Assembly (NCBI GenBank): GCA_030531085.1
Contig: JAUNOM010000008.1
Coordinates: forward strand, 1 to 64,000
Direction: 5' to 3'
Length of the DNA stretch: 64,000 nucleotides
DNA from: Prevotellaceae bacterium
Lineage (GTDB): Bacteria > Bacteroidota > Bacteroidia > Bacteroidales > Bacteroidaceae
Shown piece after piece: positions 1 to 64,000 of the stretch; the first letter of the stretch is position 1; every line of letters begins with the position of its first letter. The notes beneath the pieces were generated by a model. The model was not told where the DNA came from. It did no database searches and saw only the letters and a list, made by a program, of their open reading frames with translations. The position numbers were made by a program, and so were the translations under genes.

Positions 1-228
1 TGTGGGTTTATGGTTGTTGGTTGTGGGATTTAGGTTGTAGGTCTTTGGAGTTCTGGTTTGAGGTTGTAGGTTTGGGGTTTTAGGTCTTTGGGGGTTGGTT
101 GTACTTTTTATATCTTTAAAGTAGAAGAGTACAGCATTCCTAACCTAAAACCCACAACCTACAACCTAAAACCACCAACCTACAACCTAAAACCACCCAA
201 AGGGCACCCCAAAACCAACAACCATCAA
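1..228. repeat. G/T-rich and A/C-rich mirrored repeat
   Basis: Positions 1-105 are built from degenerate units such as TTTAGGTTGTAGG. Positions 138-228 are built from the complementary units (ACCTACAACCTAAA). The 14 bases at 29-42 have exact reverse complements at 157-170 and 178-191, so the two halves can pair around a centre near 106-137. The repeat ends inside the stop region of the leftward gene at 225. A second copy of the same design lies at 53240-53430. Its function is unknown; the G runs could allow unusual structures. The left edge may continue beyond the window. Confidence 0.8.
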
Positions 229-887
229 AGCCTGACAATCATTCCGAGTGACAGACTTAGTATGTCTTTAAGCGGCACACTCGAGTTTACCGCCTTGCTG
301 ACGATATACAAATCACAGCTTGACAGTTCCCATGCCATGCTGACCTCCTTCATTGGCAGCCGCATTTCTTTTGGAATGAGGATGGTATACCTCTGGCCTA
401 CGAACAGGTGGAAGCGTATCTTTGACGAGAACCGGTAATAGTCACGGTCCGGATAGCGTTCCGGCTCACGTATCCAGTAGTCCCCGTGCAGCACGGAGTT
501 TACGAACATTCCGCACGACAAGGGCTGCCATGTCATGCGCAGGCTGCCGTCTTTTCCATTACTGTTGTACAGCCCCCTTGTCCATGGCACATAAGTCTGC
601 CTTAGAGTGAAGGTGGCAAAAGCATAGTCCTTATCATATTTCGGGACATATCCGAACATGAAGTCCGTCTCCCATTGCCTTTTCTTGCCGTATGTCCATC
701 CGCATCCTATATTTATCAGTCCCACGCTGCCTGCATATTGTATTCGGAAAGTGTTAGGCAGCACATCCTTCAAGTATACAGCCTTGTGTCTTGCGGTGTC
801 CTGTTTCATGCTTTCTGCCGGCAACTCCTGCGAGTAGGCGGCGCAAGGCATCAGTGCCAGTAGCAGTTTAGTAATCAATCGTCTCAT
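225..887 (-). CDS. Exported protein of unknown function
   Basis: I do not recognise a family. Starting at the ATG at 887 gives 220 residues that open with a signal peptide (MRRLITKLLLALMPCAAYSQ), so the protein should leave the cytoplasm. The mature part is rich in aromatic residues and alternates polar and hydrophobic stretches (for example IQYAGSVGLINIGCGWTYG), as in small outer-membrane beta-barrels, but this is only an impression. The start at 887 overlaps the end of the upstream metallophosphoesterase gene by 20 bp; an ATG at 899 is also possible. The overlap suggests the two genes are co-transcribed from the promoter near 1766. The stop lies at the edge of the G/T-rich repeat. Confidence 0.75.
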   Translation of the reverse strand: MRRLITKLLLALMPCAAYSQELPAESMKQDTARHKAVYLKDVLPNTFRIQYAGSVGLINIGCGWTYGKKRQWETDFMFGYVPKYDKDYAFATFTLRQTYVPWTRGLYNSNGKDGSLRMTWQPLSCGMFVNSVLHGDYWIREPERYPDRDYYRFSSKIRFHLFVGQRYTILIPKEMRLPMKEVSMAWELSSCDLYIVSKAVNSSVPLKDILSLSLGMIVRL

Positions 888-1716
888 AGCTGTATCCATT
901 CTCGTTGATGTTAAACACATAATACTGTCGGTATTTGGCGCAAGTAACCTGATAATATATCATGCCGTCGTTGAAAGGCTCGTGTTGTTCCGTGCTGTGT
1001 CCATGTCCGTGTATGCAGCATAGCGGACTGTTCAGCCGCATAATCTCCTCCTCAAAGTACTTTGCCACATTGTTGTTGAACTGCTCGCTGAATGGTCCCG
1101 AGTGCATTACGGTCACGGTATTGGCGGACTGTGTGTCACCTATGAAGCTTGCCAGATACTGAATGTCGGGCACAGAAGACTTGAAGTCGTACTCCAGCGC
1201 ATTGGTGTCAAGGCATATAAAGCGCGTATGGCCTGCAACAAATGAGAAGTTCTCCAGTCCGAACATTGTGCGGAACACTGCCTTGCCACTGCCTATGCAG
1301 TCATGATTGCCCAGTAGCACCACGTATGGCATACGCAGGCGGTCTAAAATACGCTGTTGCAGCTCGAATTCCTTTGTCGCTCCAAAGTCAGTGAGGTCAC
1401 CGCAATGGATGACAAAGTCAATGTCACCGCGTGCATTTATATTGTCCACCATGTCTTCCGTCTCGTCATACCATCTCTGCGTGTCGCTTATCACGGCGAA
1501 ACGTATCTGCGTGCGGCCTGCCATGGTGCTCTCTATCCTTGAGATGTTGGCGGCGTTTATATCAGTGTTCAGGTCACTGTCTATCTTGCCGTCGTATGGA
1601 TGCACGTCAATGATGTCGCATGATGCGAGGAGTGCCATTGTCATTGTGAAGACAAATGGTACTATGCGAGTCCGGGGCGTATGTAAATGCCATGATATAG
1701 TGTTGAAAATTCCCAT
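868..1716 (-). CDS. Metallophosphoesterase lipoprotein
   Basis: This is a calcineurin-like phosphoesterase of 282 residues. A basic N-terminus and hydrophobic run end in LLASC, with Cys33 as the likely lipidated residue, so it should be anchored to a membrane outside the cytoplasm. The metal-binding blocks appear in the family order: SDTQ near residue 78, GDLTD near 105, GNHD near 138, a later histidine in MHSG, and GHGHS near the C-terminus. These residues normally hold two metal ions and cleave a phosphomono- or diester; the substrate cannot be told. The start at 1716 fits a -7 box at 1759-1766. It is followed by an overlapping gene for an exported protein of unknown function. Confidence 0.85.
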   Translation of the reverse strand: MGIFNTISWHLHTPRTRIVPFVFTMTMALLASCDIIDVHPYDGKIDSDLNTDINAANISRIESTMAGRTQIRFAVISDTQRWYDETEDMVDNINARGDIDFVIHCGDLTDFGATKEFELQQRILDRLRMPYVVLLGNHDCIGSGKAVFRTMFGLENFSFVAGHTRFICLDTNALEYDFKSSVPDIQYLASFIGDTQSANTVTVMHSGPFSEQFNNNVAKYFEEEIMRLNSPLCCIHGHGHSTEQHEPFNDGMIYYQVTCAKYRQYYVFNINENGYSYETIDY

Positions 1717-1758
1717 TGTAGATTAACTGTTGAGTGTTTTCTTCCGCTTTTCTGTGTG

Positions 1759-1766
1759 CAAAGTTA
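1759..1766 (-). promoter_or_regulatory. Promoter -7 box (TAACTTTG) for the metallophosphoesterase operon
   Basis: Read on the minus strand this is TAACTTTG, matching the Bacteroidota -7 consensus TAnnTTTG. It lies 43 bp upstream of the start at 1716, leaving a leader of about 35 nt. A TTG at 1789-1791 could serve as a weak -33 element with a spacer of 22 bp. Confidence 0.6.
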
Positions 1767-1940
1767 CAAAAATATTACAAAATTGTTACAACGATATTGC
1801 GAAAATCTTAATGTCCTTTTTACGCTAAAGTTGTTCTGTTTTTCACATTGATCTCATACAAAGTCCATGCTGTCTCTAATATGAGAAAGTGACGTTTAAC
1901 TGTATCTTAAAGAGTTATCAACAGTAGGAAAAGTAGGATT

Positions 1941-2320
1941 AGGGCTTTATAGGGTGTCAGAAACAGAGCCCTTATTCTGACACTTTGATTTTTCTCACTC
2001 TCGGAGAATGCCGATGTTTCAAAATTATCTTACTGCGGGCGCGTACAGCGCATTCTCTGTGAATTTGTTAAGGTGTTGGTATTCATGTGGTTAATAAATA
2101 TGGGCGTTCTTGAAACATATCAAAAGCATACCAAAAGCTATGCTTTCGTGCTGCAATCAGATAGTTATTGCACTGTGAAAGCTATCATATTGCGCGCAGA
2201 GTGCCTTTTTACGCTAAACAAGAGCATATAAAAACGCCCTCTTTCTCTCCAGAATGCAAAGTCGGGACGATACTTTCAAAAAATCAAAATGTCACAAAAA
2301 CAGGAGAAAAAGTGACGTTT
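1941..2320. repeat. Structured intergenic element, copy A
   Basis: The 831-bp gap between divergent genes (1717-2547) holds this element. It opens with a hairpin (GTGTCAGAA at 1954-1962, TTCTGACAC at 1975-1983). The family core at 2001-2060 begins CGGAGAAT and ends GCGTACAGCGCATTCTC. A middle part at 2125-2196 carries repeated TGCAAT/ATTGC and GATAG/CTATC words. The element closes with a second hairpin (GTCAC at 2291-2295, GTGAC at 2312-2316). The word CCTTTTTACGCTAAA occurs at 2205-2219 and again upstream near 1815-1829. I see no convincing gene here. Related copies are at 47209-47790 and 54401-54823. Confidence 0.7.
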
Positions 2321-2433
2321 CGTCAAAACGGCCTATTCGTCTTTGGGAAGATAAGGGGGTGTTCCAGAAGTTTATTCGCTGGCATTCAGACCGCTTGGTT
2401 AACTCGGTCGGAAAGTATATGAAATGGAGGAAC

Positions 2434-2461
2434 GGCACGAAAATAAATTAATAATCGTGCC
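2434..2461. promoter_or_regulatory. 7-bp inverted repeat, possible operator
   Basis: GGCACGA at 2434-2440 and TCGTGCC at 2455-2461 form a perfect inverted repeat around a 14-bp AT-only spacer. It lies about 30 bp upstream of the -33 region of the dehydrogenase promoter, where an activator or repressor dimer could bind. It could also be a weak terminator for transcripts from the left. No regulator gene is adjacent. Confidence 0.35.
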
Positions 2462-2491
2462 ATGGTATGAAGTTAATTACGCCGTTAATCC

Positions 2492-2522
2492 TTGGCCGTG
2501 TCAGTAATTTTCTGTACCTTTG
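2492..2522 (+). promoter_or_regulatory. Promoter for the dehydrogenase and GH115 cluster
   Basis: TACCTTTG at 2515-2522 matches TAnnTTTG, with TTG at 2492-2494 about 20 bp upstream as the -33 element. Transcription would start near 2528, about 20 nt before the ATG at 2548. This excludes the upstream in-frame ATG at 2467, which lies before the promoter. Confidence 0.7.
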
Positions 2523-2547
2523 CAGAAAACTAACCCAAATACGCAGA

Positions 2548-3534
2548 ATGAAGATAGTACAGCTTGACGGTTATGCCGCAAATCCCGGTGACATGGATAT
2601 GCGCCAATGGCACTGTATAGAGGATGCCGACGGCAGTATGTGTGAGTTCGTGTCATACGACCGTACAGTTCCGGAACTTGTAGTGGAGCGTGCTAAGGAC
2701 GCTGACGCCATCATTATAAACAAAGTGCTTATTACAGACGATGTGATGTCCAGCCTGCCAAGGTTGAGGTACATAGGTGTGCTGGCGACAGGATATAATG
2801 TTGTGGACATCACCTCCGCGCACCGTCGCGGCATAGTGGTGACGAATATCCCGGCTTACAGTACAGCCTCCGTGGCGCAGCTGGTGTTCGCGCATATCCT
2901 AAATGTCGCCAACAGGGTGGCATTTCATGCTGATGCCGTGCGGAATGGGGAGTGGGGCCGCTGTCAGGACTTCACGTTTACGCTGACTCCACAGCTTGAG
3001 CTGGCCGGACAGTGTATAGGTATCATCGGCTTTGGCAATACAGGCCGCGCCACAGCCGCCATAGCCCACGCCTTCGGTATGCGTGTTATGGTGGCACCTA
3101 CGCTGCGGGACGGCGGCAGTCATGCGCAGTTACCCGAATATGCCGTTGAGGCGGAGACATGGGAGGCCTTTTTCCGTGAGGCGGACATAGTGAGTCTGCA
3201 CTGTCCGCTGACTGAGCGTACGCGCGGTATAATTAATGCCCGTACCCTAAACATGATGAAGTCTACCGCCATGGTGATAAACACGGGCCGCGGTCCGTTG
3301 GTGGATGAGGAGGCGCTGGCCAGTGCATTGAACAGCGGAAGGATAGCGGCCGCCGGGGTGGATGTGCTATGTGAGGAGCCGCCTAAGGACGGTTCACCGC
3401 TGCTGACGGCGCGTAACTGCTACGTAACGCCACATATAGCATGGGCAACGAGAGCCGCGCGCCAGAGACTTATGGATATAGCAGTGGAGAATGTGAGGGC
3501 GTTCATCAGGGGAGAGGACAGAAACTGCATATAA
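2548..3534 (+). CDS. D-2-hydroxyacid dehydrogenase (glycerate dehydrogenase type)
   Basis: This predicted 328-residue cytoplasmic NAD(P)-dependent enzyme interconverts a 2-oxoacid and a D-2-hydroxyacid. The Rossmann dinucleotide motif is GIIGFGNTG in the middle of the protein. The family's catalytic Arg is in NTGRGP, the Glu in CEEPP and the His in TPHIAWAT. Closest by feel are hydroxypyruvate or glycerate dehydrogenases (HprA-like); substrate is inferred only. The start at 2548 follows the promoter at 2492-2522. The gene leads a rightward row of hemicellulose-degrading genes, 27 bp before the GH115 gene, so it may act on a sugar-acid breakdown product or simply be a neighbour. Confidence 0.85.
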   Translation: MKIVQLDGYAANPGDMDMRQWHCIEDADGSMCEFVSYDRTVPELVVERAKDADAIIINKVLITDDVMSSLPRLRYIGVLATGYNVVDITSAHRRGIVVTNIPAYSTASVAQLVFAHILNVANRVAFHADAVRNGEWGRCQDFTFTLTPQLELAGQCIGIIGFGNTGRATAAIAHAFGMRVMVAPTLRDGGSHAQLPEYAVEAETWEAFFREADIVSLHCPLTERTRGIINARTLNMMKSTAMVINTGRGPLVDEEALASALNSGRIAAAGVDVLCEEPPKDGSPLLTARNCYVTPHIAWATRAARQRLMDIAVENVRAFIRGEDRNCI

Positions 3535-3561
3535 ATAGGATATATATTAGATAAGTAAATT

Positions 3562-5997
3562 ATGACGATTAAACGTATTATAGATAACTTTGCCATTACG
3601 GGAGCGTTGGTTTGCGGCGGCTTGCTGACCGCCGGACCCGTGTCGGCTGCGGTGGAATGGTATGACGGCCGTCATCATGTGGAGTACAACGTGGTGGGAC
3701 AGACATCGCCGGTGGTTGACATTGCCCTGCAGATGTTCAGCAGTGACATGAAGGCCGTTACAGGTAAGGCGGCACGAAGGCATAAGAAGGCGAGTATAGA
3801 GATTTATCAGCTTGACAAGGCCAATGCTAAGGCCATCAGGACATTAAGCAGAATGAATGTCCTGTCGGCCAGGCTGATGGAGAAGAAGGATGCCTTCTTC
3901 ATAGGAGAGCGTGACGGAAAGATTATAATAGTAGGCAATAACGGCCGCGGTACGGCGTATGGCATTCTTGAGATGTCAAGAAAGGCCGGCGTCTCTCCAT
4001 GGATATGGTGGGGCGATGTGGTGCCGGAACGCAGGGAGACCCTTGTGTTCGACGGCAAGGAGACGGTGCAGTCACCGTCAGTGGAGTATCGCGGTGTGTT
4101 CATCAACGATGAGGACTGGAGCACCTTGCAATGGGCCAACAGGACAGTGGAGCCCAAACTGGGCAAGGGAACGATAGGCCCGAAGACATACAAGCACATA
4201 TTCCAGCTGCTGTTGAGGCTGAGGGCGAATACCTTGTGGCCCGCCATGCACGAGGTAACAAAGGCTTTCTTCACCGTTCCCGGTAACAGGGAGATGGCGG
4301 ACTCGTGCGGTATATTGCTTGGCTCATCACACTGCGAGCCCATACTGCGCTCCAATACAGGTGAGTGGGACAAGAAGAAGCGTGGAGACTATAACTTCAT
4401 CACCAACCGCAAGAATGTGCTTGACTACTGGAAGGAGCGCCTTGAGGAGATGAGAGGGCAGGAGGCGCTGTTCACTATCGGTATGCGTGGCATACATGAC
4501 GGCTCCATGGAGGGCGTGAAGACACCCGAGGAGAAGCTGAATGGACTGCAGGGCGTCATAGACAGCCAGCGTGAACTCATCGCAAAATATTACTCCAAGG
4601 ATGTGGAACAGGTGCCACAGGTGTTCATACCATATAAGGAGGTGCTGCAGATTTACGAGCAGGGACTGCGTGTTCCGGATGATGTGACACTGATGTGGTG
4701 TGATGATAACTATGGTTACATGACCCGTCTCAGTGACGAGAAGCAGCAGAAGCGTCCGGGTGGGGCAGGTGTTTACTACCACCTCAGCTACTGGGGACGG
4801 CCTCATGACTATCTGTGGCTGACAACGACACAGCCCGGACTGGTGTACAATGAACTGAAACTGGCGTATGACAAGAATGCGCGCCGTATGTGGATAATAA
4901 ATGTTCACGACCCGAAGGTGGCGGCATACCAGCTGTCTCTCGCCATGGATATGGCATGGGACATAAACAGTGTGACACCGGCTACATTGCGGCGGCACCT
5001 TAACATCTGGCTGACACAGCAGTTCGGAAAGGCCACGGCTGACCGCATCCAGCCCGCAATGGAGCGCTTCTACCAGCTGTGCGCTGTCAGAAAGCCGGAG
5101 TTCATGGGATGGACACAGACGGAACTGGACAAGAGGAAGTATAAGCGCGGACTGTCATTGCCTAAGGAGACGGAGTTCTCGGAGATGGAGTTCGGCGGAG
5201 AACTGGAACGTTATCTGGAGACTTATGACAGTATATGCGACATAGTGAACAGCGTGGGGCGTGATGATGACGCTTATTTCGCCCATGTGGTGTATCCCAT
5301 AAACTGCGCGGCCGCTATGGCTCACAAGCATCTTGACGCCCAGTTGGGAGATACGGTCACTGCCATGGCGTACCAGAACAGGATTAAGGAGCTTACATTA
5401 AGGTATAATACCATGAATGGGGGCAAGTGGAACGGCCTGATGGATGCCGCACCGCGCAAGCTGCCTGTATTTGATGACTATGTGACTGATGACAGTACAA
5501 CACTGCGGCGCTGTAGGAGCAGACACCTGACAGAGGGTGTTCTTGACGGTTGCATAGTGCGTAATGCCTGCACATACGACAGGAGTACAGGGGGAGTGCA
5601 TACTGTTGAGATGCTGGGACACAGCATGAAGGCTGTGAGCATACCGAAGAATGCCTCCATAACATTCACCTTTAACACGGTCAAGGACGGTGAGGCGGTG
5701 CTGCGTACCGCCATGATTCCGGCACAGGCCAATGACAAGGGCGACATACGTTATGCGGTAAGTGTTGACGGAGCCAGTCCTGTAGTGTACTCTTTAAAGG
5801 AGCCTTACCGCTCAGAGAGGTGGAAACTGAACGTGTTGCGTGGACAGGCGCTGCGTTCTCTCGACCTTAATCTTGCGCCGGGACGGCATACTCTGACGGT
5901 GACGGCGCTTGATGAGCATATCATTATGGACCAGTGGATGATAGACTACCGCAAGAACCGCAGCTTCTATGTGTTCCCTGTAAAGCCAGAACTATAG
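3562..5997 (+). CDS. GH115 family alpha-glucuronidase, exported
   Basis: This 811-residue protein has an N-terminal signal sequence ending near PVSAAVEW, so it acts in the periplasm or outside. It matches the glycoside hydrolase 115 pattern: an N-terminal alpha/beta domain with GRGTAYGILEMSRKAGVSPW, then YRGVFINDEDW, ANTLWPAMHE, and later LMWCDDNYGYMTRL and VHDPKV. The family removes 4-O-methyl-glucuronic acid from the alpha-1,2 branches of glucuronoxylan. The length of about 800 residues is normal, with a C-terminal beta-sandwich region. It lies 27 bp after the dehydrogenase and 12 bp before the AsmA-like gene, so one transcript is likely. The nearby GH2 and CE7 genes support a role in side-chain trimming. 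Confidence 0.88.
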   Translation: MTIKRIIDNFAITGALVCGGLLTAGPVSAAVEWYDGRHHVEYNVVGQTSPVVDIALQMFSSDMKAVTGKAARRHKKASIEIYQLDKANAKAIRTLSRMNVLSARLMEKKDAFFIGERDGKIIIVGNNGRGTAYGILEMSRKAGVSPWIWWGDVVPERRETLVFDGKETVQSPSVEYRGVFINDEDWSTLQWANRTVEPKLGKGTIGPKTYKHIFQLLLRLRANTLWPAMHEVTKAFFTVPGNREMADSCGILLGSSHCEPILRSNTGEWDKKKRGDYNFITNRKNVLDYWKERLEEMRGQEALFTIGMRGIHDGSMEGVKTPEEKLNGLQGVIDSQRELIAKYYSKDVEQVPQVFIPYKEVLQIYEQGLRVPDDVTLMWCDDNYGYMTRLSDEKQQKRPGGAGVYYHLSYWGRPHDYLWLTTTQPGLVYNELKLAYDKNARRMWIINVHDPKVAAYQLSLAMDMAWDINSVTPATLRRHLNIWLTQQFGKATADRIQPAMERFYQLCAVRKPEFMGWTQTELDKRKYKRGLSLPKETEFSEMEFGGELERYLETYDSICDIVNSVGRDDDAYFAHVVYPINCAAAMAHKHLDAQLGDTVTAMAYQNRIKELTLRYNTMNGGKWNGLMDAAPRKLPVFDDYVTDDSTTLRRCRSRHLTEGVLDGCIVRNACTYDRSTGGVHTVEMLGHSMKAVSIPKNASITFTFNTVKDGEAVLRTAMIPAQANDKGDIRYAVSVDGASPVVYSLKEPYRSERWKLNVLRGQALRSLDLNLAPGRHTLTVTALDEHIIMDQWMIDYRKNRSFYVFPVKPEL

Positions 5998-6009
5998 TCG
6001 TTATGCGGT

Positions 6010-8136
6010 ATGCAGGGGCGGGCCACACATATAAGGACATTCTTCTCCCATCGCCGATGGGTTGGAGTGCTATGCGTCGTGGTGCTGGTGACGGCGGTGA
6101 TATGTGCCATAACATACGCCATAGTCAAAGGCCCGTTGGAGCGGTGGCTGCGTGACAGATGTGTGACAGAGCTAACAGAGCGGCTTGGCACAAGGGTGCG
6201 GATAGACAGTGTGGGCATAAGTTTGTCAAGAAGAGAGGTCTCTGTATATGGTTTCATGGTTGAGGACCTGCGGCGTAAGCCTATGATATCGGTGGATACA
6301 CTGTGCGCAAGGGTAGGGCTGATGCCTCTGCTGGACTCCAGAATAGTGATTGGCAGACTGACCTTGCACGGTGTTGCGGTGGCGCTTTATAAGGAACGCC
6401 CTGATACAGCGGCCAACTACCAGTTTGTGATAGATGCCTTTAAAGGCGCGGCGTCAACATCAGGCGGCAAGAGTGGCGGCAAGTCACGGTGGCGGATCAC
6501 CCTTAACAGTGCGTCATTGGAGAGATGTGGCGTGCGGTGGGACGTGCTTTCTGCACCCGTAAGAGGTGGAGACACGCTGGATGCCAATCATGTCAGTGTT
6601 GACAATGTGCGCCTCAAGGTTGAGAATGCCGAGCGGAGGCACGACAGGACGGAGGTGATGCTGGCGGACATATATGCCATTGAGGCAAGGACAGGGATGA
6701 GTCTGGCGGTGGACAGCTTGAACTACGTTGCGGGGCGCGACGGCATAGGTGTCATTATGGGCAGAATATCGGGACATTACCGTGACAAACGTGTTGGCAT
6801 GGCGCGTCTTGACATCAGACAGAAGTGCGGACATCTGTCGTTTAAGAATGAGATGCGGGTGCGGATGGACACTATGACCTATTACAGAGATAATGGCCGA
6901 CCGCATAAACGCACAGGCAAGCCGCATAGAGGCTATTTTGATGCAGGGCATATCAATGCCTCGTTGAGCATGGAGGCCGTCATGCAATGTGTGACAAAGG
7001 ATAGTGTCATTGGCAGGGTGTCAACCCTTTCGGCATACGACAAGGCCTCCGGACTGATTATAAGGGACCTGCATTGCGGTGTGATGATGCGGCATGACAC
7101 TCTGACACTTGACAGTCTGCGCATCGGCTTGCAGCGTACCGTAATGGATATGGACAGGATAAAGGCGCACCTTGTGAAGGATAGCCGTGACAATAGCTTA
7201 GGAGTGCAGGTGAAACCGTTCCGGATGAGGGGAAAGGTGTATCTGCGGGACATAGCGAAACCGTTCGCTCCTGTGCTGAGTGATTTCACTACACCGTTAA
7301 ATCTTGCGGTGATGGTGGGCGGAACATTGGACAAGGTGACCTTTGACAGCATAAGGGTGTCTACGGATGACAGGCGGCTCAGCCTGACAGCGCGCGGTTA
7401 TATGCTGGACATGATGAGGCCTCGTGACCTGAGACTGCGCTTTAATGGGATAAGGCTGAATGCCCGCAGTGAGATAAAGGAGACCATTATACGCCACTTC
7501 TCAAAGAAGATACGCATGAAGATGGTGCAGCAGATAAAGAAGATTGGCGATATAAGGTATCATGGCAGTATGGGAGTGTACTTCAGACGGCAGGAGTTCT
7601 CGGGCACTCTCTTTACAAAATACGGTGCTGCGGACTTCGCTTTCTCCATAAATGGCATGAAGAAGGAGATGGAGGGCAGCATATCCACAGGCGCTCTTGA
7701 ACTTGGTGAGATAATGAACGTAAAGGGACTTGGCAGCATAAGGGCCAGTGCCACGTACGGGTTCAGTGTGGCTTCAAGGCGTAACAGCCGTGCGCGGCAT
7801 AACGGACGGTTGCCTGTAGGGTGGATGAAGGCGCAGGTGGGCAGTGTCACCTATAGGAATATCGACTTTGACAATGTGTCGGCCATGATACGCTGTGACG
7901 GCACTACGGCCACAGGAGAGGTGCTGGTGCCAAAGAGTATGTTTGACATTTCCGTGCTGTTCTGGTATGTGCAGACCGATTCCATACAGCGGTTGAAGTT
8001 CAAGCCGAGACTGCTGAAGAATGAAAAGGCCTCCTCGCCATTCTCCTTTATAAAGAAGTGGAAGGCCAGTATGCGGCAGATGAGGGAGCGGCGCAAGGCT
8101 GCCAGAGACGCGGCGAATGGAAAAAAGGAAGACTGA
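6010..8136 (+). CDS. AsmA/TamB-like inner-membrane-anchored envelope protein
   Basis: This 708-residue protein has one N-terminal membrane segment (about residues 17-40, after HRRW) and a long periplasmic domain. Just after the membrane segment comes the AsmA-type pattern of an amphipathic stretch and LGTRVRIDSVGISLSRREVSVYGFMVEDL, in which short beta strands repeat. Such proteins are thought to build long beta grooves that help lipids or envelope parts cross the periplasm. The C-terminus is very basic (RQMRERRKAARDAANGKK). It is co-directional with the GH115 gene, only 12 bp away, but its link to sugar breakdown is unclear. A DUF748- or DUF3971-like assignment is also possible. Confidence 0.65.
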   Translation: MQGRATHIRTFFSHRRWVGVLCVVVLVTAVICAITYAIVKGPLERWLRDRCVTELTERLGTRVRIDSVGISLSRREVSVYGFMVEDLRRKPMISVDTLCARVGLMPLLDSRIVIGRLTLHGVAVALYKERPDTAANYQFVIDAFKGAASTSGGKSGGKSRWRITLNSASLERCGVRWDVLSAPVRGGDTLDANHVSVDNVRLKVENAERRHDRTEVMLADIYAIEARTGMSLAVDSLNYVAGRDGIGVIMGRISGHYRDKRVGMARLDIRQKCGHLSFKNEMRVRMDTMTYYRDNGRPHKRTGKPHRGYFDAGHINASLSMEAVMQCVTKDSVIGRVSTLSAYDKASGLIIRDLHCGVMMRHDTLTLDSLRIGLQRTVMDMDRIKAHLVKDSRDNSLGVQVKPFRMRGKVYLRDIAKPFAPVLSDFTTPLNLAVMVGGTLDKVTFDSIRVSTDDRRLSLTARGYMLDMMRPRDLRLRFNGIRLNARSEIKETIIRHFSKKIRMKMVQQIKKIGDIRYHGSMGVYFRRQEFSGTLFTKYGAADFAFSINGMKKEMEGSISTGALELGEIMNVKGLGSIRASATYGFSVASRRNSRARHNGRLPVGWMKAQVGSVTYRNIDFDNVSAMIRCDGTTATGEVLVPKSMFDISVLFWYVQTDSIQRLKFKPRLLKNEKASSPFSFIKKWKASMRQMRERRKAARDAANGKKED

Positions 8137-8164
8137 ATTACTTAAATTACTATTAACCAAATAA

Positions 8165-11122
<2,958 letters not shown>

Positions 11123-11313
11123 AGACAGGAACAGACATTGTTCCTTGTGTAATATAGGACGTAAGGAAATGCAAGGCATATCCGTTACATACATTTAGGC
11201 TACAGAAAGTCCGTGGATTCCAGCCTCATAGAGAAGGTGGAGTCTATGGACTATCTGTATTTTTATATGAAGAACTGATAAGAACTAAGACATAATATAA
11301 AGGAATAATAACT

Positions 11314-12642
11314 ATGTTCATTGCAAAAATAAAATTTTCATCATTGTTTATCTATCTTGCTGCGCTGTTGTTCGCACTTCCTGTATTGGCAGAGAACTAT
11401 CCATACCGCAGCGACTTCTTGTGGGTTACAAATCCTGATCATGGCGACTGGCTGTATAAGACAGGCGAGAAGGCGACCATTGACGTGCAGCTCTACAAGT
11501 ATGGTATGCCTGTTACAGCGGATATCAGTTATGAGATAGCGCCAGATATGCTGTCGCCGACATCTAAAGGTACATTGAAGTTGAAGAATGGACGTGCCTC
11601 TATTAATATAGGTACGCGCAAGACTCCCGGCTTTCAGGACTTGAAACTGACGGCGGTGGTTGATGGTATGAAGACTGCACATCATGTAAAGGTGGGTTAT
11701 GGGGTGTCTGGCATACAGCCGTTCACAAAGATGCCGAAGGACTTTAGCGCTTTCTGGCAGCAGACCATAGACGAGGCACGCAAGACTCCTGTGTCCTTTA
11801 CCCGTGAGCTTGCACCGGAATACTGTACAGACAAGATAGACTGCTGGCTTGTGAAGTTAAAGATAGACCGTGAACATGATATGTATGGTTATCTCACCAT
11901 GCCGAAGAACGCCGCAAAGGGAAAGCATCCTGTAGTGCTGTGCCCTCCCGGAGCCGGCATAAAGACCATCAAGGAGCCACTGCGCCACCGTTATTATGCG
12001 GAGGAGGGTATGGTGCGCTTTGAGATAGAGATACATGGTCTGGATCCGCGCTGGTCTGCCGATGACTTCAAAAGCGTATCACGTGCTTTTGGCAGCAGTG
12101 CTAACGGATATCTTGTTAACAGCATAGAGAGCCGTGAACGCTATTATATGCGCCATGTTTATGCAGGTATGGTGCGCTGCATAGATTTCTTAACATCATT
12201 GCCGGAGTGGGATGGTGTTAATGTTGCGGTGCAGGGAGGCTCACAGGGCGGTGCCCTCGCCCTTGTTACTGCAGGCCTTGATCCGCGTGTGACACTCTGT
12301 GTGGCTAATCATCCGGCCCTTACGGATATGGCGGCATATAGTGAGAAAGGGCGTACAGGAGGCTATCCGCACTTGAACCGTAATCCGGCAGGAATACTTA
12401 CACCGCAGGTTATAAAGGTGTTGGAGTATTATGATGTCATAAACTTCTGTAGACAGATAAAGTGTCCTGTAAGAATGACATGGGGATACAATGATAATAC
12501 GTGTCCGCCGACTACAAGTTATGCGGCGTGGAACGTGCTTACCTGTCCTAAAGAGGCTTTCATAACACCTGTAAACGAGCACTGGACATCCGAGACCATG
12601 GAGCGACAGCACATGGAGTGGATAAAGGCAAAAATAAGATAA
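11314..12642 (+). CDS. CE7-type acetylxylan esterase, exported
   Basis: This 442-residue alpha/beta hydrolase has a signal peptide ending at VLAENYP. An N-terminal beta domain (about 25-130) precedes the esterase domain, which starts at PKDFSAFWQQTIDEA. The catalytic triad is visible: Ser310 in GGSQGG, Asp394 in GYNDNTCPP and His423 in NEHW. CE7 enzymes remove O-acetyl groups from xylan and from acetylated oligosaccharides or cephalosporin C. It is preceded by a 191-bp gap without a recognisable promoter and followed by the strong terminator at 12688-12748. It completes the debranching set with GH115 and GH2. Confidence 0.88.
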   Translation: MFIAKIKFSSLFIYLAALLFALPVLAENYPYRSDFLWVTNPDHGDWLYKTGEKATIDVQLYKYGMPVTADISYEIAPDMLSPTSKGTLKLKNGRASINIGTRKTPGFQDLKLTAVVDGMKTAHHVKVGYGVSGIQPFTKMPKDFSAFWQQTIDEARKTPVSFTRELAPEYCTDKIDCWLVKLKIDREHDMYGYLTMPKNAAKGKHPVVLCPPGAGIKTIKEPLRHRYYAEEGMVRFEIEIHGLDPRWSADDFKSVSRAFGSSANGYLVNSIESRERYYMRHVYAGMVRCIDFLTSLPEWDGVNVAVQGGSQGGALALVTAGLDPRVTLCVANHPALTDMAAYSEKGRTGGYPHLNRNPAGILTPQVIKVLEYYDVINFCRQIKCPVRMTWGYNDNTCPPTTSYAAWNVLTCPKEAFITPVNEHWTSETMERQHMEWIKAKIR

Positions 12643-12687
12643 TGAACATGACATTTCCCTATTTGTAGGGGATAACATTTTAATCAA

Positions 12688-12748
12688 TCCGGCTCCATCC
12701 CGGTGATAGGAAGATACATTTCTATTACGGGGATGGAGCCGGATTTTT
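12688..12748 (+). terminator. Rho-independent terminator after the esterase gene
   Basis: The arms TCCGGCTCCATCCC (12688-12701) and GGGATGGAGCCGGA (12730-12743) pair perfectly over 14 bp, followed by TTTTTAT. It ends the rightward esterase transcript. It would also meet leftward transcripts from the minus-strand promoter at 12904-12911 inside the adjoining inverted-repeat segment. Confidence 0.85.
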
Positions 12749-12871
12749 ATGTGCTTTCGTCTGTATTAAAGTTTGTGGAAAAAACAAGTGTGAACAAATT
12801 CTGTCAGTTGTGTATTTCCTCACCTTGGAACGTGGTGACGGTGTATGTTTGGTAGAATAGTGAAAAATGCT

Positions 12872-13077
12872 TGTTTTCTTCCTGTAAAACGATTATTCTG
12901 CTGCAAAGTTAATATATTTTCTTTAAATTCACGCAATTTCGTTCGATTTTTTTCCTACAGCAATTAATCTTTTTTATAAAAGAACTGTAAAAGTTTGACA
13001 AACGTCAGCTAACATCTCCTACAATCCACAGAAATATAGCGTGATATGCGCCGTAATCGTTTTACAGGAAGAAAACA
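12872..13077. promoter_or_regulatory. Putative invertible promoter segment upstream of the polysaccharide operon
   Basis: Perfect 24-bp inverted repeats at 12872-12895 and 13054-13077 (the left one reads TGTTTTCTTCCTGTAAAACG then ATTA) bound a 158-bp interior. A Bacteroidota -7 box lies at 12904-12911 on the minus strand, firing left across the left repeat, away from the NusG-like gene at 13227. Inverting the segment would place the promoter facing the operon. This layout is that of the phase-variable capsule promoters of Bacteroides fragilis, flipped there by the Mpi recombinase. No recombinase gene is in this window, so any invertase acts in trans. Of the other bases in the gap 12643-13226, 13078-13226 would be the leader; it holds a 5-bp stem (AGCCG 13178-13182, CGGCT 13190-13194). 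Confidence 0.7.
12904..12911 (-). promoter_or_regulatory. Leftward -7 box (TAACTTTG) inside the invertible segment
   Basis: On the minus strand the sequence reads TTAACTTTGCAG, identical in its core to the -7 boxes at 1759-1766 and 41300-41307. The nearest -33 candidate is TTG at 12934-12936 (spacer 22 bp). Transcription would begin around 12897, at the edge of the left inverted repeat. No leftward gene follows, which fits an OFF position of a switch. Confidence 0.6.
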
Positions 13078-13226
13078 GGCGTACCGCATTGTAGTCTCCT
13101 GTTATATGAGTATGGATATATGTACAAAATCCCTTCCTTTATGGAAAAGTGTTTTTTGAACCTTATGTTCCGGGCCAAGCCGCCTCAGTCGGCTCTTACC
13201 CCTGACATAAAATAGTGTGAGCGAAT

Positions 13227-14297
13227 ATGCATCTGGACAGAACAGTCTCTCATTCTATACCGCCGTCCCTGGTCAAGCGCCTCCCAGTCGGCATCCATGT
13301 TATTGAGCCTTCCTCCGTGGTAGGTTCAGAGGTGGAGAAGTGTCCATACCCCAATCTCCCCTGGAGCTACCTTTTCATCCACCACCGTAAGATGGACCAG
13401 CTCGCCGCCCGTTTGAGTCATGACGGCATCCCTTTCTTTATCCATCGCACCGTGCACTACCAGCGCAAGCGTCGCGGCGGTGTGAGGGAGGTTGAGCGTC
13501 CGACAGTGAGCGGCCTCGTGTTCCTTCAGGGTGACAGCACAGAACTCCAGCGTTATCTTAACGACCGTTTCCCCTCGCATTATCTTGTAAAGGACTGCAG
13601 CACAGGCCTTCCCGCCGTAATCCCCCACAGCCGCATGGAGCCCTTCATGCGTGTTGTAGACAGTGACCCCTCGCGTGTCCGCTTCCTTCTGAAGCCCCTC
13701 CGCCACTACGCCGACGGCAACACCCGCCTCCGCATAGTCAGCGGTTTCCTGAAGGGTTTCGAGGGTTACATCATCCGCATAGACCGAGACCGCCGCCTTG
13801 TTATGGACATTGGCGGCATGACCGTAGCCATCAGCGGCATCCACGGCGAGACATTCGAGGTAGTGCGTGACAACATCCCCACCGCCGTTGGCACATCGTC
13901 CAGCGCAGAAACAGTAAAACCGTCAGTGCACCGCGCATTGAGTTCCATTCAGGAGCGCATAGACGCGTCTTTCCTTACACCACGCACATCCAGTGATATA
14001 TGTTCCATAGTAAATGAGATAGAACTGTGGCAGGAGCGTGCCATGATGTACTCTGCCAAAGGCGATTATAAAACCGCCGCCGAGATTCTGTTCTTCCTGA
14101 TAGAGAATGTGGACTATCACTATTCCAATATTATCAGTCCCGACATCACCCCAATAATGACTGCCGTCCATATCATCTGGTCTCTTGTGGACAGAATATT
14201 AGGTAACGAGGACATTACCGATGACACTCGCAGTATGATAGAGTCGGAGAAAGTCAGTCATCAGTTAATGTTTGGGTATCTTATCGGTAAGGAATGA
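13227..14297 (+). CDS. NusG/UpxY-like transcription antiterminator with C-terminal extension
   Basis: This 356-residue protein has an N-terminal NusG-like half (PWSYLFIHHRKMDQLAARL; TVSGLVFLQGDSTELQRYL; PAVIPHSRMEPFMRVV) and a KOW-type segment at about residues 168-215 (RLRIVSGFLKGFEGYIIRID, then MDIGGMTVAISGI). In Bacteroides the UpxY proteins heading capsule loci bind the transcript leader and stop RNA polymerase from terminating in these long operons. The position, first gene after the inverted-repeat segment and before the polysaccharide genes, supports that role. UpxY proteins are usually near 170-180 residues; here about 140 more follow, helical in look, of unknown function. No UpxZ gene follows. 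Confidence 0.8.
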   Translation: MHLDRTVSHSIPPSLVKRLPVGIHVIEPSSVVGSEVEKCPYPNLPWSYLFIHHRKMDQLAARLSHDGIPFFIHRTVHYQRKRRGGVREVERPTVSGLVFLQGDSTELQRYLNDRFPSHYLVKDCSTGLPAVIPHSRMEPFMRVVDSDPSRVRFLLKPLRHYADGNTRLRIVSGFLKGFEGYIIRIDRDRRLVMDIGGMTVAISGIHGETFEVVRDNIPTAVGTSSSAETVKPSVHRALSSIQERIDASFLTPRTSSDICSIVNEIELWQERAMMYSAKGDYKTAAEILFFLIENVDYHYSNIISPDITPIMTAVHIIWSLVDRILGNEDITDDTRSMIESEKVSHQLMFGYLIGKE

Positions 14298-14452
14298 GGG
14301 AAGAAATCTATAAAGGTATGTATATGATTATACAATAAGAACATACCAGTTACAGTAAATTTCATACTTATAATGCATTCTATTATGTTATTCTTGTAGT
14401 GTTAAGAAAACTTTAATAATTTAGACCATAGGGCTTAAATAATAAATATATT

Positions 14453-14881
14453 ATGAAATTACCACCTTCAGAATTCGTGAAATTCTTTCCAATGAAATAT
14501 GGGCTGGACTTTCTCACATCAAGTGCATTGTACTTTTCTTCAAGTCAAGAATTCAATGATCCATTTGAGTTCTTACCGCAAATGAAGAATGCAAATGACT
14601 TTAGGAATATGGTATGTAATATAAACAAGGAGATGTATTACATTAACACAAAAGACAAACATATCAAAGAACGAAATAAAGAAAATTCTTTTTCCTTTTC
14701 TGCTCCATTTTTGGGTGGCGCTGCATTCATGCTTACAAAAAGTCCTTTGACTTTCAATCCTGTTGTATTATCAGTTTTGGCAGAATCTTTCAATGCGAAA
14801 GTCAAGCATTTCAGAGCACAACTTCGGGGCATCATTGACAAGAAATTCTTTCTCTTCAGACTAACAAGATTGTATGCTTAA
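14453..14881 (+). pseudogene. DUF2971-like fragment, probably a decayed gene
   Basis: The open frame gives 142 residues. Its start (ALYFSSSQEFNDPFEFLP) is like the N-terminus of DUF2971 proteins, which normally run to 250-300 residues. The C-terminal part expected of the family (a LMW-HYA type motif) is absent. The next frame from 14874 adds only 65 unrelated-looking residues, so the gene is probably cut short or frameshifted. It is AT-rich, unlike the NusG-like gene before it, and lies where Bacteroides fragilis loci carry upxZ. The 155-bp gap before it has only a weak 7-bp hairpin (14315-14321, 14341-14347). It could still be an intact small gene of unknown function. Confidence 0.4.
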
Positions 14882-15109
14882 TCCACACACTTTTTCAGGT
14901 GAGCCATATCATTGGTATAGGAAGGGGAATGAAAGGCAACAGACGCATATCAAGTATAATATAGTTATAAAGACGGTCTATAGGTATATAAAGTGGAAAA
15001 CTATATTTAAATATTGTAGTGTCGTTTTTGGTTTTAGCCTTTTTGCTTCGATGGTCTGGGATGTAGAATAGTATATTCTGTGTATGGTAACCAGTCGATT
15101 ATAATATTT

Positions 15110-16654
15110 ATGTCAACTCAATCACAAGATAATAACAAGCGTATAGCGAAGAACACGCTATGCCTATACATACGGATGTTCGTAATGATGCTGACGGCAT
15201 TGTTCACATCCCGCATTGTGTTGGATGTGCTTGGTGCCGCAGACTACGGATTGAATAATGTCATAAGTGGAGTGGTTGTGCTATTTTCATTTTTGAACTC
15301 AGCATTACTTTCCGCCACACAGCGTTTCCTTAATTTCCATTTAGGACGCAAGGACTATAAACAGACAAAAGTTGTGTTCTGCATGAGCCTGAACACCTAT
15401 ATGCTTCTTTCTGTACTGGTGATAATTTTGGGAGAAACGCTCGGGTTATGGTTCGTTAACGCGCATCTTAATATTCCACAGGAAAGAATGTATGCAGCGC
15501 AATGGGTATATCAGTTTACGCTAATACAGTTTGTTATCAATCTCCTGCGTGTTCCATATAACGCATCAATCATAGCATATGAGAGAATGAATTTCTTTGC
15601 CTATGTGTCGTTGGTTGAAGTCATAGCCAAACTTGCGGTTGTCTACCTTTTATATGTTACGACATTTGACAAACTTGTATTCTATTCATTCCTTTATACC
15701 ATTGTTCCGTTCATCATAACGTTAGTGTATAAACTGTATTGTAACAGGCATTTTGATACAACGAAATACAAGGCAATTTGGGACAGGACGGCCTTTAAAG
15801 ATATATTCAGTTTCTCAGGCTGGTCTTTGTTTGGAAGCCTTGCCAATCTCTCGGCTCAGCAGGGATTGAACATTCTCATCAATATTTTTTACGGAGTAAC
15901 AGTGAATGCTGCGGCAGGAATAGCAAATCAAGTGTCTCAAAACGTTTATGGATTCATATCCAATTTCCAGACAGCTTTTCAGCCACAGATAGTCAAGACA
16001 TTCGCAACAAAAGAAGTGGAACGATTCCATAAGTTGATATTCCAGACTTCCAAGTTCTCATATTTTATGGTACTTATATTAGTTTTGCCTATACTGTTTA
16101 CATTGGACGGATTATTGGAGATATGGTTAAAGCAGGTTCCGGAATATACGGCTATTTTCTGCAGGTTGATATTGATATTCCTTTCAATAGAGGCTGTCAC
16201 AGCTCCATTATGGATGTCTGTACAGGCAACAGGTAAGATACGTAACTATCAGATATTGATGGCAAGTCTTATTTTCTTGAATTTCCCCATAGCATATATT
16301 GTTTTGAAAATTGGATTGCCGGTTTATACAGTGTGGATTGTGCGCATCATAGTAAATTTATTAACAATGATGGCAAGATGCGTATATATGAAAATGAAAT
16401 TGGATTTTCCGTTGCTTCCTTATCTTCATAATGTGGTAATGCCTGTTGTGTGCGTTACCGTTGCAGCCTTGCCCATACCGATAATCTTGCATTATTGTAT
16501 TTCTGGATTTTGGATGAATCTAATTGTAGTAGGCATTACAACAATGCTGGTAACAATATTGGATGTATATTTTATAGGTATGAACGCACATGAGAAAGGG
16601 ATGGCTCGCAATATGATATTTAAGAAAATCCCACTATTAAAATCAAAATCATAA
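15110..16654 (+). CDS. Polysaccharide flippase (Wzx-like)
   Basis: This 514-residue integral membrane protein has about 12-14 hydrophobic segments and the N-terminal pattern of Wzx/oligosaccharide flippases in Bacteroidota (SRIVLDVLGAADYGLNNVI, then LLSATQRFLNFHLGRKD). Such proteins move the lipid-linked repeat unit from the cytoplasmic to the periplasmic face of the inner membrane. I chose the ATG at 15110 (MSTQSQDNNKRIAKNTL) because it matches the family start; an in-frame ATG ten codons upstream (15080) is possible. It opens the string of closely spaced AT-rich genes that runs to 29617 and, with the polymerase at 19005, defines a Wzx/Wzy-type pathway. Confidence 0.88.
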   Translation: MSTQSQDNNKRIAKNTLCLYIRMFVMMLTALFTSRIVLDVLGAADYGLNNVISGVVVLFSFLNSALLSATQRFLNFHLGRKDYKQTKVVFCMSLNTYMLLSVLVIILGETLGLWFVNAHLNIPQERMYAAQWVYQFTLIQFVINLLRVPYNASIIAYERMNFFAYVSLVEVIAKLAVVYLLYVTTFDKLVFYSFLYTIVPFIITLVYKLYCNRHFDTTKYKAIWDRTAFKDIFSFSGWSLFGSLANLSAQQGLNILINIFYGVTVNAAAGIANQVSQNVYGFISNFQTAFQPQIVKTFATKEVERFHKLIFQTSKFSYFMVLILVLPILFTLDGLLEIWLKQVPEYTAIFCRLILIFLSIEAVTAPLWMSVQATGKIRNYQILMASLIFLNFPIAYIVLKIGLPVYTVWIVRIIVNLLTMMARCVYMKMKLDFPLLPYLHNVVMPVVCVTVAALPIPIILHYCISGFWMNLIVVGITTMLVTILDVYFIGMNAHEKGMARNMIFKKIPLLKSKS

Positions 16655-16664
16655 TAGTTATAAA

Positions 16665-17900
16665 ATGAAAGAGATCTGTAATCTTTCAGAATGTACAGGC
16701 TGTATGGCTTGCGTGAATTGGTGCGCACATCATGCAATCTCTATAGTGCAAGATGAAGAAGGCTTTGACAGACCGCATATAGACGAGAGCCTATGTGTTG
16801 ATTGTGGACTATGCCAAAAGGTCTGCCCAATAAATACGCATCCTGTTGTTAATGAGCCTCTGAAAGTTCTCAGCGGATGGTCATCTGACGAATCTGTACG
16901 GCTCTGCAGTTCTTCAGGAGGTGCTTTCACAGAAATAGCCCGTCCAATATTGGAAGATGGAGGAGTCGTGTTTGGTTGTGTATTAAGCGAGGATCTAAAG
17001 GCCGAACATACCTATGTGGAGAATATGGAGGATTTGGCGGACAAACTCAGGGGCAGCAAGTATGTACAGAGCCGTATAGGGAACAGCTATTCACAGGCCA
17101 AAGATTTCTTGAGACAGGGCAGGAAACTCCTGTTCAGTGGTACTCCCTGCCAAATTGCAGGATTGAGAAATTATTTGCATAAAGATTATGAGAATCTGCT
17201 TACCGTGGATTTAATTTGTCATGGAGTGCCGTCTCCAATGATATTCGAGGAGTATAAAAAATATATGCAAGAGCATGAGAATATGGAACTTACGGATGTA
17301 ACGTTCCGTTGTAAAAAATCCAGCTGGATTTTTTACAACATGACCTTATCAGGTCATGTTGAAAAAAGCTCCGCCTTGAAAACATATTATGGAAGTTATT
17401 ATGAAGACCCATATATACGTGGATTCTTGCGTGATTATTTCTTGCGGCCATCTTGTCATCAATGTCATTTCACGTCCACCCAAAGATGCAGTGATTTTAC
17501 GATAGCGGATTGGTGGGGATATAAGAAAAAGTCAAAAGAAGATAAAAATTTTGCCTGCAATGGAGTAAGCTTGGTTTTGGCAAATACAGAAAAAGCCTTG
17601 AAACTATTGCCCTTAATGCATATGCAATTGCGTGAACGTACGATTGATGAAGCCAAACGCACAAATATCAGTCTTTCTCATCCTTTTCCCATTACGGAAT
17701 ACCGTAATGCTTTTTGGGCTGATTATAAGAAAATGTCTTTCGGGCAGATTGTAGAAAAATACATGATGCCAGAAAGAATAAGTTGGGATGTGAATATAAG
17801 GCAGCATTATAAGAATACGGACACGTTGTTATTACTGCTTTTCATAGCAACATTACCACAAAAAATTATTAAGTATATAAAGAAACATATATATAAATAA
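16665..17900 (+). CDS. Coenzyme F420 hydrogenase beta-subunit-like iron-sulfur protein
   Basis: This 411-residue protein starts with two 4Fe-4S ferredoxin motifs (C10, C13, C16, C20; then C44, C47, C50, C54), followed by FrhB N- and C-terminal domains (SSGGAFTEIA; KLLFSGTPCQIAGLRNYL; DLICHGVPSP; FTIADWWGYKK). In methanogens this fold carries flavin and reduces F420. In polysaccharide loci of Bacteroidota the same fold often sits beside a pyruvyl transferase, as here (24 bp upstream of it); its exact reaction there is not settled. A redox step on a sugar or on an Fe-S-dependent modification is possible. It lies 10 bp after the flippase gene, in the same operon. Confidence 0.82.
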   Translation: MKEICNLSECTGCMACVNWCAHHAISIVQDEEGFDRPHIDESLCVDCGLCQKVCPINTHPVVNEPLKVLSGWSSDESVRLCSSSGGAFTEIARPILEDGGVVFGCVLSEDLKAEHTYVENMEDLADKLRGSKYVQSRIGNSYSQAKDFLRQGRKLLFSGTPCQIAGLRNYLHKDYENLLTVDLICHGVPSPMIFEEYKKYMQEHENMELTDVTFRCKKSSWIFYNMTLSGHVEKSSALKTYYGSYYEDPYIRGFLRDYFLRPSCHQCHFTSTQRCSDFTIADWWGYKKKSKEDKNFACNGVSLVLANTEKALKLLPLMHMQLRERTIDEAKRTNISLSHPFPITEYRNAFWADYKKMSFGQIVEKYMMPERISWDVNIRQHYKNTDTLLLLLFIATLPQKIIKYIKKHIYK

Positions 17901-17923
17901 TACATTTTAAACATTTTACCATC

Positions 17924-19000
17924 ATGCTATACGAATTTATAATTTATTGGAAACGCATCTTTAAAATGTTGTTGTCAACTCGAAACAAAATTTATGTATT
18001 ATGTCATCCGATTCATCCTAATTTAGGTGACCAAGCACAATTGATGTGCACAGATTTGTGGATCAAAAAAAATTATCCAAAATATCAGATTGTTCATCTT
18101 GGCTTTTTCAAACCGACACTTTGTCTGATCAATGGAAATCAATCAATAGTTACAGAATTTTCATATAGAATAACATTGTCTGTACTGAGATTGATTATAC
18201 GTAAGGATGACTTGTTTATCGGACATAGCGGTTACTTTATGGTTGATCATCATAATGGCTACAAAATGTTTACAGATATAATGGGGTATTTTCCTAATCA
18301 CAAAATGGTTATTTTCCCACAAACAATAAAATTTCATACACCTGCAGTTATTGATTTTGTAACGAATGTTTTTTCTAAAAATAAGAATACTATATTAATG
18401 TGCAGGGATGAGATTTCATTTGAGAAAGCTAAAATGCTGTTCCCGACAACTCCATTGTTACTATATCCAGATATTGTTACGTCACTGATAGGTACACGCA
18501 ACAATAATCATAATAAACGTGACGGTGTGTTGTTCTGTATGCGTGATGATCTGGAATCTTATTACGCCCCTCAGGATGTGGATGCACTGATAGAACGTTT
18601 TAGAGATGTTCGAAAAGAAAAAGTGGATACAACTATAAAGGGGCTTTCTATAAAGGAACTAGATAGTAATCGGGATGTTATTATTAATGATATGATTGAT
18701 AAATTCTCAACTTATAAGGTGGTTATCACAGATCGTTATCATGGTACAATATTCTCCGCTATAGCATCGACTCCTGTTGTAGTTATAAGTTCTGCAGACC
18801 ATAAATTAAGTAGCGGTGTGAAATGGTTCCCTAAAGATATATTTGGCGATACTGTGCAGTATGCACAATCATTAGATGAGGCATACGAAATAGCATCCTC
18901 ATTGCTGAAAGCAGAAGGGCGAAAGTACTGCAATCCACCATATTTCAAGGAAAAATATTGGGATAATCTTAAAAAAAACTTGCCTGATTTTTATCTTTGA
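17924..19000 (+). CDS. Polysaccharide pyruvyl transferase family protein
   Basis: The 358 residues fit the WcaK/CsaB pyruvyl transferase family. The N-terminal HPNLGDQAQ (residues 31-39) is the usual N-x-GD motif region, and TDRYHGTIFSAIASTPVV with the R-Y-H-G block at 271-274 is the family's C-terminal signature. These enzymes transfer pyruvate from phosphoenolpyruvate to a sugar as a ketal, adding negative charge to the polymer. No signal or membrane segment is seen, so it acts at the cytoplasmic face. It follows the F420-hydrogenase-beta-like gene by 23 bp and precedes the polymerase gene by 4 bp. Base composition is strongly AT-rich. Confidence 0.85.
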   Translation: MLYEFIIYWKRIFKMLLSTRNKIYVLCHPIHPNLGDQAQLMCTDLWIKKNYPKYQIVHLGFFKPTLCLINGNQSIVTEFSYRITLSVLRLIIRKDDLFIGHSGYFMVDHHNGYKMFTDIMGYFPNHKMVIFPQTIKFHTPAVIDFVTNVFSKNKNTILMCRDEISFEKAKMLFPTTPLLLYPDIVTSLIGTRNNNHNKRDGVLFCMRDDLESYYAPQDVDALIERFRDVRKEKVDTTIKGLSIKELDSNRDVIINDMIDKFSTYKVVITDRYHGTIFSAIASTPVVVISSADHKLSSGVKWFPKDIFGDTVQYAQSLDEAYEIASSLLKAEGRKYCNPPYFKEKYWDNLKKNLPDFYL

Positions 19001-19004
19001 ATTT

Positions 19005-20222
19005 ATGACAAATGAACAAAAAATAAGTGTCAGCATTTATTCAGCTACAATAGTATCCATCTTGATAGCGTCCTTTTGGGGATTGTTCATGTTTGCACCT
19101 CCAATAGTAAAAGGTGTAATGGCGATAGGCATGTGGACGAGTGTATTGTTCGTGCCTGTTGCTTTGTATAGGAAGAACGATTTCTCAAGACGTGCGAACC
19201 TCGTTTTAAGGGCATTGCTGATTCTGGGCGTTTATGAAATATTGGTGTCTGTATTCAATACAGACGCTTCAATGTATGCTTTGGGCAATAAATGGATTAC
19301 CCTTTTCGGAAATGAATACACGGCTCTGATATTGATGCCGCCGCTTTTTACTTATATCGGGAGCAGCCTATATGGAGTGAAGAAATTGAAAAAGGCAACC
19401 TGCCTGTTCTTAGTATGTGGCGCGCTCTTTTCTTTAGCTTTAAAATATCCGCTGGCCTTTCTCACCACGTTTGTTATTGTGTTTTATCCTTATGTAGGGA
19501 AAAAATATAAATGTCTTATAGGTTTGGTGTTTGTTGAAGCTATTATAAAGGCTACGATGGGCGATAATCCCACACGTATGTTTCTGATAATTATACCCTT
19601 TTCCATTATCGTAATTCTTTTTTTATATGTGATTAAAAGTGAAAGAATAAAGAAATGGTTCGTAGTAGCCGTTACAGTGGCTCCACTTATACTGTTCGTT
19701 CCTATGCTTATGGCTAATAATGGGGAAGAGTCCTTCTTTCAAAAAGCCAATCTCTATATTGTGGAAAAAACAGATGATGACGGTTTGGCAAGTGATACGC
19801 GAACATTTTTATATTTGGAAATGGCAGAAGATTTGACACATACTAATTCATGGCTATTGGGTAAAGGAGCTTTCTCACATTATTATTCTTTGTACTTTGA
19901 CCAGTCTTCTAATGGAAAATACGGAAGGATTAGTTCTGAGGTGCCATTGCTTAATTACCTGTTACGAGGAGGCCTTATTTACGTGCTGCTTTATTTCGGA
20001 CTTATTCTTATTGGTGCTTATAATGCTATTTTTAATGGAAAGAACAAGTTTGTGCAGTCAATTGGGATTATGGCTTTATGTTGGTATTTCAACAGCTTCG
20101 TTGGAGATATAATAGGATGTCGGTTCTATCACGTGGCCTTCTTTATTCTTCTTGGCTGTACACTGTCACCTAAATTGTTAAATATGTCGGATCAGAAAAT
20201 TAAGCGGATATTGATGAATTAA
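19005..20222 (+). CDS. O-antigen polymerase-like membrane protein (Wzy)
   Basis: This 405-residue protein has about ten hydrophobic segments and a larger loop before the last ones (about residues 240-320) containing LLGKGAFSHYYSLYF, like the periplasmic loop of Wzy polymerases and O-antigen ligases. Wzy joins flipped repeat units in the periplasm. Sequence conservation in this group is low, so the call rests on topology, loop position and context. It starts 4 bp after the pyruvyl transferase gene stop. Confidence 0.78.
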   Translation: MTNEQKISVSIYSATIVSILIASFWGLFMFAPPIVKGVMAIGMWTSVLFVPVALYRKNDFSRRANLVLRALLILGVYEILVSVFNTDASMYALGNKWITLFGNEYTALILMPPLFTYIGSSLYGVKKLKKATCLFLVCGALFSLALKYPLAFLTTFVIVFYPYVGKKYKCLIGLVFVEAIIKATMGDNPTRMFLIIIPFSIIVILFLYVIKSERIKKWFVVAVTVAPLILFVPMLMANNGEESFFQKANLYIVEKTDDDGLASDTRTFLYLEMAEDLTHTNSWLLGKGAFSHYYSLYFDQSSNGKYGRISSEVPLLNYLLRGGLIYVLLYFGLILIGAYNAIFNGKNKFVQSIGIMALCWYFNSFVGDIIGCRFYHVAFFILLGCTLSPKLLNMSDQKIKRILMN

Positions 20223-20255
20223 ATAAATCCATATATCTTACAATATTATACTATT

Positions 20256-21245
20256 ATGACACGTCAAGAATCAAAGGCTATCAATTCACTCAGATTTATT
20301 TGTATTGTTTTTCTCGTTTTTCTGCATACAAGAGTTACTCATCTTATAGACTTCTCTATTAAAGATTCCATGAGCGGAGTAGAGAATTTTATGAATATTC
20401 CATTTTTGCAGATATTATTTGTATTAAGTGGATATTTGTTCTTCTATACTCATGGGGGGGCAAATCGGAAAGACTGGATACAGAATGTATGGAAAGAAAA
20501 ACTGCGCAAGAGGATAAAGACATTGCTTATTCCTTATATAATATGGTGCTTGGTTGCCATCATCTACAATCATTTTATATTGCACAAGGTCTTTCCTGAC
20601 AGCATATCCGATTTCTTCATGCAATTTTGGGATGCTGGTGCTGGACATCCGATAGGAAAAGCCATGTGGTATATGAAGAGCCTTATCTTGTTCTCATTAT
20701 TGTCACCATTATATTATTATGCTGTAAAATGGCTGAAACACTTTGTTTTGGTAATAGTATTGCTTGTCATCGTATGTTTTAATATTCCTATAGACTATCC
20801 GTATTTTAATGTTTATATTCTGTTAGGATCATATCTTGCAATCATCGGATTGTCTTTTTACGATATAGTAAAAAGTGTTGATTGGCGTTGCTGTCTCGCA
20901 GTATACTTATTATTTAAAGTACTTTTCCTGACAGGTGTATTGGATTTGAATGTTTTTTTGCCAATAGATTTATGTTGCTTCATAGGGCTGTTTGGGCTCT
21001 TAATGAAGTATGACATCCCTCCTGTTGTGGCGGCATCAAGCTCATTTGTCTATTTCGTTCATCCTTTCGTACAGGGTGTAAGAAATATTTTCATTCGCTT
21101 TGTAGACACTTCATCACTCTCTTCGTGTTTCTGTGTATGGATGCTGACTGCATTGACCGTTATGACTGTATGTTCAGCATTATTCTTTTTTATGAAACGT
21201 TTTACACCAAAATATTTAAGTGTGTTGACGGGAGACAGAATATAA
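20256..21245 (+). CDS. Acyltransferase family 3 membrane protein
   Basis: The 329 residues form about ten membrane segments. The start INSLRFICIVFLVFLHTRVTH is the family opening with its conserved His after the first segment. The loop AMWYMKSLILFSLLSPLYYY is also typical. Such proteins O-acetylate (or otherwise acylate) sugars of surface polymers. It lies 33 bp after the polymerase gene in the operon. A second acyltransferase of this kind, more distant, is at 39684. Confidence 0.85.
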   Translation: MTRQESKAINSLRFICIVFLVFLHTRVTHLIDFSIKDSMSGVENFMNIPFLQILFVLSGYLFFYTHGGANRKDWIQNVWKEKLRKRIKTLLIPYIIWCLVAIIYNHFILHKVFPDSISDFFMQFWDAGAGHPIGKAMWYMKSLILFSLLSPLYYYAVKWLKHFVLVIVLLVIVCFNIPIDYPYFNVYILLGSYLAIIGLSFYDIVKSVDWRCCLAVYLLFKVLFLTGVLDLNVFLPIDLCCFIGLFGLLMKYDIPPVVAASSSFVYFVHPFVQGVRNIFIRFVDTSSLSSCFCVWMLTALTVMTVCSALFFFMKRFTPKYLSVLTGDRI

Positions 21246-21299
21246 AAACAATTTATGGGGGAGTATGTAGTTGATAGTATAATAAATAACCTCTAAACA

Positions 21300-22514
21300 A
21301 TGAACATAGCTGTATTACATTCGGGCAATGCTGGCTTCTTTCCACGGTATTATTGTGCTTTGGTGAGTGCTGCTCAAACAGAGGGGAATGAGATAGCTCT
21401 TTTCTCTCCTAACAGTGGGCGAAACAGGCGTAACAGGTTGCCATGTCAGATAACTTGGGGAACACGTTTGAATTGGTTCGTTCACTCACGGTTGTATAAA
21501 CTTACGGGCATGGAGGATGTTTTCTCCTTTTGGGAAACAATGGCTCTCCTTTTTAAATTAGAAAAATATGTCCCTGATGTCATACATCTCAATCTTGTAA
21601 ATGATAAGATCATAAATATGCCCTTGTTTACTTATTATGTAAACAAAAGGAATATTCCTGTAGTCTGGACCATGCACGACTGTCGAGCCTTTACGGGCGG
21701 TTGTCCTTATTTCGATGAGATAGGTTGTGACCGGTGGAAAACAGGGTGCGGTCAATGTAAACAAAGTAAGACATGGATAGACGGAACGCACATCGTGTGG
21801 AAAATACGTAGGCGCTGGCATGCTGGTATTAAGAACCTGACAATAGTCACTCCGTCAGAGTGGCTTGCCAGTTTTGTCAGGGAGTCGTTTCTTGGCAAGC
21901 ATCCCATAAAAGTGATATACAACGGGGTTGATACCACATCATTCTCAAAGCCAAGCAATTTAGATGTTCGCAGTAAATATAATATTGCCAATAATAAGAA
22001 AATAGTATTAGGATGTGCCATTAATTGGGAAGCTAGAAAAGGCCTGCATTTCTTTGAAACATTGGCAGACATGCTGCCTTCTGACTATCAGATTGTTCTT
22101 GTCGGTGGAATAGATGCAATCCGCCAAGGCCGTCTTAAGAAGAAAGGCGTTATTTGTACGGGGCGTACTTCCACATTAGATGAGATGGTGGCGTGGTATC
22201 AGCGTGCATCTGTATTCTGCAATCCCACGTTGGCAGACAATTTCCCTACCACAAACATCGAGTCACTTGCAGCAGGAACGCCGATAGTTACATTCCGTAC
22301 AGGAGGTAGTCCTGAGACCGTTGACGATAAGACAGGCATTGTGATTGAGCAAGGAAATATTCAGGCACTTAGCGAAGCAGTGCAAACAATCTGTGAGCAT
22401 CGCGACAGATATACTTCTGATGCTTGCTATACTCGCTCACAGATGTTTTCAGATGTAAATTATAAGGAATATATAAAATTGTTTTATTCCGTGAAAATTT
22501 TTTTTGATGAATAG
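21300..22514 (+). CDS. Glycosyltransferase family 4
   Basis: This 404-residue GT-B enzyme shows HDCRAFTGGCPYFDEIGCDRW in the N-terminal domain, a pattern seen in GT4 enzymes of the WcaC type. The C-terminal donor-binding block is NIESLAAGTPIVTFRTGGSPE with the E-x7-E-type arrangement. It should add one sugar from a nucleotide donor to the growing lipid-linked repeat unit at the inner face of the membrane. Donor and linkage cannot be told. It is followed after 3 bp by another glycosyltransferase gene. Confidence 0.88.
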   Translation: MNIAVLHSGNAGFFPRYYCALVSAAQTEGNEIALFSPNSGRNRRNRLPCQITWGTRLNWFVHSRLYKLTGMEDVFSFWETMALLFKLEKYVPDVIHLNLVNDKIINMPLFTYYVNKRNIPVVWTMHDCRAFTGGCPYFDEIGCDRWKTGCGQCKQSKTWIDGTHIVWKIRRRWHAGIKNLTIVTPSEWLASFVRESFLGKHPIKVIYNGVDTTSFSKPSNLDVRSKYNIANNKKIVLGCAINWEARKGLHFFETLADMLPSDYQIVLVGGIDAIRQGRLKKKGVICTGRTSTLDEMVAWYQRASVFCNPTLADNFPTTNIESLAAGTPIVTFRTGGSPETVDDKTGIVIEQGNIQALSEAVQTICEHRDRYTSDACYTRSQMFSDVNYKEYIKLFYSVKIFFDE

Positions 22515-22517
22515 GTT

Positions 22518-23573
22518 ATGACAAAACTTCTTGTTATTTCAGATATCCGTAGTAACTCAGTCAATGGTGTTTCGACAGGTCATTATGTTCCTGTTGCACG
22601 AATGTATGCAAAATTATTTGCAGGTATTGTTAATGTAAAAGTTGCAGGAGGGACGGTATATGCTAACTATTTTAGTGATACGGAATTGTTGTCTCTACCT
22701 TATTCTGTCTCTCATACGTCTTTGTTGGGACGATTGAATATCTTAAAGAATTGTAGAGCTTTGTTTGGGTATAACAAAGGAAATATAATTGTAATGCAGC
22801 ATAGTGCTGTAGTAACTGCTCTGATTGGAATATTCTTGTTTTATCATGGAAATTCCAATCTTTATATGATTTTATATAATAATGAAGCAAAACGTTCTTT
22901 TATAAGCCGATGTTTTTTTGGCTTGGTTAAAACTAAAATATCAGGAATTATATGTCCAAATGATGACATTGGTCGTTTGTATAATCTTCCTTACTGTGTT
23001 GTGCCTGACTATATATATGTAGGTGATAGTAATAAACAACCTTTGTTGGCATTTGAAGATAAAACTTATGACTTTTGTATTGTAGGTAGAATTGCTCCTG
23101 GTAAGGGAGTTGTAGAGTGTGCAAGGAAATTAGTTGGTTCGCATTATAAGATTCTTATTGCAGGTAAACCAGAGAATGAGATATTAGAGAACGCATTATA
23201 TGAAGTGTGCCGTAAAGCTGATAATATAACGCTAAGATTTGGATATGTTTCAGACGAAGATTATTCTTCATATTTATCTCAAAGCAGATATACGATTTTA
23301 AATTATCAGGGAGAATATTCTAAGAGAAGTAGTGGTGTCGTATATGATACTATTTTTGCTGGCGTCCCTGTTATCGGATGTCGTTGTTCCGCACTTCAGT
23401 TCGTAGAGGATGAGCATATCGGTTATCTATATGATTCTCTTGATGATTTTGATGTCTCAAAAGTTATGAAGTGTGAACGATATAATGATTATTTAAAGGC
23501 AATAGATTTATATAGAGCTAAGCACAAGGAATATAGAATAAAACTCGAACAATTTCTAAAAATTAAAGAATAA
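22518..23573 (+). CDS. Glycosyltransferase (GT-B fold, GT4-like)
   Basis: The 351 residues have a divergent N-terminal half (MTKLLVISDIRSNSVNGVST) and a recognisable C-terminal Rossmann half: FCIVGRIAPGKGVVECARKL, then FGYVSDEDYSSYLSQSRYTI and VVYDTIFAGVPVIGCRC. It probably adds a sugar to the repeat unit. The gene is very AT-rich. It starts 3 bp after the preceding glycosyltransferase and ends 2 bp before the next gene, so translation is probably coupled. Confidence 0.78.
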   Translation: MTKLLVISDIRSNSVNGVSTGHYVPVARMYAKLFAGIVNVKVAGGTVYANYFSDTELLSLPYSVSHTSLLGRLNILKNCRALFGYNKGNIIVMQHSAVVTALIGIFLFYHGNSNLYMILYNNEAKRSFISRCFFGLVKTKISGIICPNDDIGRLYNLPYCVVPDYIYVGDSNKQPLLAFEDKTYDFCIVGRIAPGKGVVECARKLVGSHYKILIAGKPENEILENALYEVCRKADNITLRFGYVSDEDYSSYLSQSRYTILNYQGEYSKRSSGVVYDTIFAGVPVIGCRCSALQFVEDEHIGYLYDSLDDFDVSKVMKCERYNDYLKAIDLYRAKHKEYRIKLEQFLKIKE

Positions 23574-23575
23574 AT

Positions 23576-24196
23576 ATGTCTGATAATATTTACATATTCA
23601 ATATGTGGGGAGGCTCACGAGCCCAATCCGTATTCAATGTTATAGTTTATTGTTGGAGGTTGTGGCGTACTTCATTATGTCAACTTAGTTATATGCTGTG
23701 TTCAAAAAAGAAGAAGCAATTAATAATGAGTGATGTTGGCACTTATGCGAATCTTATTAGTATGCTCGTTTTTTTCAAGTATTATAGAACACTATTTTAT
23801 CATCGGTTAGGAAAAAAGTCTATTCTTATCTCATGGTTACTCTCTGGAGATAAAACAGTTATAGTACCATTCAGTACCCCTATAGGAAGATCTGCGAATT
23901 TCATACATAATTATGGTTCGCATCTTAATGCCAAATCTATTGGCGATAATTTTCGTTGTTATCAATATGTAGTTATGGGTAACAAGCGTTTTAGAGACAA
24001 AGGTAGACCTGTTATTGGCAATAATGTAACCTGTGCAACAGGGGTTGTTATTGTTGGAGATATTACAATTGGTAATAATGTGCAAATAGCAGCAAATGCC
24101 TTTGTGAATAGATCTATACCTGATAATTGTGTGGTTATGGGAAACCCTGCAAGAATTGTCAAACGTGATGGAATATCCATAGAATGTAAGATTTAA
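23576..24196 (+). CDS. Serine acetyltransferase-like hexapeptide transferase
   Basis: The 206 residues have a helical N-terminus and a C-terminal left-handed beta-helix made of hexapeptide repeats (IGRSANFIHNYGSHLNAKSIG; IGNNVTCATGVVIVGDITIG; NNVQIAANAFVNRSIPDNCV) closing with VVMGNPARIVKRDG. The arrangement is like CysE-type acetyltransferases used in polysaccharide loci, so O-acetylation of a sugar of the repeat unit is likely. The start at 23576 is 2 bp after the preceding stop; the ATG at residue 10 (MWGGSRAQS) is an alternative. Confidence 0.8.
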   Translation: MSDNIYIFNMWGGSRAQSVFNVIVYCWRLWRTSLCQLSYMLCSKKKKQLIMSDVGTYANLISMLVFFKYYRTLFYHRLGKKSILISWLLSGDKTVIVPFSTPIGRSANFIHNYGSHLNAKSIGDNFRCYQYVVMGNKRFRDKGRPVIGNNVTCATGVVIVGDITIGNNVQIAANAFVNRSIPDNCVVMGNPARIVKRDGISIECKI

Positions 24197-24263
24197 AAGG
24201 ATGTTACCATAAAATGTATGGTGGAAATTTTATAGAACATAAAGGATACGATCGTTTATAAGA

Positions 24264-24443
24264 ATGTCGGTTATGTTTCATTTTGGAGTTCAGAAAAAAC
24301 GAGGAGATAGAGCGGACTATCTAGCATCTGTATTATCTCCCAAACAGTATCCGTGTTATATTCTTGTTTTTAATGATAATTGGAATGATTATGGTTTACT
24401 ATACATGGTTTTGTCTGTATTATATTCAATCAAAAATAGATAA
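24264..24443 (+). CDS. Possible small ORF of 59 residues in the operon gap
   Basis: The 354-bp gap between the two hexapeptide transferase genes holds this frame (it begins MSVMFHFGVQKKRGDRADYL). I do not recognise it. It is strongly charged at the start and aromatic later (YPCYILVFNDNWNDYG), which looks more protein-like than random AT-rich sequence. It could be a remnant of a larger gene or a chance frame. The rest of the gap (24197-24263, 24444-24550) shows nothing I can name. Confidence 0.25.
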   Translation: MSVMFHFGVQKKRGDRADYLASVLSPKQYPCYILVFNDNWNDYGLLYMVLSVLYSIKNR

Positions 24444-24550
24444 AAACCGTATGTTTTTTGTTTAATGAACTCTGAAAGCATCTGTGTATCAATGGTTATG
24501 ACAATATAGTTAAACTTTGTGAGTAAATTTATACATAAATATACATTATA

Positions 24551-25067
24551 GTGAAAAGGATTTATTTATTTTTGTACTATGCACTACTGCAACATATTCC
24601 TATGCAGCCAATGCCTGGGTATAGAATTGGCTATATTCTAAGATATTGGGTGGTAAAACATATTCTTGGTAATCGCTGTGGAACAGATGTAGTGGTGAAA
24701 GATTGTTGCTATTTTGGTAACGGAAGTAGGCTAACGGTAGGTGACAGAAGTCAATTGGGGCAGAATGCCAGATTGAATGGTAGAATTACTATTGGGGCTG
24801 ATTGTCTGATGGGACCTGATGTAGTGATGATGGCAACCAGCCACGGCTATGAAAGGACTGATATTCCAATGATACAACAATTAGGTTGGTAGAAAGCAAT
24901 AAAGATTGGTAATAATTGTTGGATTGGTACAAGATGCATTATACTTCCTGGCGTAGAAATTGGAGACAATTGTATTGTTGGCAGTGGAGCTGTTGTAACA
25001 CGTTCCTTTCCTGCCAACAGTATAATTGGGGTGGGTACCTGCAAGATTACTTAAAACGAGAAAATGA
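24551..25067 (+). pseudogene. Broken WcaF-like acetyltransferase (in-frame TAG and frameshift)
   Basis: A GTG start gives 113 residues of a hexapeptide O-acetyltransferase (LTVGDRSQLGQNARLNGRI; GPDVVMMATSHGYERTDIPM), which then meet a TAG at 24890-24892. The same frame continues after the stop with the missing half (KIGNNCWIGTRCIILPGVEI; VVTRSFPANSIIG). A second lesion, one extra base in the run at 25028-25035, throws the end out of frame. The shifted frame reads VPARLLKTRK and stops at 25065-25067, overlapping the next gene's ATG as ATGA, like the other junctions of this operon. So the intact ancestor ended exactly there. The gene is probably inactive, unless the TAG is read through. Confidence 0.82.
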
Positions 25068-26374
25068 AGAAAACAATGAATAGAATAGAATTATTTAACA
25101 AACTGATAGTCTTAATTCAGAAATATAGTATTCCTTATGCTATTGTAGGACGCACAGAAGAATATCCAACGAATATTGGCAGTGATATAGATATTGTAAT
25201 ACCACGTAATAGGATATCTGATTTTCACCGAATGATTTGGGAGATTGAAGATGAAAATACAAAAGTGGTTCAAATGTTCCAGCATGAGATAGTTGCATTC
25301 TATTATGTGGTTTTTCATTTTGACGGTAATGAACGCATCTATATACAACCTGATGTTTGTACAGACTATTATCGTAAAGGACGTTTGTTATTGACAGCAG
25401 ACTATTTGTTACAAGGGTATAGAGAAGCAACTCAAGGAGGGTTTAATGTTCTATCCTCGGAAAAGGAATTTATCTATTATCTATTAAAGAAAATAGACAA
25501 AAGGAAGCTGTCAAAGGATCAGTTTGGACATATACGCTATTCTTATTTAGAAAATAGAGATGCTGCAAAGACAGAAGCTTCAGCATTTTGGATGGATGAT
25601 GATTCGAGCATCATATTTCAATCACTTGACAAAAATGATTATGAACTAATGTTGTCAAACTTGGAACGACTGCAAGAGGGTATACATTCATCACATAGAA
25701 AAAGAATGTCGGATATAGTAAAAGATATTTATCTGAAATTTAGTAGAATCATAAAGCCGACAGGATTTGTAATTGCTGTTATGGGACCTGACGGAAGTGG
25801 AAAAACTACTGTAATGAATCAATTTAAGGAAGACATAGAGCCAGCATTCAGAAGAATACAGCAGTTTCATCTGTTCCCAATACCGCAAACTGGGAAAGAA
25901 CAGGTGAATGAGAATCCACATGGCAAGAAGAAACGTGGTTTCATTCTTTCTTTCATGAAACTTATTTATTTCATTTTGATCTATACTTTAGGATATTTGA
26001 AATTAGTTGCTCCTAAGAAAATACGTAGCACGCTGACAATTTTCGACAGATATTATGATGATATATTGGTTGACCCCATACGATATAGGAATGGAACCCT
26101 GCCGTTTGTAGTGAAGATATTCCGTTTGTTTATTCCTAAACCAGAATTGTGGTTTTTCTTAGATTGTCCTACAGATGTTATTCAGGCACGTAAATCTGAA
26201 GTGTCTCCAGAGGAGACGGAACGACAAAGGAAAACATACTTACGACTTGCTGAAACCAAAAAGAACAGTATTATATTGAATACAAATAGAGACGTAAAAG
26301 AAATCTCTATAGAAGCTTGCCGATGTATTTGCGACATATTGAATAAACGTGCAATAAAGAGATATAAACGATGA
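25064..26374 (+). CDS. Nucleotidyltransferase-like plus thymidylate-kinase-like fusion protein
   Basis: This 436-residue protein has two parts. The N-terminal part carries GSDIDIVIP (Gly39-Ser40, Asp41 and Asp43), the signature of the pol-beta-type nucleotidyltransferase fold. The C-terminal part has a P-loop GPDGSGKTT (241-249) and FDRYYDDILVDP, like thymidylate kinases. Similar proteins occur in surface-polysaccharide loci, where no reaction has been firmly shown to my knowledge; phosphorylation of a sugar or a lipid carrier is possible. Its ATG overlaps the end of the broken acetyltransferase by 4 bp, and it overlaps the next gene by ATGA. Confidence 0.72.
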   Translation: MKKTMNRIELFNKLIVLIQKYSIPYAIVGRTEEYPTNIGSDIDIVIPRNRISDFHRMIWEIEDENTKVVQMFQHEIVAFYYVVFHFDGNERIYIQPDVCTDYYRKGRLLLTADYLLQGYREATQGGFNVLSSEKEFIYYLLKKIDKRKLSKDQFGHIRYSYLENRDAAKTEASAFWMDDDSSIIFQSLDKNDYELMLSNLERLQEGIHSSHRKRMSDIVKDIYLKFSRIIKPTGFVIAVMGPDGSGKTTVMNQFKEDIEPAFRRIQQFHLFPIPQTGKEQVNENPHGKKKRGFILSFMKLIYFILIYTLGYLKLVAPKKIRSTLTIFDRYYDDILVDPIRYRNGTLPFVVKIFRLFIPKPELWFFLDCPTDVIQARKSEVSPEETERQRKTYLRLAETKKNSIILNTNRDVKEISIEACRCICDILNKRAIKRYKR

Positions 26375-27597
26375 AAATCCTTTTATTAGCATATGCGTGC
26401 GAACCAGACAGAGGTTCCGAACCAGGGGTGGGGTGGAAATGGGCTTTAAATTTAGCCAAAGACAGAACTAAAGATATATATGTATTGACAAGAAGCAACA
26501 ACAGGGAAAGTGTTGATGCTTATTGGACAAAGAATATTTGTCCTAATAATCTCCATTTTTTCTACTATGACTTGCCCACGCCATTTATATGGGGTAAGCA
26601 TCATGGTCTGCCGGTGAATATTTATTATTCTATATGGTTGCAGGGATGTGTTGGGTATATGCTGGAATTACATATGAAGTTTGAATTTGATATGGTACAT
26701 CATATCACTTTTGGTGTGTATAGAGATGTATGCCCTATCTATAAATTAAAAATTCCTTATGTGCTTGGTCCGTTGGGAGGAGGAGAGGCCACTCCATCTG
26801 GAATGATGAAAATGTACTCAGTAAAAGAGACTGTAAGTGAAAGATTTAGAGGTCTTGTTAATAAAATATCTTTATTGAATCCATGCTTGCACAAATCATT
26901 TGACCACGCTTCTTTAATATTCACAAAGACAAAAGAGACTCAAACCACACTTCACAAATGGAGATACAAAACATTGATTAATCTTGAAATAGGAATAGAT
27001 AAGACTTATAAACAAAATAAACAGGAACGAGATAAAGAACTATTTATTTTTGTAGGGCGTTTCGTACATTGGAAAGGCGTAAAACTCGCATTAAAAGCTT
27101 TCTGTATATTTCAAAAGGCGCATCCATCTGCAAAGATGCTTTTCATTGGCAAGGGTGATATGCAATCGTATATCAATAGAATTGCGATGGAAAACGGACT
27201 GGATAACAATATTCAGATTATTCCATGGATAAGTCAGAAAGAACTTGCATTTTATTATGATAAAAGTTGTGCAATGCTTTTCCCCAGTCTTCATGATAGC
27301 AGTGGTAATGTTGTCTTGGAAGCATTGTCCCATGGTTTGCCCGTAATATGTTTGGATTGTGGTGGTCCTGTTGGTATTCTTGGGGATAATCTTATGGAGA
27401 TGGTGGAGCCTACAGCAAACAGGTCTGTAGATTGTGTCGCAAATGGATTGGCAATGAAAATGGCAATGCTGTCTTCTGATTCATTAAAATATAGTGGTAT
27501 CAGTAGAAAATGCTTGGAGCGTGCGGGCATGATGCTATGGGAAAATACAATATCAAATACCTATAAGTTAATTGAAGAAAAGTTATCTTTACAATGA
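26371..27597 (+). CDS. Glycosyltransferase family 4
   Basis: This 408-residue GT-B enzyme starts MKILLLAYACEPDRGSEPGV, a common opening of GT4 members in Bacteroidota polysaccharide loci. The C-terminal donor site shows FVGRFVHWKGVKLALKAF, FPSLHDSSGNVVLEALSHG and CLDCGGPVGIL. It should transfer one sugar to the repeat unit. It overlaps both neighbours by ATGA, which suggests tight translational coupling. Confidence 0.88.
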   Translation: MKILLLAYACEPDRGSEPGVGWKWALNLAKDRTKDIYVLTRSNNRESVDAYWTKNICPNNLHFFYYDLPTPFIWGKHHGLPVNIYYSIWLQGCVGYMLELHMKFEFDMVHHITFGVYRDVCPIYKLKIPYVLGPLGGGEATPSGMMKMYSVKETVSERFRGLVNKISLLNPCLHKSFDHASLIFTKTKETQTTLHKWRYKTLINLEIGIDKTYKQNKQERDKELFIFVGRFVHWKGVKLALKAFCIFQKAHPSAKMLFIGKGDMQSYINRIAMENGLDNNIQIIPWISQKELAFYYDKSCAMLFPSLHDSSGNVVLEALSHGLPVICLDCGGPVGILGDNLMEMVEPTANRSVDCVANGLAMKMAMLSSDSLKYSGISRKCLERAGMMLWENTISNTYKLIEEKLSLQ

Positions 27598-28505
27598 AAT
27601 TCTATCGTTTCAAGACATTTACAACATCTTATTATTTCCCCGAACTTGACAATGCACACCAATATATGTATGGTTTGTATAGTGCGTATGGTGGGCAGTT
27701 GTCAAGCGTTTATTGGTGGTTGTTCCGTAAATGTCGTATTGTAAGGTGGTTTTCTGTAGTTGACGAAAAGCGCCTGAATTTTCCTTATAGTCTTATCCGT
27801 AAGGTTGACGGCACCGATAGCTTGATGTCGTTTAATATGGGATCGCCAGGAGTAGAACAGAAGATATCTATCCTCGGTTATGATAATATTACAGCAGAAC
27901 CATTTTTTGCAAAGTTTTCTCAGAAACCTGCGGCTCGTAGTCTTACAGAAAATGAAATCCGGGTATATCGTATTTTGAATGAAACTATGCTTACGCCCAA
28001 GCTATTAGGATGTAGTCATGGTGAAGATTATGATTACCTAAAAGCCGAGTATATACCGGGTGCACGACCTCAGACACGAGAACTGACAGATGATGTGGTA
28101 CAGTTATGCTTAATGCTTGCACAGCATCATCTTACAGAGAAGCGGACAGATGCTTCAGAATTGACGATATGTTTATCACATGGTGATTTTTGTCCGTGGA
28201 ATATTCTTGTTTCTGATAAGGGAATGCGGCTCATAGACTGGGAACTGGCAGATGATCGTCCACTTGGTTTTGATTTGTTCACATATATATGTCAAGTTTC
28301 TGCATTATTCACTCCTGAAAAAACTCTACAGAAGAGTATAGATGAGGCAGACGAAAAAGTGAAGTATTATTTCAACGCTTTGGGGATTGTTGACTATCTG
28401 CCTTACCTGCGGGCTTTTGCAGAGGAGAAAATCGAATATGAACGTAGCAAGGGTAATAATCGCCTGCTTGTTAAATATGAAGAACTGTTATCAATATTAA
28501 TATGA
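27594..28505 (+). CDS. Aminoglycoside/choline-kinase-like phosphotransferase
   Basis: The 303 residues contain the catalytic block of the protein-kinase-like APH family: HGDFCPWNILV with His196-Gly197-Asp198, followed by RLIDWELADDRPLGFDLFTY, where the Asp of IDWE binds metal. The N-terminal lobe is short and divergent. In a polysaccharide locus the likely target is a sugar, choline, or a lipid-linked intermediate rather than an antibiotic. It overlaps the glycosyltransferase genes on both sides by 4 bp. It is one of two kinase-like products in this operon. Confidence 0.75.
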   Translation: MKFYRFKTFTTSYYFPELDNAHQYMYGLYSAYGGQLSSVYWWLFRKCRIVRWFSVVDEKRLNFPYSLIRKVDGTDSLMSFNMGSPGVEQKISILGYDNITAEPFFAKFSQKPAARSLTENEIRVYRILNETMLTPKLLGCSHGEDYDYLKAEYIPGARPQTRELTDDVVQLCLMLAQHHLTEKRTDASELTICLSHGDFCPWNILVSDKGMRLIDWELADDRPLGFDLFTYICQVSALFTPEKTLQKSIDEADEKVKYYFNALGIVDYLPYLRAFAEEKIEYERSKGNNRLLVKYEELLSILI

Positions 28506-29617
28506 CAAAATCTACAATCCTTTTTATTCTTCATCTTCCTCCACCCGTTCATGGAGCGGCAATGGTGGGCAAGTATATTCATGACAGCCATGTGATAAAC
28601 GAGGCATTCGACTGTCATTATATAAATCTGACGACAGCCAAAGATCTTGCCGATATCGGTAAGATTGGCTTTAGAAAGATAAAACATTTTATTTCATTAT
28701 TGCGCCATATTCGTAGAGAAGTGCGAAGCCTGCGACCTCAACTTGTTTATGTTACTCCAAATGCCTGTGGTGGTGCTTTCTATAAAGATTTTGTTGTTGT
28801 GCAGATGCTAAAGTGGATGGGATGCAGAGTCGTAGTGCACTATCATAACAAAGGTGTAGCGACAAGGCAAGACCGTTGGCTTGATGATAAACTGTATAGA
28901 TGTTTCTTTAAGAATTTGAAAGTGATATTATTGGCAGAAACACTGTATGCAGATGTACAAAAATATGTGAAGCGTGAGGATGTGTATATCTGTCCAAATG
29001 GAATACCTGAGACGCTTCAGACAGAACCCAAAGCAAAGCGTAATAATAAAATTCCACGTCTGTTGTTTCTTTCCAATCTTCTTGAGAGCAAAGGGGTAAT
29101 TGTCCTGCTGAATGCCTGTCAGATTTTAAAGAACCAAGGATATAATTTTGTTTGTGATTTTGTAGGCGGCGAGACATCGGAAATTGATGCACAACGTTTT
29201 ATTTGCGAAGTCGAGAAACGTGGATTGAGTGATATTATAATATATCATGGCCGTAAATATGGTGAAGAGAAAGAGACTTTTTTGAAATGTACAGATATAT
29301 TTGTTTTTCCTACTTATTATAAGAATGAGTGTTTCCCGTTAGTACTTCTTGAAGCTATGCAATATGGAGTACCTTGTCTTAGTACGTGTGAAGGTGGTAT
29401 TATAGATATAATAGCAGAAGGTAAGACTGGATTTATTGTTGAAAAGCAGAACGCTGAAGAATTGGCAGAGAGAATAGAACTATTGATAAAGAATCCTCAA
29501 CTGTTGGAACATATAGGAATGTATTCTATAAAAAGATTTCATGATAGGTTTACATTAACGATATTTGAGAATAGAATAAAAGGGATATTTGAAGAACTAT
29601 TGAAAGGTCAAAGATAA
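28502..29617 (+). CDS. Glycosyltransferase family 4
   Basis: The 371 residues open with ILFILHLPPPVHGAAMVGKY, a well-known start of GT4 enzymes in Bacteroidota polysaccharide loci. The C-terminal domain shows LLFLSNLLESKGVIVLLNA and FVFPTYYKNECFPLVLLEAM, then GGIIDIIAEGKTGF. It is expected to add one sugar at the inner face of the inner membrane. Its stop overlaps the start of the WecG-like gene by one base (TAATG). Confidence 0.88.
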   Translation: MTKSTILFILHLPPPVHGAAMVGKYIHDSHVINEAFDCHYINLTTAKDLADIGKIGFRKIKHFISLLRHIRREVRSLRPQLVYVTPNACGGAFYKDFVVVQMLKWMGCRVVVHYHNKGVATRQDRWLDDKLYRCFFKNLKVILLAETLYADVQKYVKREDVYICPNGIPETLQTEPKAKRNNKIPRLLFLSNLLESKGVIVLLNACQILKNQGYNFVCDFVGGETSEIDAQRFICEVEKRGLSDIIIYHGRKYGEEKETFLKCTDIFVFPTYYKNECFPLVLLEAMQYGVPCLSTCEGGIIDIIAEGKTGFIVEKQNAEELAERIELLIKNPQLLEHIGMYSIKRFHDRFTLTIFENRIKGIFEELLKGQR

Positions 29618-30342
29618 TGTTACGATTGAAAGAATTACGTATCCTTGAAAGCCGGGACGCACTTGCTTCCATTCCGCAAGGCAAGAAGCTGATAAATACC
29701 ATTAATGCCCACTCTTTCAATACAGCTCAGCATGACGAGTTGTTTGCGGAGGCATTGAGGAATGGAGATTATCTGATTCCGGATGGAGCAAGTATAGTGA
29801 AGGCCTGTAGGTGGTTGAAGGCGAAGTCACAGCCAAAGGAGAGAGTTGCGGGGTGGGACCTGTTTGAGTTTGAGATGAACAGGCTCAACGAGACTGGTGG
29901 ACGCTGTATGTTCATGGGCAGTTCTCCCAAGGTGCTGGGACTGATAGTGGAGAAGGCTAAGGTGGTTTACCCGAACATAGAGGTAGTGACTTACTCTCCA
30001 CCTTACAAACCTGAGTTCACGGATGAGGAGAATAGGGCTATCATTGATGCCATAAATGCCGCCAATCCCGATTTGCTGTGGATAGGAATGACTGCTCCGA
30101 AGCAGGAGAAGTGGACATATTCTCATTGGAATGAGCTGAATATCCACTGTCATGTTGGAACGATAGGGGCAGTATTCGATTTCTTTGCCGGCACTTATCA
30201 GCGTGCTCCACGCTGGTGGCAGGAACATTCGTTGGAATGGCTGTACAGGTTGGTGAAGGAGCCTCGAAGGATGTGGCGCAGATATATAGTTGGCAATCCG
30301 CTGTTCCTATTGAATGTCAGACGTGAAAAGAGCAAGGGTTAG
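29617..30342 (+). CDS. WecG/TagA/CpsF family glycosyltransferase (GT26)
   Basis: The 241 residues match the WecG/TagA family: NTINAHSFNTAQHDELFAEA, PDGASIVKACRWL, LLWIGMTAPKQEKW and the hallmark GAVFDFFAGTYQRAPRWWQE. Family members transfer N-acetylmannosamine or its uronic acid to a lipid-linked first sugar; they bind the membrane through the C-terminus. Base composition shifts back to that of the flanking housekeeping genes, so this gene may belong to a conserved frame of the locus. As the last gene of the operon it is followed by the hairpin at 30443-30481. Confidence 0.9.
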   Translation: MLRLKELRILESRDALASIPQGKKLINTINAHSFNTAQHDELFAEALRNGDYLIPDGASIVKACRWLKAKSQPKERVAGWDLFEFEMNRLNETGGRCMFMGSSPKVLGLIVEKAKVVYPNIEVVTYSPPYKPEFTDEENRAIIDAINAANPDLLWIGMTAPKQEKWTYSHWNELNIHCHVGTIGAVFDFFAGTYQRAPRWWQEHSLEWLYRLVKEPRRMWRRYIVGNPLFLLNVRREKSKG

Positions 30343-30442
30343 CGTAAGTTTATTTTCTCAAGAAAGATATATATCCAGAACTTTATTGTTTCTATAATAT
30401 GTTTCATTATATGTAAATATAAATCGGGGATAGTAAGTCTTT

Positions 30443-30481
30443 ATAAACGTAGCATTAAGGTTTTCCTTATGCTACGTTTAT
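30443..30481. terminator. Bidirectional terminator between the polysaccharide operon and mnmA
   Basis: TAAACGTAGCATTAAGG (30444-30460) pairs with CCTTATGCTACGTTTA (30465-30480), with one bulged T and a 4-nt TTTT loop. AT-rich ends on both sides allow termination of the rightward wecG-like transcript and the leftward mnmA transcript. Confidence 0.75.
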
Positions 30482-30495
30482 CTTTTATAATAATG

Positions 30496-31629
30496 TCATA
30501 CCGTTATCTCTGCAGAGCCATAGCAGCGATGGTGATGGTCATCATATATTACACAAAACTGGCCTGGGGCTACGCCATGTATCGGTTTCTCAACATGAAC
30601 CATATATATGCCGTCTTGTGACAGTTCCAATGTGGCAGGCAGATATTCTGGCGTGTGGCGTATCTTTATACATACACATACTGTGTCCCCCTCCTTTATT
30701 AAGTGCTTGCCTGCTATAGGTTCTTCATTCTCTGCTGGTATCCATGGATTACAAGTTAGGAAATGCATATCCTTAACTGGAAAATGCTGTTTGTAGGCTG
30801 TGCTTGGGTCATAGCCGTGAGAAACGAAGAGTATGTTCTTCTTTATGTTCTTTTTAACAGCGAACCATGGGCCGCCACCGAAGCCGAGACCATGCCGCTG
30901 CCCAATTGTGTGGAACCACAAGCCACGGTGCATACCAACCTTCTTTCCTGTCTCTATGTCTATCACCAGTCCTGGCTTTTCTCCTAAATAACGGCGCAGG
31001 TAGTCATTATAGTTTATTTTCCCAAGAAAGCAGATGCCCTGTGAGTCTTTCCTGCGTGCATTGATAAGATGTTCGCGCTCGGCTATTTGTCTTACCTCTC
31101 CCTTTTGATAATGACCTATAGGGAACAGGCTTTTCTTCAACTGCCAGTCGAATATCTGCGCAAGGAAGTCTGTCTGATCCTTTATTGGGTCAGGAGAAGT
31201 GACCAGCCATTTCTGCCCCTTGTTGTCAATCTCTGTCTGGGCATAGTGTCCTGTGGCTATCAAGTCATATTCATAACCACGCTTTTCGTGAAATGCTCCA
31301 AACTTAATCAGACGATTACACATTACATCCGGATTGGGCGTAAGGCCGGCCTGTACCTTGTCCATTGTATATCTTGTGACCCTATCCCAGTATTCATGAT
31401 GACAGTCCACAATTTCCAGACTTAGTCCAAAACGGTGCGCTACGGCAGTAGCCATCTCCAGGTCTTCTTCAGAGGTACAATCCCATTCCTCCTCTTCTTC
31501 AGGGCCAATCTTTATGTAAAAACAGTCAGGCCTTAATCCCATGGAGCACAGTTCATAAACTACTACAGATGAGTCTACGCCACCGGATAATAGCACTGCG
31601 ATCTTCTTGCCTTTCAGTTCTTCTGTCAT
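30496..31629 (-). CDS. mnmA: tRNA-specific 2-thiouridylase MnmA
   Basis: This 377-residue enzyme puts sulfur on the wobble uridine (U34) of Lys, Glu and Gln tRNAs, using ATP and a sulfur relay. The PP-loop SGGVDSS lies at residues 15-21. The two catalytic cysteines are Cys104 in NPDVMCNRLIKF and Cys200 in SQGICFLGKI. The start at 31629 (MTEELKGKKIAVLL) fits the family; the ATG at 31671 would overlap sstT. It is the last gene of the leftward operon that begins at rsmA, 19 bp after sstT. Confidence 0.95.
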   Translation of the reverse strand: MTEELKGKKIAVLLSGGVDSSVVVYELCSMGLRPDCFYIKIGPEEEEEWDCTSEEDLEMATAVAHRFGLSLEIVDCHHEYWDRVTRYTMDKVQAGLTPNPDVMCNRLIKFGAFHEKRGYEYDLIATGHYAQTEIDNKGQKWLVTSPDPIKDQTDFLAQIFDWQLKKSLFPIGHYQKGEVRQIAEREHLINARRKDSQGICFLGKINYNDYLRRYLGEKPGLVIDIETGKKVGMHRGLWFHTIGQRHGLGFGGGPWFAVKKNIKKNILFVSHGYDPSTAYKQHFPVKDMHFLTCNPWIPAENEEPIAGKHLIKEGDTVCVCIKIRHTPEYLPATLELSQDGIYMVHVEKPIHGVAPGQFCVIYDDHHHRCYGSAEITV

Positions 31630-31648
31630 GTGTGTTATGAAACAGTTA

Positions 31649-32890
31649 TTAGAATTTAACCTTCTCTCCACGTTTCAGGCGGTTGTAAAAGTCCGCTGTT
31701 GCTGTAAACATGGCATCGCCACTGGAATTCAGAGCCGTTTCTACGGAATCCTGTATCACACCAATGATAAAGCCTACGGCCACCACCTGCATGGCAACAT
31801 CATTGCTGATGCCAAAGAGTGCGCACGCCATAGGTATCAGCAATAATGAGCCTTCTGCTACACCTGATGCTCCGCAGGCGCCGAGAGTCGCCATGACACA
31901 TAGTATCAGTGCACTGCCCAATGATACATCAACACCCATTGTGTGGCAGGTTGCCAGCGTCATGACAGCAATGGTAATCGCCGCACCGTCCATATTAATG
32001 GTGCATCCCAATGGAATGCTGACGGAATAAAAGTCCTCGTCAAGTCCCATACGCTTGCATAAAGCCATGTTTACAGGAATGTTGGCTGCGGAGGAACGTG
32101 TGAAGAATGCGCTTACAGCACTACCTTTAAGACATTTCCACACCAAAGGATAAGGATTCCTCTTTAGCAATATTCCGGCTATCAACGGATTTACCAGAAG
32201 AGAGACTGTAAGCATACACCCAACAAGTAACAGTACCAGCTTGCCATAGGTGGTGAAAATTTCCAGTCCACTCTCACCAACGGAGGTGTATACCAGTCCG
32301 AGTATACCAAATGGAGCACATTGTATAATCCATCCCACAACAAGAGATACGGCCTTTGCTAATTCCTGTATCATGTCCACTGTCTGCGGAGACGCTGCCT
32401 TCTTCAGTGCCATACCTATTATTATCGCCCAAAAGAGCACACTAAGATAGCTTGCAGAACTGATAGCGGTAATCGGGTTGCTCATCAGGTCGCGCGCAAG
32501 ATTGTTAAATACCTCCGCCAGTTCACCCGGTGCGGCATTACCAACCTCTTCCACGTCTGTAAGTGTAAGCTGCAATGGGAATATCATGCTTGCGAATACA
32601 GCGACTATGGATGCGATAAGAGTACTCGCCATGTAGAGAATTATAACAGTGCGGAAGCGTTCCCCAAGTCCTTCGCGTGCCTTGGCCACTGATGCTGTTA
32701 CAAGAACGGCCACAAGCACTGGCGCTATAGCCTTCAATGCTCCTACGAAAAGTGTGCCTAATATTGAAACGCCACTGATACCAGGACATAATATGGCAAG
32801 AATGGAACCGATTATGATTCCGCAGGAGATGCGCAGCATAAGGTGTGCACTACACCATGCATTTACAATTACAGACAATACAGATGACAT
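31649..32890 (-). CDS. sstT: Serine/threonine:Na+ symporter SstT
   Basis: This 413-residue dicarboxylate/amino-acid:cation symporter has 8-9 membrane segments and two re-entrant loops. The family markers are AFFTRSSAANIPVNM (serine-rich hairpin loop), PLGCTINMDGAAITIAVMTL (the conserved N-M-D-G motif for sodium and substrate) and GVIQDSVETALNSSGD near the end. SstT imports serine and threonine with sodium. It lies 25 bp after the DUF4923 gene and 19 bp before mnmA in one leftward operon. Confidence 0.92.
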   Translation of the reverse strand: MSSVLSVIVNAWCSAHLMLRISCGIIIGSILAILCPGISGVSILGTLFVGALKAIAPVLVAVLVTASVAKAREGLGERFRTVIILYMASTLIASIVAVFASMIFPLQLTLTDVEEVGNAAPGELAEVFNNLARDLMSNPITAISSASYLSVLFWAIIIGMALKKAASPQTVDMIQELAKAVSLVVGWIIQCAPFGILGLVYTSVGESGLEIFTTYGKLVLLLVGCMLTVSLLVNPLIAGILLKRNPYPLVWKCLKGSAVSAFFTRSSAANIPVNMALCKRMGLDEDFYSVSIPLGCTINMDGAAITIAVMTLATCHTMGVDVSLGSALILCVMATLGACGASGVAEGSLLLIPMACALFGISNDVAMQVVAVGFIIGVIQDSVETALNSSGDAMFTATADFYNRLKRGEKVKF

Positions 32891-32915
32891 ATAATTAGTA
32901 TAGTTATTTATTCTG

Positions 32916-33554
32916 TTACTTTTTTGTCATGCGTATTCCTACCTTCATTCCATCCATAGTCTTCATCAGTGATGTTATTGTGGACAGCTGTGGTATCTTA
33001 GAGCCTACTCCTTCAAAGAAATCCTTTAGTTTCGTCATGTCCATCACAATGACGAGGGTTCCATTATCAAGTTGTGGGGTTACCTTACATGGTTTGTTCT
33101 TGCCCTTGAAGGTCAGTGTGATGTCATTCTTGTCCAAGACATAAGTGCCAGAGGCCACTTTCTTGCCTTTGCGCTGCACATAGAATGTCTTGTCTTCTTC
33201 AAACACCATGCACATATTACCATTATTAACACCTATCTTTGTGAGGTGAGCCTGCAACTTGCTTTCTATCTGTCTTGACACCACAGATGCGGTTGCGCTC
33301 TTCACTGCATTACCACTTGTGAACATAACCGCAGGTTTCTGGTATACCCATGTCCCTACTATCTGTTTTGATGTCGGGGTCAGCTTGCTTGAAATTATAC
33401 TTCCAATGGTAGAGAGTACATTTCCGGTACTTCCACCGGTACTGGAGGCTTTGGAAGTCAAACGTCCTAACAAATCACTTAACTGTGCACTGGCGATGTT
33501 TGCATTACAGACAAGTGCCAACAATAGTGCAGCCTTTAACAAATACTGTTTCAT
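32916..33554 (-). CDS. DUF4923 family exported protein
   Basis: The 212 residues start with a signal peptide ending at IASAQ. The mature part begins with a serine/glycine-rich stretch (SKASSTGGSTGNVLSTIGSI) and continues with KQIVGTWVYQKPAVMFTSGN, then lipocalin-like beta strands (TFYVQRKGKKVASGTYVLDK; ITLTFKGKNKPCKVTP). This fits the DUF4923 group known from Bacteroidales; function is unknown, a small lipid- or ligand-binding barrel is a guess. It sits between rsmA and sstT with gaps of 28 and 25 bp. Confidence 0.75.
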   Translation of the reverse strand: MKQYLLKAALLLALVCNANIASAQLSDLLGRLTSKASSTGGSTGNVLSTIGSIISSKLTPTSKQIVGTWVYQKPAVMFTSGNAVKSATASVVSRQIESKLQAHLTKIGVNNGNMCMVFEEDKTFYVQRKGKKVASGTYVLDKNDITLTFKGKNKPCKVTPQLDNGTLVIVMDMTKLKDFFEGVGSKIPQLSTITSLMKTMDGMKVGIRMTKK

Positions 33555-33582
33555 TGTAATATTTATAATTTAATCATCTTAA

Positions 33583-34374
33583 TCAAAGTACTTCTGCCAC
33601 CATGTTTGTAAGCAGCACAAATTCCTCATGTGTGAGCTGTTCCGGTCTCCTTGTCATCAGTTCATGCTGGAAGAATTCGGCTGATGGCATATTGTCATTA
33701 GCAAACAGCGGTTTCAGACTTACGCGCAACATCTTGCGTCTCTGGTTGAATACCGTCTTCACAATACGGCGGAATAACGGCCAGTCACATCCCAGTGACG
33801 TGCGCTGGTTGCGCGTCATCCTTATCACAGCCGACTTTACCTTTGGTGGTGGATTGAACACATCCTCGTCTACTGTAAACAGATATTCAGTGTCATACCA
33901 TGCCTGTATCAGTACAGACAGTATGCCGTATGTCTTATTTCCTGGAGATGCGGCTATGCGCAAGGCCACTTCCCGCTGTATCATTCCCGTGCAGCATGGT
34001 ATAAGTTCCTTGTTGTCAAGCATCTTGAAGAATATCTGTGACGATATGTCGTATGGATAGTTTCCTGTAAGCACAAACTGTCTGCCGTCAAACACCTCAT
34101 TAAGGTCCATGCGCAGAAAGTCATCACCAATAATTCCACCCTGTAATCTTGGAAATGCTTCCTGAAGATAAGCTACAGACTCTCTGTCTATCTCCACACA
34201 TTTAAATTCCCTGTCCTTAGGATACAGAAACTGTGTCATAACACCCATGCCTGGCCCAATTTCCAATACGGGTATATCCGGATAGGCATCAACGGTATCT
34301 GCAATGCGTCGGGCAATGCCAAGGTCGGTGAGAAAGTGCTGGCCAAGATTCTTCTTTGGGCGTACCTGTTTCAT
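33583..34374 (-). CDS. rsmA: 16S rRNA dimethyladenosine transferase RsmA (KsgA)
   Basis: This 263-residue enzyme dimethylates two adjacent adenines near the 3' end of 16S rRNA (A1518 and A1519 in E. coli numbering) with S-adenosylmethionine. The start KKNLGQHFLTD and motif I LEIGPGMGVMT are diagnostic, as is the N-x-P-Y catalytic block (GNYPYDISSQIF). The C-terminal part VKTVFNQRRKMLRVSLK is the usual RNA-binding end. It heads the leftward operon rsmA - DUF4923 - sstT - mnmA from the promoter near 34425. Confidence 0.95.
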   Translation of the reverse strand: MKQVRPKKNLGQHFLTDLGIARRIADTVDAYPDIPVLEIGPGMGVMTQFLYPKDREFKCVEIDRESVAYLQEAFPRLQGGIIGDDFLRMDLNEVFDGRQFVLTGNYPYDISSQIFFKMLDNKELIPCCTGMIQREVALRIAASPGNKTYGILSVLIQAWYDTEYLFTVDEDVFNPPPKVKSAVIRMTRNQRTSLGCDWPLFRRIVKTVFNQRRKMLRVSLKPLFANDNMPSAEFFQHELMTRRPEQLTHEEFVLLTNMVAEVL

Positions 34375-34417
34375 TGTTTTTGTTTATACTAAAGTTTTGT
34401 ATTGCAAAAAATCTTGG

Positions 34418-34425
34418 CAAAGGTA
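34418..34425 (-). promoter_or_regulatory. Promoter -7 box (TACCTTTG) for the rsmA operon
   Basis: On the minus strand this reads TACCTTTG, 44 bp upstream of the rsmA start at 34374. No clear TTTG is seen at the -33 distance. It is back-to-back with the rightward promoter at 34476-34507, so the 191-bp gap is a divergent promoter region. Confidence 0.6.
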
Positions 34426-34475
34426 CAACTTATTTGTGAAAAAACATCATAGTTTCTGAAAAAAACAATGCTTTG

Positions 34476-34507
34476 TTTGGTTATTTCGACTAATTGCAGT
34501 AATTTTG
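34476..34507 (+). promoter_or_regulatory. Promoter for the flippase-like, BtuB-like and BtuG-like genes
   Basis: TTTG at 34476-34479 and TAATTTTG at 34500-34507 are separated by 20 bp, a full match to the Bacteroidota pattern. Transcription would begin near 34514, about 50 nt before the ATG at 34566. No cobalamin riboswitch is visible in the short leader. Confidence 0.72.
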
Positions 34508-34565
34508 CGTTTAATTTTTCATTGATTTTCAATCAAATTGACACTTAGAGTACTTTTATCTCTTA

Positions 34566-35591
34566 ATGAAACATTATATTAGAAAAACCGCTAATGTGCT
34601 GCTCTCCTTAATCTTAGGTGGCGCAATATTATACTGGATGTACCGCGGTTTTGACATACATACATTAAAGGAAGTGTTGCATAAGGATGTGAACTGGTGG
34701 TGGATGCTCGCTTCTTTTCCTTTTGGCATTATGGCACAGGTGTTCAGAGGCTGGCGATGGAAGCTGTCGTTAGAGCCACTTGACGAGAAACCACGCACTG
34801 CCACGTGTGTTAATTCTATATTCATTTCCTACGCCGCATCACTTCTGATACCACGCATTGGCGAGTTCACACGCTGTGGTGTGCTTGCCAAAAAGGAAGG
34901 AACAAATTTCGCCAAGGCTTTAGGTACAGTGGTCACGGAGCGTGCGGTGGACTCTTTCATCATACTTATAATCACAGCATTGGTCCTTCTGATGCAGATG
35001 CCAGTCTTCATTACTTTCTTTACAAAGACAGGCACACGTCTTGACAATCTTACCAGTATATTCGGGATGTTTACTGCTACAGGCTATACTGTCACCCTTA
35101 TCTGTGGAATAGCCACCCTTATTTGTTTTTATATATTCCGTAAGAAGCTGGCATTTTACGATAGGGTCAAGGCTACAGCGTGCGGTCTTCGTGATGGCGT
35201 CATGTCACTGCGTAATGTAAGTAATATACCCCTGTTTCTGTTTTACAGCATAGCTATATGGGCATCCTATTTTCTGCATTATTATCTTACATTCTTCTGT
35301 TTCGAGGATACCTCCAATCTTGGTATGACCTGTGCTTTGGTTACATTCATTGTCGGTACCATTGCAGTACTTGTACCAACCCCTAACGGTGCTGGTTCAT
35401 GGCATTTCGCAGTAAAGACAATGCTGATACTTTATGGCGTGGCAGACACGTCGGCTCTGTATTTTGTACTTGTGGTACACAGTGTGCAGACCCTGCTTGT
35501 TGCCTTGCTTGGCATATTGGGATGGATCAGCATGACAGTCACACCGGCCATGGAAAGCATGACCAATGAACAGGGCCATATTTCAGAATGA
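34566..35591 (+). CDS. Lysylphosphatidylglycerol-synthase-like (UPF0104) membrane protein
   Basis: The 341 residues form about eight membrane segments. PRIGEFTRCGVLAKKEGTNF followed by GTVVTERAVDSFIILI is the characteristic motif of the flippase half of MprF and the AglD/UPF0104 group; PTPNGAGSWHFAVKTML near the end is also typical. Members move or modify lipid-linked molecules in the inner membrane; the substrate is unknown here. It is the first gene after the promoter at 34476-34507, and its stop is 1 bp before the TonB receptor start, so both are probably translated from one mRNA. Confidence 0.82.
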   Translation: MKHYIRKTANVLLSLILGGAILYWMYRGFDIHTLKEVLHKDVNWWWMLASFPFGIMAQVFRGWRWKLSLEPLDEKPRTATCVNSIFISYAASLLIPRIGEFTRCGVLAKKEGTNFAKALGTVVTERAVDSFIILIITALVLLMQMPVFITFFTKTGTRLDNLTSIFGMFTATGYTVTLICGIATLICFYIFRKKLAFYDRVKATACGLRDGVMSLRNVSNIPLFLFYSIAIWASYFLHYYLTFFCFEDTSNLGMTCALVTFIVGTIAVLVPTPNGAGSWHFAVKTMLILYGVADTSALYFVLVVHSVQTLLVALLGILGWISMTVTPAMESMTNEQGHISE

Positions 35592-35592
35592 T

Positions 35593-37605
35593 ATGTTAAA
35601 AGACTCTTTTGCAATAGCGATAACACTTATACCTTGTATTGTCTTTGCACAGAATGACGAACGTACAATGACCTCCAGTCTTGAAGGATTGGAGGTTGTG
35701 TCACGCCGCACATACTCGGACGTGATACCGTCACAAAGCCTTGGAGGGGAGCAGCTGCAGAGACTCAACTCTCTTAGCATAGCTGACGCATTGCGATATT
35801 TCTCTGGTATGCAGATAAAGGACTATGGTGGAGTGGGAGGTGTCAAGACAGTGAACATACGTTCCATGGGTTCTCAGCATTTAGGAATATATTATGATGG
35901 CATAGAGCTCGGCAATGCGCAAAACGGGCAGATAGACCTTGGACAGTTCTCACTGGATAATATAGAGGAAGTGTCCCTGTATAATGGGCAGAAAAGCTCT
36001 CTGATGCAAACGGCCTCTGACTACGGTAATGCAGGCAGTGTGTACATACGTACCCGTCAACCGCGGTTTGCGGTGGGTGAGACGCGGCATATCAAGGGCA
36101 AGGTGAAATACGGACTGAGCAATATGCTGCACCTTGGAGTGCTGTACGAACAGCGCATTACCCGTGACATCAGCGCGTCTCTGTCGCTTGGCACAGTCAC
36201 CTCGGATGGCAAGTACAGGTTCAGATATTCCCGACAGAATGTGGACGGTTCCACGGCATACGACACAACGGCCGTGAGACAGAATGGTGACATACAGTCG
36301 GTGCGTGTAGAGGGCAATATATACGGAGTGATAAACCGTGGCGCTTGGAACTTCAAGGCATACACATATCAGTCCAACAGGGGCATCCCCGGTGCCATAG
36401 TGAATAACGTATGGCGCAGAGAGGAGAGGCAGGTTGACTCAAACACCTTCTTCCAAGGCTCCTTTCAGATGGATGTCACACACTCTTACAGCTTCCGTGT
36501 GATGTCAAAGTACGCCAACTATTATACGCACTATCAGAACAAGGATACCACAACAATGCTGGTTGACAACAAATACCGTCAGCAGGAAGCGTATCTCAGC
36601 ACGTCGCACGCGCTGCAGCTCCTGCCATGGCTTAGTGCCTCTGCGGCATACGATGTGCGTTACTCTACCTTGACAGCAGACACATACACCTGTCCCGAAC
36701 CTTTCCGCTGGTCGCACATGGTGAGCTTTGCACTGGCAGGTACAATGAAACGCTTCTCCACACAGGCGTCAATGCTCTATACATACGCCAAGGATGACGG
36801 CACAACAGCTCCAAATGGAGCCGCTCCCGTTGGCATGGGCATGAAGGTTTCACGCTTCACACCGGCCCTGTTCGTTAACTATTATCCGCTGTCCACACGT
36901 TCTTTCTCCATCAGGGGATATGTCAAGAACAGCTTCAGGATGCCTACGTTCAATGATTTGTACTATGCGGACATGGGCAGCTCGAACCTTTTGCCGGAGA
37001 AGGCGGTGCAGTATGACCTTGGAATGCTGTTTGACAAGCATTACAAAGGGATAATAAGCAGTCTGCATATACAGGCGGACGGGTATTATAATACTGTAAG
37101 CAATAAGATAATAGCATACCCCAAAGGCCAGCAGTTCAGATGGACCATGCTGAATTTAGGCAAGGTGCACATCACAGGCGCTGACATTGAGGCTGCCATT
37201 AGGGCCAGTGTCCGCAGGGTTGACATAGGAATGCGTCTGCAATACACTTATCAGAAGGCGATAGATGTAACCAACAGCGACAACTCCTTTTACAAACACC
37301 AGATACCATATATCCCTCTGCACAGTGGTTCAGCTACTGCCGACATTACCTGGAAGGGACTTACCGTGACGTATTCATTCATATATACGGGTGAGCGGTA
37401 CTCCCAACAGGAGAACATTGCATACAACCGTCTGCAGCCATGGTATACATCTGATATGTCATTGTCCTACCGTATGCCTGTAGGAAAGACCATGCTGCGT
37501 ACCACTCTTGAGGTAAACAATATGTTCTCGCAGGATTATGATGTAATACTAAACTACCCAATGCCGCAGCGTAACTTCGCTGTCAGCGTGGATATGGAAA
37601 TATAA
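35593..37605 (+). CDS. TonB-dependent outer-membrane receptor, BtuB-like
   Basis: This 670-residue receptor has a signal peptide ending at CIVFAQ, a plug domain (about 35-150; LNSLSIADALRYFSGMQIKD, VKTVNIRSMGSQHLGIYYDG) and a 22-strand barrel ending in MPQRNFAVSVDMEI with a terminal hydrophobic residue. It lacks the N-terminal carboxypeptidase-like domain of SusC proteins and has the short size of BtuB or siderophore receptors. The next gene is a BtuG-like lipoprotein, which in Bacteroides binds vitamin B12 at the cell surface, so corrinoid uptake is the favoured role; this rests on context. The start at 35593 is 1 bp after the preceding stop. Confidence 0.82.
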   Translation: MLKDSFAIAITLIPCIVFAQNDERTMTSSLEGLEVVSRRTYSDVIPSQSLGGEQLQRLNSLSIADALRYFSGMQIKDYGGVGGVKTVNIRSMGSQHLGIYYDGIELGNAQNGQIDLGQFSLDNIEEVSLYNGQKSSLMQTASDYGNAGSVYIRTRQPRFAVGETRHIKGKVKYGLSNMLHLGVLYEQRITRDISASLSLGTVTSDGKYRFRYSRQNVDGSTAYDTTAVRQNGDIQSVRVEGNIYGVINRGAWNFKAYTYQSNRGIPGAIVNNVWRREERQVDSNTFFQGSFQMDVTHSYSFRVMSKYANYYTHYQNKDTTTMLVDNKYRQQEAYLSTSHALQLLPWLSASAAYDVRYSTLTADTYTCPEPFRWSHMVSFALAGTMKRFSTQASMLYTYAKDDGTTAPNGAAPVGMGMKVSRFTPALFVNYYPLSTRSFSIRGYVKNSFRMPTFNDLYYADMGSSNLLPEKAVQYDLGMLFDKHYKGIISSLHIQADGYYNTVSNKIIAYPKGQQFRWTMLNLGKVHITGADIEAAIRASVRRVDIGMRLQYTYQKAIDVTNSDNSFYKHQIPYIPLHSGSATADITWKGLTVTYSFIYTGERYSQQENIAYNRLQPWYTSDMSLSYRMPVGKTMLRTTLEVNNMFSQDYDVILNYPMPQRNFAVSVDMEI

Positions 37606-37621
37606 AGGAACACTAAAGATT

Positions 37622-39637
37622 ATGATTAGAAGCAAGCTGTTATATATACTGACGCTGGCTGCGGTTGTGATACAGTCATGCCGTAGCGACGAACAGGTAG
37701 TGAATGTTGAGGACTCAATCATAACAGACAGTCCCTCATCAGTCACAGACGCTGGAAATGCACGTGGAATGTATCTGCTGTGCGAGGGGAATATGGGCTC
37801 CAACAAGGCGACTATTGATTACCTTGACCTGTCAAACCCTGACGGCAAGGTGCACTATCAGCGTAATATCTTCGCATCACGTAACCCCACTGCCGTCAAG
37901 GAACTGGGCGATGTGGGCAATGATATACAAATATATGGTTCACGGTTATGGATTGCTGTCAACTGTTCTAATAAGGTTGAGGTATGCACATCCGACTCCT
38001 GTCACCGTATAGGACAGGTTAATATCCCGAATTGCCGGTACGTCGCATTTGCCGGACGGTACGCGTACATATCATCATACGCAGGTCCTGTAACCATGGG
38101 CTCTGTGCAGCAGGGACGCGTATACAAGGTTGACACCCTGACATTGGAAAAGGTTGACTCCGTCACTGTGGGGCGTCAGCCGGAAGAGATGGCTGTCATA
38201 GGTGGCAAACTGTATGTTGCAAACTCCGGTGGATACACTCCCGACAACTACGACCGCACACTAAGTGTCATTGACCTTAATACCTTTGTGGAGGAAAGAA
38301 GGATAGATGTGGATGTCAATCTGCATCGCGTAAGGAAAGACCGCTATAACCAGCTGTGGGTGACAAGCCGTGGTGACAACGGCGGTAGGGCCTCATGCCT
38401 GTATTATCTCACCGTGGGTGCGGACGGCATCATGCACGTTGAGGGAAAGATAGACACACCCGTAAGCGAGATGTGCATAGTGGGTGACACCTTATATTAT
38501 ATAGGTACGCAATATAACAACGGTGTGCAGAGCGGCAATACAGGCATGGGACTGATAGACATACGCCGTCATGAGCCGATAAGCACAACGATGTTCCGTG
38601 CACCGGAGATAGCAGCAATGGAACTGCCATACGGTATTGCGGTCAATCCCGATACAAAGAGCTTCTTTCTGATGGATGCCAAGAACTATGTTTCATCTGG
38701 AGAATTGCTCCATTTTCATCCTGATGGCACCCTTGCATGGCGCCAGTGGACAGGTGACATACCCTCGCGCGCTGTCTTTGTGTCTAAAGGTTATGCTGAC
38801 AACACACCCGTAGAGCCGCCGCATACAGGCAATAGTCCGTGGATAGAGGCTGTAGACGAGTATGTGCCTGCACCGGGACAGTTTGTCAATATGCTTCCAA
38901 AATACGATAGTGGGGATGATGCCTCTGCCATGATTAGAAAGTGTACCGAGTATATAGCAGGCGAGGCAGGCCGGCTGGTTACCCTTGGCGGCTTTGGCGG
39001 TTACATTACATTCCACTTCGACCATCCTGTTATGAATGTCCCGGGAGAATATGATTTGCAGATTTTTGGTAATGCACACAGTGACGGCAGCGAGCCCGGC
39101 ATAGTGATGGTGTCACAGGATACGAACGGTAACGGGCTGCCCGACGATAGCTGGTACGAGCTGTCTGGCTCTGCAGATATAGACAGTGTAGGCAAGGTGA
39201 TGTATGGATACGAGATAACATACAGGTATGTCCCGATGAGTAATGTACCATGGACTGACAACATGGGTAACAGTGGCGCGATAGAACGGAACACATTCCA
39301 TTCTCAGGAGTATTTTCCGCTATGGCGGACGGGCACAGATGGCGGCATGATGACGTTCAAAGGCACACGTCTGCCCGATAATGCCCACAAGAAGTCCGGT
39401 AATGCTTCCCTTTGGACACTTGTCCCTATGCGTTACGGTTATGTTGACAACCTGTCCAATGCCGATGCTGACGGCTGCTCCTTTAACATTGACTGGGCGG
39501 TAGACCCTGTGACACGGCAGCACGTAAGGCTTGACAAGATAGACTTTGTGCGTGTATACAGCGCCATGAACCAGCAGTGCGGATGGATCGGCGAGACATC
39601 AACGGAGATACAGGGAGCGAGGGATCTGCATAAGTAA
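37622..39637 (+). CDS. BtuG-like surface lipoprotein (beta-propeller plus C-terminal domain)
   Basis: The 671 residues start with a lipoprotein signal (AAVVIQSC, Cys20). Residues of about 45-400 form a YVTN/DUF5074-like beta-propeller (CRYVAFAGRYAYISSYAG; PEEMAVIGGKLYVANSGG; RTLSVIDLNTF). The rest is a separate domain with LGGFGGYITFHFDHPVMN and GNGLPDDSWYELSGS, of the kind found in Bacteroides BtuG/BtuH-type corrinoid-binding surface proteins. It should cap the TonB receptor encoded 16 bp upstream and hand it the ligand. Vitamin B12 is inferred; another small nutrient is possible. Confidence 0.75.
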   Translation: MIRSKLLYILTLAAVVIQSCRSDEQVVNVEDSIITDSPSSVTDAGNARGMYLLCEGNMGSNKATIDYLDLSNPDGKVHYQRNIFASRNPTAVKELGDVGNDIQIYGSRLWIAVNCSNKVEVCTSDSCHRIGQVNIPNCRYVAFAGRYAYISSYAGPVTMGSVQQGRVYKVDTLTLEKVDSVTVGRQPEEMAVIGGKLYVANSGGYTPDNYDRTLSVIDLNTFVEERRIDVDVNLHRVRKDRYNQLWVTSRGDNGGRASCLYYLTVGADGIMHVEGKIDTPVSEMCIVGDTLYYIGTQYNNGVQSGNTGMGLIDIRRHEPISTTMFRAPEIAAMELPYGIAVNPDTKSFFLMDAKNYVSSGELLHFHPDGTLAWRQWTGDIPSRAVFVSKGYADNTPVEPPHTGNSPWIEAVDEYVPAPGQFVNMLPKYDSGDDASAMIRKCTEYIAGEAGRLVTLGGFGGYITFHFDHPVMNVPGEYDLQIFGNAHSDGSEPGIVMVSQDTNGNGLPDDSWYELSGSADIDSVGKVMYGYEITYRYVPMSNVPWTDNMGNSGAIERNTFHSQEYFPLWRTGTDGGMMTFKGTRLPDNAHKKSGNASLWTLVPMRYGYVDNLSNADADGCSFNIDWAVDPVTRQHVRLDKIDFVRVYSAMNQQCGWIGETSTEIQGARDLHK

Positions 39638-39683
39638 TGTAGTTAATACCTGTGTGAAGTACGAACAGAACAACAGACACATT

Positions 39684-40655
39684 ATGTATAAAGAGACAGC
39701 ATTCCATACAAAGCCGGGCAGACCGTATAATTCAATAGACCACCTGCGTTGTGTCCTGATAATGATGGTGATATTAATCCACACGGTGAATTTCGGCAAC
39801 CTGTATCCGGAAGTCAAGGACTGCATAAACTTTTTCTTTATGCCCGCCTTTTTTCTTATTACGGGTTATCTTGTCAATATAAATAAGTTGTTGGAAGAAA
39901 GCGGTGCATTTATAAAGTATATAGCAAGGATAGCCCTGCCGTATACCATTATGGTATTAGGTTACTCCATCCTGTCATTGTATCTCCCTGTAAGGGATGG
40001 CATCACGGACAGTAGTCCGGCTACCCTTGCAAAGGTCCTGTTCGTAACATCAATCGGCCCATACTGGTTTCTGCATACAATGATGGTATGCGGCACTCTA
40101 TATTACACCGCCTTCCGTCTCCTTATGAAATACAGTCTTGGAGCGCGTTGCATCCTGTTTGGCTCATTGCTGCTCATAGTGGCATTATACACTCCTTTGT
40201 TATCCATGAGAAGTGCGGCGTTTTACTTTGCAGGTGTAAGCATAAGGCTTTTTCATGGTAATCTGACCGGCCTGATAGTTCCCAGATATGGGGGGGCAAT
40301 ACCTTTTCTACTCTTGGCTCTATCACCTGACTATACAAAATATGGTGATTTGTCTGTCGCCATATTGTCCATCAGCTTCATCAGCTTTGTGTCTGCGCTG
40401 TGTAACCGTCTGCCGTCCATGCCGTCAGAGGTCGTTGGCTACATAGGCCGAAACACATTCCCCATTTATCTGTTTCATCCCATCTTCACGATGGCGGCAA
40501 AGTTCATGCTGTCCTTATTCAGTTTTGACCCGACGGGACTGCTGCACGTGTCCGCAACCATTCTGTTGGGCATCGCAGGTAGTCTGCTTATAGCAAAGTT
40601 TCTTGACAAGACAGCCCTGTCATACTGCTTTGGCAGGAGGTATATGTTGCGGTAG
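39684..40655 (+). CDS. Acyltransferase family 3 membrane protein
   Basis: This protein of 323 residues has about ten hydrophobic segments. The opening YNSIDHLRCVLIMMVILIHT with its His and the INFFFMPAFFLITGYLVN block fit acyltransferase 3 proteins, which acylate surface sugars. I prefer the ATG at 39684 (MYKETAFHTKPGRP); a GTG ten codons upstream (39654) is possible. It follows the lipoprotein gene closely but has no evident link to it. A palindrome 70 bp after its stop may end the transcript. Confidence 0.75.
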   Translation: MYKETAFHTKPGRPYNSIDHLRCVLIMMVILIHTVNFGNLYPEVKDCINFFFMPAFFLITGYLVNINKLLEESGAFIKYIARIALPYTIMVLGYSILSLYLPVRDGITDSSPATLAKVLFVTSIGPYWFLHTMMVCGTLYYTAFRLLMKYSLGARCILFGSLLLIVALYTPLLSMRSAAFYFAGVSIRLFHGNLTGLIVPRYGGAIPFLLLALSPDYTKYGDLSVAILSISFISFVSALCNRLPSMPSEVVGYIGRNTFPIYLFHPIFTMAAKFMLSLFSFDPTGLLHVSATILLGIAGSLLIAKFLDKTALSYCFGRRYMLR

Positions 40656-40724
40656 TGCAAATGGGTGAGCAGTTTTACAGTGAAAGTTGGGCATTCTTTT
40701 AGGAGATGTTTACAAGTCTTGCTG

Positions 40725-40792
40725 GTTAGATTTTGTTGCGTATACGCAATAAAATCTAACTTTTTGCATTTTTGTTGTGTATACGCAACAAA
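40725..40792. repeat. Two adjacent palindromes with a shared TTTTGTTG-GTATAC-GCAA core
   Basis: The first palindrome (40725-40760) pairs GTTAGATTTT with AAAATCTAAC and TTGCGTA with TACGCAA, with one G-T position. The second (40771-40792) pairs TTTGTTGTGTA with TACGCAACAAA. Both contain the same inner word. A T-run after the first would let it terminate the acyltransferase transcript. The pair opens the 688-bp gap to the next gene. Confidence 0.7.
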
Positions 40793-40855
40793 ATTATGAG
40801 GGTATTACCCATATTCATTTGCGCAAGTTTTTAAAGGACGGATTTAGTTGACGGA

Positions 40856-41180
40856 GCGCCTTTTTACTTCAAAACAAAATGTTAATTCTATACGCGTCCA
40901 AATGTTAAAGTTTCCTTAATGTTGGCGGTAGGGGTGTGGTAAACTGTAATATGTAACGTAAGGTTGCCAGTTTTGTGTGGTTTCCGACTGCAATATGATA
41001 GCTTTTGGGATGCAATCTCTATCTGATTACTGTGCAATCACTATGCTTTTGCGGTGCAATATGATAGTGATTGTTGCGGAATGGCACTTTTGTTGAAAAA
41101 GCAGAAAATACGCATCGCGTTTTTGCCACCTTACGGGCGCTCTGAGAGCGTCATGCCTTTTCTGGCATATCTGTCCACGG
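40856..41180. repeat. Partial structured intergenic element, region B
   Basis: This part of the gap 40656-41343 lacks the CGGAGAAT core of copies A, C and D. It shares with A and D the middle module of repeated TGCAAT and GATAG/CTATC words (TGCAATATGATAG at 40989-41001 and 41056-41068; TGCAATC at 41011 and 41034). It also has GCGCCTTTTTACTTCAAAAC near 40856, like the CCTTTTTACGCTAAA word of copy A. It is followed by small hairpins (GCGCTC/GAGAGCG near 41138-41150; ATGCC/GGCAT near 41153-41168). I see no convincing gene in it. Confidence 0.5.
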
Positions 41181-41275
41181 GACTCGTTTTAACACGGCAG
41201 AATGAGTTTTCTGTAAAAAGGATAATTGGGTGGTATGTATTAAAGAGTGAATTAATGATAATAATTAAAATAAAA

Positions 41276-41307
41276 GTTGTGTAGATGGATTGATATTGTT
41301 AACTTTG
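41276..41307 (+). promoter_or_regulatory. Promoter for the TlpA-like lipoprotein gene
   Basis: GTTG at 41276-41279 and TAACTTTG at 41300-41307 are 20 bp apart. Transcription would start near 41314, so the ATG at 41344 is the true start and the in-frame ATG at 41290 is upstream of the mRNA. Confidence 0.72.
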
Positions 41308-41343
41308 CACTTGATAAGAAATATTTATAATAACAGATTGCAG

Positions 41344-42438
41344 ATGAAAAGTAATATTGTTGTTTCATTGATAATGATGCTCTGTCTCACAGCGTGTGCA
41401 CAGCAGCAGAAAAAGGTTGGCTTTGTGGTGAACGGTACTACTATGGCCGGAGTGGATAAGGTGACAGTTACGGACATTAGTAACGCTAAGCCCCTTGGTG
41501 CGGTGGCTGTCAGTGGCAATAAGTTCCGCTATGAGCTGAACGATGCCAGTGCCAAGGTGTTGAGACTGGATATAGGTCAGGGCGCTCATTGTTATGTCAT
41601 GACTGACGGGGACAGTGTCATGGTTGACTTCGTTACAGGTAAAGTGGCCGGTACTCCGCTTACAGACAGGCTTAATAAGGTGATGCTTCCTCTCCGTGAT
41701 TATGAGAAGAAGGTGGCGCGGATGAGAAATGTGGCTGCCACTGCATCCAATGAAGAGCAGAAGGTGTCTGCACAGAAGAGCAGGAGGGAGAACAGCCGTA
41801 TGCTGAAGGAGGCTGTGCCTAAGGCGATAGAGAGTAATAGGGACAATGTTATCTCTACTATTCTTGTGTTGGATTATTTTGATAATCTCGACTTTAATGT
41901 CCTGGCAGGTTATGTGGACAGCAAGGCTCCTTTCCTGAACCATCCGGTTCTGCGTGGCATAGACCAGTATGTGAATATGCAGAAGCCATCACAGGCATGG
42001 GTGGGCAAGAGGTTTAAGGATGTGAGTGCCAACACGCCAGAGGGGCAGAAGCATTCGTTACACGAGTATATAGGCGGCAAGTCTGCGCCGGGGAAAAAGA
42101 ATTACGTGCTTGTGGACTTCTGGGCCAGTTGGTGCAGGCCATGTATGCAGGAGATGCCTAATGTGAAGTCATGCTGGGAACGCTACAAGGCTAAGGGCTT
42201 CAAGGTAGTGGGCATATCGCTGGACAGTGACCGTTCCGCATGGACAAATGCCATCTCTGCCGGTGGGTATAACTGGGTTCAGTTGTCAGACTTGCGTGGC
42301 TTTGACAGTCCTGCGGCTGCGGTATATGATGTAAAGTCCATACCATGGAACTTCCTGTGTGATGAAAACGGCACGATTATGGCGGTAGGGCTGCGCGACA
42401 GGCATCTTGCTGCCATGCTGGAGGATATATATGAGTAG
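41344..42438 (+). CDS. TlpA-like thioredoxin lipoprotein with DUF4369 domain
   Basis: The 364 residues start with a lipoprotein signal (MMLCLTAC, Cys18). A DUF4369-type beta domain (about 22-130) is followed by a helical linker (about 130-230) and a thioredoxin-like domain with WASWCRPC, catalytic Cys264 and Cys267. Such Bacteroidota proteins work in the periplasm, probably as thiol-disulfide oxidoreductases that keep exported proteins reduced or aid cytochrome or iron assembly. It stands alone between the promoter at 41276 and the hairpin at 42473-42523. Confidence 0.87.
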   Translation: MKSNIVVSLIMMLCLTACAQQQKKVGFVVNGTTMAGVDKVTVTDISNAKPLGAVAVSGNKFRYELNDASAKVLRLDIGQGAHCYVMTDGDSVMVDFVTGKVAGTPLTDRLNKVMLPLRDYEKKVARMRNVAATASNEEQKVSAQKSRRENSRMLKEAVPKAIESNRDNVISTILVLDYFDNLDFNVLAGYVDSKAPFLNHPVLRGIDQYVNMQKPSQAWVGKRFKDVSANTPEGQKHSLHEYIGGKSAPGKKNYVLVDFWASWCRPCMQEMPNVKSCWERYKAKGFKVVGISLDSDRSAWTNAISAGGYNWVQLSDLRGFDSPAAAVYDVKSIPWNFLCDENGTIMAVGLRDRHLAAMLEDIYE

Positions 42439-42472
42439 CGAATGACAGTCAGAATATAGGCGGATAGTTAAA

Positions 42473-42523
42473 GTGAAACGGCCCTATCCATCATTGTAAA
42501 TATGGTGGGTGGGGCCGTTTCAC
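42473..42523 (+). terminator. Hairpin terminator after the TlpA-like gene
   Basis: GTGAAACGGCCC (42473-42484) pairs with GGGCCGTTTCAC (42512-42523) around a 27-nt loop. There is no strong T-run after it, but it lies 35 bp after the stop and before the acetyltransferase gene, the usual place for a terminator. Confidence 0.6.
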
Positions 42524-42560
42524 GGAATATTACCGCATAGAATAAGGTTATGAGAAGTTT

Positions 42561-42986
42561 ATGGTTATAAGAAAGTTGTGCGAGAAGGATATGCCGGCGG
42601 TAATGTCCATTTGGCTGACAGCTAATGTGCAGGCCCATGATTTCATTCCCAAAAGTTATTGGGAGGGGAACAGTGACAATGTCAGTTGTTTGATACGGCA
42701 GTCAGAGGTGTATGTTTATGAGAGTGATGGTGAGGTTATTGGTTTTGTGGGACTTTGTGACAATTATATAGCGGGTCTCTTTGTCGAGCCGCATTCCCAG
42801 TCCTGTGGGGTGGGGAAGAGGCTGCTTGATTATGTGAAAAGTGTAAAGAGGGAATTGTCCCTGCACGTGTATCGTGACAATGTACGTGCTGTGAGGTTCT
42901 ATAAACGGGAGGGGTTCACCGTGATGTCTGACGGTGTTGACGGGAATACCGGTGCGGAGGAGATGCTTATGGAATGGAAACGGTGA
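42561..42986 (+). CDS. GNAT family N-acetyltransferase
   Basis: The 141 residues form a single GNAT domain. The acetyl-CoA-binding segment is IAGLFVEPHSQSCGVGKRLL (the Q/R-x-x-G-x-G/A type motif), followed by LHVYRDNVRAVRFYKREGF, the family's last helix and strand. It transfers an acetyl group from acetyl-CoA to an amine; the target is unknown. It is flanked by hairpins and so is probably transcribed alone, although I see no strict TAnnTTTG box before it. Confidence 0.88.
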   Translation: MVIRKLCEKDMPAVMSIWLTANVQAHDFIPKSYWEGNSDNVSCLIRQSEVYVYESDGEVIGFVGLCDNYIAGLFVEPHSQSCGVGKRLLDYVKSVKRELSLHVYRDNVRAVRFYKREGFTVMSDGVDGNTGAEEMLMEWKR

Positions 42987-43013
42987 TGGAACGCTTTGGC
43001 TGTGTATGACAAT

Positions 43014-43046
43014 CGGGCTTACTTCCCACTCTGGGAGGTAAGCCCG
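43014..43046. terminator. Bidirectional terminator between the GNAT and DUF349 genes
   Basis: CGGGCTTACTTCCC (43014-43027) pairs with GGGAGGTAAGCCCG (43033-43046), 12 of 14 bp plus wobble, with a 5-nt loop. It lies between convergent genes and can serve both. Confidence 0.75.
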
Positions 43047-43068
43047 ACAAAATTTATATCTATGCCCT

Positions 43069-44817
43069 TTATTCCTGTGTGGCCTTGATCTTCTGTTTCA
43101 GCAGTTCCAGCTCATCGCGCAGCTTGTCTGCCTTGCGGTTCATCTCGTCGATGAGTGAGTTGCCCTTCTTGCTGCTTGCGGACAGGAAGTTCAGGTTGTT
43201 CTCATAGTTAGCCAGCTCCTGTTTCATGGCCTCATATCTGCGTTGCAGCCTCTGTCTTTCAGAGTCTACGGCTCCTGCTCCACGCTTTGCCACTTCCTTC
43301 ATGTCCTGACGGAAGTTGTTCAGCCTGCGGTCCGCACGGCTCTTGTTCAGCTTCTTGTACAGAATGTCGAGCACCTCATGGTACGCGCCGTATATCTTGT
43401 CTTTCTCCTTGAACGGTACATGGCCGATGGAGTTGTACTCATCGCTGAGTGCCTGTATTCTTTGGCGCAGGTCATCAGTCTCCTCCTCGCACAGAGCCTT
43501 TAGGCGTTCTATCACGTCCAGCTTCTTGTTCATGTTCTCCTGCTGCTCGTTTCGCTCTCCTGCCGTGGCGGCATTCCTTGCCTCGAAGAACTTGTTGCAG
43601 GCTGTAAGGAAATCATTCCATAGTATGTCCCCCGTCTTGCGTGGCACCATGCCTATGGTCTTCCACTTCTTCTGCAGCTGTACCAGCTTGTCTGCGGTCT
43701 GCTTCCACTCTGTGCTGTCCTGCAGGGCCTGTGCCTGACGCACCAACTCCTCCTTCTGCTCTATATCCTCCTGGAAACGGTTCCTTAACTCTGCGAAGTA
43801 TTCTTTCTTAGCTGTGTAGAACTGATCGCAGGCTGTACGGAAGCGCTCGAAAATCTTAGTGTTCATGGCTTTCGGTGTGAACCCTATGGTTTTCCATTCG
43901 GCCTGCAGCTCTATTATCTCCTTGCTCTTGGCGTCCCAGTCCGCGGCCGTCTTGCATTCTGCGGTGGAAATCATCTCAACCTTGTCGCAGAGTTCCGTCT
44001 TGCGCTCCAGGTTCTTCTCCTGTTCCTGTCTGATGGCCTCAAAGTGTGCGGCGTGCTTGCGGTTGATGATGGTGCTGGCCTGCTTGAAGCGTGCCCATAT
44101 CTGCTCGCGCAGCTCCTTTGTCACAGGTCCAATCTCGCGGTACTGATTGTGCAGTTCCTGCAGTTTTGCCGATGCGCTTATTATGTCCTCTTCCTCTGCC
44201 AGTTTCTCAGCGGCCTCGCATAGGGCAGTCTTCATTTCAAGATTCTTCTTGAAATCGTACTCTCTGGCCTCGAAGTTCATCTTTATGAGGTCATAGAACT
44301 GCTCCAAAGCCAGTTTGTATGAGTTCCACAGCTCTGTGGCCTTCTCTGCCGGAACCGCCTTTATCTCACGCCATTCCTGCTGCAGCTGCTTTACCTCATT
44401 GAACGCGTTCGCCGCCTCGTCGGGTGTGGTTGTCAGCGTCTTGATACGCTCCAGTATCTCCTGTTTGCGCTTTAGGTTCTGCTGCTTCTCCTCCTCCAGT
44501 TGCATGAAGGCCTTCTGGCGGCGTTCCTTTATCGTGTTCATCTCTGTCTTGAAGGTCTCCTCGGCTGGGTCCTGCTGCATAACGTACTGCATAGGGTCTC
44601 CTCCCTCGTCGAGATAAGCCTTCTGCGCAGCCTCCCGTTCATTGTTGAGCAGCCTGTAAAAGACAGTTTTCAGATAGTCCAATTCTGTTCTTGTAGGTTC
44701 TTCCTCGCCCTGTGAGAGTTCTTTCACGCGGGCCACCACCTCCTCCTTGGAGGTGTAGAGGCGCTTCTCCTGTGCCGCTTCCTGCGGCTGCTGCGCCATT
44801 TCTTGAGAGTCCATCAT
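43069..44817 (-). CDS. DUF349 repeat protein
   Basis: This 582-residue soluble protein is almost wholly helical and highly charged. It is built from repeated DUF349 units of about 70 residues, each with a pattern like LQAEWKTIGFTPKAMNTKIF, LQKKWKTIGMVPRKTGDILW and LSDEYNSIGHVPFKEKDKIY; at least five can be seen. A long coiled-coil end follows. The unit is found in bacterial proteins of unclear function. Transcription probably starts from the promoter at 44911-44942. The leader holds a perfect 8-bp inverted repeat (TTAAACGT 44846-44853, ACGTTTAA 44859-44866). Confidence 0.88.
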   Translation of the reverse strand: MMDSQEMAQQPQEAAQEKRLYTSKEEVVARVKELSQGEEEPTRTELDYLKTVFYRLLNNEREAAQKAYLDEGGDPMQYVMQQDPAEETFKTEMNTIKERRQKAFMQLEEEKQQNLKRKQEILERIKTLTTTPDEAANAFNEVKQLQQEWREIKAVPAEKATELWNSYKLALEQFYDLIKMNFEAREYDFKKNLEMKTALCEAAEKLAEEEDIISASAKLQELHNQYREIGPVTKELREQIWARFKQASTIINRKHAAHFEAIRQEQEKNLERKTELCDKVEMISTAECKTAADWDAKSKEIIELQAEWKTIGFTPKAMNTKIFERFRTACDQFYTAKKEYFAELRNRFQEDIEQKEELVRQAQALQDSTEWKQTADKLVQLQKKWKTIGMVPRKTGDILWNDFLTACNKFFEARNAATAGERNEQQENMNKKLDVIERLKALCEEETDDLRQRIQALSDEYNSIGHVPFKEKDKIYGAYHEVLDILYKKLNKSRADRRLNNFRQDMKEVAKRGAGAVDSERQRLQRRYEAMKQELANYENNLNFLSASSKKGNSLIDEMNRKADKLRDELELLKQKIKATQE

Positions 44818-44910
44818 TCTTTTTTGTGTTAATGATTCGATGATCTTAAACGTAACATACGTTTAATCCAAATGGTTGGGGCTATATACGGCTTTGCCGT
44901 GTTTTGCGTA

Positions 44911-44942
44911 CAAAAGTACTTAAAAGAATTCACATACACAAA
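44911..44942 (-). promoter_or_regulatory. Promoter for the DUF349 gene
   Basis: On the minus strand TTTG (44942-44939) and TACTTTTG (44918-44911) are 20 bp apart, a full match. The leader of about 85 nt contains the 8-bp inverted repeat at 44846-44866, a possible operator or RNA hairpin. Confidence 0.65.
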
Positions 44943-44993
44943 ACATTTTATGAAAAAAATAACACTTCTGTCTATTTTTTCGTTTAAAAGCAG

Positions 44994-45001
44994 TACCTTT
45001 G
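44994..45001 (+). promoter_or_regulatory. Promoter -7 box (TACCTTTG) for the MATE and nuclease genes
   Basis: TACCTTTG lies 20 bp before the ATG at 45022. It fixes that start and excludes upstream in-frame starts such as 44872. A TTCTG at 44966-44970 is only a weak -33 candidate. Confidence 0.62.
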
Positions 45002-45021
45002 CACATTATTCGGTTCATTAT

Positions 45022-46356
45022 ATGTACAAAAAGATACTTCGTTTGGCCGTTCCGTCAATCGTGTCAAACATCACCGTTCCTCTTCTCGGCCTTGTTGACG
45101 TGGCCATTACGGGCCACATGGGCGACGCGCGCTATATGGCAGCCATCGCTGTAGGCTCCATGATTTTCAATATCATATACTGGCTTTTCGCCTTCCTGCG
45201 TTTCGGCACGGGCGGCATGACGGCGCAAAGCTATGGCGAGGCTACGGCCGCAGGGGCAGGGGATGGCGCTTACCGTGAGTGCTGCCACATCCTTCTGCGC
45301 GCCCAACTGACGTGTCTTGCCATGGCTGCGCTGCTGGTTCTGCTGCAACAGCCCCTGTTCAGCCTGGCCGTGTGGTTCATAGAGCCCGAGGCGGCGCTGG
45401 TACCTGTCATACATACATATTTTAATATATGTATCTGGGGCACACTGCCGTCGCTTGCGCTCTACGCCTTCACTGGCTGGTTCGTGGGAATGCAGAACAC
45501 CACCCTGACGATGGTTATATCCATCACCCAGAACGTTGTTAACATCTGCCTGTCATGCCTCTTTGTCTATTGTCTCGGTATGAACATCGAGGGCGTGGCC
45601 TATGGCACCCTGCTGGCCCAGTGGAGTGGGGCCTTGATGGCCTTGGCTATGCTGCGTCTCAGGTATAGGGCGCTGTGGCGCGGAGTCAGTGTCAGGGGGG
45701 CGGTGCGTCTTGAGCAGATGAGGCGCTTCTTCAGCGTCAACCGCACCCTGTTCTACCGCACTCTGTTCCTTGTTGCAGTGAATCTCTATTTCATAGTCGC
45801 CGGCGCCAGGGAGGGGGCGGTCATCCTTGCGGTCAATTCCGTTCTGATGCAGCTTTTCATACTGTACACCTACGTCATGGACGGCTTCTCCTTTGCTGCG
45901 GAGGCGTTGTGCGGCCGTTATTACGGCGCTGCCGACGGGCGTAACTTCTATTCCGCCATCCGTGGAGTGTGGGTGTGCGGACTGGCTTTGACAGCCGTCT
46001 ATACGGTGCTGTACGCCTTCGGGGGCGGAGCGTTCCTCGCCTTGCTGACGGACGATGCCGTGATACGCCTTGCCGCCGCGGACTATATGCCGTGGGCGAT
46101 AGCCATCCCGTTCTGCGGCATCGCCGCCTTTGTGTGGGATGGCGTGTTTATTGGTGTAACAAACACCATGGGTATGCTGTGGGGAACATTCTGCGGTGCC
46201 GTGGCGTTCTTTGCTATTTACCTCGCCCTTCACCCCTATTGCGGAAACCATGCTCTGTGGCTGGCCTTTAACGCATACCTCCTAATGAGGGGCATAGCGC
46301 AGCAGATTATCTACATCCGTATGCGCGGAAAGCTGTTCCCGTTATATAATCAATAA
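45022..46356 (+). CDS. MATE family efflux transporter
   Basis: This 444-residue protein has twelve membrane segments. The N-terminal RLAVPSIVSNITVPLLGLVD followed by ITGHMGDARYMAAIAVGSMI is diagnostic for MATE transporters (DinF branch), and the second half repeats the fold (LFLVAVNLYFIVAGAREG; YVMDGFSFAAEALCGRYYGA). It exports organic cations or similar compounds in exchange for sodium ions or protons. It is followed after 17 bp by the nuclease gene. Confidence 0.92.
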   Translation: MYKKILRLAVPSIVSNITVPLLGLVDVAITGHMGDARYMAAIAVGSMIFNIIYWLFAFLRFGTGGMTAQSYGEATAAGAGDGAYRECCHILLRAQLTCLAMAALLVLLQQPLFSLAVWFIEPEAALVPVIHTYFNICIWGTLPSLALYAFTGWFVGMQNTTLTMVISITQNVVNICLSCLFVYCLGMNIEGVAYGTLLAQWSGALMALAMLRLRYRALWRGVSVRGAVRLEQMRRFFSVNRTLFYRTLFLVAVNLYFIVAGAREGAVILAVNSVLMQLFILYTYVMDGFSFAAEALCGRYYGAADGRNFYSAIRGVWVCGLALTAVYTVLYAFGGGAFLALLTDDAVIRLAAADYMPWAIAIPFCGIAAFVWDGVFIGVTNTMGMLWGTFCGAVAFFAIYLALHPYCGNHALWLAFNAYLLMRGIAQQIIYIRMRGKLFPLYNQ

Positions 46357-46373
46357 GGAATGAAACAGAATAT

Positions 46374-47204
46374 ATGACAACTACAACCAAACTGATGGCA
46401 GGCGTGCTGCTTGCCGCTGTGATTTTACTTATGGGCAACTGCACGACAGATGCCAGTCCTATGGAGGAACAGGTGGAGCCTGTGCCTGCTGACAGTATCA
46501 TGAGTGTGGCGCTGCAGCCGGCGTCGCCTCTGAACGAGAATGCGCGACAGCTGATTCTGTTGAGACGCGACGCGTATACCGTGCTCTATAATCCGGCCAC
46601 CAGGCTGCCCGTCTGGGTGGCGTGGCGGCTGACGGCGGACCATACGGACGGGCCGTTCTCGCGCGACGGGCTGAAGTTTGCGGAGGATAAGGACGTGCCT
46701 GTGCCGCGGGCCACGAATGATGACTACCGGAACAGCGGCTATGACCGCGGGCATATGTGCCCCTCGGGCGACAACAAGTGGAGCGAGCTGGCGCAGGTGC
46801 AGTCTTTTCTCTACACCAACTGCTGTCCGCAGGTGCGCAGCCTCAATTCCGGAGACTGGAATGAGCTTGAGAAACGCTGCCGCCAATGGGCGCAACAGTA
46901 CGGCGAACTGTATATAGTCTGCGGGCCGCTGTTTCTGAACAGAAGGCACAAGACGATTGGGCGGAATGAGGTCGTGGTGCCCGAGGCGTTCTTTAAGGTA
47001 ATCCTGTGCATGGCCGGCACGCCCAAGGCCATCGGCTTTGTGTACAGAAACGAGCAGTGCAACAATGACATGGCCTCATACGTGAACAGCGTGGACGATG
47101 TGGAGCGCCTCACGGGGCTTGATTTCTACACGGGATTGCCCGACGATGTGGAGCGGAAGGTGGAGGCCGTAGTGTCCTTTCATGACTGGGGAATTGTAAG
47201 ATGA
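46374..47204 (+). CDS. DNA/RNA non-specific endonuclease, lipoprotein
   Basis: The 276 residues open with a lipoprotein signal (LLMGNC), so the enzyme acts outside the cytoplasm. The catalytic motif of the NUC1 family is present as GYDRGHMCPSGDNKW with D124-R125-G126-H127; the histidine activates water and a nearby Asn binds Mg2+ (FLYTNCCPQ continues the site). It degrades DNA and RNA, likely for nutrient or matrix turnover. It follows the MATE gene by 17 bp. The palindrome at 47209-47252 begins 4 bp after the stop and may end transcription. Confidence 0.9.
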   Translation: MTTTTKLMAGVLLAAVILLMGNCTTDASPMEEQVEPVPADSIMSVALQPASPLNENARQLILLRRDAYTVLYNPATRLPVWVAWRLTADHTDGPFSRDGLKFAEDKDVPVPRATNDDYRNSGYDRGHMCPSGDNKWSELAQVQSFLYTNCCPQVRSLNSGDWNELEKRCRQWAQQYGELYIVCGPLFLNRRHKTIGRNEVVVPEAFFKVILCMAGTPKAIGFVYRNEQCNNDMASYVNSVDDVERLTGLDFYTGLPDDVERKVEAVVSFHDWGIVR

Positions 47205-47208
47205 CGGA

Positions 47209-47790
47209 AATCAAAGTGTCACGAAAAGGCCCATTTTTGTGACACTTTGATTTTTCGCACTCGCGGAGAATCGCGTATTTGAAAATCTTTTCCCGTCGGT
47301 TTTGTACAGCGCATTCTCCGCAGCCATAAATGGGGCGTTTGAGTGTGGCGATGGCGTATGTACTTCCCTGAATGCCCCACAGTCTGCTGCGGATGATGCT
47401 TTTTCTGAAAAAGACGTTAGAGTTTTTCCTGCGGAGCGTAGATTTTTTCCTGCGGACGTTAGATTTTTTCCTGCGGACGTTAGATTTTTTTCTAAAGGCC
47501 ATGGATTTTATGCGAAAAGACGGCCTTTTCCATGTCAAAATGCGCTGCACAGGACGCTGAAAATAGCGTTTCCGGCCATTCTCTGGCGCGCTTTTTTGTG
47601 AAAATAAGGCGAAAAGAGGAGCGTCTGTGGTGTTCTTCTGTCATAAATACGGCACAAAAACACAGTAGGTCCCACATTCCCCGACCTCAAAGCAGCCGCA
47701 AAACGGCGTATTTCTCTCTAAAACGCACTCTCAGGCCGACAGTCCCGAAAAATCAAATCGTCACGAAAAAGGCCTTTTTTGTGACACTTT
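47209..47790. repeat. Structured intergenic element, copy C
   Basis: This element fills most of the 733-bp gap 47205-47937. It opens with AATCAAAGTGTCAC (47209-47222) and GTGACACTTTGATT (47239-47252), perfect 14-bp arms. The core at 47263-47321 begins GCGGAGAATCG and ends TACAGCGCATTCTCCGC; its ends are inverted repeats of each other. The 21-bp tandem repeat at 47413-47496 is inside. Near the right end are CTCTCTAAAACGCACTC (47714-47730) and a second palindrome (GTCACGAAAAAGGCC ... GTGAC, 47760-47785), with the same stem as the first. After it, 47791-47937 holds the leader of the rhamnosidase gene. No gene is evident. Confidence 0.72.
47413..47496. repeat. 21-bp tandem repeat, four units
   Basis: Four head-to-tail units of 21 bp follow GACGTTAGATTTTTTCCTGC + G (47413-47433, 47434-47454, 47455-47475, and a partial unit at 47476-47496). 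The period is a multiple of three, so open frames run through it by design rather than by selection. It lies in the middle of element copy C and has no partner in copies A and D. Confidence 0.8.
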
Positions 47791-47937
47791 GTCAAAAAGC
47801 GCATCACGGCCGCAGGAAAGGTTTTCCAAAAGGAAAAGGCCGTGGCGCACCCCGTCGTCCCTGCCGCGGCCGCTAAGTGGATGCGTGGGCAGAAACGTAT
47901 TTATTATAACGTACATTTATAACTAACCTGACTTATT

Positions 47938-50364
47938 ATGAAGAAAATCATTTTATTGTCGCTGCTTCTGCTGTCCTCGGCCGCCTATCTGGCCGCCGTG
48001 GCGTCGCCGCTTGACGGCGCGCAGTGGATAAGCGCGCCGAATGGTGCCGCGAATGCCGCCATGCCGATATTCCGCAAGGTGGTGACGGTTGAGAACAAGA
48101 CGGTCAAGAAGGCCACGCTGTACGCCAGTGCCTTAGGAGTGTATGACATTCTGCTGAAGGGCATCGCCCTGACACCCGAGTCGGAGCTGAAACCCGAATG
48201 GACGGACTACCGCAAGGAGGTGCAGTATCAGAAATTCTGCCTTGACGGCGTTCCCGAACGCGTGTACCATGACGGCCTTACCATTGCCGCGCAGGTCAGC
48301 AACGGATGGTGGGCCGGCCCCATCAGCCGCGGCATCTATGGCAAGGATGTGCAGAAGGCCTTTATCTGCAGGCTTGTCCTGGAGTATGCGGACGGCACCA
48401 CGGCGGAGTGCGTGACCGACACCACGTGGGAATGCACCACCGACGGCCCTCTGATGCTGGGCGACATATACAACGGTGAGACGTATGACGCGCGGCGCGC
48501 CTCACTTGCGGAGTGCCTCGCCGGCGATGGGGGATTCCTGTGGCGCAGAGCCTGCGTGAACACCGACGCAAAGGGACGGCTTATTGCGGAGACAGCGCCC
48601 CCCGTGAGGGTGCGCGACAGGAAACTGTGGCGTTCTCCGCAGTCCATCACCATATATAAAGGTAGCGTGAGCACGGGCACGACACACGGCAGCATCAATG
48701 TTGTGGACACTCTGGCGCCCCCGTTCTTCTCAAAGCCGCTGCGGCTCAAGGCCGGAGAGACCCTGCTTGTGGATTTCGGGCAGAACATGGTGGGATGGAT
48801 AGACATGGCGGCACAGGGCGACAGGGGCACGGTCATGACGTGGCGCTTTGGAGAGATGCTGAACTTCAACGGCGATGAGGGCAGGCTCGACAAGGGACCC
48901 GGCGGCAGCCTGTGGACTTACAACCTGCGCACGGCGCGCGCCACATTCGAGTATGTCATGCGTGGCGGCGGTGTGGAGCGCTATCATCCGCGCCATACGT
49001 TCTTCGGTTTCCGCTATGCGGAGCTTACAGCCACGGCGGACGTTACCCTTGACAGCCTCGTGGCGCAGGTGGTGGGCACGGATTTGACGGAGTGGGGCAG
49101 CTTCGAGTGCTCCAATACCGACATAAACCGCCTGTACAGCAACACCTGGTGGAGCCAGAGGGGCAACTTCCTGAGCATACCGACGGACTGTCCGCAGCGT
49201 GACGAGCGCCTTGGATGGACGGGAGACACGCATATCTTCTCGCTGACCGCGCTATATAACTCTGACGCGGCGGCCTTCTACCGCAAATGGATGGGCGACA
49301 TGAGGGCCAGCCAGCGCGCTGACGGGGCGTATCCCGAGACCGCGCCGTTCTGCAATATGTGGGGATACGGCACATCCGCGTGGGGCGATGCGGGAATCAT
49401 AGTGCCGTGGAACGTGTATGTGATGACTGGAGACGAAAGCATCATCCGCGAGAACTGGAACTCCATGACACGGTGGATAGATTTCTGCAAGGCGCAGAAG
49501 GAAGGGCCGTGGACGCACATCGGAGCGGAGCCCAAGACGGGCGACTGGCTTGCGTACAAGCTGGTGGAGGGCCGCTATGTGTCCTACGCCTACTTCGCCC
49601 ACTCTGCAATGCTGATGCACAAGATGGCCTCCGTGCTCGGCAGGACCGCCGAGGCCGGGGAATACCTACGCCTGTGGCGCGAGATAAAGGACGAGTTCCA
49701 GCGCCGCTATGTCACGGACGGCGAGATAAACACGGGCAGGGACACGCAGACGGCATATCTGCTTGCGCTGCATTTCAATCTGCTTGACGAGGGCCAGAGA
49801 CCAAAGGCCATGGAGGCGCTAAGGAGGAACATAGAGGATAATGGCTACAAGCTGTCCACTGGATTCGTGGGCACGGGCATACTGATGCAGACACTGACGG
49901 AGTGCGGCATGACGGACATGGCCTACAGGCTGCTGTTGCAGCGCGAGAACCCCTCATGGCTGTACAGCATAGACCAGGGAGCCACCACGATATGGGAGCG
50001 TTGGGACAGCTATACGCGCGAGCGCGGCTTCCACAAGCATCCGTGGAACATGAATTCGTTCAACCATTACAGCTACGGGGCGGTGGTGGAATGGTTCTAC
50101 TCCACCATCCTCGGCATACGCGCCGACGAGAACAGCCCCGGCTTCAGGCATTTCTATCTCGCTCCGCAGCCCGGCGGCGGGATGACGTTCGCGCGCGGCG
50201 GCACCATGACACCTTACGGACCCGTGAGCGCGGAATGGCAGAAAAGGAAGAAGGGCGGATATGATTACACCGTAGTAGTGCCGAAGGGCACCACGGCGAC
50301 GTTCCAGTACGGTGCGGAGAAAAGGCTACTGAAGTCAGGCAGGCATAAGATAAGGTTACAGTAA
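47938..50364 (+). CDS. GH78 alpha-L-rhamnosidase, exported
   Basis: This 808-residue enzyme has a signal peptide (MKKIILLSLLLLSSAAYLAA). Order: N-terminal beta domain with the bacterial rhamnosidase pattern LYASALGVYDILLKG, a rhamnosidase beta-sandwich (VDFGQNMVGWIDM), the (alpha/alpha)6 catalytic barrel and a C-terminal beta domain. The catalytic region is PTDCPQRDERLGWTGDTHIF near residues 415-434, with general-acid Glu in DERLGW; EPKTGDWL and IDQGATTIWERWDSY are further family blocks. It releases alpha-L-rhamnose from pectin, glycosides or gums. GC-rich compared with the polysaccharide operon. No PUL partners (SusC/SusD) are next to it. Confidence 0.92.
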   Translation: MKKIILLSLLLLSSAAYLAAVASPLDGAQWISAPNGAANAAMPIFRKVVTVENKTVKKATLYASALGVYDILLKGIALTPESELKPEWTDYRKEVQYQKFCLDGVPERVYHDGLTIAAQVSNGWWAGPISRGIYGKDVQKAFICRLVLEYADGTTAECVTDTTWECTTDGPLMLGDIYNGETYDARRASLAECLAGDGGFLWRRACVNTDAKGRLIAETAPPVRVRDRKLWRSPQSITIYKGSVSTGTTHGSINVVDTLAPPFFSKPLRLKAGETLLVDFGQNMVGWIDMAAQGDRGTVMTWRFGEMLNFNGDEGRLDKGPGGSLWTYNLRTARATFEYVMRGGGVERYHPRHTFFGFRYAELTATADVTLDSLVAQVVGTDLTEWGSFECSNTDINRLYSNTWWSQRGNFLSIPTDCPQRDERLGWTGDTHIFSLTALYNSDAAAFYRKWMGDMRASQRADGAYPETAPFCNMWGYGTSAWGDAGIIVPWNVYVMTGDESIIRENWNSMTRWIDFCKAQKEGPWTHIGAEPKTGDWLAYKLVEGRYVSYAYFAHSAMLMHKMASVLGRTAEAGEYLRLWREIKDEFQRRYVTDGEINTGRDTQTAYLLALHFNLLDEGQRPKAMEALRRNIEDNGYKLSTGFVGTGILMQTLTECGMTDMAYRLLLQRENPSWLYSIDQGATTIWERWDSYTRERGFHKHPWNMNSFNHYSYGAVVEWFYSTILGIRADENSPGFRHFYLAPQPGGGMTFARGGTMTPYGPVSAEWQKRKKGGYDYTVVVPKGTTATFQYGAEKRLLKSGRHKIRLQ

Positions 50365-50367
50365 AGG

Positions 50368-50402
50368 AAAATCCCGGACTGCGTCATGCGGTTCGGGATT
50401 TT
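50368..50402. terminator. Shared terminator of the rhamnosidase and permease genes
   Basis: AAAATCCCG (50368-50376) pairs with CGGGATTTT (50394-50402), with A and T runs on both sides, so it works both ways. The permease stop codon (50384-50386) lies in the loop, so the convergent genes end within 20 bp of each other. Confidence 0.8.
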
Positions 50403-51409
50403 ATAATAATGTATATTATGACCGGAGCGCCGAATATCGGCGTGACGGCATTGAGTGGAATGACCGTGTCGGTGGGTGTGACGCAGATAATGTTGCACAG
50501 CAGCGCCAGGCAGGCTCCGCACAGCATGGTGGTTGGCAGGAGCACCGTGTGGCTGGACGCGCCGGTTATCAGCCGCGCGATGTGCGGCACGGCGAGGCCG
50601 AGAAAGGCCACAGGGCCGCAGCAGGCCGTGCAGGCCGCGGTGAGCAGGCCCGTGGCAAGGAGCAGCAGACGGTGCGTCCGGCGTATGTTCACGCCGAGGT
50701 TCTGCGCGTAGTCGTCGCCAAGCAGCAGCGCGTTGAGCGGCTTGGTGAGCAGGATGGCGATGCACAGCCCCGTGAGGCAGATGGCTGCGAACCATGGCAG
50801 CTGCCGCAGGGTCACGTCGCTGAAGCTTCCCATTCCCCACATCACGTAGCTCTGTATGTTCTCCGCGTCTGCAAAGAAGTTCAGAAGGGAGACGACGGAG
50901 GAGGTGAGGTAGCTGACCATGAGGCCCGTGATGAGCAGCATCAGACGGTTGCCAAGGATGCCTGTGAACGAGAGCAGCAGCGCTATGACCGCCATCGCGC
51001 CGATGAAAGCCCCGGCCATCACTGCCACAATGCCGCCTGCCTGCATCGTCTCGCCGCCGTATGAGCCGCCCACCGCTATCACTCCGCCGCAGAGCAGCAT
51101 CACTATGGCCGCTCCGAGGCTGGCGCCGCTGGTGATGCCGAGGATGGAGGGGCCGGCGAGCGGATTGCGGAAGGACGTCTGCAGCAGCAGGCCCGCTGTG
51201 GACAGGCTTGCGCCGCACAGAATGGCGGTCACGGTCTGCGGCAGGCGCGACTCTGTCACGATGTATCCCCAGCTGGGCTGCGCCACCTCCATGCCCGCAA
51301 GGGCGCGCGCCACCTCTGTGGCAGGGATGCTGACGGGGCCGAACAGGATGCTGCACGCCGCCAGAAGCAGCGTCAGCGGTATGAGTGCCAGTGTGAGCTT
51401 TCCCATCAT
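50384..51409 (-). CDS. FecCD-type ABC transporter permease
   Basis: This 341-residue permease has about ten membrane segments. LLLQTSFRNPLAGPSILGIT and GASLGAAIVMLL are the conserved family start. GPVAFLGLAVPHIARLITG is the cytoplasmic loop that docks the ATPase. It imports iron chelates, haem or cobalamin across the inner membrane. It lies 10 bp after the binding-lipoprotein gene. No ATP-binding subunit gene follows before the convergent rhamnosidase gene, so the ATPase must come from elsewhere. A long open frame in another phase over this region (50265-51356) is an artefact of high GC. Confidence 0.9.
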   Translation of the reverse strand: MMGKLTLALIPLTLLLAACSILFGPVSIPATEVARALAGMEVAQPSWGYIVTESRLPQTVTAILCGASLSTAGLLLQTSFRNPLAGPSILGITSGASLGAAIVMLLCGGVIAVGGSYGGETMQAGGIVAVMAGAFIGAMAVIALLLSFTGILGNRLMLLITGLMVSYLTSSVVSLLNFFADAENIQSYVMWGMGSFSDVTLRQLPWFAAICLTGLCIAILLTKPLNALLLGDDYAQNLGVNIRRTHRLLLLATGLLTAACTACCGPVAFLGLAVPHIARLITGASSHTVLLPTTMLCGACLALLCNIICVTPTDTVIPLNAVTPIFGAPVIIYIIIKSRTA

Positions 51410-51419
51410 TTACGTTGTC

Positions 51420-52544
51420 TTATTTCAGTTTATGGTAATACTTCCGGTCCTTTTTTGCATGAATTTCCGGGTGCAGTATGCTGATGTACTCCTCTAATAA
51501 TATGTCGGGGTGGAAGGGAGTGGCCTCATAGAACAGTGAGGTCGTCAGGTTGCAGCCGTAAACCTCGCCGTCCCTGTACGCCTTTATGTGTCTGTTTGCC
51601 GGCCATGCCTCTCCCAGTTCCGTCAGCGTCATGTCTTTGGGCTGTCCATACTTAATCAGCCACACGTCCGCCTTCTGCGCCATGTCAAACACCTTCTCCG
51701 GACTTTGCGGCACGGAACCTGTCGATGCCACGTCCTTGAACAGATAGTTTCCGCCGGCATCCCGTATCAGGGTGCTGACGTAGCTGCGTCCACCTGCCAC
51801 ATACCATGTGCTCCCTGTCTTCATCTCTGTCACCACGGTGGGGTGCTCACTGGGTGTCCGGCGCATTCTGTTGTACCGCTTGCTGATGGCGGCGAAGAGA
51901 CTGTCCGCCTCGCGCTCTCTGCCGAGCAGCAGGCCGAACAGCTTCATCCATTCCGCGCGCCCCAGCGGCGTGGTCTCCATGTAGTCGGCGCATTCTATTA
52001 TTGGGATGTGCAGTTTGCCGAGCTTTCCGTATGAGCCGCTGTTCTCGAATGGCGACAGCAGGATGGCGTCGGGCTGCAGATTGATTATCCTCTCTATGTT
52101 CGGCGCCATGGAACTGCCGAGGTCCGTTATGCTTCCCTGCTCCACTCCCAGTTGTACCTTGGGCAGGTTGATGAATTGCAGGTCACACACTCCGCGCACG
52201 GCGGCGAACGCTCCCAGCTCGTCCGCCAGTCCGCAGTGTACGGAAGAGTATACCGCGGCCCTCTTCAGGGGTATGTACACCACATCGCCCTCGGGCAGGT
52301 TGCGCGGCGGCTTGCTGTCTTTGGGGACGAGGACATACCGGTGCAGGATGGCGGCGGAGTCCCATGGGTTCAGTATCTCCACCGTAGTGTAGCCGTCGCC
52401 CGTGCGCATCTTCAGCAGCTGCGCGTATTCTAATTCCACGGTTCGCTCCGTATCGTGCGGTGTCTGCCGTACTTTGCCTGTGCAAGAGGACAGCAGACAC
52501 AGGAGCAGCGGCATAAGGATGCCGCAGAAGTTTTTTGTAGTCAT
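51420..52544 (-). CDS. ABC transporter substrate-binding lipoprotein (BtuF/FepB type)
   Basis: The 374 residues start with a lipoprotein signal (LLLCLLSSC). The periplasmic-binding fold of class III is seen as VYSSVHCGLADELGAFAAVR (first lobe), NIERIINLQPDAILLSPFEN and IPIIECADYMETTPLGRAEW, followed by a second lobe with GGRSYVSTLIRDAGGNYLF. Such proteins deliver iron-siderophores, haem or B12 to an FecCD-type permease. It is the first gene of the leftward operon from the promoter at 52570-52601. The ATG at 52544 (MTTKNFCG) was chosen over 52580, which lies at the promoter. Confidence 0.87.
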   Translation of the reverse strand: MTTKNFCGILMPLLLCLLSSCTGKVRQTPHDTERTVELEYAQLLKMRTGDGYTTVEILNPWDSAAILHRYVLVPKDSKPPRNLPEGDVVYIPLKRAAVYSSVHCGLADELGAFAAVRGVCDLQFINLPKVQLGVEQGSITDLGSSMAPNIERIINLQPDAILLSPFENSGSYGKLGKLHIPIIECADYMETTPLGRAEWMKLFGLLLGREREADSLFAAISKRYNRMRRTPSEHPTVVTEMKTGSTWYVAGGRSYVSTLIRDAGGNYLFKDVASTGSVPQSPEKVFDMAQKADVWLIKYGQPKDMTLTELGEAWPANRHIKAYRDGEVYGCNLTTSLFYEATPFHPDILLEEYISILHPEIHAKKDRKYYHKLK

Positions 52545-52569
52545 TATGATTTTATAGATTTCTTTCGTG

Positions 52570-52601
52570 CAAAAGTACAAGAAATAAATGAATATGTCAA
52601 A
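52570..52601 (-). promoter_or_regulatory. Promoter for the binding-lipoprotein and permease operon
   Basis: On the minus strand TTTG (52601-52598) and TACTTTTG (52577-52570) are 20 bp apart. Transcription would start near 52563, about 20 nt before the start at 52544. I see no clear Fur-type operator or riboswitch. Confidence 0.7.
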
Positions 52602-52619
52602 TAATTTTAAAGGAAAAAT

Positions 52620-52650
52620 TTTGTGGAATGGAAAATAATACGTAAATTTG
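52620..52650 (+). promoter_or_regulatory. Promoter for frr
   Basis: TTTG at 52620-52623 and TAAATTTG at 52643-52650 are 19 bp apart. Transcription would start near 52657, about 20 nt before the frr ATG at 52679. It lies back-to-back with the promoter at 52570-52601. Confidence 0.72.
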
Positions 52651-52678
52651 TCGGCAAAAAATCAATAAACACATAACG

Positions 52679-53239
52679 ATGATAGAAGTAAAAGAAGTTC
52701 TCCAGGACGCGGAGGAGCGTATGGAGATGGCAGCGATGTTTCTCGAGGAGCAGCTCTCGCGCATCCGTGCCGGCCGCGCCAACGTGGCTATCCTTGACGG
52801 TATAAAGGTGGAGTCATACGGCATGATGGTGCCTCTGAACCAGGTTGCCAATGTCAGTACGCCCGACGCGCGCACCATAGCCATCAAGCCGTGGGACAAG
52901 AAGGCCATACGCAGCATAGAGAAGGCCATCATGGACTCTGAGGTGGGCATCACACCGGACAATAACGGCGAGGTGATACGTCTGGCTATACCGCAGCCTA
53001 CGGAGGAGCGCCGCCGTGAACTGGCGAAGCAGTGCGGCAAGATTGCGGAGAAGGCGAAGATAGAGGTGCGCAATGTGCGTGGTGACCTGAAGGATAAACT
53101 GAAAAAGGCCATAAAGGACGGACTGTCAGAGGACGTGGAGAAGGATGCGGAAGTAAGCCTGCAGAAGACTCACGACAAGTACATAGCACGCCTTGACGCG
53201 CTGCTTGAGGAGAAGAATAAGGAGATAATGACTATTTGA
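52679..53239 (+). CDS. frr: Ribosome recycling factor
   Basis: This 186-residue protein releases ribosomes from mRNA after termination, together with EF-G. The family features are RIRAGRANVAILDGIKVESYG, NVSTPDARTIAIKPWDKKAI and IRLAIPQPTEERRRELAKQC, and the length is normal. The start at 52679 follows the promoter at 52620-52650. The G/T-rich repeat starts directly after the stop. rsgA lies on the other side of that repeat, and together they form a translation-related pair. Confidence 0.96.
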   Translation: MIEVKEVLQDAEERMEMAAMFLEEQLSRIRAGRANVAILDGIKVESYGMMVPLNQVANVSTPDARTIAIKPWDKKAIRSIEKAIMDSEVGITPDNNGEVIRLAIPQPTEERRRELAKQCGKIAEKAKIEVRNVRGDLKDKLKKAIKDGLSEDVEKDAEVSLQKTHDKYIARLDALLEEKNKEIMTI

Positions 53240-53430
53240 TGGTTGTGGGTTTTAGGTTTTTGGTTATGGGTTTTAGGCTTTAATGGTTGCCGGTTTTTGG
53301 TTGTGGGGCATAGGTTTTAATGGATAGCTTTACCCCACAACCAAAGACCTACAGCCCCAAACCACCCAAAACAACCTCATAACCAAAGACCAAAGACCTA
53401 CAACCCAAAACCTATAACCCCAAAACCATA
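53240..53430. repeat. G/T-rich and A/C-rich mirrored repeat filling the frr-rsgA gap
   Basis: The repeat starts with the base after the frr stop and ends a few bases before the rsgA TTG start. The first arm (53240-53323) is built of units like TGGTTGTGGGTTTTAGG; the second (53333-53430) is the A/C-rich complement. GGTTGTGGGG (53299-53308) and CCCCACAACC (53333-53342) form the inner stem. It has the same design as the repeat at 1-228. An mRNA running from frr into rsgA would fold this whole gap into a long hairpin. Confidence 0.82.
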
Positions 53431-53434
53431 AAAC

Positions 53435-54367
53435 TTGACCGGTACAGTAATAAAGAGCACAGGCTCCTGGTACACCGTATTGACGGACGGCGGAGACACG
53501 ATAGACTGCAAGGTAAAGGGCAACTTCCGCCTGAAGGGCATACGCAGCACTAACCCCGTGGCCGTCGGCGACAGGGTGATTGTTGTCATGGCAGGCGAGA
53601 ATACCGCCTTTATCACAGAGATAATGGACCGCCGCAACTATATCATACGCAAGTCCACAAATCTGTCGAGACAAAGCCATATCATTGCTGCCAACGTGGA
53701 TCAGGCCATGCTTATCGTCACTATAAGCCACCCCGAGACGTCCACCACATTCATAGACCGCTTCCTTGCCTCGGCCGAGGCGTACAGAGTGCCCGTGGTT
53801 CTGGTGTTCAACAAGACCGATTTGCTGACACCGGAGGAGCGGAACTACCTCGACATGATGCGCACGCTGTATGACACCATAGGCTATGACAGCCTGGCCG
53901 TCTCCGCCGTTACAGGAGATGGCATGGACAAGTTGCGTCCCATGCTTGAGGGTAAGGTCACGCTGCTCAGCGGCAACAGCGGAGTGGGGAAGTCCACCAT
54001 CATCAATGCCCTGATACCCGGGGCGAACCTGCGCACGGCCTGTATCAGCGACGCCCACGATCAGGGCACGCACACCACCACCTTCAGCGAGATGCTCCCC
54101 GTGGAGCCTCACGGTTGGATCATAGACACGCCGGGTATCAAGGGCTTCGGCACGTTCGACATGGAGCCGGGGGAGCTGACTGGCTATTTCAGGGAGATAT
54201 TCCGCTTCTCCAAAGACTGCCGTTTCTCGAACTGCACACATACGCACGAGCCGGGATGCGCGGTGCTTCAGGCCGTGGAGCAGCATTACATATCACTTTC
54301 CAGATACCAGAGTTACCTCTCCATGCTTGAGGACAAGGATGATGGGAAGTACCGCACGGGACACTGA
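53435..54367 (+). CDS. rsgA: Ribosome small-subunit-dependent GTPase RsgA
   Basis: This 310-residue circularly permuted GTPase helps late 30S subunit assembly. An OB-fold N-terminus ([19 protein letters not shown]) precedes the GTPase motifs in the order G4 (NKTD), G1 (GNSGVGKST at 180-188) and G3 (DTPG). The C-terminal zinc site is [14 protein letters not shown]. No ATG fits: a stop codon lies just upstream in frame at 53429-53431, and the family N-terminus begins at the TTG at 53435. The repeat at 53240-53430 comes right up to this start, so it may have removed the original start region. Confidence 0.93.
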
Positions 54368-54400
54368 ACGGGACGCGGCGTTCCATCGAGTATAGGCAAA

Positions 54401-54823
54401 AACCGGATTGTAAGCAAAACGGCCGTTTTACTTACAATCCGGTTTTCCGTACCCCTCGGAGAATCGTTTATTTGAAAATTATTTCTCCACGGACGCGTAC
54501 AGCGCATTCTCGTGGATTTTATTAATCCTCTGACAGCCTTATAGTTGCGAAAAATTCTCTTCTGAAGGATATGTAAAAACGCGGTAAAAGCATAGCTTTC
54601 ACACTGCTATTTGATAGAGATTGCGCTGCAAAAGGATAGAGATAGCACAGTGAAAGCTATCAAATCACTGGGTAAAGGGACAGAGATTGCGTCCGGACAC
54701 GTGTTTTTGCGGCTTTCATGACGCTGCAAATGGACAGTTTGCTCTCTAAAACGCATGGTGAGGACGGTGCCTCCCAAAATGCGGATTGTAAGTAAAATGC
54801 CCTTAAAACTTACGATTTGTAAG
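54401..54823. repeat. Structured intergenic element, copy D
   Basis: This element lies in the 611-bp gap 54368-54978. It opens with a palindrome at 54401-54444, 34 bp after the rsgA stop: AACCGGATTGTAAG pairs perfectly with CTTACAATCCGGTT around AAAACGGCCGTTTT. The core at 54456-54515 begins TCGGAGAATCG and ends GCGTACAGCGCATTCTCG. The middle (54588-54695) holds GATAGAGATTGC, GATAGAGATAGC and AAAGCTATC words. CTCTCTAAAACGCATGG (54742-54758) precedes a closing hairpin (GGATTGTAAGTAAAA ... CTTAC, 54783-54815) with the same stem as the opening one. The remaining 54824-54978 is the ruvA leader, where I see no strict promoter. Confidence 0.72.
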
Positions 54824-54978
54824 TTGATACATATTGCGTTTTGTGAAGTGTGTGGAGGACGTTAGTGTTAAAACCGACTGCATATACAATATTCCCCGTA
54901 TGCGTGCGTTTATATAATATCGCGCATACACAAGGCGCGCATGAGACAAATCCGTTAGAAAAGCTAAAGACCCGGAAA

Positions 54979-55602
54979 ATGATAGAATATATAAAAGGCC
55001 AGCTTGCCGAGATAACACCGGCACAGGTGGTGGTTGAGGCCCACGGAGTGGGATATCTGCTAAACATCAGTATCAATACATTCACAGCTATTCAGGATAA
55101 GAAAGAGGTGAGACTCTATGTTCATGAGGTCCTGACGACGGGCGGCCGCGATGACTCCTACACGCTGTACGGCTTCTACAGCAGACAGGAGCGCGAGCTG
55201 TACCGTATGCTTATCACCGTAAGTGGTGTGGGCGGCAACACCGCGCGCATGATTTTGAGCGCCATGAGCGCCACGGAGCTGGTGAACGTAATAGCCGCGG
55301 GCAATGAGAAGGCGCTGAAAGGCGTGAAGGGCATAGGGCTGAAGACAGCGCAGAGAATCATTGTTGACCTGCGCGACAAGATGGCCGCCAGCGGCATAAT
55401 CGCGGACATCGCATCGTCAGCATCGCAAGGTGCGGCCACGCCTGGAATCAATATGGAGGTGCGTGACGAGGCTGTGGGTGCGCTCACGATGCTCGGCTTC
55501 TCGCCAGCCCCAAGCGCACTGGTGGTGACGGACATACTGAAAGGCACGCCGGATATGCCCGTGGAACAGGTGATAAAGCAGGCACTGAAGATGATAAAGT
55601 AG
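54979..55602 (+). CDS. ruvA: Holliday junction DNA helicase subunit RuvA
   Basis: This 207-residue protein binds Holliday junctions and loads RuvB for branch migration. An OB-fold N-terminus ([20 protein letters not shown]) is followed by two helix-hairpin-helix motifs ([35 protein letters not shown]) and a C-terminal RuvB-binding domain ([20 protein letters not shown]). The ATG at 54979 is the family start. sprA follows 98 bp later; the ruvA-sprA order is common in Bacteroidota. Confidence 0.95.
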
Positions 55603-55700
55603 TTTTTTAGCGGTCAGGACGTTTTGTCGTGTGGAGCATTATTGTCCATCGGCCAAACAGTCAAGCTGCTGAACAACCCAACAAGCAAACAAAAGACAGA

Positions 55701-58700
55701 ATGTTTCTAAATAGAGAACAATGCAGCAGGAAGCGCACCCTACGCACAGGCGTCAGGGGGCGCATTGCCGTATTAATAAGTTTTATGCTCTTCTCGGCCA
55801 TTGTGTCGTCTGCGATGGTGCGCCTTGTGGCGGCGCCGGAGGACGAGACGGCCGGAGAGACCGCAGCTCCCAAAGGGCAGGAGAAGAAGCCCACCGTGCA
55901 GCGTGCGGCAAAGAGGGAGAGCAAGTCTTCACTTGAGAGATACCGTGAGAGACAGGCGCGCCTGAAACTGCAGCAGGACACCATCCCCGACAGTCTGCTG
56001 CATCCGCGGTGGAAGATACAGAAGACCACGCCGGTGACGTACGATGACCTGAAGCAGGGCACCGCCGACCTGAAGCGTCCGGACAATATCAAGCAGGAGG
56101 TGGAGTACAACGACACGCTGGACCGTTATGTCATAGGCACAAGGATGGGCCAGACATGGCTGGCGGCACCGGTGATGATGAGTCTGCCGGAGTATCAGAA
56201 GTGGAGCGAGAAGAATATCTTCTACAACTATTTCCGCAGCAAGAACTCGGAGATATTCGAGAAGAAGGGCAAGGAGAAGTTTGACTTTACGGATATGCAC
56301 TTTGACCTTGGCCCGGCAGAGAAGATATTCGGACCCGGCGGCATCCGTGTTAAGACGCAGGGAACGGCGGAACTGAAGCTGGGGGCCACTCTGAAGAGCA
56401 TCGACAACCCGTCTCTGCCTATACGTAACCGCAAGACAACGACCATAGATTTTGACGAGAAAATAAACATCAATGTCACGGGTAAGATTGGTGACAAGAT
56501 GAACATGAACCTCAACTACAACACTGACGCCACCTTTGACTATGACGCTCAGAACATGAAGTTGAAGTATGACGGTAAGGAGGACGAGATAATAAAGCTG
56601 GTGGAGGCGGGCAATGTCAGCTTCCCCAGTAACTCATCGCTGGTGCAGGGTGCCTCGTCGCTGTTCGGCGTGAGGACCGATATGCAGTTCGGCAAGCTGA
56701 AGCTGCAGACCGTTATATCACAGAAGAAGTCGGCGTCGACAAGCGTGTCCACCAAGGGAGGCGTGCAGCTGACCCCGTATGAGATTAATGTGGCGAACTA
56801 TGAGGAGAACCGCCACTTCTTCCTTGCCACATATTTCCGTGACAGGTATGATGTGTGGATGCAGTCCCTGCCTAATGTCACAACGGGCATCACCATCAAC
56901 CGGGTGGAGGTGTGGGTGACAAACAAGAGCGGACAGACATCCAACACACGTAACATCATTGCCCTGTCGGACCTTGCGGAGGGTACTCCGAAGAACACTT
57001 CATGGGGAGGACTCGGCAGAAACGCCGTGCCGTCGAACAATGCCAATAGCGAGTACTCCACAATGGTGAACGCCTATGGCGCGGCACGTGACGTGAACCA
57101 GACGAGCACTGTGCTGAATGGCGTGATGGCAGGCGGTGTGGACTATGAGAAGATAGAGAAGGCGCGCCTGCTGAACTCATCGGAATACACCGTGAACAGG
57201 GCCATGGGATACATCTCTCTGAAGACAACCCTGCAGAGTGACCAGGTGCTTGCCGTGGCATACGAGTACACCAGCGGTGGAGTGACATATCAGGTGGGCG
57301 AGTTCTCATCGGATCATACGGATGTAAACCAGGCACTGTATGTGAAGTCACTGAAGAATACCAGCAGCACCCCGTCGCAGCCTAACTGGAAGCTGATGAT
57401 GCGCAATGTGTATTATCTGGCGTCATCGGTGCAGAAGGAGAAGTTCCGTCTTGACATAAAGTATAAGAGTGATACGGTGGGAGTGTACGTCAACTATATT
57501 CCCGAGGCGAGGGTGAAGAGCATTCCGCTTATACGCCTGCTCGGCGCAGACCGCCTTGACAACAACAACCGTGTGCACAGCAACGGATATTTTGACTATG
57601 TTGACGGCTATACCATCAGTAACGGACGTGTGTTCCTGCCAAAGGTGGAGCCGTTCGGTACGGCTCTGCATGACGCCCTGTTGCAGAATGGCGTGACAGA
57701 GGCGGTGGCCTCAAGGTACCGTTATCAGGAACTGTATGACTCCACGCGCACTATTGCCAAGCAGATAGCGGAGAAGAACCGTTATCAGATAACGGGACAG
57801 TTCAAGGGAACATCAGAGAACGAGATAATGCTTGGAGCGTATAACGTGCCGCAGGGGTCCGTTGTGGTGACGGCAGGCGGCGTGACACTGGTGGAAGGCT
57901 CGGACTATACCGTGGACTATGTTGAGGGAAAGGTGAGGATTCTTAACCAGAGTATCCTTGATGCAGGCACGAATGTCAACGTGTCCCTTGAGTCAAACTC
58001 GGACTATGGCATGGCGCGCAAGACCATGTTCGGCGTGAACTGGGAGTATGACTTCTCAAAGGACTTTCAGATTAGCGGTACTTTGCAGCATTTGTCAGAA
58101 CAGAGTCTGACATCAAAGGTGACAATGGGCACGGAACCTGTAAACAATACACTTGTAGGCTTTAACATAAACTGGAAGAAGGATAGCCAGTGGCTGACCA
58201 AGATGCTGAACAAGATACCGTTCCTTCATGTGACACAGCCGTCAAACATACAGTTTAACGCCGAGTTTGCTAAGCTCTTCAGCAGCATAGCCGGAGGTAC
58301 GCAGGACAATGCCTCATACATTGATGACTTCGAGGCCACCACAACGGGCATCAATGTGCTTACCCCGACATCATGGACGCTGGCGAGTGTGCCGCGCACA
58401 GTGAACCCCTCACCAAGCAAGACGGACCTTACTTCTGGATACAACCGTGCCCGTCTGGCGTGGTACACCATTGATCCGCTCTTTACGCGCCGCTCCTCAA
58501 CCCTTACACCGGGACATATAAAGGAGGATCTGGAGCAGCTGTCCAACCACTATGTGCGTGAGGTGTATGTCTCAGAGCTGTATCCTAACCGTGACCAGGC
58601 CACGTATAGCGGTGCGACCTCCACGCTTGGCATAATGAATCTGGCATACTATCCGCAGGAGCGAGGACCGTATAACTTCAATCCTGCCATAGACCAGAAC

Positions 58701-61700
58701 GGACACTTGCTGACACCGAGGCAGTCATGGGGCGGAATGATGCGCAAGCTGGACACTAACGACTTCCAGGAGGCCAACATTGAGTATATAGAGTTCTGGA
58801 TGCTTGACCCCTTTGTGTATACGCGCAATGACGGTACAGCATCAAAGCATACGGGCAAGCTGTACTTTAACCTTGGCGAGGTGTCGGAGGATATACTGCT
58901 TGATGGCAAGAAGTTCTATGAGAGTGGAATGCCTGTGAATGGCAGAGACTCTGTGACGACTACGCAGTGGGGAAAGATACCTGTGCAGAACACCATCAAT
59001 TACGCCTTCGCCACATCGTCCGGCTCACGTGAGAAGCAGGATGTTGGCTTTAACGGTCTGAACAACGAGGAGGAAAGGGCGTGGGGACCCTATCAGGAGT
59101 TCCTTACATCTGCGATAGGAACGGCCTTTGACGGTTCCGGAGTGGTGAGGAATGACTCCGTCTTACAGGAGATAATAGCTGATCCTGCGAATGATGACTA
59201 TAAGTATTTCCGTGGTGATTTCTGGGACAGGAAGCGTGCTTCCATTCTGGACAGATACAAATATATCAACAATCCGCAGGGAAACTCACCGGATTCAGAC
59301 TCGCGTACAGAGGCGTATGATACATCATACAAGACTGGACCGGACGTTGAGGACATCAATCAGGACTATACTCTGAATGAGTATGAGAAGTATTATCAGT
59401 ACTGTGTGGAGATAGATCCGAACCAACTCAATGTGGGCAGCAACTATATTGTTGACAAGCGTGAGGCAACAGTGTCGTTGAGGAATGGAAAGAAGGAGAC
59501 CGTGACGTGGTATCAGTTCCGTGTCCCAATAAACCGTGGCACACCTGTAGGCGGTATCAATGACTTCTCGTCCATACGCTTTATGAGAATGTACATGACG
59601 GACTTTGAGGAGACGACGGTATTGCGACTGGCAAGTCTGGATCTTGTAAGAGGTGACTGGCGTGTATATGAGCAACAGATAAAGGGAGCGTCTGCAAATC
59701 CTACAGCACGCTTCACTACTTCGTCCATAAACATTGAGGAGAACAATGACAAGAAGCCTGTGAACTACGTGCTACCGCCGGGAATATCACGTGTGGTAGA
59801 CCCGACACAGCAGCAGCTTACGGAAAACAATGAGCAGGCAATGCGCTTTGATCTCACTGATATGTCTCATGCGGACGCTGTGGCTGTCTATAAGAACTCC
59901 ACGCATGATATGCGTTATTATAACCGTTTGCAGATGTTTGTCCATGCGAATGCCTTGGAACAGAATGTCACTAATCTGCAGAATGGACAGCTTGCCCTGT
60001 TCCTGCGTCTGGGTTCTGACTATAACAATAACTATTACGAGTATGAGATACCACTGAAGCTCACTGCTCCAGGCGTGTATAACACCTATTCTGTTGCGGA
60101 CTGTCGTGCGGTATGGCCGGAGGAGAATATGCTTGACATAGAATTGAAGAAGTTCACGGCCTTGAAGAAGGAGCGCAACAAGAAGAAAGCGCTTGGTCTT
60201 GCTTCTTTCAACGCTGTGTATTCAGAGTACGATTCGGACAACCAGAGTAATAAGATATCAATCGTTGGTAATCCATCACTGGGTGAGGTGAGGACGATGA
60301 TGATAGGTGTGCGTAACAATTCCAATGATATCAAGGACGGAGAGGTGTGGGTTAATGAGCTGCGCCTGCTGGAACCGGAGAGTGACGGCGGATGGGCTGC
60401 AGCCGCAAACCTTAATGTCCAGTTGTCAGACTTTGGTAATGTCGCCGCTTCTGGAAAGTATATCAGTGACGGTTATGGCGGTTTGGAGCAGAAGGTGATG
60501 GAACGCACGACGGATAAGTTTGGATCATATACCGTCACCGCTAATGCTGAACTCGGCAAGTTCTTCCCGGATAAGGCTAAGGTGACAATACCAGTCTACT
60601 ATAGCGTGACAAAGGAGAAGACAACACCGAAGTATAATCCTCTGGATACGGATATGCTGCTTGATGATGCTTTGGAGAGTGCGGCGAATGAGCATGAGAA
60701 GGATTCCATTCGCAGCATAGCTGTGACGAATACAGTAAGCAAGAACTTCTCTGTATCAGGTATGCGCGTTGGAATAGCGACCAAACGCCATCCAATGCCA
60801 TACGATCCGGCTAACTTCACGTTCTCTTACAGCCGTACAGACCGCCATACAGACGGACAGACTACTGTTTATGAGAATGAGGAGCAATGGCGTGGGGTCG
60901 TGAATTATTCATGGACACCGGTATATAAGTCCCTTACACCGTTCAAGAAGATAAAGTCTAAGTCCAAGAATTATGATATCCTGAAGAAGTTTGCGCTGAA
61001 CTGGCTGCCGCAGAACATATCCGCAAACTCGGAAATGACGCGCAACTACTACGAATTGCAGGAGCGTGATCTGGAGGACCTGGGCAGTTCAAACAGCATT
61101 CCTGCCACTTTCAGCTCGCAATTTCTGTGGAATAGGGAGTTCTCCATGCGTTGGGACCTCACTTCTAATCTGCACATGAACTTCCAAAGTGCCACAAGGG
61201 CGGAGATAGAGGAGCCGTACACTCAGATAAACAAGGACCTTTATCCAGAGCGTTATCAGGCATGGAAGGACTCTATATGGAGCAGTATCAAGCGTCTTGG
61301 CACACCATTGGACTACAACCAGACGTTTACCGCGTCATACAAACTGCCGCTGTACCAGCTGCCTATATTGGACTGGATGCAGGCCAACGCCTCATACAGT
61401 GCCACATACAGATGGGCAAGGGGTACGGAGCAGGAGGATGGCTATTCGTTTGGTAACACAATAAACAGTAACCGTTCCATAAATATAAACTCCACGCTGA
61501 ACCTTGTCAATCTGTATAACCACATTCCGTTCTTGAAGAAGGTTAATGAGAAGTTCAACAGGACACCTGTGGTGAACAGAAACAGACAGCAACAGAAGAA
61601 GCCGCAGGTTAAGACAAAGGAGGAAGAGGACCCGAAGAAGGCCAAGGAACAGGAGGAAGAGGCAAAGAAAAAGCGTGAGGAAGCCAAGGTGAAGTTGGCG

Positions 61701-63428
61701 GAAGAGCGGAAGAAGAAGAACACCTTCACCCGTGAGATAACCGTAAAGGCTGATACTGCCATCGTCATAACACACGGAAAGAAGTCAAAACGTCTTCTGG
61801 TGTCTGCAAAGGACAAGAATGGAAAGGCAATAGACATCAAGTACAAGAAGGTTGATGAGAACAAGATAAAGATTATCAACCGTGCGGACAGCGATGTTAC
61901 CATGAAGATATCCGTGCTTGCACTTGAGCCGCTTGAGAACCTTACGTGGTACAAGGTGGCGCAGTCTGCATCGCGTGTGCTGATGATGGTGCGTAACATC
62001 GGCATCACATACCGTAACCAGTATTCCATGGTGCTGCCGGGATTCATGCCTAATGTGGGAGATGTTTTTGGACAGCGCACCGGTGGAGTGATGAGTCCGG
62101 GTCTTGATTTCGCGTTTGGCATGATAGATGACAGCTACATAGACAAGGCACGGTCTAACGGATGGCTGCTATATAGTGACTCGGTCGCCACACCGGCTAC
62201 TACAAATACCAGTCAGGACCTGCAGGTAAAGCTGACGTTGGAACCTGTGCGTAATCTGAAGATAGACCTCAACATGATGCGTAACAAGTCCACCTCAAGG
62301 TCCATACAGTATATGTATGATGGCTCACCTACCACGCAGAGCGGTTCTTTCTCCATGACAACCATAAGCATAAAGTCCGCTTTTGAGGGAATGGGTGATG
62401 CCAATAACGGTTATCATTCCGCATCATTCGAGCGTTTCTGCAACTCTCTGGACAATTATCGGGCGCGTGTTCAGGCGCGGTATGAGGGTGCTATATACCC
62501 TGCTGGCACCGCTATGGCTGGACAGAAGTTCAATGCTGCCAATGGTGGCGTGAACAGATACAGTGCCGATGTCATGATACCGGCATTCCTTGATGCGTAT
62601 ACTGGCAACAGTGACCTGAACCTGTTCCCTACCTTGAAGCGTATGCTGCCAAACTGGACGATACGTTATTCCGGTCTTGCACAGCTGCCATGGATACGTG
62701 ACCGCTTCAAGAGTGTGAACATAAACCATTCATATAAGAGTGTGTTTGCAGTAGGTTCATACAGCTCATATTCCACATATAAGGAGTTTATGGGTGATAT
62801 GATAGGATTTGTAAGCGATGCAACGACGGGCAATCCTATACCAAACTCGATGTATAACATATCCTCAGTAAGTATCAACGAGGCGTTCTCTCCGCTTTTG
62901 GGCTTAGACTTCACGCTGCCAAACAACCTTACTTTCAAGGCGGAATACCGTACTACCCGTGTACTTAACCTCTCTATGACAAGTGTTCAGATCAATGAGG
63001 CTATATCAAAGGACTGGGTTTTCGGTATAGGTTACAAGATAGCGGACTTCCGTTTCATGAGAAGCCGTGCCCTTGCTGCCGCTTCGAGAAACCGTAACAA
63101 GGGTAATGCCGATGATAACCAGAACCAGTCCTCCAGCCGTGTTACTAATAAGTCCAAGGGATTTGCCCATGATTTGAATCTGAGACTGGACATCAGCCTG
63201 CGTTCACAGGCCGCACTGACGCGTGACATAGCCTCCATGAGCTCGTCAGCCACATCCGGTAATGATGCCTTCAAGCTCGCTTTCTCGGCAGACTATACTC
63301 TGTCAAGGCTGCTTACCATGAGCTTCTATTATGACAGACAGAGCAACACACCTCTACTGTCAGCTGGCAGTTATCCGACAGTAACGCAGGATTTCGGACT
63401 GAGCATGAAGTTCTCACTGACCAGATAA
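55701..63428 (+). CDS. sprA: SprA/Sov, outer-membrane translocon of the type IX secretion system
   Basis: This 2575-residue protein is the very large beta-barrel through which type IX secretion substrates leave the cell. After a membrane-type signal (IAVLISFMLFSAIVSSAMV) come SprA features: the plug region (FDLGPAEKIFGPGGIRVKTQ; TTTIDFDEKININVTGKIGD), many repeats of strand-like sequence, and a C-terminal end TQDFGLSMKFSLTR with a strand signature. About 50 lysine/glutamate-rich residues (near 1957-2010) form an apparent coiled coil inside the barrel sequence. The ATG at 55701 was preferred over a GTG at 55629. It implies the cell has gliding or secretion genes of the same system elsewhere. 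Confidence 0.93.
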   Translation: MFLNREQCSRKRTLRTGVRGRIAVLISFMLFSAIVSSAMVRLVAAPEDETAGETAAPKGQEKKPTVQRAAKRESKSSLERYRERQARLKLQQDTIPDSLLHPRWKIQKTTPVTYDDLKQGTADLKRPDNIKQEVEYNDTLDRYVIGTRMGQTWLAAPVMMSLPEYQKWSEKNIFYNYFRSKNSEIFEKKGKEKFDFTDMHFDLGPAEKIFGPGGIRVKTQGTAELKLGATLKSIDNPSLPIRNRKTTTIDFDEKININVTGKIGDKMNMNLNYNTDATFDYDAQNMKLKYDGKEDEIIKLVEAGNVSFPSNSSLVQGASSLFGVRTDMQFGKLKLQTVISQKKSASTSVSTKGGVQLTPYEINVANYEENRHFFLATYFRDRYDVWMQSLPNVTTGITINRVEVWVTNKSGQTSNTRNIIALSDLAEGTPKNTSWGGLGRNAVPSNNANSEYSTMVNAYGAARDVNQTSTVLNGVMAGGVDYEKIEKARLLNSSEYTVNRAMGYISLKTTLQSDQVLAVAYEYTSGGVTYQVGEFSSDHTDVNQALYVKSLKNTSSTPSQPNWKLMMRNVYYLASSVQKEKFRLDIKYKSDTVGVYVNYIPEARVKSIPLIRLLGADRLDNNNRVHSNGYFDYVDGYTISNGRVFLPKVEPFGTALHDALLQNGVTEAVASRYRYQELYDSTRTIAKQIAEKNRYQITGQFKGTSENEIMLGAYNVPQGSVVVTAGGVTLVEGSDYTVDYVEGKVRILNQSILDAGTNVNVSLESNSDYGMARKTMFGVNWEYDFSKDFQISGTLQHLSEQSLTSKVTMGTEPVNNTLVGFNINWKKDSQWLTKMLNKIPFLHVTQPSNIQFNAEFAKLFSSIAGGTQDNASYIDDFEATTTGINVLTPTSWTLASVPRTVNPSPSKTDLTSGYNRARLAWYTIDPLFTRRSSTLTPGHIKEDLEQLSNHYVREVYVSELYPNRDQATYSGATSTLGIMNLAYYPQERGPYNFNPAIDQNGHLLTPRQSWGGMMRKLDTNDFQEANIEYIEFWMLDPFVYTRNDGTASKHTGKLYFNLGEVSEDILLDGKKFYESGMPVNGRDSVTTTQWGKIPVQNTINYAFATSSGSREKQDVGFNGLNNEEERAWGPYQEFLTSAIGTAFDGSGVVRNDSVLQEIIADPANDDYKYFRGDFWDRKRASILDRYKYINNPQGNSPDSDSRTEAYDTSYKTGPDVEDINQDYTLNEYEKYYQYCVEIDPNQLNVGSNYIVDKREATVSLRNGKKETVTWYQFRVPINRGTPVGGINDFSSIRFMRMYMTDFEETTVLRLASLDLVRGDWRVYEQQIKGASANPTARFTTSSINIEENNDKKPVNYVLPPGISRVVDPTQQQLTENNEQAMRFDLTDMSHADAVAVYKNSTHDMRYYNRLQMFVHANALEQNVTNLQNGQLALFLRLGSDYNNNYYEYEIPLKLTAPGVYNTYSVADCRAVWPEENMLDIELKKFTALKKERNKKKALGLASFNAVYSEYDSDNQSNKISIVGNPSLGEVRTMMIGVRNNSNDIKDGEVWVNELRLLEPESDGGWAAAANLNVQLSDFGNVAASGKYISDGYGGLEQKVMERTTDKFGSYTVTANAELGKFFPDKAKVTIPVYYSVTKEKTTPKYNPLDTDMLLDDALESAANEHEKDSIRSIAVTNTVSKNFSVSGMRVGIATKRHPMPYDPANFTFSYSRTDRHTDGQTTVYENEEQWRGVVNYSWTPVYKSLTPFKKIKSKSKNYDILKKFALNWLPQNISANSEMTRNYYELQERDLEDLGSSNSIPATFSSQFLWNREFSMRWDLTSNLHMNFQSATRAEIEEPYTQINKDLYPERYQAWKDSIWSSIKRLGTPLDYNQTFTASYKLPLYQLPILDWMQANASYSATYRWARGTEQEDGYSFGNTINSNRSININSTLNLVNLYNHIPFLKKVNEKFNRTPVVNRNRQQQKKPQVKTKEEEDPKKAKEQEEEAKKKREEAKVKLAEERKKKNTFTREITVKADTAIVITHGKKSKRLLVSAKDKNGKAIDIKYKKVDENKIKIINRADSDVTMKISVLALEPLENLTWYKVAQSASRVLMMVRNIGITYRNQYSMVLPGFMPNVGDVFGQRTGGVMSPGLDFAFGMIDDSYIDKARSNGWLLYSDSVATPATTNTSQDLQVKLTLEPVRNLKIDLNMMRNKSTSRSIQYMYDGSPTTQSGSFSMTTISIKSAFEGMGDANNGYHSASFERFCNSLDNYRARVQARYEGAIYPAGTAMAGQKFNAANGGVNRYSADVMIPAFLDAYTGNSDLNLFPTLKRMLPNWTIRYSGLAQLPWIRDRFKSVNINHSYKSVFAVGSYSSYSTYKEFMGDMIGFVSDATTGNPIPNSMYNISSVSINEAFSPLLGLDFTLPNNLTFKAEYRTTRVLNLSMTSVQINEAISKDWVFGIGYKIADFRFMRSRALAAASRNRNKGNADDNQNQSSSRVTNKSKGFAHDLNLRLDISLRSQAALTRDIASMSSSATSGNDAFKLAFSADYTLSRLLTMSFYYDRQSNTPLLSAGSYPTVTQDFGLSMKFSLTR

Positions 63429-63473
63429 GTGCTCCCCGTTATACTATATATATAATAAGGTGTAGAAAAAGAT

Positions 63474-63512
63474 ACGGCCTCGGATTGCCATTGCAATTCG
63501 AGGCCGTGTTTT
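63474..63512. terminator. Bidirectional terminator between sprA and the TolC-type gene
   Basis: ACGGCCTCGGATTGC (63474-63488) pairs with GCAATTCGAGGCCGT (63493-63507) with one G-T position and a 4-nt loop, followed by GTTTTT. On the other strand the A-run upstream serves the leftward gene. Confidence 0.82.
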
Positions 63513-64000
63513 TACAGTCTGTTCCTATGCAGTGTAGCCAGTAGACTATGGTATTTGTTCTCAATGTTCAGATAAGTCAGACGCTTCTGATAGACCTTGT
63601 CCATTTCGGTATAATATTCTATTAACGACATATTCCCGGCCATGACAGACTTTTTCAGCAAGGTCTGTGACTGCTTCATCAGTTCGTTGTCGTATATTCT
63701 TAACATCTCTTTCAATTGTTTCAGTTCCGCAATCTGTGTCCTCATGGCACTCTCTACCTGTATCCGCTCGTTGTCAAGCGCCTGTTGTACCGCAGTCTGT
63801 CTCGCCTTTGCCGCCTTTACCTTGTTTCTGTTCGAGAATATAGGCAGAGATGCTCCAACCATGAATCCATTGCTTGCCTCGTCCTGTTCCGTATTTCTGC
63901 GGTAACCTATAGACAATTTGGGCAACCATCCTTGTCTGCTTATCCTAACTTCCTGTTCCTGTACCGCCAACATGGCCTCTGCTGTCATGACACCCCTGTC
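63512..64000 (-). CDS. TolC-family outer-membrane efflux protein, 3' part
   Basis: The frame is open through the right edge of the window, so the gene's 5' end is missing. The visible 160 or so C-terminal residues show the TolC/CusC layout: LPKLSIGYRRN (strand), ASLPIFSNRNKVKAAKARQT (the conserved P-(I/L)-F and the start of a long helix), and a long heptad-rich helix (IAELKQLKEMLRIYDNELM) before a short end (ENKYHSLLATLHRNRL). Such proteins form the outer-membrane exit duct of efflux pumps, often of the RND heavy-metal type. Its pump partners would lie to the right. Confidence 0.8.
   Translation of the reverse strand, partial: DRGVMTAEAMLAVQEQEVRISRQGWLPKLSIGYRRNTEQDEASNGFMVGASLPIFSNRNKVKAAKARQTAVQQALDNERIQVESAMRTQIAELKQLKEMLRIYDNELMKQSQTLLKKSVMAGNMSLIEYYTEMDKVYQKRLTYLNIENKYHSLLATLHRNRL

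Follow-up and report, generated by a model that had tools for sequence, protein, structure and literature searches.

The interval 12869–13080 of the window (the whole 64,000-nt stretch analyzed here, positions 1–64,000 of contig JAUNOM010000008.1 of a Prevotellaceae bacterium) is probably a site-specific invertible promoter that is flipped in trans by a tyrosine recombinase, most likely the enzyme encoded on contig C10 of the same assembly. Judged by its anatomy, the sequenced copy appears to be OFF with respect to a polysaccharide operon headed by a gene for a UpxY-like antiterminator, and the switch is predicted to be one of at least four sites of the same repeat family.

Repeat Pair and Putative Promoter Box Upstream of the Antiterminator Gene

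The two arms of the inverted repeat (12869–12895, plus strand, with the core GTTTTCTTCCTGTAAAACG; 13054–13080, minus strand) are 27 nt long, 96% complementary and separated by 158 nt. Their 24-nt cores (12872–12895 and 13054–13077) are perfectly complementary, as the sequence-only reading of this DNA had described, and score 24 in the inverted-repeat search, whereas 30 Markov-shuffled versions of the 1.5-kb stretch before the gene scored 11 at best. The segment that is proposed to invert (12896–13053, 158 bp, 32% G+C) lies between the arms and contains a single match to TAnnTTTG, which we take to be the Bacteroidales-type −7 box. This match, TAACTTTG at 12904–12911, is on the minus strand, confirming that the box inside the segment reads leftward; it points away from the operon and, if flipped, would point toward 13227. 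The repeats thus enclose a short candidate-promoter segment with one −7 box, the corresponding −33 box being poor (ATTG at 22 bp). Under a Markov model of the segment, the chance of an outward box within 20 bp of an arm is about 3%, and a single locus therefore proves little; the comparison with relatives carries the weight.

The 5′ neighbor of the switch is an acetyl xylan esterase-like gene, which is followed by a hairpin (12686–12745, from the inverted-repeat search) that resembles a terminator. In the sequenced orientation, the box faces left, in the direction of this hairpin, so the operon would be OFF. It had also been proposed that no strong rightward promoter lies between 12749 and 13227. 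A rightward TAnnTTTG match, TATGTTTG, does lie immediately outside the left arm (12844–12851, plus strand), which slightly weakens the assignment of the OFF state; it has no TTG at 19–21 bp upstream, as read in the sequence, and may be a weak alternative promoter. The proposal is in part wrong on this detail. The density of such matches predicts about 0.2 per 480 bp on one strand. A leader (13081–13226, plus strand) connects the switch to the antiterminator gene.

The UpxY-like Gene and the Polysaccharide Operon

The gene at 13227–14297 (plus strand) encodes a putative UpxY/NusG-like antiterminator of 356 amino acids with an extra helical C-terminal domain. Its product matches NCBIfam model NF033644 (E = 3e-21) with 76 bits, short of the model cut-off of 100, and has no Pfam match at 0.001. 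The AlphaFold model (mean pLDDT 71, pTM 0.48) has five helices at the C-terminal end, and its best Foldseek neighbors are RfaH/NusG proteins, at E-values of 0.003 and weaker (none below 0.001), which is consistent with a NusG/RfaH-like fold. The extra domain (about 120 residues, encoded by 13932–14294) has no clear Pfam match; it is common to close UpxY relatives and missing in two shorter ones (G053, G077). The idea that this domain is a fused UpxZ was rejected, as only chance-level Pfam matches were obtained in four proteins and the neighbors in a single Foldseek search matched the NusG portion.

The second ORF (14453–14881, plus strand) encodes 142 amino acids, the last 34 of which resemble the end of an ISAon1-family transposase. 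UpxZ is often encoded by the second gene of such operons. No UpxZ model in Pfam, which presumably includes one, or in NCBIfam matched this ORF, and the gene next to the antiterminator in the second copy of the switch (see below) encodes a nucleotidyl transferase. The genes that follow (15080–30342, plus strand) encode MatE-like (below cut-off), FrhB-like, pyruvyl transferase, Wzy_C-like (below cut-off), acyltransferase, glycosyltransferase and WecG/TagA/CpsF family proteins. The operon is unidirectional from 13227 to 30342; its direction and polysaccharide content agree with the earlier description, whereas its length is about 17.1 kb rather than about 16 kb. Past 30342, a tRNA methyltransferase-like gene runs in the opposite direction.

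Orientation of Homologous Switches

A second switch is present on the contig of the window (C59:69551–69762), in the same orientation as the first. It is followed by a UpxY homolog that is 78% identical overall to the first UpxY-like protein, and by genes for nucleotidyl transferase, sugar kinase, epimerase and flippase-like proteins. Over 978 bp, the two loci, which are about 57 kb apart, are identical (window 12866–13843; C59:69548–70525), the leader included, and the identity breaks off abruptly inside the antiterminator gene, with divergence within the C-terminal domain. This pattern looks like a recent duplication or gene conversion of the switch, leader and NusG-like half, and may also be an assembly effect in which a repeat was collapsed.

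For comparison with relatives, 31 UpxY/NusG loci were used: the genome's own C5 locus, 29 others from among the matches returned, and one more in G125. Nine of these are close (about 37–47% identical; eight assessable) and 22 are distant (21 assessable), two loci having less than 120 bp of upstream sequence. An upstream repeat pair is present at four of the eight assessable close loci, and missing at the other four, versus none of the 21 assessable distant loci. The second close UpxY gene of G125 (C3) has one in-frame stop and no repeat pair. A third UpxY gene of the genome studied here, of the long type (L077 on C5, 12754–13851; 44% identity), lacks a repeat pair within the preceding 1.5 kb and perhaps marks a non-switching polysaccharide locus.

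In homologous modules composed of repeats, promoter and UpxY gene, the TAACTTTG box points toward UpxY in G060 and G125 (ON), and the boxes of G004 and G053 point away from it (OFF). The occurrence of homologous anatomy in both orientations is the strongest support for inversion of the segment. In 10 of 11 repeat pairs, one arm and no more than one has a TAnnTTTG that ends 25–34 bp from its outer end. The 10 complete switches (two on the contig of the window, three on C32 and C37, one on G060 C206, and the UpxY switches of G060, G125, G004 and G053) comprise four ON and six OFF, with an extra box elsewhere in three. The eleventh pair, which is weak and lies 388 bp 3′ of a G004 recombinase gene, has no box and is not taken as a switch. 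Together with the anatomy of the locus, the ON and OFF relatives support the original proposal of an invertible promoter that serves a polysaccharide operon behind a UpxY-like gene and was captured in the OFF state.

The Repeat Family in the Genome and Other Collections

A search of the genome for further copies of the 24-bp repeat, as had been suggested, revealed the second full switch and variant sites at the ends of contigs C5, C10 and C30. The pattern GTTTTCTTNNTGTAAAACR has six exact sites (the C5 start at bases 3–21, the C10 end, and four arms on C59) and one site with a single mismatch at the C30 end; the remaining match (C16) has two mismatches and is at control level, as the reversed control gave three. 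Three of the seven sites of the family are thus located at contig ends: C30 terminates exactly with its arm, and C10 terminates one base past its 42-nt site. Such positions would be expected if the segment were present in both orientations and thereby broke the assembly; at both C59 copies the assembly is unbroken. The first genes of C5 belong to the DUF3575, DUF3868, Fimbrillin_C and Mfa2 families, by which they are assigned to a putative type V (Mfa-type) pilus operon, and C30 and C5 would lie on either side of a third switch, that of the pilus.

With up to three mismatches, the repeat is found in four of 398 genus genomes, namely its own and three others that hold one site apiece (one for the reversed control). 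No ortholog of the whole switch was seen in the genus, 20 of 199 other genomes giving short promoter-box matches only, with three candidates scored per genome. In two further collections, from which records of the source genome were possibly left out, the exact repeat pattern has no match in viral_contigs and one lone site in genome_contigs, in a Traorella MAG. A tblastn search for UpxY in plasmids returned none. The suggestion that the repeat identifies a new invertase target is therefore borne out in part: the family recurs at switch-like loci of this genome, and sites within three mismatches occur in only three of the 397 other genus genomes.

Candidate Recombinases

The genome encodes candidates of both recombinase classes, for which a search had been recommended: 16 proteins match the tyrosine-recombinase model (13 above the cut-off) and two match the resolvase model. 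The recombinase gene at C10:59448–60659 encodes 404 amino acids (Phage_integrase, 40 bits), and a 42-nt site starts 57 bp after it. The core of this site agrees with that of the window repeat at 17 of 19 positions, with the mismatches confined to two center bases, so that the recombinase has beside it a site with the core of the distant repeats (six exact sites and one near site), the local site being one-armed. The single arm is itself a hairpin and may thus be a terminator.

The best matches of the C10 enzyme in the ON genomes G060 and G125 (49–50% identity) are encoded directly upstream of UpxY and of repeats with the core TTTCTTCTTGTAA, which is like that of the window at 12 of 13 positions. 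In a tree of 12 proteins, the three enzymes with a TTTCTTCTTGTAA-like core are separated from five enzymes beside TCTCTTnnnAAGAGA-like repeats with a support of 99/98; an equally clean split is obtained with shuffled labels in 20–23 of 500 cases, and the clustering of enzyme with core thus exceeds chance only modestly. For three more enzymes on the C10 side of the tree (in G053, G004 and G227), there is no repeat pair closer than 900 bp, and G004 and G053 carry the C10-type enzyme, but the repeats at their UpxY genes are of the other class.

Among homologs on mobile elements, 10 were examined from the 87 plasmid and 60 phage records matched. All 10 have a repeat pair at most 950 bp downstream, nine of the 10 have TAnnTTTG 27–43 bp from the arm end, and in two annotated plasmids UpxY comes after the recombinase and repeats. 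These plasmid matches and the protein families of the genome point to Bacteroidales as its order. Taken together, the sequences indicate that the invertase is likely a tyrosine recombinase acting in trans, not a serine recombinase.

It is unlikely that the promoter is flipped by another tyrosine recombinase, that is, one of the two on C32, the one on C37, the incomplete one on C1, or one missing from the assembly. Three tyrosine recombinases of about 400 amino acids (two on C32, one on C37) are each encoded just before their own complete repeat pair, and the enzyme family is accordingly present; their repeats are of the TCTCTTnnnAAGAGA type (that of C37 being a looser variant) and match that of the window over at most seven of nine positions, versus 17 of 19 for the C10 site. 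A fifth recombinase of this kind is broken off at the C1 end; with the genome being 81% complete, the assembly may lack yet another enzyme. The switches adjacent to the three recombinases are located at 8505–8681 and 13915–14114 of L065 (C32) and at 2703–2911 of L068 (C37); one is ON and two are OFF, and the C37 switch precedes a NusG-domain gene. In addition, a 268-amino-acid tyrosine recombinase on C43 (L070, 7526–8332 and 8375–9343) is encoded next to a 33-bp inverted repeat whose arms are 903 bp apart and which perhaps bounds a gene-sized invertible segment.

A very improbable alternative is that the switch is a fossil, once invertible and now locked, with the operon being transcribed from TATGTTTG outside the repeats or from another upstream promoter. 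Both C59 copies are in the OFF orientation, which counts against inversion, and are identical over the 978 bp; the box at 12844 would provide an outside start. However, decay would be expected to erode the arms, which still match perfectly along 24 bp; the remaining three sites of the repeat family are at the ends of contigs, where mixed orientations would place them; and the outside box is missing from the second copy, which has TATGTTCG at this position.

The sequence-only reading had named a serine recombinase as the enzyme that flips the segment, and capsule promoters of Bacteroides fragilis do use a serine invertase according to the available part of PMC4747536. The genome has two serine-recombinase family proteins, on C11 and C37. 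The two, encoded at L067 5266–5892 and L073 6409–7038, are 95% identical to each other. When the C11 protein is aligned with the solved DNA-invertase 4m6f (Gin), it has alanine at the serine column, presumably that of the catalytic residue, and FIA instead of RVS; the C37 protein has the same residues at these columns. Homologs are sporadic, occurring in 27 of 149 genus genomes including its own; the ON-facing G125 has one (48% identical), whereas the matches include none from G060, which is also ON, or from G053 or G004. No repeat pair of the window's family is found in the stretches examined around the homologs. The lack of the serine in both proteins and their sporadic distribution make them poor candidates, the G125 homolog notwithstanding, and a serine (Mpi-like) invertase as at the B. 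fragilis capsule loci is very unlikely to be the enzyme of this switch.

Proposed Mechanism and Relation to Known Systems

In the preferred reading, inversion by the C10 tyrosine recombinase, the enzyme would bind the GTTTT/AAAAC arms of each repeat, and strand exchange within the 8-bp center CTTCCTGT would flip the 158-bp segment. In the flipped state, TAACTTTG would be near 13040 and face right, with about 180 bp between it and the UpxY-like gene, the product of which would allow polymerase to read through the 17-kb polysaccharide operon. Further targets of this enzyme would be the identical second polysaccharide switch, the type V pilus switch and its own neighboring site.

In B. fragilis, UpxY works by transcriptional antitermination, as stated in the part of a review that was available (PMC12632263). 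Mpi of this species is a master serine invertase that acts in trans on small invertible promoters at several UpxY-led polysaccharide loci (PMC4747536; PMC12632263), and its repeats are ARACGTTCGTN (PMC8375218), as far as the available parts of these papers describe. The switches described here likewise are small candidate invertible promoters at UpxY-led polysaccharide loci; unlike at Mpi loci, a tyrosine recombinase is the candidate invertase, the second gene has no UpxZ match, and the repeat looks unrelated by eye. Neither of the two marks of an Mpi regulon, an active serine invertase and ARACGTTCGT-type repeats, is found: the serine is lacking and the repeat differs.

Tsr19 (BF2766) of B. 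fragilis is a tyrosine recombinase that inverts a promoter immediately downstream and a distant one, with a polysaccharide operon as target, according to the available parts of PMC4747536 and PMC3090145. The C10 enzyme resembles Tsr19 as described there: it too is a tyrosine recombinase with local and distant candidate sites and a proposed polysaccharide operon target, whereas the distant sites proposed here belong to one pilus operon and two polysaccharide operons led by UpxY. The plasmid modules of NZ_CP143950 (Parabacteroides distasonis) and pMMCAT (Bacteroides cellulosilyticus) likewise combine a site-specific integrase, repeat pairs with TAnnTTTG, and UpxY, and the integrase is 43% identical to the C10 enzyme. 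Unlike in the window, the plasmid recombinase is adjacent to the switch and the repeats resemble TCTCTTnnnAAGAGA, not GTTTTCTTnnTGTAAAAC. Enrichment of UpxY genes near invertons and capsule switches of B. intestinalis are also described in this literature (among PMC4747536, PMC12632263, PMC3090145, PMC8375218 and PMC11892184, in the parts available). The available part of PMC12959208 holds nothing further on these switches, and no paper listed in the literature searches describes, in its title or the opening of its abstract, the repeat or arrangement at 12869–13080.

A broader reading, which we regard as plausible but tentative, is that one tyrosine invertase runs a surface regulon that comprises four or more switches, namely those of two polysaccharide operons with UpxY and of a type V pilus operon as well as its own neighbor, in the role that Mpi has in B. 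fragilis. The two center bases of the sites, which are CC for polysaccharide and pilus and AA for the local site, would decide which arms pair, so that the enzyme could be common to all loci without the local site recombining with the rest. The 978-bp block would have been copied between the polysaccharide loci while the C-terminal domains stayed different. One enzyme may in this way shuffle the entire cell coat, as other gut bacteria related to this one are already known to do. If this broader reading is true, phase variation of polysaccharides and pilus would be under one tyrosine invertase with a recognition core that is readable from sequence; it would provide a testable rule, by which the enzyme subclass predicts the repeat core and orphan switches can be linked to their invertase, and it would mean that a global switch of the Mpi type can be run by another recombinase family.
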